Source of the DNA: a virus
Virus record (IMG/VR): IMGVR_UViG_3300044732_002429
Span: 1-32,020 of that record
DNA length: 32,020 bases
Strand: one strand, 5' to 3'
In this document: one piece after another, positions 1-32,020 of the stretch
Layout of the letters: every line of letters starts with the position of its first letter
Position numbering within the stretch: position 1 is the stretch's first letter
The notes under the pieces: generated by a model
What the model was told of the DNA's origin: nothing
The model's database searches: none
The model's input: the letters and a program-made list of their open reading frames with translations, nothing else
Made by a program: the position numbers and the translations under genes

Positions 1-87
1 CGTTCGAGGAAGACCGAGCGCATTATTTATTGCACGCACTTTTGCTCGCGCGACATCTAAAGACGTTCCAAGATTGCACATCAACAT
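1..87 (-). CDS. Start of an unknown protein, cut by the left window edge
   Basis: An open frame starts with ATG at 87, sharing one base with the TAA stop of the upstream lectin-like gene (TAATG), and stays open for 29 codons to the window edge. A second ATG lies two codons in, at 81. A GGGAGAG ribosome binding site sits about 7 bases before the first ATG. The residues seen (MLMCNLGTSLDVARAKVRAI and on) show no known domain. Its position next to a virion protein suggests another structural gene, but this is inference. No stop codon is visible, so the length is unknown. Confidence 0.55.
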   Translation of the reverse strand, partial: MLMCNLGTSLDVARAKVRAINNALGLPRT

Positions 88-962
88 TAAAGAACTCTCC
101 CAATTTTTTCGGCAACATAGGTGCGCATAATATCACGATCAGCCACGCTTAGATCGCTAGAGAAACAAGCTGCAAAAGCAACATCAAAATCGCTTGCGCT
201 CGTTCCTTCTCTGCACCATTGAAGCAGATCAAGAAACGCACGATCCTTCGAATGTGCAGTGCCAACTGTTTCGACAGCATCTACAAAGAGAGATCGGCTT
301 GTAGTAGTATTTTGCCGCCATATTGCAACAATCCATCCCGGTCCATAGTTTGCCGAGACCATGTACGGACTGGCGTCCGCAGGGGATGATGTGAATAAAG
401 TTGGCCCGCCAGTGGAATTTTTTCCGAAAAGAATCTGAGACCCTCCGCCGCTCGGCGAGGGCGGCGTAGAATAGTTGCTTACGAGCGGGTGCTGCGCTGA
501 TACTGGCGAACGCCACGCAAAAATAAACGTAAACGATGGTTCGTCAACACGTGAAGAAAATGGCGCAACAATTCCCGTGTCGTGTGTTGATGAACCAGAA
601 AATTTTGCAAAACTAAACGAGCCCGAAGTATTAACGATTAAAGGTCTGCAATCTCTCGTGGAAGAAATAAATGGTCGATTATTCCTGCTAACATCGTACG
701 CATAAGCAATTCGATCCGAATATGTTGCCAACGTACGAGTATCCGTAAAGTCATAAGCCCAAACCGCACCTGTTACTGGCAACGGAGACAACGTTTCGGG
801 AACATATGTCCCGCTGTAGTAATTTGAGATCTTGTAATTCACTTCATCGTCAAAGAATCTGTAATACTTGACCTTCAGCTTTCCTTGAGATAGCTGCTCT
901 CTCCCATGTTGAGTGAGGCAGATTTCCATTACGTTTTCTTTGTTATCGATGAATCCGGACAT
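87..962 (-). CDS. Virion-associated protein with C-terminal concanavalin A/LamG-like fold
   Basis: The 291-residue protein has two parts. Residues 1-45 (LTQHGREQLSQGKLKVKYY, then FFDDEVNY) match a short N-terminal module I associate with baseplate or tail proteins of large phages. From about residue 75 there is a beta-rich, Ser/Gly/Thr-rich domain with the usual layout of phage LamG/concanavalin-like folds: a FTFIFAWRSP strand, a Gly/Ser loop, an IVAIWRQN strand, and a closing helix of the form LSVADRDIMRTYVAEKIG. Such domains commonly bind glycans on the host surface or decorate the virion. The function is inferred from fold resemblance only. No signal peptide or membrane segment is present. 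It lies 3 bases after the preceding gene; the site before its ATG (ACTAACTAAAGC) is a weak SD, so it may depend on translation from upstream. Confidence 0.7.
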   Translation of the reverse strand: MSGFIDNKENVMEICLTQHGREQLSQGKLKVKYYRFFDDEVNYKISNYYSGTYVPETLSPLPVTGAVWAYDFTDTRTLATYSDRIAYAYDVSRNNRPFISSTRDCRPLIVNTSGSFSFAKFSGSSTHDTGIVAPFSSRVDEPSFTFIFAWRSPVSAQHPLVSNYSTPPSPSGGGSQILFGKNSTGGPTLFTSSPADASPYMVSANYGPGWIVAIWRQNTTTSRSLFVDAVETVGTAHSKDRAFLDLLQWCREGTSASDFDVAFAACFSSDLSVADRDIMRTYVAEKIGRVL

Positions 963-965
963 GCT

Positions 966-1265
966 TTAGTTAGTGATTTTGTACCTTTCTAGATCCATAA
1001 TCCCTAAAGACTCGAAGCTATCGCACAATCTATCGAACTTTTGTCTTGCTTCTGGGTTCTCCAGATCAGCATTTTCTTGGTCCAAAAAGTCTTGAATAGC
1101 CGGAACGGATGAAATCTTTCTCAATTCTTTCATGTTATCTTCTAAGTCCCGGAAAAGAACATTGAAGCAAACTTGATCAATCACAGAAATGTCTTCTCTT
1201 TTGTCTAAAATTTCTTTGATTTGATCGTTAATCTTCTTCAGATAAGGAAATTTGCTTCTTTTCAT
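966..1265 (-). CDS. Unknown 99-residue helical protein
   Basis: I do not recognise this protein. It is rich in Lys, Glu, Asp and Leu, is predicted mainly alpha-helical (charged heptad-like stretches around residues 10-50), and has no Cys pairs, signal peptide or membrane segment. The ATG at 1265 is overlapped by the TGA of a three-codon reading frame (Met-Lys-Leu, 1273-1262). The strong AAGGAG site is well spaced for that minicistron (5 bases) but 13 bases from this gene's ATG. Translation may therefore be coupled to the tiny frame, or the gene may simply have a distant SD. It lies between the methylase gene and the lectin-like virion gene. Confidence 0.7.
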   Translation of the reverse strand: MKRSKFPYLKKINDQIKEILDKREDISVIDQVCFNVLFRDLEDNMKELRKISSVPAIQDFLDQENADLENPEARQKFDRLCDSFESLGIMDLERYKITN

Positions 1266-1299
1266 AATTTCATTTAGACTCCTTTGTTCAGACTTTTGA

Positions 1300-2355
1300 C
1301 TACCTCGAATCTACAATGAATAAGTATTCCTTATTCCGAAGATGAGACACCTCTCCGACTACATCGCCTTGCGGATTGTGAATTCCAATTTGGGCGCCAA
1401 CATATCGTTTGTAGTCAAATTCCTTCGTAGTGACCTTTCCCTTGACTTCCAAAATTCGAATGAATGTTTCAAATGGAAGAAACCCCTCGTTCGAAAACGA
1501 TACCACAATACGCTTCGCTTTGATGGCGTCCACAAGGCTCTGGAAGGCCGCTTCAAACCCCGGCTTAGAGTTGAACTGACTCTTTCTTTCCTTGATGTCT
1601 GTGCGCTTCTGCGCAACGCCGTAGGTGTCTGGCTTGTCCCACCGAACCAGCGTTTCCCAAATATGATAGTTTCCAACGTACTTGTGTTGGTTGTATGGCG
1701 GATCGAGATAAACAAGATCCACATCTTGAGAACTACTCAGCATTTCTAGAGCATCAAGCTCGAACGCCTTGCAGGCGCCAAACTTTGAGGCTGGATGAAG
1801 TTTTGGCATTCTCATAATCAAAGGATTGTATGAACGCTCGGACCAAGACTTCAGATACGCCATCTGAACGCCTGTGGTTGAATCGACTCTGTCTGCTGCC
1901 TCCATCAAAGAAACAAGAAGAACAGACTTGAGATTTGGGTCTAGAGATTTCTTTTCGATCGCCTCCCGAATGACATCGACTTTTGCTCCATTCTTCGGTT
2001 GGAAGAACTGGCTCTTGACGCAGAATGTATCCTCGAAGTATCCAGAAGGATGCAGATCAGGACGCAAAAGCGAAAGCTCTTCTTTCATGCTTGCGAGTAC
2101 GTTCAACTCCCGAATGAGCAACAAAGCTTCTTTCTCTACATCTTCAAGATTTGTTTCGACATAACATCGAGCAATAGTTGAAGCGTATGCATTGTGATCG
2201 TTGGCGAAAACTTGATAGCCAGCACCTTTTAGTGCATGACCAACACGGGACGTTCCAGAGAAAAGATCGAGTACAGATTCGACTTCCTTCATTTCTTGAA
2301 CGGTGGACAAAATTGCCGGAAGAAGAAGACGTTTACTGCCAATATATTTGATCAC
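1300..2355 (-). CDS. D12-class N6-adenine DNA methyltransferase
   Basis: This 351-residue enzyme should transfer a methyl group from S-adenosylmethionine to adenine in DNA. The N-terminal IKYIGSKR (residues 2-9) is the FxGxK-type motif X, DLFSGTSRVG (30-39) is the SAM-binding motif I, and DPPY (218-221) is the catalytic motif IV. This order, X-I-IV, is that of the Dam/DpnII D12 (alpha) class. The target-recognition region between about 70 and 200 is not readable by eye, so the recognition site is unknown. It starts with GTG at 2355 behind an AAAGGA site five bases away, ten bases after the preceding gene stops. No restriction enzyme gene is adjacent, so it is an orphan methylase. Phage versions usually protect against host restriction or mark phage DNA. 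Confidence 0.9.
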   Translation of the reverse strand: MIKYIGSKRLLLPAILSTVQEMKEVESVLDLFSGTSRVGHALKGAGYQVFANDHNAYASTIARCYVETNLEDVEKEALLLIRELNVLASMKEELSLLRPDLHPSGYFEDTFCVKSQFFQPKNGAKVDVIREAIEKKSLDPNLKSVLLVSLMEAADRVDSTTGVQMAYLKSWSERSYNPLIMRMPKLHPASKFGACKAFELDALEMLSSSQDVDLVYLDPPYNQHKYVGNYHIWETLVRWDKPDTYGVAQKRTDIKERKSQFNSKPGFEAAFQSLVDAIKAKRIVVSFSNEGFLPFETFIRILEVKGKVTTKEFDYKRYVGAQIGIHNPQGDVVGEVSHLRNKEYLFIVDSR

Positions 2356-2364
2356 TTGAGTCCT

Positions 2365-2694
2365 TTAATCATTTAGTTTCGGTTTTCTCTTGGCTGCGCG
2401 ACGACAGAGACGAGAAAGTCGCTTCTGGCGCTTCCTTTCTTTATCAGAGCTATCATCCAAGGCGTATTTGGCGTGCCACAATCTTTGCCGAAGAGAGAAA
2501 GCGCTCTCATCATGATCCTGATCAACATCTACAACATAGGACAAACCTTGTTCGATCTTGCTTTGCAGAACAGCTTTTTCTTCCGAAAGCGTGCGTATAC
2601 GTGAAGCTAGTGCGTCTCGTTGCCGCTTGATTCTTTCTAGCCTTCTTCGCATGCGCGAGATAGGCAAGGTATCTGGTCGAGTGTCTGGTCTCAT
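2365..2694 (-). CDS. Unknown basic coiled-coil protein
   Basis: I do not recognise this protein of about 109 residues. It is very basic at both ends (an Arg-rich start and a C-terminal RRAAKRKPK stretch) with a heptad-like helix in the middle (LERIKRQRDALASRIRTLSE), which suggests a coiled coil that may bind nucleic acid. I chose ATG 2694 because it overlaps the stop of the preceding gene as ATGA. The longer frame from TTG 2715 would overlap that gene by 25 bases without a better ribosome binding site. Ten bases downstream begins the methylase gene. Function unknown. Confidence 0.65.
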   Translation of the reverse strand: MRPDTRPDTLPISRMRRRLERIKRQRDALASRIRTLSEEKAVLQSKIEQGLSYVVDVDQDHDESAFSLRQRLWHAKYALDDSSDKERKRQKRLSRLCRRAAKRKPKLND

Positions 2695-2897
2695 GCCCAA
2701 AGCTTCTTTTCGCAATCAAATTCTTCGACTGATACCATCATTCCGTGAAATGAATGGCCCTGCACCTTGAGCGAAAACTGCATCTTGAGTTGTCCATCGA
2801 CGAAATAAAGGTATTCCAATTCGCTCATTCGAACAGATGAGATTTGTCCTGTGTATCTTGACATCATTCGAGAGTCAAGTTCTTCTTCGATGTTCAC
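2691..2897 (-). CDS. Unknown 68-residue protein
   Basis: The small protein is unrecognised. Its middle reads as alternating strand residues (SELEYLYFVDGQLKMQFSLK), suggesting a small beta-sheet fold; no membrane segment or metal site is seen. I chose GTG 2897 as the start: it overlaps the TGA of the upstream gene (GTGA) and has GGAG seven bases before it. The open frame runs back to TTG 2912, but that start lacks an SD. The stop overlaps the ATG of the next gene, so three genes here appear translationally linked. Confidence 0.65.
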   Translation of the reverse strand: MNIEEELDSRMMSRYTGQISSVRMSELEYLYFVDGQLKMQFSLKVQGHSFHGMMVSVEEFDCEKKLWA

Positions 2898-3349
2898 GTC
2901 TGCTCTCCGCAAATACAGCTATTATCGGCCTCTCCTGGTCCTGGATAGGCCGAAACACTCCCATTACATCTTCGGAAACAACCCTCCATGCTGTTTTGGA
3001 TTGTTTGGGCGTTCGAGCAGGAATGAAAAATATATCCTACCAGAATCATGAAGCAAATGATTCCAATCAATTCTTGAAAATCTGACAGTCCGGAAAAGAA
3101 ATCTTTCACAAAAGTGCTCCTTGGTTTTGGTTCAGGTTTTGTTTCAGGCGGACAATTGATTCGAAATGGGTCATTCGCAATACTTCTTTCCGTATTTTCT
3201 TTCGTATTCTCTAGCTTTTTCAAGCTGTTTTTCCATCTGTTCTTTTTGGTGAATTTTGCTAAGGCTTCGATGAATCTTCGTTGCCAAGACAACCAATTGG
3301 TATCGTCGTGCATCTCTTTTGGGGTCTCCTGTTGGTGCGCAAGTGCCAA
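2894..3349 (-). CDS. Unknown single-pass membrane protein; start uncertain
   Basis: The frame encodes up to 151 residues. The secure part is the C-terminal half: a hydrophobic span (LIGIICFMILVGYIF, about residues 94-108), followed by a Cys-rich tail with four Cys (CFRRC and CIC), consistent with a small membrane-anchored protein. Two starts are possible. TTG 3349 has GGAGGAAGG just upstream and gives 151 residues with a basic helical N-terminus and a Pro/Glu/Lys linker. GTG 3109 has AGGAG seven bases upstream and gives about 71 residues, and it would leave 3171-3380 free for a different gene. It could be a lysis-related small membrane protein or spanin-like, but nothing proves that. I cannot decide the start by eye. 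Confidence 0.55.
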   Translation of the reverse strand: MALAHQQETPKEMHDDTNWLSWQRRFIEALAKFTKKNRWKNSLKKLENTKENTERSIANDPFRINCPPETKPEPKPRSTFVKDFFSGLSDFQELIGIICFMILVGYIFHSCSNAQTIQNSMEGCFRRCNGSVSAYPGPGEADNSCICGEQT

Positions 3350-3380
3350 ACCTTCCTCCAGATGGCAACGGCAAATTCAT
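3171..3380 (-). CDS. Candidate small basic helical protein overlapping the membrane-protein frame
   Basis: This 69-codon frame starts with ATG 3380, overlapping the stop of the upstream gene as ATGA, with AAGAGG about five bases before it. That is the same arrangement as its neighbours. The product would end in a strongly charged helix (KEQMEKQLEKAREYERKYGKK). It shares 3171-3349 with the N-terminal part of the membrane-protein frame, and a gene rarely uses two frames for 180 bases. If this one is real, the membrane protein most likely starts at GTG 3109. I hold the two models about equally likely. Confidence 0.45.
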   Translation of the reverse strand: MNLPLPSGGRFGTCAPTGDPKRDARRYQLVVLATKIHRSLSKIHQKEQMEKQLEKAREYERKYGKKYCE

Positions 3381-3568
3381 TGGTGCCTCTTATAGAAGCT
3401 AACTTCCAGACCAAACACTCGAAAGTAGTAATAGCTGCTCGAAATGTTTTCATTGCAATATCTGTCAGTGCTCAGATAGGAGCCGCCCGAACCTTGATGA
3501 TACCAATTCCAAGGCCAGACAAAAGTTGTAACAATTCTCTTCTCTTCAAGAAATTTTCTGATATTCAT
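3377..3568 (-). CDS. Unknown 63-residue aromatic-rich protein
   Basis: The 63-residue protein has a short charged helix at its start (MNIRKFLEEKR) and then an unusual aromatic-rich stretch (FVWPWNWYHQGSGGSYLS, later SSYYYFRVFGLEVSFYKR), which suggests a compact beta structure. I do not recognise a family. ATG 3568 overlaps the TGA of the preceding gene (TGATG). The open frame extends upstream to 3793, but that part lies wholly inside the previous gene in another frame, so this start is preferred. The stop overlaps ATG 3380 of the candidate gene that follows. Confidence 0.6.
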   Translation of the reverse strand: MNIRKFLEEKRIVTTFVWPWNWYHQGSGGSYLSTDRYCNENISSSYYYFRVFGLEVSFYKRHQ

Positions 3569-3996
3569 CACATAATCCTTGTAACTAATTTCTTTTGCCG
3601 CTCGACTTCTTCGTTTCGTTTTTCTTCGCCTTCGATGGCAAGAATCATTTTCTGAGCACGCAGTCCCACTTCTACGAGAATCTCTAGCGACTCCGTGAAT
3701 CTTTGCTTGGTCTCTTTTGTTAAGTTCCTCAACGCAAGAGCGGGAGTGTTTCCAATGCCACACCCCGGAAACTGAACAAATTCTGCGCGCCAAACGTTCG
3801 ATAGTGAAAACCAGTAAAGTCGAATATTTTTGTGAGCATACGAATTTGTATGGATGCCTCCAAATCGCTTTCGCGTATCTTCTTTGTTAACATCCGTAAA
3901 CCTGAACAGCTTCCCACCAACAACAAATTTCGTTATTGGCTTGTTCAAGAAAGCTTTTTTGTTCCAAACCTTTGCTTCGGTTTTATCTTTGCTCAC
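3568..3996 (-). CDS. Unknown 142-residue protein
   Basis: I do not recognise a family. After the chosen start the sequence has a small beta-rich region (KFVVGGKLFRFTDVN, then LYWFSLSNVWRAEFVQFPG) followed by a long charged helix (about the last 45 residues, ending EEKRNEEVERQKKLVTRIM). GTG 3996 is preferred as start because GAGGA lies seven bases before it. The frame stays open to a TTG at 4068, but that start has no SD and would overlap the previous gene by 53 bases. It is one of the run of small unknown genes between 2365 and 6760. Confidence 0.6.
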   Translation of the reverse strand: MSKDKTEAKVWNKKAFLNKPITKFVVGGKLFRFTDVNKEDTRKRFGGIHTNSYAHKNIRLYWFSLSNVWRAEFVQFPGCGIGNTPALALRNLTKETKQRFTESLEILVEVGLRAQKMILAIEGEEKRNEEVERQKKLVTRIM

Positions 3997-4015
3997 GATT
4001 GTTTCCTCTTCGTCT

Positions 4016-4222
4016 TCATCTTCGATTCCTGCAATGCGGGCATCCGTTCCAGTCACAAAGCGTTTCAATACCAGAAAGAGTCTTCAGCACTCCGTCCCAC
4101 TTTTCAAAAAGTTCGTCCGTTCTTTTGCGCATCTCTTCTTTTGACCGCGCTTCACTTTCGCGAGTACGAATCATTTGATCGTACCATTCCGATTCTGCGC
4201 GAGACAATGGATCATTCATCAT
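4016..4222 (-). CDS. Unknown small protein with C-terminal Cys motif
   Basis: About 68 residues from ATG 4222; a second ATG follows immediately at 4219. The first 45 residues are highly charged and helical (SRAESEWYDQMIRTRESEA and on). The end carries three Cys and a His (CDWNGCPHC), a pattern that could bind one zinc ion. The start overlaps the stop of the upstream 257-residue gene by 11 bases. The frame is open back to 4270 but that part lies inside the upstream gene. Function unknown. Confidence 0.6.
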   Translation of the reverse strand: MMNDPLSRAESEWYDQMIRTRESEARSKEEMRKRTDELFEKWDGVLKTLSGIETLCDWNGCPHCRNRR

Positions 4223-4985
4223 CTTCGTAATCACTTTCGGGCTCCTCGTCAATATCGACAGGTTCCTCAAGCTTCAGGATAGCTTCGTTTCTGGACCTGG
4301 AAATTCGTTTCACCAAGGCGTCCAAAGAGCTTCCTTCTTCTTCTTTCTTTTGCGTCTGCTGCACAAGCTTGCCAGCCCTTAGCATAATGTCGTGCAACTC
4401 CACCTGCAAGTGGCCTGAGTACGATTTGGTGTCATACTTCTCCGTGTTGCGATTTAGAATAAGTTCTGCATCTTCCGCATTCAAAATTCTGACGTAATCG
4501 ACCTTCTTCAGTCGATCCATCGATTTCTTTCTTTCAGAAATTTTTAGAGCTTTGCAACTTACGATATGATTGATTATGACCGGATTCTCTTTTACGAATT
4601 CCGTAATGAGAATTTCAAACAGCCAAAATTTCTTGATGTTTTCTTCAATGCAAAATCTAGACAGAGAATCGAAATCTCTATCGTACATCTGAAAGATAAC
4701 TTCTTTCATATCTGGCACGATCTTTTCTTTCTTAAATCGTGCGACTGCCGCTTTCTTGAATCTATCCCTAAACTCCGGAACTCTCTTTCGAACAAGTTCG
4801 ATAATATCAGATTTCAAAAAGACGATCCCGCTAACAACAAGATAATCGAAGAAGGGCTGAAATCCTACTTCGTGCTTCTCCAGCATTTCTCGAAAGTCTT
4901 TCTCAAGAGAAAGCGGATACTCGGCCTTTTGGCGCCGAGTTTTTGTAGCTTGCTTTCTTGTTGTTGGCGTGGATGGCGACTTCAT
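4212..4985 (-). CDS. Unknown 257-residue protein with basic N-terminus and acidic tail
   Basis: The protein is unrecognised. Residues 1-22 are basic and Thr-rich (TPTTRKQATKTRRQKAEY), about 25-160 are predicted helical with a repeated pattern of hydrophobic and Lys/Glu residues (KSDIIELVRKRVPEFRDRF, VRILNAEDAELILNRN), and the last 20 residues are almost all Asp and Glu (EEPESDYEDDE). A basic head with an acidic tail is seen in DNA-mimicking or DNA-binding phage proteins, but no catalytic motif is visible. ATG 4985 is preceded by GAGGGAAG. It is the largest gene of this small-gene block. Confidence 0.7.
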   Translation of the reverse strand: MKSPSTPTTRKQATKTRRQKAEYPLSLEKDFREMLEKHEVGFQPFFDYLVVSGIVFLKSDIIELVRKRVPEFRDRFKKAAVARFKKEKIVPDMKEVIFQMYDRDFDSLSRFCIEENIKKFWLFEILITEFVKENPVIINHIVSCKALKISERKKSMDRLKKVDYVRILNAEDAELILNRNTEKYDTKSYSGHLQVELHDIMLRAGKLVQQTQKKEEEGSSLDALVKRISRSRNEAILKLEEPVDIDEEPESDYEDDE

Positions 4986-4996
4986 CTTCCCTCAAA

Positions 4997-5296
4997 TCAT
5001 AGAAGCTTGGAAAGAATCGACTCATGCTCCTTGAAGCTGCGTCGAAATTCTACATCGCGAGACGTTCGCTGAAGCCTGCGAAGATTTTCAAGAACGAATT
5101 TCAAGGATTCCTTTTGTTCCTGCGAGAGCGAGTTTTCCGGAATTCTTCGCATCTCCGCAATATCCTTCTCTACCTCTGCTCGGACCTTTGCGCCCTCGGC
5201 AAGAAGCTCCTTCATTCGATCTTCGCCCATCTTCGGACGAACTTCTTCGGAATCCTTCTCTTCAACAATCTCAATGTCCTTTTTCTTCATTGCCAT
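4997..5296 (-). CDS. Unknown coiled-coil-like 99-residue protein
   Basis: The protein is almost entirely charged helix (MKELLAEGAKVRAEVEKD, then QEQKESLKFVLENLRRLQR), without Cys, signal peptide or membrane segment. It probably forms a coiled coil and oligomerises. ATG 5296 has AAGGAG nine bases upstream; a second in-frame ATG two codons later is also possible. It starts 14 bases after the preceding gene. No family recognised. Confidence 0.65.
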   Translation of the reverse strand: MAMKKKDIEIVEEKDSEEVRPKMGEDRMKELLAEGAKVRAEVEKDIAEMRRIPENSLSQEQKESLKFVLENLRRLQRTSRDVEFRRSFKEHESILSKLL

Positions 5297-5310
5297 TGAT
5301 CAAATCTCCT

Positions 5311-5619
5311 TCAGGTAGAAAATGGAGACGCGTCCTTCTTCTCCATGTACTCTTGATAATTTCGACGAGCCTCTTCGATCTCCGACTCAAGAGCAGACGC
5401 AACCTCAAGATCGATGCCGAACTTGGCTGCTTGTTGCGCCAAGAGAGCGCCAACCTTGTCGATGCCTTCCTTTTGCTCTTCCGTGTCAACTACGCAAACG
5501 TAGCTCAGCGAAACACTCTCCGTCAAGCGACCCTTGCATCCAGAGACGGATCCAAGCACGTTGCGGATTTCCTGAGCCATCTCTCCCAAATTTTCGAACT
5601 TCTTATCTTCGTTTGTCAT
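5311..5619 (-). CDS. Unknown 102-residue protein
   Basis: I do not recognise this protein. It has a helical N-terminus (NLGEMAQEIRNVLGS), a central strand-like segment (SVSLSYVCVVDTEE) and a C-terminal helix rich in Glu and Ala (ASALESEIEEARRNYQEYM). ATG 5619 is preferred because AAAGG lies six bases upstream. ATG 5625 overlaps the previous stop as ATGA, but the SD would then touch the start codon. The frame's further upstream extension to 5700 lies inside the zinc-ribbon gene. Confidence 0.65.
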   Translation of the reverse strand: MTNEDKKFENLGEMAQEIRNVLGSVSGCKGRLTESVSLSYVCVVDTEEQKEGIDKVGALLAQQAAKFGIDLEVASALESEIEEARRNYQEYMEKKDASPFST

Positions 5620-5621
5620 AT

Positions 5622-5786
5622 TCATCCTTTCAAAACTTTTTGCTTCGACTTTGCTACAGATTCCTTGACTTCGCTCTTGGAATATCCACATAGCGGACAA
5701 GAAACATTTCCAACGTCATTGCCGTTTGGAGTGGGAAGCTCCCATTCCGAATTGCATTGACCACACTTAATTTTCCTGAGATTCAT
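5622..5786 (-). CDS. 54-residue zinc-ribbon protein
   Basis: This small gene encodes 54 residues with two CxxC knuckles: KCGQC at residues 7-11 and CPLCGYS from residue 31, followed by a Lys/Ser/Val tail. The spacing of about 20 residues between the knuckles is that of a zinc ribbon of the rubredoxin or transcription-factor type, which would hold one zinc ion. The start ATG 5786 is well supported by GAGG seven bases before it, and the stop lies next to the start of the following gene. Proteins of this type in phages may bind nucleic acid or other proteins; the actual role is unknown. The next gene's ribosome binding site lies inside its last codons. Confidence 0.75.
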   Translation of the reverse strand: MNLRKIKCGQCNSEWELPTPNGNDVGNVSCPLCGYSKSEVKESVAKSKQKVLKG

Positions 5787-5804
5787 AGACTTTCCTCTCT
5801 TTAT

Positions 5805-6026
5805 TTAGAGCTCCTCTTCTTGTTTTGGTTCGAGAATGTCAATTTCTCCACCAGAATCCATGTCAAAAAGATCAACCATCGCACGGATTGAATTTGCGCT
5901 GTCCTCGAAAAACGAATCAAGATCAAAGTGTCTGTCTGTTTCAATTAGATCGTCGGTAAATTTCACTCCTTCGAGTTTCGACATGGTGATAGTGACAGAG
6001 CCGTCTGGCTTCTTTTCAATTTTCAT
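5805..6026 (-). CDS. Unknown small acidic protein
   Basis: The 73-residue product is strongly acidic (DLFDMDSGGEIDILEPKQEEEL at the end) with a basic strand-like start (KIEKKPDGSVTITM). Such proteins can act as inhibitors that mimic DNA charge, but nothing specific is visible here. ATG 6026 overlaps the stop of the upstream gene as ATGA, with AAGGA about six bases before. No family recognised. Confidence 0.65.
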   Translation of the reverse strand: MKIEKKPDGSVTITMSKLEGVKFTDDLIETDRHFDLDSFFEDSANSIRAMVDLFDMDSGGEIDILEPKQEEEL

Positions 6027-6748
6027 GCTTTTCCTTCCAATTCGCTCAAAGCGAGCTTCATATCTGCAACACTTTCGAATTTTCCCAAGGCGTCTTCGGA
6101 CTTCTTGATTCTGTTTTTCAAGTCTTCAATTTGACTAGAAAGTTTTGCTTTCGAGTCCTTCCTTTCTTGATAATTGACCCAATTGTCAATAAACAACACA
6201 AGACGAATTTCATCTTCGGAGACTTCTTCCTTGACCTCCACAAATACTTTGCGTCTCAATTTATCGTAAGTTACAGATTCTCCATCAAGAAAGTCGACAA
6301 TAGACAAATTGTCGTCTAGGTCGCAGTATTTTTCCAGATATGTTTCGATTGGCACCGAGTAAATTCTATTAAGCCCAAGTTCTTCAGTGCAATAAACAGC
6401 AGGATCACGCTCAATTCTCAATTCTGAAAAGTTGATATCAGAGACGACTGGAATGAAAAAATTCTTCTCTTTCCAAGTTTTCAAAATCCTTACACAATTT
6501 TCGTAATCCTTCTTTGTCAAGTTTGGCTTGAATTTTTTTGGAATAATCGTCGGAAGAGTCGGCTTGCCTCCCTCCCAAAGTACAACTCTAAACTTGCCAT
6601 CGCCGAGATAATTGTGCTCTCGAATAGCATAACAAACATCCTTCATTCCATCCTCGGAGATGCTGTAATAGATGTCTGTTGTACGAGCACCAAGAGGCTT
6701 CCAGTGCCTTCTGCTGTTTTCTTTCTTTTCAAAAAGCTCAATTTTCAT
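6023..6748 (-). CDS. Unknown 241-residue protein
   Basis: I do not recognise a family. The N-terminal 180 residues look like a mixed alpha/beta fold (TTDIYYSISEDGMKDVCYAI, FRVVLWEGGKPTLP, SVPIETYLEKYC). The last 65 residues form a predicted coiled coil (LSSQIEDLKNRIKKSEDAL and on). ATG 6748 is chosen because GGGAG lies five bases before it and because it lies just after the stop of the upstream gene (6751). The frame is open 12 bases further upstream, to 6760. The protein could be a scaffold, but this is not shown. Confidence 0.7.
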   Translation of the reverse strand: MKIELFEKKENSRRHWKPLGARTTDIYYSISEDGMKDVCYAIREHNYLGDGKFRVVLWEGGKPTLPTIIPKKFKPNLTKKDYENCVRILKTWKEKNFFIPVVSDINFSELRIERDPAVYCTEELGLNRIYSVPIETYLEKYCDLDDNLSIVDFLDGESVTYDKLRRKVFVEVKEEVSEDEIRLVLFIDNWVNYQERKDSKAKLSSQIEDLKNRIKKSEDALGKFESVADMKLALSELEGKA

Positions 6749-6750
6749 AT

Positions 6751-6981
6751 TCACTCCCAATGAAATGCACGATGTTCGTTCAACTGACTCTTATGATCTA
6801 GAGAGTGCGAATAAACCTCCATCACTCGTTGCCCTTCGGCACACTTGCGAGGGTTCTGTCCTGGCATGACATGGACGGGGTAGTCTTCGTAATCAAACGT
6901 ATCACAACAGATAATTGTGTGGGTGGCACCCTTCTCCTTGCCTTCAGTAAGCCATTGTGCGATTTCGGTTCTGGTAGTCAT
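6751..6981 (-). CDS. Conserved small phage/bacterial protein of unknown function
   Basis: From ATG 6981 the product is 76 residues. The run IAQWLTEGKEKGATHTIICC, then DTFDYEDYPVHVMPG and QRVMEVYSHSL, matches from memory a short protein found in many phages and bacterial genomes, which pairs a small helix with a sheet and has no known function. AAAGGG lies about eight bases before ATG 6981. The frame stays open back to 7191, but that stretch lies inside the IMP dehydrogenase-like gene and is a shadow. It starts 26 bases after that gene's stop. Confidence 0.7.
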   Translation of the reverse strand: MTTRTEIAQWLTEGKEKGATHTIICCDTFDYEDYPVHVMPGQNPRKCAEGQRVMEVYSHSLDHKSQLNEHRAFHWE

Positions 6982-7006
6982 ACTTTCATCCCTTTCTGGA
7001 ACATTT

Positions 7007-8038
7007 TCATCGAAAAGTTGCGTGAGGTTTGCTTTCGTGATGTCCCGAAGAAGAGGTTTTGTAAAAAACAGATCGACATTGAAGTTCATCAAGATTCTCC
7101 GCTCCGCAGTATGAGAAGCCAGACCGAATTCCGTCTTCAAGACCAGAAATGACTGCTCCTGCGCCGCCAACACCAAGAACAAAGGTCTCAACTCCCTCGA
7201 TATGTTTATGCTTCATCGAAGCTGCTCGCTTGGTGTATTCTGACGCATTTCCACGATAGCGTTTGTACGTGGCGCCCTCAAGCTCAACAAATTCTCCAAG
7301 AGCTTCGTTCGTTCCAGCCAGAAGAGATCCGATCATAACAGCAGAAGCGCCCGCCGCAAGACTCTTCACGATGTCTCCAGAGTTTTTGATTCCGCCATCG
7401 GCAATCACGGAGATGCCCGGAGAATGCTCTTGGAAGTCCAGAATCGACTGGAAGGTCGGAAGACCGCACCCTGTCTGAATACGAGTCGTACAGACGGCGC
7501 CAGAGCCTACGCCAAGCTTGAACACGGTATGCTCCGGGCTTGCGTCCAGATCTCGAAACCATTCCGACGCTTCGTCTGGATATGCGAAATTTCCGATCAT
7601 CAAAGGGTGGGTCGGAAAAGCTTTTCGAAATTGCTGTGCAACCTGATAGGTTCGAGGTTGATCTCCGTGGGCTATATCGATGCAGATGAGATTGGCGCCT
7701 GCTTCCACCAATCGCTTTGCATCGTCGAGAGCGGACTTTCCAATTCCAATCGAAGCTCCAATCAAACCTTTCGGTTTTCTGGCGCGGAATTTCCCAATTC
7801 GAATAGCTTGATCCTCGCTCATTCGATCAAGGATGGCCATTCCTCCACAAGCATTCATCACCAATGCCATCTCAAGAGAAGCGATGGTTGGCATGTTTGA
7901 AGAGATGATCGGAAGCTCCAAAGTCAATCCTGCGATCTTGGTACCCAGATCAATTCTAGATCGGCTCTTTCCTCTAAAATGATTCGGTCGTAGCAGCACA
8001 TCATCGAAGCAAAGCGCTTCTTCAATTTTCTTAATCAT
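7007..8038 (-). CDS. IMP dehydrogenase / GMP reductase family enzyme
   Basis: This TIM-barrel enzyme of 343 residues belongs to the IMPDH/GMPR family, which interconverts IMP with XMP or GMP using NAD(P). Seen in the sequence: the start [10 protein letters not shown] (about residues 7-16), the active-site loop [15 protein letters not shown] with catalytic Cys (about residue 183), [11 protein letters not shown] and [11 protein letters not shown] for phosphate binding, and the ending [18 protein letters not shown]. The CBS pair of bacterial GuaB is absent. The YCGA ending favours IMPDH, the short length favours GMP reductase; I cannot decide. ATG 8038 overlaps the upstream stop (ATGA); ATG 8059 with AGGAG four bases upstream is an equal alternative. 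It likely adjusts the guanine pool during infection. Confidence 0.85.
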
Positions 8039-8481
8039 CGGCTTACGTCCTCTGGCCATGTTACTCCTGTAATTTTTTCACCTCTCAAAAAACTTTGCTT
8101 CATGCTCTCCTTTCCAGATGAACAATCATGAGCTTGCTGCAAAGCTCTTAGAAAGTCGAAAAATTCAATTCGGTCACTATCGCTACAAAATTCCACCCAC
8201 TCTCGCAATTCGGGAATAAGCTTTCCTCGATTACTATATGCGGGATTGCTATTCCAATTTCCTGCTATATCTTGAATCAGTCCGGGATTGCCTTGCGTAC
8301 AGTTTTGTTGATTCGGCCACGGAATGAGCCAGCCGAGAGCGCAGTGGAAACCCGGCTTTCCGAGGTTCCATTGACACTCATCGCCATTTCTGGCGCACTG
8401 CTCCCAATCTTGAGAAGCCAGACCTCGAACTGATGTCTCGAACGCAAACTGTCTTGCTTCTTCTAGAGAATTGATCTTCAT
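8035..8481 (-). CDS. Unknown protein with Cys/Trp-rich CALGWLIP motif
   Basis: The 148-residue protein is unrecognised by name. It contains CQWNLGKPGFHCALGWLIP, which resembles small phage proteins where a Cys-Gly rich loop (cRY...CAIGxLIP) is followed by helices. The function of those is unknown. It has six Cys, which may form a metal site or be chance. ATG 8481 follows the upstream stop by one base, with AAAGGA five bases away. The C-terminal helices (WVEFCSDSDRIEFFDFLRAL) are amphipathic. Confidence 0.65.
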   Translation of the reverse strand: MKINSLEEARQFAFETSVRGLASQDWEQCARNGDECQWNLGKPGFHCALGWLIPWPNQQNCTQGNPGLIQDIAGNWNSNPAYSNRGKLIPELREWVEFCSDSDRIEFFDFLRALQQAHDCSSGKESMKQSFLRGEKITGVTWPEDVSR

Positions 8482-8482
8482 T

Positions 8483-9094
8483 TCATTCCTTTCGTTGGCG
8501 GCCCGAAACCATTTGGATTTCGTTTCCGGAGTCTAGCCATCTCATTGCGGTAATGTTTTTTTCGTTGTGGCGCTCTGATTCCATCATCCATTCGAGATAG
8601 TTTGCATGATTTGCAAATAACCAGTTCTTGAAATATGGAATCGACTCTTCGTTGTCAAAAGTTAAAGTGAGAACTGCTTGAATGTCGCTATCTGCGGCCG
8701 TGACGTAGTCCTCGTCATATTGCGAATCTTCGCAAGAACATTCAAAATTATCGTACGTGCTACTGACGATTTGATAAAAGCTGTCCTCTTCCATCGAGCC
8801 GAGAACAAACGGATATTGCGAATCCAATTCACCCCTCGTGTAGTAACCATAGTCATCTTGATCCATTGTGGCGACGGCTTCCGCGAACAACACTCGAAAC
8901 AACGTCTCTCTTGCTGCGGTCGCAGGAACGAAAACGATCTTTCCTCCACTGGACAGATTTGGATCTTCTGAGCACACAACGGTTCCAAGATTGTGAAATC
9001 TTTTGGGAGGCGCAAAATTCTCAAGATCTTTCACGCGCGCTGCTTCATCCTGTAACGCTTTCAAAATTTGTTTGTAGGGATACTTTCCACTCAT
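8483..9094 (-). CDS. Unknown 203-residue acidic protein
   Basis: I recognise no family. The protein is acidic, with a run of Asp, Glu, Tyr and Ser around residues 85-140 (DQDDYGYYTRGELDSQYPF, CSCEDSQYDEDYVTAADSD). After that it has a strand and helices (IQAVLTLTFDNEESIPYFKN). The start ATG 9094 has AAAGGA about nine bases upstream, inside the end of the ATP-grasp gene, and it begins two bases after that stop. It may work with the ATP-grasp protein, but adjacency is the only evidence. Confidence 0.65.
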   Translation of the reverse strand: MSGKYPYKQILKALQDEAARVKDLENFAPPKRFHNLGTVVCSEDPNLSSGGKIVFVPATAARETLFRVLFAEAVATMDQDDYGYYTRGELDSQYPFVLGSMEEDSFYQIVSSTYDNFECSCEDSQYDEDYVTAADSDIQAVLTLTFDNEESIPYFKNWLFANHANYLEWMMESERHNEKNITAMRWLDSGNEIQMVSGRQRKE

Positions 9095-9096
9095 TT

Positions 9097-9981
9097 CTAT
9101 TTTCCTTTGTTTCTATTTCGAACGTAATCAGTCAGAGCGCAGACAACAGGCTGAATGACTCCCACATCATAGAACCCTGAACTGTGAACGCAATTGATTT
9201 CGACAACCTTGAGGCGATATTCTCCCCGATAGCCCGACTCGCAAGGACAAAGAGCGACATCCAAAACGAACGCTTCTGCTTCGGAAATCTTTGCGCCCTG
9301 AATCCTTGCGAACTCGGTGATCTCTTCTAAGCGGTCCTCTTCGTCTTCATTGAGAAGTCTTGGCGCGATTTTTCCGTTGTAGCTATACAAAACAACAGCA
9401 ACGACTTCGCCACCAATCCACCAAGTTCTGTACTCCGATCCAATGTGAACTGGCTCATTGACCCAAACGATTGTATCTGGCTTCATCTCAACAGAACCAA
9501 CCTGAGCTTTTCCGTAATAGATGTTTCGAAACATATTTGCATCCATCACTTTTCCAGAGAAAAGCTTGATGCCAACATCTGGACGAACAAAGAAGTCCTT
9601 GTCGGACGTTGGAGAATTCGCAAGCTCTTCTGCTGTCATCTTCCTTGCACCAGCGTTCAAGTAGTCTTCCCCGAATCTGGGACCGTACCAAGAGACAGCA
9701 TGCATTTCTGGACTATAGAAAAGCGCAGCTTTCTTTCTCAATTCTGGATTATCGTTCACAAGTTGTACGAGCTTTGTAGAACCATAATAGATGATCTGTT
9801 CGTCATCTTCTTCTGTCGAAAAGATCGGAACATCATTTCGGAATGGCTTCAACGGAAATGCACCCCACCTGATATCGAAAGAGTTGAAAACCTCAACCAT
9901 TGTTGGCGTCGTGTGATCAACGAACCGAAGTCCTGATTGAAACAACCACATCACAGATGACCATTTCTTTGAATCAATCAT
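9097..9981 (-). CDS. R2K-clade (DUF4343-type) ATP-grasp protein
   Basis: This 294-residue protein matches the divergent R2K branch of the ATP-grasp fold, which uses ATP to join a carboxylate to an amine or similar group. The features seen are FVRPDVGIKLFSG (about residues 126-138; Arg and Lys of the R2K signature), the segment EYRTWWIGGEVVAVVLY (about 182-198), EAFVLDVALC (about 237-246) and VVEINCVHSSGFYDVG near the end, where Glu and Asn would bind Mg-ATP. Members are predicted to modify proteins or peptides; the substrate here is unknown. ATG 9981 has GGAGG nine bases before it. Its neighbours are small unknown proteins, which may include the substrate. Confidence 0.8.
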   Translation of the reverse strand: MIDSKKWSSVMWLFQSGLRFVDHTTPTMVEVFNSFDIRWGAFPLKPFRNDVPIFSTEEDDEQIIYYGSTKLVQLVNDNPELRKKAALFYSPEMHAVSWYGPRFGEDYLNAGARKMTAEELANSPTSDKDFFVRPDVGIKLFSGKVMDANMFRNIYYGKAQVGSVEMKPDTIVWVNEPVHIGSEYRTWWIGGEVVAVVLYSYNGKIAPRLLNEDEEDRLEEITEFARIQGAKISEAEAFVLDVALCPCESGYRGEYRLKVVEINCVHSSGFYDVGVIQPVVCALTDYVRNRNKGK

Positions 9982-10239
9982 TCAATTTGCCTCCGTTTCT
10001 TCAAGAAGACGTTGTTCGTCATCTTCTCCGTCGTCGAATTCTTTGAACGCAAAAAAGCCACAAGGTTCAGGCAACTCTGGTATCCCGATGTAATATCTTC
10101 GGTTTGATTCAAATGATCCCTCTTTGGCAAAACCTTCCTCAAAAACAGTTTTTGCAATAGTTTTTATGCCGGTTTTGACATTTTCTTCTGGCGCGTCTGG
10201 AAGTATGGCGATCTCTAATACGAACACTTTTCTTTTCAT
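9982..10239 (-). CDS. Unknown small acidic protein upstream of ATP-grasp gene
   Basis: The 85-residue protein begins with a hydrophobic strand (RKVFVLEIAILPD), has a central helix (VKTGIKTIAKTVFEEGFAK) and ends in acidic residues (FDDGEDDEQRLLEETEAN). It looks like a small alpha/beta domain; no family recognised. ATG 10239 overlaps the stop of the preceding gene (ATGA). The end of this gene carries the ribosome binding site of the ATP-grasp gene, so the two are likely made together. Confidence 0.65.
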   Translation of the reverse strand: MKRKVFVLEIAILPDAPEENVKTGIKTIAKTVFEEGFAKEGSFESNRRYYIGIPELPEPCGFFAFKEFDDGEDDEQRLLEETEAN

Positions 10240-10463
10240 GATTTACTCATTTCTTGTTCGATCAGGGCCATTCGACGATCGAAGTCTAGCTCAAGTTCCC
10301 TCTTCAAGCTTTGCAGCGCTTGAATTCTGTCCGACTCCCAAACACCAGTACCAATCCACTCCTGCTCGCCAAGTATTCGATCTTCCAAGACCAAACTTGC
10401 GCAAACTGAACCTTGATGATGAATAACGATTCTTTCCACGAATCTTTTATTATGGGCCGCCAT
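10236..10463 (-). CDS. Unknown 75-residue protein
   Basis: The protein has a strand-rich start (ERIVIHHQGSVCASLVLED) and a C-terminal helix (DRIQALQSLKRELELDFDRR). No family recognised. ATG 10463 is preceded by AAAGGAG about five bases away and overlaps the 3' end of the upstream gene by 14 bases. It is one of a run of small genes between the RNA ligase and the ATP-grasp gene. Confidence 0.65.
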   Translation of the reverse strand: MAAHNKRFVERIVIHHQGSVCASLVLEDRILGEQEWIGTGVWESDRIQALQSLKRELELDFDRRMALIEQEMSKS

Positions 10464-10725
10464 TCTGTCTCCTTTCGTTCCACGAGCCAGTCTTGGATAG
10501 TCGCAAAGCCTCTTTGGCTAGCGCACGAACAGCATTCTCGTAGTCTGCAAACTTCGCAACCTTATTCTCTTCCCAGCCTTCATTTATTCGCCATTCAAGC
10601 CAATCTTGAAGTTCCAGAAGAAAATCATTCTGATACCCTTCCATCGATCCCGAAGCATGTTGAGCTAAAATTTCTGAAGTTTCCAGTAAACAGTAAACGT
10701 ATCTCTTGTCTATAAAATCTTTCAT
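10450..10725 (-). CDS. Unknown 91-residue helical protein
   Basis: Starting at ATG 10725, the protein is predicted wholly helical, with several Trp and acidic residues (LLELQDWLEWRINEGWEEN) followed by a basic C-terminal helix (AVRALAKEALRLSK). AAAGG lies six bases before the start, and the ATG comes two bases after the RNA ligase stop. The frame is open back to 10809, but that section lies inside the ligase gene. No family recognised. Confidence 0.65.
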   Translation of the reverse strand: MKDFIDKRYVYCLLETSEILAQHASGSMEGYQNDFLLELQDWLEWRINEGWEENKVAKFADYENAVRALAKEALRLSKTGSWNERRQNGGP

Positions 10726-10727
10726 GT

Positions 10728-11957
10728 TCAACCTTTCTTCAAATTCGACAACATTGATTGCAAGAACGAATCCTGAAATTCTCCATTCTTCTTTTGAGAT
10801 TCCAACCAATCCAAAAATGTCTTTCCAGGATTAGAGAATCTCCACATCTGGACACCCATCAATCCTGACCCTCTCTGAATTGCAATTGCAAATTCTTTCC
10901 TGGAATCGCAAAGGTTATACTTGAACTCTTCATCCAAAGTTGAGATTAGATCTTTCAAGTCTTGCTTCATCTTATCGAGATTGACAATCATGTCTTCTTC
11001 AAGAACAGAACGAACATCATCATCTTTCTGAAGAAGAATCAGTTCGAGCAAATTCTTTCCTGAAGAAATGGCCTTATCCTTCAGACGATGTGCCGCTCGA
11101 TAAGCTGGGGACTTGCACTTGACTCGATTGAAATTCGAATCACAGATGACCAACCCTTCGGAAGTCAAATCCAGGTTGTTCACCCAATCTTGATATTCTT
11201 TTGAATTTGTTTGAACGACAGGACAAATTGGGATCCTGTATACTTGATCAGAATTTCTAGGCGATGGCGGATTTGAGAATGTGAATAAATCGCCATATCG
11301 AAGATGGTCAAGATGAAAATGGTGTAGAGGAATTTCTTCCAAAGTGAAACCTCTATATCCCAAAAGAGTCAAAGATCTTTTTTTGTTTCGAACTACAATT
11401 TGGTTCTCTGGAGTGCAAAGCTCAAACATGTAAGTGAAACCCTCGTGAAAAATGTTTCCGGCACAATCAAATCCATGAACCATTACCTCCTCCCAAGTGT
11501 CCCAGAACAAATCCTCGAAGGTTCTTCCTTCCGAATTAAAGGGAACATCCGCATCCGGAACTGAACGTGTTGCAATACACCATTCATGCAGGGTTGGATC
11601 GAAATAAACAATAGTAAGAGTTCCGTCCAATTTTGTGTAATAGTTCGCGGTTTCCCAATCAATCGTATCTGCGTTCGAATCTTCGGAATTGAAGAATCTG
11701 CGGAACGGAAACGCCAAAACTCTCGTCTCTCCAACAATCTTTTCTGGGTCGATACTCGCTCCAGATTCGGTTTCAACCGCTTCAAGAATCAGTCCTCGGC
11801 ACTCTTTCGTTCGAGGATCTTTCGGATCGCACTTGATCTGATTGTAGTTCAGTGAGAACTTTCTTGCGTTTCTTGTTGATTTACGAAACTCAATTCCAAT
11901 AGAATCAAGATCGTTCAATGAGTGTGTTTCGAGAAACTTTTGAATTTCAAGCTTCAT
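10728..11957 (-). CDS. T4 Rnl1-like RNA ligase
   Basis: The 409-residue protein has the nucleotidyltransferase motifs of ATP-dependent RNA ligases: motif I KLDGT with the adenylated Lys (about residue 109), the upstream conserved ECRGLILEAVE, motif III in FTYMFELCTP, motif IV SEGLVI and motif V VKCKS. This order and the C-terminal helical domain fit the T4 RnlA (Rnl1) family, which seals 3'-OH and 5'-phosphate ends of RNA, classically to repair tRNA cut by a host anticodon nuclease. No polynucleotide kinase-phosphatase gene is seen in this window. ATG 11957 overlaps the upstream stop by 11 bases with a weak GGA site; the frame runs to a TTG at 11981. Confidence 0.85.
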   Translation of the reverse strand: MKLEIQKFLETHSLNDLDSIGIEFRKSTRNARKFSLNYNQIKCDPKDPRTKECRGLILEAVETESGASIDPEKIVGETRVLAFPFRRFFNSEDSNADTIDWETANYYTKLDGTLTIVYFDPTLHEWCIATRSVPDADVPFNSEGRTFEDLFWDTWEEVMVHGFDCAGNIFHEGFTYMFELCTPENQIVVRNKKRSLTLLGYRGFTLEEIPLHHFHLDHLRYGDLFTFSNPPSPRNSDQVYRIPICPVVQTNSKEYQDWVNNLDLTSEGLVICDSNFNRVKCKSPAYRAAHRLKDKAISSGKNLLELILLQKDDDVRSVLEEDMIVNLDKMKQDLKDLISTLDEEFKYNLCDSRKEFAIAIQRGSGLMGVQMWRFSNPGKTFLDWLESQKKNGEFQDSFLQSMLSNLKKG

Positions 11958-12231
11958 ATTGTTCCATTCTTTCAATATCAAAGACCTCTTTGAAAATTTC
12001 TACTTTGACCCAGCCAGGAATAGGTTCATCTTCCGGATTGTTTCTGAACTTGGTTGAAATTTTCACTATCATGAAATCTGTCGTTTCTGACACAAGCTCA
12101 ACCTCATGCCACGCGAAAGGTTGAAGTACGTACTGCAACGGTACCATTTCAGGAACAGCGTAATCCTTTTGATGATCGCCAAGAAATGGACAAAGGTACC
12201 AAGATTGCTTCATGAAAATTCTTATTTGCAT
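11947..12231 (-). CDS. Unknown 94-residue protein
   Basis: The protein appears beta-rich (VLQPFAWHEVELVSETTDFM, IVKISTKFRNN), reminiscent of a small single-domain fold, but no family is recognised. ATG 12231 is chosen over the TTG at 12246, which overlaps the polymerase stop and lacks an SD. The site before ATG 12231 is an AAGAAAGA stretch, a weak SD. It lies between the DNA polymerase III gene and the RNA ligase gene. Confidence 0.6.
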   Translation of the reverse strand: MQIRIFMKQSWYLCPFLGDHQKDYAVPEMVPLQYVLQPFAWHEVELVSETTDFMIVKISTKFRNNPEDEPIPGWVKVEIFKEVFDIERMEQYEA

Positions 12232-12242
12232 TCTTTCTTCTT

Positions 12243-15200
12243 TCAATCGAGCATTTTGTTGAGGTACGAACCTTTGGCAACATTGATCCAGCCTTCGTTT
12301 CGATAAAGCTCAGACCAATAAATTGAGTTCAGTTGCCATCCGCCTCTCGGTTCTCTAAAGAAGTAATTGAAAGTCAAGTCTTGACCAATCACGTCCGTAA
12401 TCGTCAGCTTGAAATATGGATTACCAGACTTCTTGCCAATCACGGTCTTTACGTCCTTGAGAATGAACCAAATCTTGGACCTGACCTCGCTCAAGTCAGA
12501 CAGGGGCATGATGCCATTTTCCCGAAGCCTGTCAATGGTCTCGGCGTCAATGAGCAAGTCTTTGTCGTAAATACCCAAGAGAGTCCGCTGGGCTTCGACC
12601 CTGTCTCTATCGTCAAAGTCTTCAGTGGAAACTTCGGCAGCCAAGGCTTGGAAATCAAAACTCTGATTTTCTTTCGACTTCCAATTGTCAATTAAAACCC
12701 TTCGCATGTGTGCATGGTTCAAGAATGGCGCAGGGAAAACTCCCAATCCATCCAAAGCCTCAAGTCGAATTAGACCATCGAGGGCGGCTTTGTTGAACTT
12801 GCTAAACTTCCAAGTTCGTTTGGTCTTGAACTTTCCCTCCTTTTTCATTGGGACTTGCTCGATGTCCCAGAAGAAGCTTTCAAAATTTAGGGCGCCATCT
12901 CCAGTCTTTGTCCACTTCTTTCGTTCCTCGATCAACTCTTTCGTTGCGACGGCGCCGAATTTCTTAACCAAAGTGAACGGGGGATAGACAACATTGTCAA
13001 CAACAGAATACGTTTCTTGACTCGTAAGAATGTCAAGCGTGCCAATCTTATATCCAAGAGCCTCAACTTCTGCCGTTGCAGAATCCGTATCCGGATCATT
13101 CTCAAGATAGGAACAAATCCATTCATTCGGATAATGATGAAAAAGATATGCACATTGATACGAAAGATATGCGTATGCAATACCGTGAGATTTGTTGAAA
13201 CCGTAGCTAACGAACGGCAAGATTTCATCTTTCCACAATCTTGTGGCTCTCGATTCGGAAATGCCAGCTTCAACGCAGCCCGCAATGAATCTTTCTCCGG
13301 CTTCGTTTCGCTTGATAAGCATTTCTCCGCCAAGAGATGTTATAGGTTTAACGAGCAGCTTTCTAAGATCATCAGATTCTACCAAGGAGAATCCGGCCAA
13401 TTTGTTAGCCAATTGCATGAACTGTTCCTGGTAGATCAAAAGTCCGTAAGTTGGACCCAGAACTTCCTCAATCACTGGATGATAGAGATCAATATGCTCT
13501 GGGTTCTCTTGAAAGTAGACGTACTTCTTATCGGCGTTAGACTTCAAGGGACCAGGACGATAGATCGAAGTGATATTCGAAATGTCCTTGATCGACTTAG
13601 GTTTCGCCATCTTGCAGAACTCTTGAGCATTTCTTTCTGCAAATTGGAATGTTCCACAAAATCTTCCCTGATGATAGACAGATTCGAAAACTTCAATATC
13701 GCCCTGCTTGAGAACCGATGGATGAATATTCTCATCATAGAATTTGTTCACTTGCTCAGAACAAACTTCGATTCCTTCACTCCGAAGAATGCCTTCGATG
13801 CAGCCTCGCATGATTCGAAGAGTCGAAAGGCCCAAGAAATCGTATTTGATGAATCCGAAAGGTTCAAGGTGCTTTGCTGTCAATCCTTCTCCCCATGGAG
13901 TTTGATCGACTCCTCGAATGCGAATGATTGGCATGTTCGCAGATGCATCTTCTGTAATCACGACTCCGCCTGCGTGTCGACTGATCGTCTTTAATTGTTT
14001 GTAAAGAACTTTGATCGAGTCGGCTACAGTTGGATATTTGTCAATGAAATCTTTGAACGTTGGAGAATGTTTGTAGGCGCCATCAAAATCAAACTGATAT
14101 AGCTTCTGGTCGTTGTCGACGGCATCGAGAAGAGGTTGGCGCGCCTCTTCCTCCATTCTCGAAGTCACGAGATTAACTTCTTCGTACGGGATTTGTTGGA
14201 GCTTTGAGATATCCTTAACCAAAGACTTCAGCTTCATCGAATTGAAGTTGGAGATCGCAATAATGTTTTCGGTTCCAAAGTGCGACCGAAGAATGTCCAA
14301 AACCTCGTCTCGATCTTCGATGTCGCAGTCAATATCGGGCGGCTCGTTTCGGTTTTCGCTCAAGAAACGCTCGAACAAGAGTCCATGCTCAACTGGATCA
14401 ATCAACGTAATTCCGAGCAAGAATACGACAAGGCTTCCTGCGCCAGAACCACGACCAGCACCAACCAAAAGAGATTGCTTGATCTTGTCCATGGCTTCTT
14501 TCAGAGCCAGGAAGTACAAAGAGAATTCCTTCTTCGTGATGACGGAAAGTTCCATCTTGAGACGCTCAGCGTAAATTTCAAACTTCTCATCAAACTCTTC
14601 ATCGCTCCATTTCGAAGCGTATTCTTCCAAAGCCTCAGAACAAAGATGGCGAAGCTTGTCGTTGGGATCTGCACCGTGCAGGAAGGCTTTAGGAAGCTTC
14701 ATCTTGCTATCAGGATTGATGTCCTCCATTTGTTCGTGCGCGACCTTGTAGGACCGCTGGATAGCTTCTAGCGCCAAAGAATCTCGCTCTTCGTCTTCGG
14801 GTTCGCTTTCGTACATGTCAAAGTACGAATCGAGCATTTGATCTCCATTCTTTGGATAGAGTTCGCACTTCAATTCATCGATAGATTTCGGAAGAGCGTC
14901 TGGATCGATATCCATCCCCTTCGTCTGCATTCCGAGCATTTTGTAAATCTCTCTATCTCTCCATTGTGCAGGATTTGGATAGTGAGAATCTGCTGTTGCC
15001 AAAAGCGGAAAGCCAGTCTTCTTCGAGTATTCAATCAAGAACTTGTTGACTAGCTTTTGTTCTGCGAGCTTGTTGAACTGAATCTCGATGTTGGCGCGCT
15101 CTTTTCCGAATAGATCCAAGAGCGGCTTGAATTCTTTGTCGAGGGCGCGAAATACTTCCGCTTCTCCCTTTTCATGGTTTTGGAAAACGCAAAATGAAGG

Positions 15201-15767
15201 AATGCCTGCAATACAAGCGCTCGACATGATGATTCCCTTGTTGTACTTTTCCAACATTCGAAAATCAATTCTTGGATATCGATAGAATCCTTTTTGGTAG
15301 GATTCAGAAATGAGTCGACAAATATTCTGATATCCTTCCTTGTTTGCGGCCAGAAGAACAAGATGATGCCTTCGGCGCAAAGGATCTGCCCATTTATTTT
15401 TCGATTCCGACTCAACTTCAACAACCAAGTCTTCGGATTCGATGGCGGGAGCAATGACAGGATGTTCGTCAGATTCTACAGAATCGAGAACTTCTCCTTT
15501 GCTATTTTTCAATCTTGCCCATTCGTCCAAGTCTGGATGGTAATAGGCTTCTACGCCAAACAATCCCTTGAAGTTAACGCCCTTCTTTTTGAGAGCACTT
15601 TTCGCTTGTTGAAGATATCCCCAAGCAATTGCAGTACCATGATCTGTAATTGCCAATCCGTCGCCACCATTTTTTAGAACCCAATCGAAATGCTCAGAAG
15701 GAGCCCCGATTGCATCGCCCACCGAAAGTGCGTGAGCATGAAGACCAACAAACTTTACTTCAGACAT
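12243..15767 (-). CDS. dnaE: DNA polymerase III alpha subunit (family C, DnaE type)
   Basis: This 1174-residue protein is a complete bacterial-type replicative polymerase. Residues 1-270 form a PHP domain with its metal ligands apparently kept: H10 and H12 (LHAH), H43 (DHG), E73 (GVEAYY), C185 (SSAC) and D260/H262 (TADSHY), so it may proofread 3' to 5'. The palm has GRGSGAGS (438-445) and PDIDCD (477-482), where D478 and D480 match E. coli D401/D403; the third Asp is in KYDFLGL. A helix-hairpin-helix-type region and an OB-fold-like C-terminus follow. ATG 15767 has AGAGG five bases away. Most phages use family A or B enzymes, and a family A gene lies at the right edge of this window. It is about the normal length of DnaE. 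Confidence 0.95.
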   Translation of the reverse strand: MSEVKFVGLHAHALSVGDAIGAPSEHFDWVLKNGGDGLAITDHGTAIAWGYLQQAKSALKKKGVNFKGLFGVEAYYHPDLDEWARLKNSKGEVLDSVESDEHPVIAPAIESEDLVVEVESESKNKWADPLRRRHHLVLLAANKEGYQNICRLISESYQKGFYRYPRIDFRMLEKYNKGIIMSSACIAGIPSFCVFQNHEKGEAEVFRALDKEFKPLLDLFGKERANIEIQFNKLAEQKLVNKFLIEYSKKTGFPLLATADSHYPNPAQWRDREIYKMLGMQTKGMDIDPDALPKSIDELKCELYPKNGDQMLDSYFDMYESEPEDEERDSLALEAIQRSYKVAHEQMEDINPDSKMKLPKAFLHGADPNDKLRHLCSEALEEYASKWSDEEFDEKFEIYAERLKMELSVITKKEFSLYFLALKEAMDKIKQSLLVGAGRGSGAGSLVVFLLGITLIDPVEHGLLFERFLSENRNEPPDIDCDIEDRDEVLDILRSHFGTENIIAISNFNSMKLKSLVKDISKLQQIPYEEVNLVTSRMEEEARQPLLDAVDNDQKLYQFDFDGAYKHSPTFKDFIDKYPTVADSIKVLYKQLKTISRHAGGVVITEDASANMPIIRIRGVDQTPWGEGLTAKHLEPFGFIKYDFLGLSTLRIMRGCIEGILRSEGIEVCSEQVNKFYDENIHPSVLKQGDIEVFESVYHQGRFCGTFQFAERNAQEFCKMAKPKSIKDISNITSIYRPGPLKSNADKKYVYFQENPEHIDLYHPVIEEVLGPTYGLLIYQEQFMQLANKLAGFSLVESDDLRKLLVKPITSLGGEMLIKRNEAGERFIAGCVEAGISESRATRLWKDEILPFVSYGFNKSHGIAYAYLSYQCAYLFHHYPNEWICSYLENDPDTDSATAEVEALGYKIGTLDILTSQETYSVVDNVVYPPFTLVKKFGAVATKELIEERKKWTKTGDGALNFESFFWDIEQVPMKKEGKFKTKRTWKFSKFNKAALDGLIRLEALDGLGVFPAPFLNHAHMRRVLIDNWKSKENQSFDFQALAAEVSTEDFDDRDRVEAQRTLLGIYDKDLLIDAETIDRLRENGIMPLSDLSEVRSKIWFILKDVKTVIGKKSGNPYFKLTITDVIGQDLTFNYFFREPRGGWQLNSIYWSELYRNEGWINVAKGSYLNKMLD

Positions 15768-15779
15768 TTTTCCTCTTCT

Positions 15780-16316
15780 TTACTGATTCATCTGCCACAG
15801 GACGAATCTTCTGTCATCGGCCAAAATTCTTCCGCCAGAATCAGATGCAGAGCTATACATCACAGAGCCTTGGTATGTGTCGTGTTCAAGCCCTAGCGCG
15901 TGGCCAAGCTCATGAACAAGGACAACGACAGAATCCTCCGTTGGAGTTGCGACATCGATTGTAATCACAGCTTGAGTCATGTGCCAGCCATTATTTTGTC
16001 GCCAACATACTGCCTGCGTGACTCCAGTGTTCGAGATGTCTTGAATGTCGCTCTGTCTAAAATGAATTTCACCCCATATTTCATTACGTGGAAGATAAAC
16101 AAAAGCATTTTGGCCAAGGGTTGAATTCCAAACTGCGATTGCGTCAATGAGAGCTATTTCATCCTCTTCGTCGATTGAATTTTCGCTTGTGACGACTAGA
16201 GGGAAATCTTCCGGACCCCATCGAACAACATCCTCGCCTTCGTAAAAAACTCCATTTGTATGCCAAGTCGAAGAGCATGATGCGACAAAAAGAAGAACGG
16301 AGAGGTATTTTTTCAT
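15780..16316 (-). CDS. Predicted lipoprotein zinc metalloprotease (metzincin, matrixin-like)
   Basis: The 178-residue protein starts with a signal peptide ending in a lipobox (VASC, Cys14), so it should be exported and lipid-anchored. Residues 135-146 are HELGHALGLEHD, the metzincin zinc motif HExxHxxGxxHD with three His ligands and catalytic Glu136. The Met-turn is SVMYSS (Met153), followed by a typical ADDRR helix start. It therefore looks like an active peptidase of the matrixin (M10) type, acting outside the cytoplasmic membrane. A phage might use it to modify the host surface, enter or leave the cell, or exclude other phages; the target is unknown. The gene sits just before dnaE and its start codon lies in a hairpin loop (16296-16347). 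The neighbours are cytoplasmic proteins, so it looks like a moron. Confidence 0.9.
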   Translation of the reverse strand: MKKYLSVLLFVASCSSTWHTNGVFYEGEDVVRWGPEDFPLVVTSENSIDEEDEIALIDAIAVWNSTLGQNAFVYLPRNEIWGEIHFRQSDIQDISNTGVTQAVCWRQNNGWHMTQAVITIDVATPTEDSVVVLVHELGHALGLEHDTYQGSVMYSSASDSGGRILADDRRFVLWQMNQ

Positions 16317-16347
16317 TGGATTTTCCCAAGATAAATACCTCTCCGTT
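16296..16347 (-). promoter_or_regulatory. Perfect 15-bp hairpin with the metalloprotease start codon in its loop
   Basis: Positions 16296-16310 and 16333-16347 are exact inverted complements (15 bp, with no mismatch), separated by a 22-base loop. On the minus strand the upstream arm is in the 5' leader and the downstream arm encodes residues 3-7 of the metalloprotease. The loop contains a GGGA site and the ATG at 16316. An RNA hairpin of this strength could control access of ribosomes, either presenting the start in the loop or blocking the 5' arm. It is not followed by a T-run, so a terminator is unlikely. Confidence 0.75.
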
Positions 16348-16362
16348 TCAACTATGGCTAAT

Positions 16363-17427
16363 TTACGGCTTCCTCAAACCCAAAAGTATCCTATTCGCAT
16401 TATCCTGGCACTCTTTCTCGAAGCTTTCAGGATCTTCGGACCTCATGCAGCGCAGCGGAGAAGCTGCCGCTGAGATTGAATAGTTCAGTCCTCCATTTTC
16501 GTCAATTTCTTCTTTTGTCTGTTCCAATGCAGCCTCGATACGCCTTTGTTTCCAGGCTTCTCTTTGAGCTTTGATAAGATTGAGATGATCTTCTACGATT
16601 TCGTCAAAAAGCGCCTTCTCTTCTTCGCGAGTCATCGATGGCCTGCGCATCGAGACCTTTGGAAACAACTCTTTTCGGCTCTCGTCAATGACGATTCCCT
16701 CATCTTTAAGAGCCTGAGAAGCCAGAGTTGCATGCTTCTCTTTTTCTCGATCTGTGAGCGGAGAAAGCAATAGAGCCTCGTGAAGATATTTGCGAGCAAG
16801 TTCCTCTTGCCAGTTAGCAAAAGAGGAGGGATCCGACTTCCAATTATCATCGAGAAGCGCTTTTCTCAACTGAATCAGTTCATCGTGTCTTCTCCGAGAA
16901 TCGGGAGTTCCGAGCTTTCTCGGCAAAGCCCTCTCGATCGATCGAAGGATTTCATGAAACCTTCTGCCAGCTTCCAATTCTGGAGTTCCTGGCAAGTCCG
17001 AGCGAGGAGTCACAGTCTCAAATTTCCCATCGCGAGTCAAAATTCTGATACTCTCTGGCGGATTCGAAAGTTTTAAAATTTCTTTGTCGATCGCTTCTTT
17101 GATTTGATCAGCCATGTTTGAAGAAGCTTCGTCTTCTACCTCTTCCGCATAGCTCTTCTTCGGTTCGTCCGCCAAAACAAGTGCAGCCTCTAGAGCATTG
17201 ATTTCGTCTTGAACGTAGAAAGCCGCCTTCTTCAAATCCTGAATGGCTGCTCGAATCTCCGAACCAGGATATTCATCCTCGACCTTTCTTCCTGCACGAG
17301 AAATGTACTTGACTGCATTTCCAAGAGCGAAGTTGAGTTCCCAATCTCGAATCACGTGAATTGGCTCAAACTTCCTTCCTTGAACATAATGATTTGGTTT
17401 GTTGATCTTGTCTTCTTTTTCTGTCAT
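16363..17427 (-). CDS. DUF3310-domain protein with long helical C-terminus
   Basis: Residues 6-75 form a DUF3310 domain (INKPNHYVQGRKFEPIHVI, then FALGNAVKYISRAGRK, then EIRAAIQDLKKAAFYV). This domain is widespread in phages and described as a SaV-like or nucleotide-kinase-associated protein, but its biochemical role is not settled. The rest (about 100-354) is a charged, mainly helical extension not typical of DUF3310 proteins, which are usually only about 80-130 residues. The extension has Arg/Glu helices and no motif I know. ATG 17427 overlaps the upstream stop as ATGA. It is likely linked to phage nucleotide metabolism. Confidence 0.75.
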   Translation of the reverse strand: MTEKEDKINKPNHYVQGRKFEPIHVIRDWELNFALGNAVKYISRAGRKVEDEYPGSEIRAAIQDLKKAAFYVQDEINALEAALVLADEPKKSYAEEVEDEASSNMADQIKEAIDKEILKLSNPPESIRILTRDGKFETVTPRSDLPGTPELEAGRRFHEILRSIERALPRKLGTPDSRRRHDELIQLRKALLDDNWKSDPSSFANWQEELARKYLHEALLLSPLTDREKEKHATLASQALKDEGIVIDESRKELFPKVSMRRPSMTREEEKALFDEIVEDHLNLIKAQREAWKQRRIEAALEQTKEEIDENGGLNYSISAAASPLRCMRSEDPESFEKECQDNANRILLGLRKP

Positions 17428-17627
17428 GTCTCTTCCTTTTCATTTTTCCAGTTTGGCCCGTCGAAAGAGTCAAGAGACATTAATCCAGTTCGCCCAGACA
17501 CGATGCCTGGCTCAAAGGAAACAAACATGTCACCAACCTCAAGAATCTTTACGACTCTTCTTTTGACCCTCTCTTTTACGTCCTCGTAACTCCACATCTG
17601 TCCCGGTTGCGGCTTTGGCTTTGTCAT
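17424..17627 (-). CDS. Small SH3-like protein
   Basis: The 67 residues begin PQPGQMWSY and continue with alternating hydrophobic strands (RRVVKILEVGDMFVSFEPG). This fits small SH3-like barrels common in phage genomes, many of unknown role. AAGGAG lies four bases before ATG 17627. The first 89 bases overlap the 3' end of the upstream nuclease-like gene in another frame, an unusually long overlap; both frames have good support. The function is unknown. Confidence 0.65.
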   Translation of the reverse strand: MTKPKPQPGQMWSYEDVKERVKRRVVKILEVGDMFVSFEPGIVSGRTGLMSLDSFDGPNWKNEKEET

Positions 17628-18054
17628 ACTTCTCCTTGTGAATCAATTTCGCTTTGTCAAGAAACTTTCTCTTGATTAGTTCATTCGTAACGAAAACGCA
17701 AGCCAGATGTTCGTTTGCTTTACAGAAGCCTTCAAGAGACTTTCTTTTCGCCTCGATCTCTAGCTTCTTTTTCTCATAAACAAAACCCAGCCATTTCACT
17801 TCGGCAATTAGGAAATTTTCAATCAAAAAATCTGGATTGTATTTTCTTTGTCGCTTTTTGAGTGGATCAAAATACGAAATGGCTGGGCCGTCGTAATTTT
17901 CAATTCGAAGCTTTAGGCTTTCGCAGTGAAGTATTGTGGCAAGCTCAAGAGAAGAAAAATATTTTAAGTGTTTGTACTCTCCAACGTAGAAAGTTTCTTT
18001 GAACTTGTCTTTTTGGAAAGACTTTTTGTTTTTATTTTTCTTCTCTCTTTTCAT
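17539..18054 (-). CDS. Candidate PD-(D/E)XK nuclease
   Basis: The 171-residue protein contains YNPDFLIENFLIAEVKW (residues 72-88): Asp75, then Glu85-x-Lys87, spaced as in the PD-(D/E)XK nuclease core of TnsA-like and phage endonucleases. The upstream SSLELATIL segment supplies a helix with a Glu (E37), as such folds often do. Both ends are strongly basic, consistent with DNA binding. It would cut DNA with metal ions, but the role here (recombination intermediates, host DNA) is not shown. The start ATG 18054 has only a weak site. Its last 89 bases overlap the SH3-like gene. Confidence 0.65.
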   Translation of the reverse strand: MKREKKNKNKKSFQKDKFKETFYVGEYKHLKYFSSLELATILHCESLKLRIENYDGPAISYFDPLKKRQRKYNPDFLIENFLIAEVKWLGFVYEKKKLEIEAKRKSLEGFCKANEHLACVFVTNELIKRKFLDKAKLIHKEKYDKAKAATGTDVELRGRKREGQKKSRKDS

Positions 18055-18062
18055 GAATTAGC

Positions 18063-18590
18063 TCACAGGATCAGCCCAATTGCTTCCATCGCTCGGCCTT
18101 GCGCCTCGGATACTTCATTCATCGCTTGAGAACCAGCCATCTCTCGAAAAGCTCGCTCATGAAAGATTTCCTCTTTCAGAATCTTTCGGAAAGTGTCACG
18201 AATATCCTTGTCGGCCTCTTCGTCATCAGCAATGACTTGAATACGTTCTAGACGCATCTTCTCTGCGTGTGCACCAACAGCAGCACCAGTCTTGTAGTCG
18301 ACTGCACTTGGCAGGATCTCTTTCCAGTATCGATCCGAATGTTCGTCAACTGTAGCAATTCCCCGACTCTCAAGAAGAGTCTTGACCCACGATGCATGAT
18401 TCATTTCTTGATCTGCGATTGTGTTGAGAATATCGCTTTGCTTTTGCGAAATTTCGCTTCCGAACTTCTGTTGAAAGTCTCGGATTCTAACCGCAGCACC
18501 AGTCTCGCCAACAAACTGAGCCTGTAGCCACGATGCCAACTTTTCCTTACTTGCCTTAACTTCTGTCCACCACTCTTTACTTGTTTTCAT
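18063..18590 (-). CDS. COQ7/ferritin-like diiron protein
   Basis: From ATG 18590 the protein has 175 residues and a four-helix pattern. Numbering from that start, GETGAAVRIRDFQ carries Glu29, DQEMNH gives Glu62 and His65 as ExxH, and EEIFHERAF supplies a second ExxH, with another candidate Glu in AEKMRLERI. These are the ligand positions of ferritin-like diiron proteins, and the GETGA helix is closest to the COQ7/MiaE type. It may be an oxygenase or ferroxidase. AGGAG lies seven bases before the ATG; the frame runs back to 18626 within the upstream gene. Substrate unknown. Confidence 0.75.
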   Translation of the reverse strand: MKTSKEWWTEVKASKEKLASWLQAQFVGETGAAVRIRDFQQKFGSEISQKQSDILNTIADQEMNHASWVKTLLESRGIATVDEHSDRYWKEILPSAVDYKTGAAVGAHAEKMRLERIQVIADDEEADKDIRDTFRKILKEEIFHERAFREMAGSQAMNEVSEAQGRAMEAIGLIL

Positions 18591-18603
18591 TTTCTTTCTC
18601 CTT

Positions 18604-19251
18604 TTACTGAACTGCTCCAAACTCATAAATCTGCTCTACCCAATGTTCAATCTGCTTGAAATTGTTTGTTCGAAGCTTGAAGTCTTTTGCGTCCTCGTTT
18701 TGAGGCGTGGCGACAAGAATTGCATTAGCTGGACCAAATCGCTTTCCGTTCCACTCTGCTTGATTGTAATTGTTCCAATCTCGGCAGTTGCGAGTATGAT
18801 CATCGATAAGAGTTAGTCCGGAAACATATCGCTTATCAACGGCAAAAATCACGTCAGTCCGTGCAGCATCAAAATGCTTTGCAAGCCATTTTCGACGTTC
18901 GTATGGCCATGTCTTGTTGTCTTTTGGGGGAGATGTGACAAACAAAATTTCATGACCAGCACTCCGAAGATTCTCCACAAATTCTTGAGAACCAGGAATG
19001 ACGGGAAGTTGCGAACAAAATCCTTGCATCTTCCAAGCCTTCTCAAGCCCAGATTCGGTCCAAAACGGATACGTTCGAGTATCGGCAGTTACTTCTTCGA
19101 ACAGAATCTTCTTCGAAACCTTCCCAGAGTTGTTTGCGTACTCAATGCAAAACTTCATGAAATCACAAAGAACTCCGTCACAATCAATCAAAACTTTCTT
19201 CTTGTTAATCTTTACTCTTCTTTCTTGTTGTTCGAAAATGGAGGGCGCCAA
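18604..19251 (-). CDS. HAD-family 5'(3')-deoxyribonucleotidase-like protein; start uncertain
   Basis: The sequence KKKVLIDCDGVLCDFM is HAD motif I (DxDGVL) as in NT5C-type deoxyribonucleotidases. LFVTSPPK supplies motif II and LTLIDDHTRNC motif III/IV, so it should remove phosphate from deoxynucleoside monophosphates or similar, close to the reductase genes. The start is odd. The frame contains no ATG or GTG before motif I. TTG 19251 gives 215 residues but overlaps the 41-codon frame by 40 bases and has no SD. ATT 19209 would give N-K-K-K-V-L-I-D-C after Met, the usual start of this family, with GAAGAG just upstream. A short TTG right before motif I would remove the first strand. Confidence 0.8.
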   Translation of the reverse strand: MAPSIFEQQERRVKINKKKVLIDCDGVLCDFMKFCIEYANNSGKVSKKILFEEVTADTRTYPFWTESGLEKAWKMQGFCSQLPVIPGSQEFVENLRSAGHEILFVTSPPKDNKTWPYERRKWLAKHFDAARTDVIFAVDKRYVSGLTLIDDHTRNCRDWNNYNQAEWNGKRFGPANAILVATPQNEDAKDFKLRTNNFKQIEHWVEQIYEFGAVQ

Positions 19252-19337
19252 TCACCAAGAGACTTCTTGATATAAATATTGCGCAAGCCTTCTCGCAGTT
19301 CGAGCTTAGCAGCATACGGCAACGACGCAACGATCAA
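19212..19337 (-). CDS. 41-codon orphan frame after the HNH gene (possible remnant)
   Basis: Between the HNH gene and the deoxyribonucleotidase gene an open frame from TTG 19337 (overlapping the HNH stop as TTGA) ends at TAA 19212. It encodes 41 residues (LPYAAKLELREGLRNIYIKK, then SLGDWRPPFSNNKKEE) with a protein-like composition, unlike random sequence. The frame has no ATG and no good SD, and upstream it is blocked by a TGA inside the HNH gene. It may be a small gene translated by coupling, or the 3' end of a gene whose start was lost when the HNH gene inserted. No family recognised. Confidence 0.45.
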   Translation of the reverse strand: MIVASLPYAAKLELREGLRNIYIKKSLGDWRPPFSNNKKEE

Positions 19338-20152
19338 AGCGACATATGGTCATGAATTTTCTTGATTTGACAAACAAACTCTTCAAGACTTGATGCAAGT
19401 TTCATTTTATTGCAAATATAACAACATGGGACCAAATTCTCTTTATCGTGAGGCAATTTACTGTCTATCCTATCTAACCCGTTGTATACAAAATATGCAT
19501 CTGGATTCTTTTGGTGTCCACTGTATTCTCTCTTCGATGATAAAACCTTTTTTTCACCATTGGTTTTGTATACTAAGTGAGTCTTGTTCAGACGGGATGC
19601 GCCACAATAAAAACAATTTTTTTGTGACAAAATTAAAAAATCCTCAAAAGACAAATTTCCATCCTTGTAAGATTGTCTGTAAACAGATCTTGCTGCATAT
19701 CGTATTGTGTCCAATTCTGTTAAATTTTTTGACTTTTCTGTGTTTATGGTAATTGCATTCGGCAAACAACCACAAGACTTTGTGTGACCATTTTTCACAC
19801 TGGAGGCGAGTATAATTTTTTCTTTCCCGCAATCACACAAACATAACCACATTGGGCTGTTGTGTTTGTTTTGTTTTTCGAAACGCAAAAAAGTCAAACA
19901 ATTATACTTGTCTCCGCTCTTGAATACAGAACCTTTTTTTTTATTAAGCTCCATTCGATGAATGGCTGCACCACAATGTTTTTGAGTACCAGACTTAAAT
20001 AAACTAAATCTGATAATCTTGGATGCTCCACAAGAACAAGAAACTAAGCACATTTTCTGTCTGTGTTTGTTCTTTTCGGTGAACTGCACTATCGTCAACT
20101 GATTACTTTGTTTTCCAATAAAATCGGCTTCGATAAAATCTTTACCACTCAT
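19334..20152 (-). CDS. HNH homing-type endonuclease
   Basis: The 272-residue protein has two N-terminal repeats with Cys knuckles (CLVSCSCGASKIIRFSL with KHCG, residues 35-61; WLCLCDCGKEKIILAS with KSCGC, 103-129), which probably bind DNA through zinc. The C-terminal half has an HNH nuclease: CFYCG, then NGLDRIDSKLPHDKENLVPC and CCYICNKMK. Such genes spread by cutting unoccupied alleles and often sit beside or in ribonucleotide reductase genes. It begins one base before the nrdA stop ends, using a GAGGG site inside the last nrdA codons. By eye it is richer in A and T than its neighbours, consistent with recent arrival. Confidence 0.9.
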   Translation of the reverse strand: MSGKDFIEADFIGKQSNQLTIVQFTEKNKHRQKMCLVSCSCGASKIIRFSLFKSGTQKHCGAAIHRMELNKKKGSVFKSGDKYNCLTFLRFEKQNKHNSPMWLCLCDCGKEKIILASSVKNGHTKSCGCLPNAITINTEKSKNLTELDTIRYAARSVYRQSYKDGNLSFEDFLILSQKNCFYCGASRLNKTHLVYKTNGEKKVLSSKREYSGHQKNPDAYFVYNGLDRIDSKLPHDKENLVPCCYICNKMKLASSLEEFVCQIKKIHDHMSL

Positions 20153-21907
20153 TCAGCCCTCACACAAAGCACAATCTTCGGGAGGCTTTGGAGCTTTCGA
20201 CTCAATGCTCTCGCGTTTATACTCCTTTGTTCCAGAATCTTTCAAAGGAGAATTGCTATGAGTGTAATACAAAGACTTGATTCCAAGCTTGTGTGCTTCT
20301 ACATGAATCTTGTGAAGCTTCTTTTGATCTACATCTGGAAAGAAGAAGAGGTTCAAGGACTGACCCTGGTCAATAAACTTCTGTCTGGCGGCAGCCAGAC
20401 GTACCAAAGCCATTTGATCAATTTCTCTCGCTGTCAAGAAAATTTTCTTTTGTTCTTCTGTCAAGAAATTGAGATGTTGTACGCTTCCGTCTTGCAGGTT
20501 GATCGACTTCCAAGTCTTGGACGTATTCTCTCCAAGAGTTTCGAGAAGCTCTTCGAGAAGCTTGTTTTTGATTTGGAAAGTTCCCTTCGCTGTTCCTTTT
20601 GAGATAAGATTTGCTGTGATTGGTTCAATGCCGCTCGACATTCCGCCAGAGATGATAGAATTTGATGCAGTTGGAGCGATAGCAAATAGATGCGTGTGAC
20701 GCCTTCCGTGACCTTTGCACCATTCTGGTTCGCCAAAAAGATCCGCAAGAGTCTTTGTGGCTTGTTCACCTTTTTCGTGGATTCCCTTGAAAATCTTCGA
20801 ATTGAGAATGTGGGCTTCCATCGAATCGAAAGCCAAACCTTTTTGCTGCAACAATGTGTGAAAACCCAAAACGCCAAGACCAATTGCTCGACTCTTGATT
20901 GCAAAACGTGCAGAATTTTCGAAACCTGGAATGTCTTTTGCTTTTTGAATAAACTCTTCAATGACTCCATCGAGAAAGAGAATTGAGGTTTGTACGAGAT
21001 TGGTATCTTTCCATTCATCGTATCTCGCAAGATTCAAGGAACTCAAACAACAAACAAAACTGTGGAGAAAATCAGTGAACAACATGATTTCTGTGCAGAT
21101 GTTCGAAGCCTGAACAAGAAGACCAAGATCTTTGTAGCACTGAGGATTTGCGTTGTTTACGTTGTCCGTAAAGAACATGTACGGCTCGCCAACCTCAAGA
21201 CGAGTTTTTAGAACCTTCTGCCAACGTCGACGAGCTTCTTCGTCTCCATCCTTGACTTTTTTCATGAAAGAATCAGAAATACAAACTCCATGATGAAGAT
21301 TCAAACATTGGCTATTCGGATCTCCGACTGGTTTGCGCATTTGCAGAAACTCATCAAAGTCTCCGTGTTCGATATCAAGATAAGCAGCCGCAGCACCACG
21401 ACGAACTCCTCCCTGAGAAACGCCAACCGCCGTCGAGTCCAATATCTTCAAGAATGAAAGAGTGCCAGACGAAGTTCCATTTTGTGAAATTTTTGAGCCT
21501 CTTGGACGAACTGCGTTCCAGTGCGTTCCAACACCTCCGCCGTTTTTGCTCAACATAGCAACTTCGTGCATGCTCTTCATTATCCCGTCAACAGAATCAG
21601 GAATTGCTACAGAAAAGCAGCTAATTGGCAAGCCTCTTGTTGTGCCAACATTTGAAAGAATGGGAGACGCAGGACAAAGCCAATTCTTCCACATTAAACT
21701 AAAAAATTCTTCCGAAATAGAAATGTCATAACCCTTTCCTTCTTGGGACATTTCCGCAATGCGGTGGCCGACACCGTATGCCACTCGGCGATACATTGCT
21801 TTTGGAGTCTCGCCTTCGAGGAGATATCCACCAGAAAGAGTCTTAAAAGAGTCTTCCGTCATCCAGTCGGGAGCTTCTCCGGCAGTCTTCAATTCTTCTA
21901 GATTCAT
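20153..21907 (-). CDS. nrdA: Class I ribonucleoside-diphosphate reductase, alpha subunit
   Basis: The 584-residue catalytic subunit makes deoxynucleotides from ribonucleoside diphosphates. Seen: the redox Cys97 (ISCFS), the NICTE active site (N269, C271, E273), the second redox Cys at 286/287 (VCCLSS), the radical-transfer Tyr pair Y547-Y548 (SLYYTHSN), and the terminal redox pair CALC (579-582). It is shorter than E. coli NrdA (761) because the N-terminal ATP-cone is absent, so it should lack overall activity inhibition by dATP. The segment after NICTE reads MLFTDFLHS, where homologues usually have a Pro-Thr motif; this may affect substrate binding. ATG 21907 overlaps the nrdB stop (ATGA). 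Confidence 0.95.
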   Translation of the reverse strand: MNLEELKTAGEAPDWMTEDSFKTLSGGYLLEGETPKAMYRRVAYGVGHRIAEMSQEGKGYDISISEEFFSLMWKNWLCPASPILSNVGTTRGLPISCFSVAIPDSVDGIMKSMHEVAMLSKNGGGVGTHWNAVRPRGSKISQNGTSSGTLSFLKILDSTAVGVSQGGVRRGAAAAYLDIEHGDFDEFLQMRKPVGDPNSQCLNLHHGVCISDSFMKKVKDGDEEARRRWQKVLKTRLEVGEPYMFFTDNVNNANPQCYKDLGLLVQASNICTEIMLFTDFLHSFVCCLSSLNLARYDEWKDTNLVQTSILFLDGVIEEFIQKAKDIPGFENSARFAIKSRAIGLGVLGFHTLLQQKGLAFDSMEAHILNSKIFKGIHEKGEQATKTLADLFGEPEWCKGHGRRHTHLFAIAPTASNSIISGGMSSGIEPITANLISKGTAKGTFQIKNKLLEELLETLGENTSKTWKSINLQDGSVQHLNFLTEEQKKIFLTAREIDQMALVRLAAARQKFIDQGQSLNLFFFPDVDQKKLHKIHVEAHKLGIKSLYYTHSNSPLKDSGTKEYKRESIESKAPKPPEDCALCEG

Positions 21908-22893
21908 CCTTCGTCCTCCTCATCAAACATTCCATCATCAAAAGTTACTACACCTTTGCCATAAGCTGACACTCTCTGGCTGAAGAAATCAACACTTGTG
22001 GCGCCAGAAGAAAGAGGCTCAAACCACGCCTCAAATTTCTCCAAAGAGTCTTTGTCTAAAGTTTTCCAGTTCATCTTCAATCCAAGTTCTCCGAGCTTCA
22101 TGTTTGCTTGGCTTCGAATGAAGTTCTTCAAATCTTTCGGATCTAATCCCTGAATTGAGCCGCCCGCAAACACCTTGTCGATGAACGCATCCTCGATCGC
22201 TACGGTGTCTCTGGCCGCCTGATATATCTTCTTCTTCAATTCGTCTGTCCAAATTTCGGGATTCTCTTTGATGAAAGTTCTAAACAACCAACATCCAGCA
22301 GAAGAATGAAGCGTCTCATCTCTGATCGACCAGCTAATAATTCTTCCAACGCCTTTGAGTTTATTGAACCTTTCGAAATTTAGTAGCACAGCAAAATTTG
22401 CAAAAAGAGAAACACCCTCAGTGAAAGCAGAGAAAACTGCAAGCGAGAGGGCGATTTCTTCTTTTGTCGCTCCGGTTTCTTTGTTAAATTCTACCAAGCG
22501 ATCAATTTTCGCCTTTGCTGTTGGCTCGGCAAGAAAGGCGTCATAATCCTCGATTCCCAAAGTTTCATTCAGATGAGAGTACGCATTAGTATGAATCGAT
22601 TCGAAAGCGCCAAATGTAATAGCCATCATCTGAATTTCAGGATGCCGAAACCAAGAGGCCACTTTCTGGCTCCAATACTCATTTACTTGAATCTCCGATT
22701 GGATAAATCCTTTCAAGATTCCTCCAACGACAACTTTTTCATTGTCAGTCAAAGACATTTTCCAATCTTGGACATCTCCATTCATTGGAACTTCAGTGAC
22801 CAGCCAGTGTGCTTGCTGTTGCTTCAACCAAAAATCAAAGCACTCGGGATACATGTACGGTTTGTAAACTTGTCTTGGAACCAGTAGTGTCAT
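21904..22893 (-). CDS. nrdB: Class I ribonucleoside-diphosphate reductase, beta subunit
   Basis: The 329-residue radical-generating subunit keeps the diiron and radical residues: a first-helix Glu (IQSEIQVNEYW, E67), E98 and H101 (FESIH), the radical Tyr105 (HTNAY), E159 (FTEGV), and E193 with H196 (RDETLH). It would form the tyrosyl radical that NrdA uses. The acidic C-terminal end (DDGMFDEEDEG) is the usual docking tail for NrdA. ATG 22893 has AAGG seven bases before it and lies 32 bases after the MazG-like gene. The order nrdB-nrdA is reversed relative to E. coli but common in phages. Confidence 0.95.
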   Translation of the reverse strand: MTLLVPRQVYKPYMYPECFDFWLKQQQAHWLVTEVPMNGDVQDWKMSLTDNEKVVVGGILKGFIQSEIQVNEYWSQKVASWFRHPEIQMMAITFGAFESIHTNAYSHLNETLGIEDYDAFLAEPTAKAKIDRLVEFNKETGATKEEIALSLAVFSAFTEGVSLFANFAVLLNFERFNKLKGVGRIISWSIRDETLHSSAGCWLFRTFIKENPEIWTDELKKKIYQAARDTVAIEDAFIDKVFAGGSIQGLDPKDLKNFIRSQANMKLGELGLKMNWKTLDKDSLEKFEAWFEPLSSGATSVDFFSQRVSAYGKGVVTFDDGMFDEEDEG

Positions 22894-22925
22894 AGGGGAG
22901 CCTTAGATAGAAATCAAGTCCAGAT

Positions 22926-23312
22926 TCAAATCACTTTTCCGCCGTGACGATATGGACGAGTTTTGTTATACTCGTTCTTGAGATTAATCACGGCAGCAAG
23001 ATCAAGTCCCTCGCCTCCGCAAAGATCGAAAATGCGAATGATGGCATCTGCAATCTCCACAATGGCGCCTTCCGGCTTTCCGTTCTTGAGATAGACCTGA
23101 TCAACGAGATGTCCAGCACGAAGCTCTTCTACGGCCTCCGAGATCTCACAATGAACAAGAAGCAGACGCTCGAAAGTACCAACCTTTTCGACGTCGTACC
23201 AACCCTTGCTTCGAGACACTTCGTAACAATCCGTACACCATTCGGAGACAGACTTGCTGTTTGAGTAAGCTGACAGTTCTTCCTTCGACAAATAATTCAC
23301 ATCTTCCTTCAT
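22926..23312 (-). CDS. MazG-like NTP pyrophosphohydrolase
   Basis: From ATG 23312 the protein is 128 residues. LLLVHCEISEAVEELRAG and VEIADAIIRIFDLCGG carry the Glu/Asp residues of the all-alpha MazG-like NTP pyrophosphohydrolases, ending NKTRPYRHGGKVI as many phage and bacterial members do. These enzymes cut NTP or dNTP to NMP and pyrophosphate and may clean modified nucleotides or lower alarmone levels. The start overlaps the upstream stop as ATGA with GGAGG six bases before, clearly preferred to the frame's opening at 23414. It lies upstream of the reductase genes. Confidence 0.85.
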   Translation of the reverse strand: MKEDVNYLSKEELSAYSNSKSVSEWCTDCYEVSRSKGWYDVEKVGTFERLLLVHCEISEAVEELRAGHLVDQVYLKNGKPEGAIVEIADAIIRIFDLCGGEGLDLAAVINLKNEYNKTRPYRHGGKVI

Positions 23313-23692
23313 TGAGCACCTCCAAGTGCCGCCCACATTGCTCGGGCCACAGCTACAAACACATGATCCTTTGCCTTTTGCGCTTCTGGTAATTCTGAAT
23401 ATGGAACGAAGCATGGATGTGTTTTTGCTTCAGGATCTTTTGTGGGTCCATATCGCCATCCATCAGCAGCCTTTACCGCAAGCCATGATTCATGAGATTG
23501 CTCCGGAGTTGCTCCATTGATGGCGCCCTCAACTCCAATTCGAGCACTGCCTCTTTGCCATCCTGGCGCAGAATCCCAAGGCAATTGAGACTCATCTCCA
23601 AGTGCGAGACAATAGGCGCGGTTCGCCTCATGCGTTGCACGAGCGCAAGCATCAATCTTCTCTTCTTTCGACAAACTATTAACTTCCTTCAT
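23309..23692 (-). CDS. RyR-domain protein
   Basis: The 127-residue protein is a single RyR domain, first described in ryanodine receptors: ARATHEANRAYCLALGD, then PGWQRGSARIGVEGAIN, then SHESWLAVKAADGWRYGP and HPCFVPYSELPEAQKAKD. Phage and bacterial members are thought to bind small ligands, but their function is not established. ATG 23692 overlaps the helicase stop as ATGA; the frame opens at a TTG at 23701. It lies between the helicase and the MazG-like gene, so a link to nucleotide-derived signals is possible but is inference. Confidence 0.85.
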   Translation of the reverse strand: MKEVNSLSKEEKIDACARATHEANRAYCLALGDESQLPWDSAPGWQRGSARIGVEGAINGATPEQSHESWLAVKAADGWRYGPTKDPEAKTHPCFVPYSELPEAQKAKDHVFVAVARAMWAALGGAQ

Positions 23693-25062
23693 GATACCCA
23701 ACCTTTCTTTTTCGAGAACGCTTTCATTTTATCAAGATCCGTTTGAGGTTCTCCCTCAATCTTCTTTTCAATCTCATCAGTAAGATCGAAAAGTTCAACT
23801 TGCGTATTTGCCGTGTTTAGCGAGTACGCAAAAATTTGCCCGTCTCTACCTTGGCGATTCTTGGCGACATACATCTTTCCAACGCCAGCAGCCTTCTGCT
23901 CCATGTTTCGGGCGATCGTAATGACGCAATCCGAAGTCTGGATCTTTGTGAAATCCTCAGAAACTTGGTCGGGCGTAATCAAGTCTGCCTGATAGCCGCT
24001 GCGGTTCGTCTGCGTCGCTGTAACGACCGGAATGTCCAAGACTTGAGCAAGAGCTTTCATGTCTTGCCAAATCGATTCTAGGCCATGCCTGCGCTCTTCA
24101 CGAGGGCCGCCTTGTTCTCCCACTCGAAGAAGATCTCCGTAATCGATGATGACGAGATCTGCAATGATTCCTTTCAGTCGAAGTCTAGAAAGGTGACTCT
24201 TGATTGTCTGAACCGATGCTGACTTCATCGGATACTCTTTGATAATCAAATGAGCATCTGCCGGAAGCTTCTTGGCCAAATTTTCTAGAACAATTTTCCG
24301 TTCAAGACAGATGTTATTGATTTCGATTCCGGTAATAGAAGCATCGTATTTTCGGGCAACCTCAAGCTCGTCAAGCTCAAGAGTGTAGTGCACCACAGTC
24401 TTTCCAGCAAGCAAAGCACCAACGCCAGAACAAACGAGCATCGAACTCTTTCCGGCTCCGGCTGCGCCAATCCACGTAATGAGACGTTTCGCTCCATATC
24501 CTCCATGAAGAATATCGTCAAGATACTTCCAACCAGTAGAAACCTTGTTCTCTTTCACGTCTAGAAATCGCTTGTTGTCATCATCGTTGTAATCGTATCC
24601 AATATTTGCTGAGGTTCCTTTCGAAACCGCACGCTGGAAGATGCTGACGATGTCTTCAAGATTCTGACCACTTTCGATCCTGGGAAGAATTTCTTCACTG
24701 AGGGCTCGGCCAACAGTCTGCAAGCGAAAGAATTCCAACGCCTTATCTTTGACATACTCAATGTCGTTGTTGAGAGGATTCTGCCTCATTCGCATAATGT
24801 ACGAGAGACACTTCTTTGACAAGATTGGATCATCAACATCCTTTTTGCAGATATCTTCCAAAAGATTGATACTTGGAAACACTTTGTATGCAAAGTAGTG
24901 CTGCATCAAAATCTCTGCAACCATTTGGGTATGAACAGAGTCAAATAATTCAGGCTTCAAAACCTCACAAATCTGCTCTGCCCAAATTGTATCGAGCAGC
25001 ATTGCTTGCGGAATCTTCTCTTCAAATCCAGGATCGAACGTATTCTTCTTTTCTTCGGTCAT
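23689..25062 (-). CDS. DnaB/T4 gp41-like replicative helicase
   Basis: The 457-residue protein has an N-terminal helical domain (about 1-150) and a C-terminal RecA-like motor: Walker A GAAGAGKS (199-206), Walker B with VIIDYGD (304-310), and the motif-3-like segment IPVVTATQTNR. The DVSTGW-like segment before Walker A (STGWKYLDDILHGGYG) is typical of DnaB. It would unwind DNA at the fork as a hexamer. No primase domain is fused to it. ATG 25062 overlaps the stop of the exonuclease gene (ATGA) with AAAGGA nine bases before. Nothing in the sequence tells whether it works with the family A or the family C polymerase. Confidence 0.9.
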   Translation of the reverse strand: MTEEKKNTFDPGFEEKIPQAMLLDTIWAEQICEVLKPELFDSVHTQMVAEILMQHYFAYKVFPSINLLEDICKKDVDDPILSKKCLSYIMRMRQNPLNNDIEYVKDKALEFFRLQTVGRALSEEILPRIESGQNLEDIVSIFQRAVSKGTSANIGYDYNDDDNKRFLDVKENKVSTGWKYLDDILHGGYGAKRLITWIGAAGAGKSSMLVCSGVGALLAGKTVVHYTLELDELEVARKYDASITGIEINNICLERKIVLENLAKKLPADAHLIIKEYPMKSASVQTIKSHLSRLRLKGIIADLVIIDYGDLLRVGEQGGPREERRHGLESIWQDMKALAQVLDIPVVTATQTNRSGYQADLITPDQVSEDFTKIQTSDCVITIARNMEQKAAGVGKMYVAKNRQGRDGQIFAYSLNTANTQVELFDLTDEIEKKIEGEPQTDLDKMKAFSKKKGWVS

Positions 25063-26033
25063 TTATTTTTTCCTTTTGTGAGAAATCTCAAGTTGTCAAA
25101 TGATGGTAGATTTAAATTCAAACAGTTATTCGTTGAAGCTTTCCAGAATTCCAGTTTTTTGAAGTGAGTGGACTCCGTCATCGCTCCATCAAGAACCTCT
25201 CTAGAATTTGAGGTAAGCATTGGAGAAGATAGATTCATCAGTTCCCAATTTCTTTTTATTTTTGAAAGATTCTCTTTGATCTTTAGAAGGTTTTTCGTAA
25301 GAGTGTCTGGCTTTTTTGAGTTGACTTCAACACTATCGCAAACTGTTTCGACATCTTCTAAGTCAAATTTTATATCGGACTCAAGAGAGAATATCTTCAA
25401 GAGAGTCTTTGGTCCAAGCCCTTTTACGCCATCAATATTATCAGAAACATCACCAACAATAGCACGATACAAAAGCCAATTGTTGGGATGAATTCCAAAC
25501 TCTTCTATGACTTCGTTTCGGCCAAAAATCTTTTTTGACATTGGATTGTACACCGAAACGTCAGAATCGATTAGCTGATAGAAGTCTTTGTCGCAAGAAA
25601 CAATGTAGACGTGTCCGAGGTTGTTTTCTTTCCGATACTTTGCAGTGTATGAAATTCCGTCGTCTGCCTCGAAATTATTGCACACAGTCATTGTTACTGG
25701 CAACAAGTCAATCATTTCTCGAAGAATGAAGAACTGATATTCTTTGTTCTTTTCTGCTTTGTCCGAGTCGGAAAACTTGTACAGACGTCCAACGACCTGC
25801 TTCGCTTTCCGTCCCTCTTTATATTCAGAGAATATTGCTTTTCTCTGATTTGAATTTCCTTTGCCGTCGAAGAAAATCATGATTTTGTCTGGCGACAAAG
25901 TTCTGTTCAAGTTGGATAAAGCATTCAAAAAACCTTTGACCATCCCTACCGGAACTCCATTAGAGTCAACGGAAGGATTGGCGGTAAAATGAATGATGGC
26001 CAAGTTGGTTCCATCAATCAGCAGAGTTGTCAT
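25059..26033 (-). CDS. 5'-3' exonuclease / T4 RNase H-like FEN nuclease
   Basis: The 324-residue protein has the FEN/PIN-like nuclease motifs: an N-terminal Asp (LLIDGTNLA, D7), a second in IFFDG (D56), EADD (122-125), SCDKDF (146-151) and GDVSDNI followed by the helix-hairpin-helix GVKGLGPKT (194-210). These bind the metals and DNA. Such enzymes remove RNA primers and 5' flaps during lagging-strand maturation, as T4 RNase H does. ATG 26033 overlaps the upstream stop as ATGA with AAAGG six bases before. It is likely translated with the endonuclease gene before it. Confidence 0.9.
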   Translation of the reverse strand: MTTLLIDGTNLAIIHFTANPSVDSNGVPVGMVKGFLNALSNLNRTLSPDKIMIFFDGKGNSNQRKAIFSEYKEGRKAKQVVGRLYKFSDSDKAEKNKEYQFFILREMIDLLPVTMTVCNNFEADDGISYTAKYRKENNLGHVYIVSCDKDFYQLIDSDVSVYNPMSKKIFGRNEVIEEFGIHPNNWLLYRAIVGDVSDNIDGVKGLGPKTLLKIFSLESDIKFDLEDVETVCDSVEVNSKKPDTLTKNLLKIKENLSKIKRNWELMNLSSPMLTSNSREVLDGAMTESTHFKKLEFWKASTNNCLNLNLPSFDNLRFLTKGKNK

Positions 26034-26641
26034 TCTTTACCTTTCGTCCAATCGTGGCTAGACAAATCGAGAAGTTCTTCAGATTCAAAATCTGTCGATT
26101 CGAGAACTTCTTTCAATTTTTGTCTAACGATTTCTGGACTTTTCTTTATGTCCAGCTCCCAAATTTCCAACCTATGAACCTTAGCTTTTTTCAGAACCTC
26201 TTTTGACAGACGATCTTTTTCTAGATTCTTTTTCTGAATGTTATTCTTGGGGGTCTCGTAGACTCTAGAGTTGACGTGCCAATAATCTCCACAAACCTCG
26301 ATGGCAAGATTCCTATCTTTCACAAAGAAGTCAACATTGATGTATCGAATCGCCTTCTGCTTCTTGAAGTCTACTCCGAGTTCAGTCAAGAGGTTTTCGA
26401 CGAAGACTTCGATGGATGTGTCCTTACCATCAGTTCCGGAAGCCTTTGATTTGCTTCCAAAGAATTCAATCTTCAAAGCCCGTCGCGTCTTCGTCAATTC
26501 TCCGTAGTGTCGTTGAAAGGTGCTTCCATCAACAGTGTCATTTCCGATAATTTTATTTATCAAAACTCTCTTGTCTTTGAGAATCTTCTTTTTCTCTTCG
26601 TAGAGATTGAAGTCTTTACTTTTTTCGCTTTTTTCCGACAT
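26030..26641 (-). CDS. Vsr-like endonuclease, possibly homing
   Basis: The C-terminal half has a PD-(D/E)XK fold of the Vsr/DUF559 type: INVDFFVKDRNLAIEVCGDYWH with Asp and Glu metal ligands, then a helix with basic residues and LEIWELDIKK. The N-terminal 100 residues are helical and charged. Vsr-like homing endonucleases exist in phages, so this may be a free-standing mobile gene between replication genes, but it could also be a repair or recombination nuclease. The product is 203 residues from the third of three ATGs (26641), with GGAG six bases before; the frame runs back to 26662. It overlaps the preceding gene by 26 bases. Confidence 0.75.
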   Translation of the reverse strand: MSEKSEKSKDFNLYEEKKKILKDKRVLINKIIGNDTVDGSTFQRHYGELTKTRRALKIEFFGSKSKASGTDGKDTSIEVFVENLLTELGVDFKKQKAIRYINVDFFVKDRNLAIEVCGDYWHVNSRVYETPKNNIQKKNLEKDRLSKEVLKKAKVHRLEIWELDIKKSPEIVRQKLKEVLESTDFESEELLDLSSHDWTKGKE

Positions 26642-27029
26642 CATCATCTCCAGAAGATTCAATAGTCGTTCTGTGAAAAAACAGTTTCGAATCCTTCTTT
26701 ATTTTCTTTGAGAACAAGCTTAAAATACACTCATTCAAGATAGGATTATTGAAAGCTATTTCAGATCCAGAATTTAGAACCAAAAAGCCTCTAATGTTCT
26801 TGGCGATCAATTTACCAGCAACTTCTTCAATCACTTCAAATTGACATCCAACAATTGGGCTGTTGTCTACGTCTTTGTAGTACCAAACAAGAGATCTGAG
26901 AGAATCGAAAAGATCTTTTTTTAGTTGCACACTATTAATCGTATCATCCATCAATTGACGTCTGATTAATTTGTACAGAGCACGAACCTTAAATTCATAC
27001 AGAGGAAAAACATTATCTTCTTTGGCCAC
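26616..27029 (-). CDS. Unknown 137-residue protein
   Basis: I do not recognise this protein. It has helical stretches (VRALYKLIRRQLMDD, FDSLRSLVWYYKD), a strand-rich middle (IRGFLVLNSGSEIAFNNP) and a basic C-terminus (DDDVGKKRKK). It starts with GTG 27029 behind TAGGAG, nine bases away, and overlaps the preceding gene by 17 bases and the next by 26. Location between uvsX and the FEN gene suggests a replication or recombination function, but only by neighbourhood. Confidence 0.6.
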   Translation of the reverse strand: MAKEDNVFPLYEFKVRALYKLIRRQLMDDTINSVQLKKDLFDSLRSLVWYYKDVDNSPIVGCQFEVIEEVAGKLIAKNIRGFLVLNSGSEIAFNNPILNECILSLFSKKIKKDSKLFFHRTTIESSGDDDVGKKRKK

Positions 27030-27753
27030 TTGGGAAAACTCCTACAGATCTGAGTATTCTCGGATTTCTAATCTGAGCATTGTTAAATTTTCTGTAAATG
27101 CTACGCATCCTAAAACTGTTCCCAATAAACGGTTTCAGAAAGGAATGATAGAACGCATAAGGCTCTGTTGGAATCCTGGGAATGGAAGCCATCAACTCTT
27201 TGCTTTGGTTTAGCCCCATCATCAATCGATGAAGTTCGTTTGTCTTCTGAGCCGTGACTTGATTTCTTTGAAGAATCTTGGCATCAATTTGCGTCTTGTC
27301 GTTTGGAGCAGAAGCTTGAACTTGAGTTCTACCAAATGTTGAAATCTTTCCAACCACCGAACCAAGCAATTGTTTAGCCTTCTCTTGCGGACTCTGCATG
27401 CCAAAAGTGGACTCTTGAGAAATAGGAGTCATCACAACTCGCTTTCCGTCGCGAATCAAATCGTTTGTTTCTTTGTTCAGGATATCAATCTCTTTTTTCC
27501 TGGCCTGAATCTGAGCCTCAAGCGGAGCGAATACATTTGTCGGATTTGAGTATGCTGCATAAAGAAGTTGCTGCAAATACTCCTGCTCTGGTGCAGACAA
27601 TCTGTTCATAGTAATTCCGTGAAGGAATCCAAGATAGTTGGGAGAAATAACCAATATGTCTCTTGGCATATTGAATCCTGGCTTTGCCGGATTGTTATAT
27701 CGCATCGAAATGATGTCTCCCAACTTGATCTTAGAAAAGAGATAATTGCTCAC
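27013..27753 (-). CDS. Unknown phage protein with SH3-like N-terminus
   Basis: The 246-residue protein starts with strands like a small barrel (KLGDIISMRYNNPAKPG, then RDILVISPNYLGFLHGITMN), has a helical Gln/Lys-rich middle (about 75-190), and ends PYAFYHSFLKPFIG...SIYRKFNNAQIRNPRIL. The ends resemble families I have seen in large phages, but I cannot name a function. GTG 27753 overlaps the uvsX stop (GTGA). It may be co-made with UvsX. Confidence 0.65.
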   Translation of the reverse strand: MSNYLFSKIKLGDIISMRYNNPAKPGFNMPRDILVISPNYLGFLHGITMNRLSAPEQEYLQQLLYAAYSNPTNVFAPLEAQIQARKKEIDILNKETNDLIRDGKRVVMTPISQESTFGMQSPQEKAKQLLGSVVGKISTFGRTQVQASAPNDKTQIDAKILQRNQVTAQKTNELHRLMMGLNQSKELMASIPRIPTEPYAFYHSFLKPFIGNSFRMRSIYRKFNNAQIRNPRILRSVGVFPSGQRR

Positions 27754-28850
27754 TCGTTAGATATCTCTGCGTCGGTAAATCTAGGGTCCGCAAGATCCTT
27801 TGTCATCGTTTTCTCAAAGATGTCCAGAATGGTATTTCTGAAAGCCTGGTCTTTAATGAACTGCTGTTTGAACTCAGACTTCTTTACAGCATCTTCCTTC
27901 TTTTGACCTTCAAGCTGAATCATCTTTCCCTTCGATCCTGCATTGAAGGTTGTAACTGCCTTTCGGCTTTCCAGCGTATCAATAATTGACTCGGTGTCAT
28001 CTACGCCGTGCGTAAAGTAGATCGGAAACGTTGTCTTTCCGAATGGTGGGCCGAATCGAGTCTTTTGGACTGTCACCTCGGTTTTGACTCCGATCACCTC
28101 TTCATCAATCTTCAGCTTTCCAATTGATTTAACTCGAAGTCGTACCGAGGCCAAAAATGGGATCGCATTTCCTCCAGGGGAGATGAACGGATCTTGTCCA
28201 GGCATGACCTTCATGATGTTTCTCAACTGGTTTAGGCATAGCAGACAGATATCTCGCTTTGCGGCCATAGAGAGGAACGTCGTGAGGTTCTTCGAGATAA
28301 TTCGAGGTTTCAGGCCCATGGTCGCACCTGGATCTGGATTCTCTTCTGTCAAATCAAGCTGAGAAGGTGTCGCAGCAACAGAGTCCCAAACAACAAGAAC
28401 GAAATTGTAATTCCACTCTTTCTTCTTCTTGGCTTCTTCAATCTGCTTCGAAAGATCGAACAAGAAACTGAATACTGCTTCTACAGACGGCGGTGGAGGC
28501 TGCGGGCGCCAAAATGATTCTGCGTCAACATCCAAACCAATTCGTCTTGCATAATCATCACCGAATGCACACTCCGGATCGAGATAGATGCAAAGACCTC
28601 CCATCTTCTGCGCATTTGCGCAAGCGTGTGCTGCGAGAAGAGACTTTCCAGACGCAGGCATACCCGCAATCTCGATAATCTTCCCGACTGGATATCCACC
28701 ATCTCTACGGTTGGTCATGCGATAATCTAGCGCTGTACAACCAGAAGGAATGAAAGTTGTTACATCATCAATGCTTCCATCTTCTTCGAGAAAGACATAG
28801 TCGTCTTTCAAATTCTTTTTCATGCTTTTGATCAAATCTTTTAATGCCAT
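27750..28850 (-). CDS. uvsX: UvsX/RecA-like recombinase
   Basis: From ATG 28850 (366 residues) it has Walker A GMPASGKS (63-70), a Walker B strand FVLVVWDSVAATPS and the motif CLLCLNQLRN, as in the RecA/UvsX core. The middle has loop-type segments (PDPGATMGLKPRII, ISPGGNAIPF) that fit the L1 and L2 DNA-binding loops. It would pair DNA strands in recombination-dependent replication with the SSB next to it. GGAG five bases before ATG 28850 gives a clear start; the frame extends to a TTG at 28871 in the terminator tail. The C-terminus is charged (EGQKKEDAVKKSEFKQQF). Confidence 0.9.
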   Translation of the reverse strand: MALKDLIKSMKKNLKDDYVFLEEDGSIDDVTTFIPSGCTALDYRMTNRRDGGYPVGKIIEIAGMPASGKSLLAAHACANAQKMGGLCIYLDPECAFGDDYARRIGLDVDAESFWRPQPPPPSVEAVFSFLFDLSKQIEEAKKKKEWNYNFVLVVWDSVAATPSQLDLTEENPDPGATMGLKPRIISKNLTTFLSMAAKRDICLLCLNQLRNIMKVMPGQDPFISPGGNAIPFLASVRLRVKSIGKLKIDEEVIGVKTEVTVQKTRFGPPFGKTTFPIYFTHGVDDTESIIDTLESRKAVTTFNAGSKGKMIQLEGQKKEDAVKKSEFKQQFIKDQAFRNTILDIFEKTMTKDLADPRFTDAEISNE

Positions 28851-28865
28851 TTTTTCTCCTTTATG

Positions 28866-28906
28866 AAACAAAAAGAAGACAAGTCCCTTTCGAGACCGTC
28901 TTCTTT
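28866..28906 (-). terminator. Intrinsic terminator after the ssb gene
   Basis: Positions 28872-28880 and 28898-28906 form a perfect 9-bp stem (AAAGAAGAC with its complement). Within it a second 5-bp stem (GTCTC/GGGAC, one G-T pair) closes a GAAA tetraloop. On the minus strand the stem is followed by a run of T (TTTTTGTTT), the layout of a rho-independent terminator. It begins about 20 bases after the ssb stop and ends just before the uvsX ribosome binding site. Confidence 0.75.
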
Positions 28907-28927
28907 CCTTTACTACAAATCAGCGAA

Positions 28928-29935
28928 TCAGGTCAGTGAAGACTTCGCAAGAAGCGCCTTTGCTCGCGCCTTTCTGTCCAATGGCGGAGGTGGCTCAACT
29001 GGTGGCGGAAGATCTTCTGGATCAACCTGCTCTTCTGCAATCTCTTCCTCTTCTTCGGGTTCCTCTCGCTTCGAAGATCCCTTCTTGAAGCTCGTTCCTT
29101 CCGAATCCTTTGATTCTCGGACTGGAGCCGTCTTGTTTTGATAAGCAGCCTTCTTTTCGAGAGCCTTTACCCAAAGCTTAAAAGCCTCTTGAACTTGCTC
29201 TGAAGTCTTCTTCTCGTATCCCTCGATACCACCAACATCAATGTTTGGAAGAGTCTTCTCAATTTCTTCCCACGTTTCTTCGGGCTTTTCGGAAATGGGC
29301 TTAGACTTGCGACCAAGCTCAATCAAACTCAACCCATGCGTTGCCTTGTTCATTGCAGCGGAACGTGCGGCATCGTAAGCCTCGAAAGTGATGTCGATAT
29401 CTAGACCAGAGACGGGATGCAAGAAATCTTGCGTCTCTTCGTCGGCCAACCAATCAACCAACTTTTGATGGTTCTTTGAAAGCTTGTCGTCAGACGAAGA
29501 GATAGAGAAAAACTTGATTCCCTCTGCTTCACGTCCACGAACAATGCCAGGAACCATGATTCTTCGCTGTGGAAGAAATTGTCGCCAATGTGCTAGTCCG
29601 GCCTTGTTTCCCTTATTTTCCTTCATCTGTTCCCAGACGAAATCACAAAAGGCACACTTTTCCTTTCGATTTGAATTCTTGGCTGGACAATACACAGTAC
29701 CAACGCCAGAAATTCCCATGTGATAATACCGATCCAGGAAAGGATCAGAAGTGTAATCTTCGTTGTGAATGTACGGAAATGCTCGGAAATGATACTTTCC
29801 AGGTCCATCAACCTTGAACAAAGGATTATCCTTGATGTCCTTCTTCCAGCTTGAACCACTCTTCTCGCCAGCCTTAGCCTTCGCTTCCTCCATCTTCTGC
29901 TTGAACTTATTCGAATCGAACTTCATCTTAATCAT
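28928..29935 (-). CDS. T4 gp32-like zinc ssDNA-binding protein
   Basis: The 335-residue protein has a basic N-terminal arm (KFDSNKFKQKMEEAKAKAG), a core with GPGKYHFRAFPY, and the gp32-type zinc site H72, C83, C94 and C97 (YYH, VYC, KCAFC). An acidic stretch near the end (REEPEEEEEIAEEQ) matches the partner-binding tail of gp32, but here it is followed by a Pro-rich linker and a basic end (DRKARAKALLAKSSLT), so the acidic region is internal. It coats single-stranded DNA during replication and recombination. ATG 29935 has GGAG ten bases before. A terminator follows the gene, consistent with high separate expression. Confidence 0.85.
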   Translation of the reverse strand: MIKMKFDSNKFKQKMEEAKAKAGEKSGSSWKKDIKDNPLFKVDGPGKYHFRAFPYIHNEDYTSDPFLDRYYHMGISGVGTVYCPAKNSNRKEKCAFCDFVWEQMKENKGNKAGLAHWRQFLPQRRIMVPGIVRGREAEGIKFFSISSSDDKLSKNHQKLVDWLADEETQDFLHPVSGLDIDITFEAYDAARSAAMNKATHGLSLIELGRKSKPISEKPEETWEEIEKTLPNIDVGGIEGYEKKTSEQVQEAFKLWVKALEKKAAYQNKTAPVRESKDSEGTSFKKGSSKREEPEEEEEIAEEQVDPEDLPPPVEPPPPLDRKARAKALLAKSSLT

Positions 29936-29976
29936 GCGTTGTTTTCTCCATTTTTCTCAATGCCTCGATTTGAGGC
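29930..29976 (-). promoter_or_regulatory. Possible structured leader of the ssb gene
   Basis: In the 51-base gap before the ssb gene, GCCTC (29976-29972 on the minus strand) and GAGGC (29966-29962) form a 5-bp stem with a 5-base loop AAATC. Four loop bases (AATC) can pair with GATT at the start codon (29933-29930), which would make a pseudoknot over the ribosome binding site. T4 gp32 represses its own translation through an mRNA pseudoknot, so the same may hold here. The pairing is short and could be chance. Confidence 0.3.
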
Positions 29977-29986
29977 GGTTTGTTCT

Positions 29987-30844
29987 CTATTGTTCTATGT
30001 TGATGTTCGAATAGTCTACTTCATCAAAATCTGGCGTCAAGGACATTGTGTCGCTAGGTTTGAATGGCAAACTTTCGGGCTCATCCTCGACTGCATAGTC
30101 GTCGGGGGCGAGATTATCTATTGACGTGTATTTGTCGTCAAAAGCTTTGGCAGAAGCAAGACCTTCCATTTTCTCCAATCGACCGAAGAAATACGATGCT
30201 GCTCTATCCAAAGAAACAAGCATCATATCTCTGTCTTCGCTCGGTGGTTTCAAAGAGAATTTCTTTCTAACTTCCAAAATATCTTGAGGGTTTATAGATC
30301 CTCTGTTCTTTCCAATGAAAGCCTCAATTGGCTTCCAGTATTCTCCAGTTCTTTTTGATTTTCTTCTTTCTTTTTTGTCTTGTGGAGTGTAAAAATCCTC
30401 AAGAAAAACATCAGAAACCTTTAAAAAGAGTCCTTCTGGAATGGCCGGAATTTCTTGTCCTGGTTGCCCTGGTTGTGGCGGAGCTTGAGTTCCAGGAGGT
30501 GTCGGAGGAGGTTGGCCCAATTCTGGTGCCTGCAAATTGTTTTTTTCTTCACTAGACTCTTTTGTTGCATCGTCTACCATGGAAGACGCATCTTCCACTT
30601 CTATCCCACCCTTCAATCCAATAGACCGAAGCACTTCGTCAATATTCACATTGAAAGTATCGTTAAGCTTTAACGTGAACGAATTTCCGGTCCTTTTCGT
30701 TCCGTCGATTTGCAACAAAGTGTCAAGCTTGGTTTTGAGCTTCAAGAATTGAGCTTTGTCTCTTGGAATCAAAACAATCGTTTTTTGGTCAGGGAAGTAT
30801 CTTACTTCTGCCCCTTTTCCGTAGAATTTTTTATATCCAGCCAA
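29987..30844 (-). CDS. Unknown protein with Pro-rich linker
   Basis: The 285-residue protein has an N-terminal alpha/beta domain (about 1-85; ILKLNDTFNVNIDEVLRSIG-like end), a Pro/Gln/Gly-rich linker (QPPPTPPGTQAPPQPGQPGQ, about 111-132), and a helical C-terminal domain from about 140 to 245 (TGEYWKPIEAFIGKNRGSI, DRAASYFFGRLEKMEGL) with an acidic tail. I do not recognise a family. TTG 30844 is supported by GAGG seven bases before it. Its position before ssb suggests a replication-related role, but this is not shown. Confidence 0.7.
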   Translation of the reverse strand: MAGYKKFYGKGAEVRYFPDQKTIVLIPRDKAQFLKLKTKLDTLLQIDGTKRTGNSFTLKLNDTFNVNIDEVLRSIGLKGGIEVEDASSMVDDATKESSEEKNNLQAPELGQPPPTPPGTQAPPQPGQPGQEIPAIPEGLFLKVSDVFLEDFYTPQDKKERRKSKRTGEYWKPIEAFIGKNRGSINPQDILEVRKKFSLKPPSEDRDMMLVSLDRAASYFFGRLEKMEGLASAKAFDDKYTSIDNLAPDDYAVEDEPESLPFKPSDTMSLTPDFDEVDYSNINIEQ

Positions 30845-30873
30845 AGCTCTTTCCTCTCGTTAAATAGCAAAAT

Positions 30874-31500
30874 CTAAGAAGTTTTGCCACTTTCTTTCAT
30901 GCAAGCCATCATATCTGCCATGTGCAAAAGCTTAGCTAGATCGCATTCATGATTTCTATAGATCTTGTTTTCATCGATGTACTGACCGTCGTTGAGCAGA
31001 ATGGCTTGGTACTCTTCGGCAGTCAAAGAAAATCCAAAATGAGAAATCAACCACATTGTTCGTTGCTGAGTCGTAAGATAGATTTTTCCCTGCGTTGGAG
31101 TGTATTCCTCTCCGCGCTCAAGTTTCCACCGCTCAGTTGTTGGAACATAATAGTCTCCAAGATCTGTATTGCAGAGCTTTCCGATGTCATGGAGAATTGC
31201 CACTACACAAAGAGTCTCTGTTGTAAAATCTTCTCGTGGTCGGAGTGCGTCAAGCTCAACGAGAAACTGAAACACGTTCAAATTGTGAAGGGCTAGGCCG
31301 CCAGCGAAACAATTGTGGTGATCCAATTTCGACGAGGCGGGCGCGTAGAGATAGCGCTCTATGCCAACCTTTCCAAGAAACTCAGCCAACGCATCTGCGC
31401 GAGCCTCTGAGCACATGTTGGAAATTAGCTCGTTCGTTCGTTCTAGAACCTCTTCTGGTGTAAGTTGATTTGGCTTTGTTTCTGAATTTTCTTCTGTCAC
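30874..31500 (-). CDS. HD-domain phosphohydrolase
   Basis: The 208-residue protein has HD-domain metal motifs: HHNCFAGGLALH (H61/H62 and H72), AILHDIGK with H104 and D105, and a later Asp in LLHMADMMA. This is the HD superfamily, in which a metal pair cuts phosphate bonds, often in nucleotides. The substrate cannot be read from the sequence; dNTP-related or cyclic-nucleotide hydrolysis are options. GTG 31500 overlaps the polymerase stop (GTGA) with GGAG five bases before. It sits within the replication module. Confidence 0.8.
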   Translation of the reverse strand: MTEENSETKPNQLTPEEVLERTNELISNMCSEARADALAEFLGKVGIERYLYAPASSKLDHHNCFAGGLALHNLNVFQFLVELDALRPREDFTTETLCVVAILHDIGKLCNTDLGDYYVPTTERWKLERGEEYTPTQGKIYLTTQQRTMWLISHFGFSLTAEEYQAILLNDGQYIDENKIYRNHECDLAKLLHMADMMACMKESGKTS

Positions 31501-32020
31501 TGTGTCTCCGTTACGTCTCTATAGTTCGTGCCTATGTACCACTTCGTTTTGTATACTGGACCATCTAATTCGTCAAGCAAGAAATCAATCACTTCCGGCT
31601 CGCGGCTATCCAGCGAAAAAACCAGACAGTCGTGATGAGGATAAAGTAAGCAACTCTTTTTATGCTCTAGGAAATCGAGAATCTTTCCAAGTTTTTCCAC
31701 ATAGAAGAATTGTGAGATCGTCTGAATGATTGTGTGAATCTTCTTTCCTGGTTCGTAGTCATTTTTTACGAAAACTGGACAATCTCCAAACCAGAAAATT
31801 TGATTCTCTATTCGATCAAAAATTTGCTCCTTGTTAAAGAAGCTTTCAAACTTCTGGTTCTTGGAGCCGTACAAATATGAAATGATTCCCTCTTTTGGGT
31901 TCGGGATGTTCAAATCTTTTCCTATCTTTTCGTATATTTGCTCATGCTCAAAATATGAATCGATTCCTTGGATATTCAAGAACGTTCTGAATTCGAATTG
32001 TCGAAAGTCTGGTGCAAAAA
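31497..32020 (-). CDS. Family A DNA polymerase, C-terminal part cut by the right window edge
   Basis: The frame has no stop up to the window edge, so the gene begins outside the window. Three family A motifs are seen in order: motif A APDFRQFEFR (D at about 32008), where the usual pattern is DYSQIELR; motif B-like NPKEGIISYLYG, where the usual pattern is K...YG; and motif C YPHHDCLVF, where the usual pattern is VHDE. Motif C keeps the catalytic Asp but has Cys instead of Glu, as also seen in some divergent phage polymerases. A TTG at 31979 is not a start, because motif A lies upstream of it. It ends with TGA overlapping the HD gene. The role relative to DnaE is unknown. Confidence 0.8.
   Translation of the reverse strand, partial: FAPDFRQFEFRTFLNIQGIDSYFEHEQIYEKIGKDLNIPNPKEGIISYLYGSKNQKFESFFNKEQIFDRIENQIFWFGDCPVFVKNDYEPGKKIHTIIQTISQFFYVEKLGKILDFLEHKKSCLLYPHHDCLVFSLDSREPEVIDFLLDELDGPVYKTKWYIGTNYRDVTETQ

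Follow-up and report, generated by a model that had tools for sequence, protein, structure and literature searches.

The locus described here raises the question of why the start codon of a phage protease gene lies within a perfect hairpin, and whether this hairpin serves to hold back translation, to end or process the upstream message, or nothing at all. We analyzed a window of 32,020 nt, which is the phage contig of IMG/VR record IMGVR_UViG_3300044732_002429 and is read as coming from a tailed phage. The minus strand carries all of the window genes judged real, such as those for DNA polymerase III alpha, ribonucleotide reductase subunits and a RecA-like protein. An IMP dehydrogenase-like gene was also observed at 7007-8059; it belongs to a PHROG dehydrogenase family (E 1.2e-76), and the name IMP dehydrogenase was given from the sequence. 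Another IMG/VR record, 3300044640_001162 (G001, also L085), overlaps window positions 19002-32020 over 13,019 bp with 4 mismatches (99.97% identity) and represents the same phage population. G001 continues past the window end with contractile-tail-like genes, and the hairpin site lies outside it.

The protease gene and the hairpin around its start

The features of the locus are as follows, in the order in which they are transcribed except for the start codon and the protease gene, which overlap the hairpin.

16363..17427, minus strand: upstream co-directional gene with a DUF3310 domain; its TAA stop codon lies 15 nt ahead of the hairpin
16333..16347, minus strand: 5' arm of the hairpin, in the mRNA AACGGAGAGGUAUUU; lies in the 46-nt intergenic gap and includes a Shine-Dalgarno-like GGAGAGG
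16311..16332, minus strand: apical region of 22 nt, with an inner stem of UCUUGG with CCAA and GA
16296..16310, minus strand: 3' arm of the hairpin, in the mRNA AAAUACCUCUCCGUU; encodes K Y L S V of the signal peptide (codons 3-7)
16287..16295, minus strand: U-rich stretch CUUCUUUUU, immediately 3' of the stem; a terminator-like feature
16314..16316, minus strand: apical ATG at which the matrixin gene starts, lacking a normally spaced Shine-Dalgarno sequence
15780..16316, minus strand: matrixin-type metalloprotease gene of 178 aa, with HELGHALGLEH and a lipobox-like VASC at residues 11-14

The matrixin gene is placed between the DUF3310 gene, from which the 46-nt gap separates it, and the DNA polymerase gene. 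Its product matches PF00413 (E 8.7e-10, 39.1 bits vs a cut-off of 24) and has the hallmarks of the matrixins (M10), with the zinc motif HExxHxxGxxH present as HELGHALGLEH at residues 135-145 and the Met-turn at M153, all of which are invariant in the alignment. A short hydrophobic N-terminus that ends in the lipobox-like VASC makes the protein a putative membrane-anchored lipoprotein.

In the mRNA, the hairpin and its flank read, 5' to 3', AACGGAGAGGUAUUU-AUCUUGGGAAAAUCCAAUGAAA-AAAUACCUCUCCGUU-CUUCUUUUUG, the 5' arm corresponding to 16347-16333 and the 3' arm to 16310-16296. The first-pass annotation had described a perfect hairpin around the matrixin start, with the ATG in its loop, and had considered a chance origin unlikely. 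A repeat search recovered the same arms of 15 nt, 100% complementary and 22 nt apart, and the start codon at 16316 on the minus strand is indeed inside the 22-nt apical region. An exhaustive scan of the 32-kb window, with loops of 3-60 nt allowed, found that the longest other perfect stems were of 10 bp. Sixty simulated windows (first-order Markov sequences of the window composition) contained, on average, 0.12 stems of 12 bp, 0.03 of 13 bp and 0.03 of 14 bp each, and not a single stem of 15 bp. The hairpin is real and far beyond chance.

A stretch of 63 nt was predicted to fold with a free energy of -27.3 kcal/mol (z = -6.4 vs dinucleotide shuffles), an exceptional predicted strength. In this prediction, an inner stem pairs 16331-16326 with 16319-16316 and 16314-16313, which leaves two bases of the ATG, A and G, paired. 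The stem stays folded at 60-75 C in silico, and an RNA thermometer was thereby excluded. The coding sequence also appears to accommodate the pairing: with the protein fixed and phage codon usage applied, pairing at 15 of 15 positions survived in 0.14% of synonymous recodings, and the 3' arm carries less common codons where pairing requires them, namely CTC (14% of Leu) and TCC (10% of Ser). The arm codons thus look selected for pairing, a result that, as a small and post hoc test, is consistent with such selection but is no proof of it.

Access to the start codon

The effect of the structure on initiation was estimated from the opening cost, defined as the free energy required to unfold a 30-nt stretch around the start codon. 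At 22.6 kcal/mol, the matrixin start ranked first among 39 window starts, the other 38 having a mean of 6.6 (sd 3.1), and it was again first of 47 with a wider 5' context and with the sibling contig G001 included. The cost depended strongly on the 5' end of the RNA, being ~22-23 kcal/mol for an end at 16346 or further upstream, 11.5 at 16340, 5.0 at 16337 and ~1 at 16325. An RNA that starts inside the 5' arm is accordingly predicted to be open, because the cost has fallen to ~5 kcal/mol by 16337.

RNA structure is described in the review PMC3014915 as inhibiting initiation at T4 genes 49, e (lysozyme) and soc, ~100-fold in the case of e. As a positive control, the same opening cost was calculated for 104 T4 genes, and 49 ranked first, e third and soc tenth; with wider 5' context, 49 and e came fourth and sixth, and soc fell to 28. 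Because motB.2 and modB, for which the available text of PMC3014915 reports no such control, also rank high in T4, a high rank alone is a lead and no proof.

The first-pass annotation had suggested that translation of the lipoprotein is repressed or timed. This part of its interpretation is the best-supported reading of the hairpin, by virtue of the top-ranking opening cost, the T4 control and the predicted dependence on the 5' end, and we give about even credence to the proposal that the hairpin is an inhibitory start-region structure that works like that of T4 gene e, whose expression T4 delays on this principle. All window genes judged real are on the minus strand, and read-through RNA is therefore expected. 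The 15-bp stem and the inner stem would bury the start codon and its surroundings in mRNA that enters from the gene upstream, and the matrixin lipoprotein would barely be made while the remaining operon is expressed. RNAs with a 5' end inside the hairpin (~16337 onward) would lose the 5' arm and become translatable; such shorter RNA might come from a promoter inside the hairpin or from processing. We infer folding in vivo, repression, and relief via the shorter RNA from the model, whereas the presence of the hairpin and its position are matters of observation. We do not file the structure as a proven gene e-type hairpin, given that no late promoter able to relieve it came to light and that read-through RNA is expected rather than observed.

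A sigma-70 scan gave no promoter in or just upstream of the hairpin, and the T4-type late promoter TATAAATA was absent from the ~50 kb of gene strand searched; the promoter type of this phage may differ. A motif, GTATTTA, is present in the leader hairpins of both the matrixin gene and the tail sheath-like gene described below, and once elsewhere on the ~50-kb gene strand; as a shared promoter motif it was rejected as too weak.

Most window genes have a normally spaced Shine-Dalgarno sequence, and the GGAGAGG in the 5' arm ends 21 nt ahead of the AUG, which is too distant to serve the matrixin start. Even unblocked matrixin RNA may therefore be translated poorly, since the gene is without a normally spaced Shine-Dalgarno sequence. 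Upstream of the matrixin ATG there is no in-frame ATG, GTG or TTG that could act as an alternative start; an out-of-frame TTG was considered and discarded, as it opens just 56 codons.

A second buried start was found in the same phage population. In G001, a 13-bp stem with one G-U pair and a 12-nt loop (3232-3270) lies ahead of a putative tail sheath-like gene (G001 3277), a name that rests on length and N-terminal sequence. The Shine-Dalgarno sequence of this gene, AAGGAG, is in the 3' strand of the stem, and the opening cost of its start is 14.9, rank 3 of 47. A more extended and rather doubtful proposal is that the signal-peptide codons 3-7 also act as the strand that blocks their own start codon, that the exported matrixin would stay silent on read-through mRNA and be made only from a late, near-leaderless RNA begun inside the hairpin, and that the sheath gene might be blocked in a similar way.

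Possible termination, processing or ligand binding

The U-rich stretch after the stem and the 15-nt distance to the upstream stop codon raise the alternative that the hairpin serves the upstream transcription unit as an intrinsic terminator or attenuator and overlaps the matrixin start by coincidence, such that only a fraction of polymerases would reach the genes for the protease and the DNA polymerase. The GC-rich lower part of the stem and the U-rich tail UUCUUCUUUUUG fit this alternative, and in a terminator scan the hairpin was the most stable tract-associated hairpin on the window gene strand (-26.4 kcal/mol). The same phage population has clearer terminator-like hairpins in comparable places, namely window 28906-28872 and G001 5741-5765, where the stem likewise comes soon after a stop codon and has a U-rich stretch behind it. 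However, the d-score of the matrixin hairpin is negative, -28.0 to -5.7 depending on the stem end, compared with +15.9 and +28.1 for these two clearer terminators; the low value stems from the interruption of the U-tract and the length of the apical region. The hairpin also went unreported in a promoter/terminator scan, which allows loops of 3-8 only. Unlike the intrinsic terminators, it is sub-threshold in score, has a long structured apical region and overlaps the start of the next gene. Termination is the main rival to a translation block and, in our estimate, unlikely; a dual role, with partial termination and a translation block combined, is possible.

The hairpin at window 28872-28906 has a 9-bp outer stem, a GAAA-capped inner stem and a U-rich tail, and lies 21 nt past a stop codon and ~21 nt before the probable ATG of the RecA-like gene at 28850.

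With ~20 paired bases altogether, the structure could also be a processing site for a double-strand-specific nuclease of the RNase III type, which would split the upstream and downstream messages. Similar intergenic hairpins, with outer stems of 13-14 bp and apical regions of 23-24 nt, are found in operons of two contigs, L009 and L028, but these are upstream of starts and not around them. A two-strand cut at the matrixin hairpin would, moreover, part the start codon from the coding sequence and destroy the protease message, and we regard this explanation as improbable. Both contigs come from distantly related phages. The L009 hairpin (2880-2931) is a perfect stem of 14 bp with 24 apical nt and precedes a dUTPase-like gene by 22 nt; that of L028 (6930-6978) is a perfect stem of 13 bp with 23 apical nt, also 22 nt upstream, in this case of a small ribonucleotide reductase subunit gene. 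Both gene names were taken from sequence.

The first-pass annotation had named an RNA-binding protein or RNase as examples of what might act on the hairpin. The strength and specificity of the structure would suit a switch of the matrixin gene by a ligand of its own, be it an RNA-binding protein, a small RNA or another molecule, and T4 gp43 and RegA are named in the available text of PMC3014915 as phage repressors that bind start-region RNA. Rfam and tRNA scans, on the other hand, gave no match, a direct-repeat family search showed no second copy of the arm sequence elsewhere in the window, and no candidate regulator was found. Such a ligand-operated switch appears very improbable to us.

Relatives and comparison with known systems

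No syntenic relative or orthologous locus was found in the collections searched. The viral contigs and phage records searched held no close relative of the protease, the hairpin as a DNA pattern had no match in the viral contigs, and the collections gave no relatives of the DUF3310 gene. DNA polymerase relatives were limited to one very distant viral contig and phages of <60% identity, and bacterial and archaeal genomes yielded a single weak match to the protease. Homologous matrixins were recovered by a profile search at 19 viral loci, the best of them with 38% identity. In the homologous genes at other loci (28-38% identity) this hairpin is absent and most starts are ordinary, with the starts of L113 (opening cost 21.0) and L101-L104 (14.4) structured in other ways. 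L108 and L114 share the upstream sequence of L113, yet their starts are open, and the hairpin is therefore not a feature of the matrixin family.

The lack of conservation at these loci, together with the single record of the site in the searched collections, would be expected if the inverted repeat were incidental, that is, a product of chance or of mutation (template switching) without regulatory effect. This is the reading to which we give the least weight: the chance expectation is far <1 per window, the rare codons fit the pairing, and such a stem would hinder initiation physically, whatever its origin.

Of 35 related phage records, 3 (G003, G005 and G019; loci L087-L096) had matrixins in a family search. 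Across L087-L096 and L101-L114, a 394-kb contig carried seven matrixin-type genes, of which two are neighbours, a 423-kb contig carried two and a 125-kb contig one, and many of the matrixin genes of large phages have lipoprotein-like signal sequences. The adjacent upstream gene differs between some loci, which suggests that the matrixin is an accessory gene that has been acquired repeatedly.

If the reading of a self-blocked translation start is true, timing in the style of T4 gene e extends to a very different phage that has its own DNA polymerase III alpha gene. The same timing would then reach the lipoprotein matrixins, accessory genes of several large phages with seven copies in one, and matrixin proteases would be suggested to act late or to be harmful early.

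The closest known start-region hairpins are those of T4 gene e and, grouped with it, of T4 49, soc and I-TevI. As with gene e, RNA that reads through from upstream is predicted to form a helix that hides the Shine-Dalgarno sequence and/or the start codon (here the start codon), a co-directional upstream gene lies only a short distance away (37 nt in the case of e and 46 nt in that of the matrixin gene), and loss of the 5' strand frees the start (here in silico). An early product could be unwelcome in both cases, as we infer for the matrixin protease. The two differ in that TATAAATA late promoters lie in the 5' strand of the e hairpin, whereas none was found at the matrixin hairpin, and in that the 3' strand of e holds a Shine-Dalgarno sequence ahead of the AUG, whereas in the matrixin hairpin the 3' strand codes for part of the signal peptide and the AUG is apical. 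The matrixin stem, with 15 perfect bp, is also longer than that of e, and its opening cost is higher (22.6 vs 13.7). A related system is reportedly the Aeh1 mobE hairpin of Gibb and Edgell (2009), reference 106 in the list of PMC3014915; it belongs to a homing endonuclease gene, unlike the matrixin hairpin. Taken with these systems, the matrixin hairpin is probably a further example of known control by RNA structure, and not a new kind of control.
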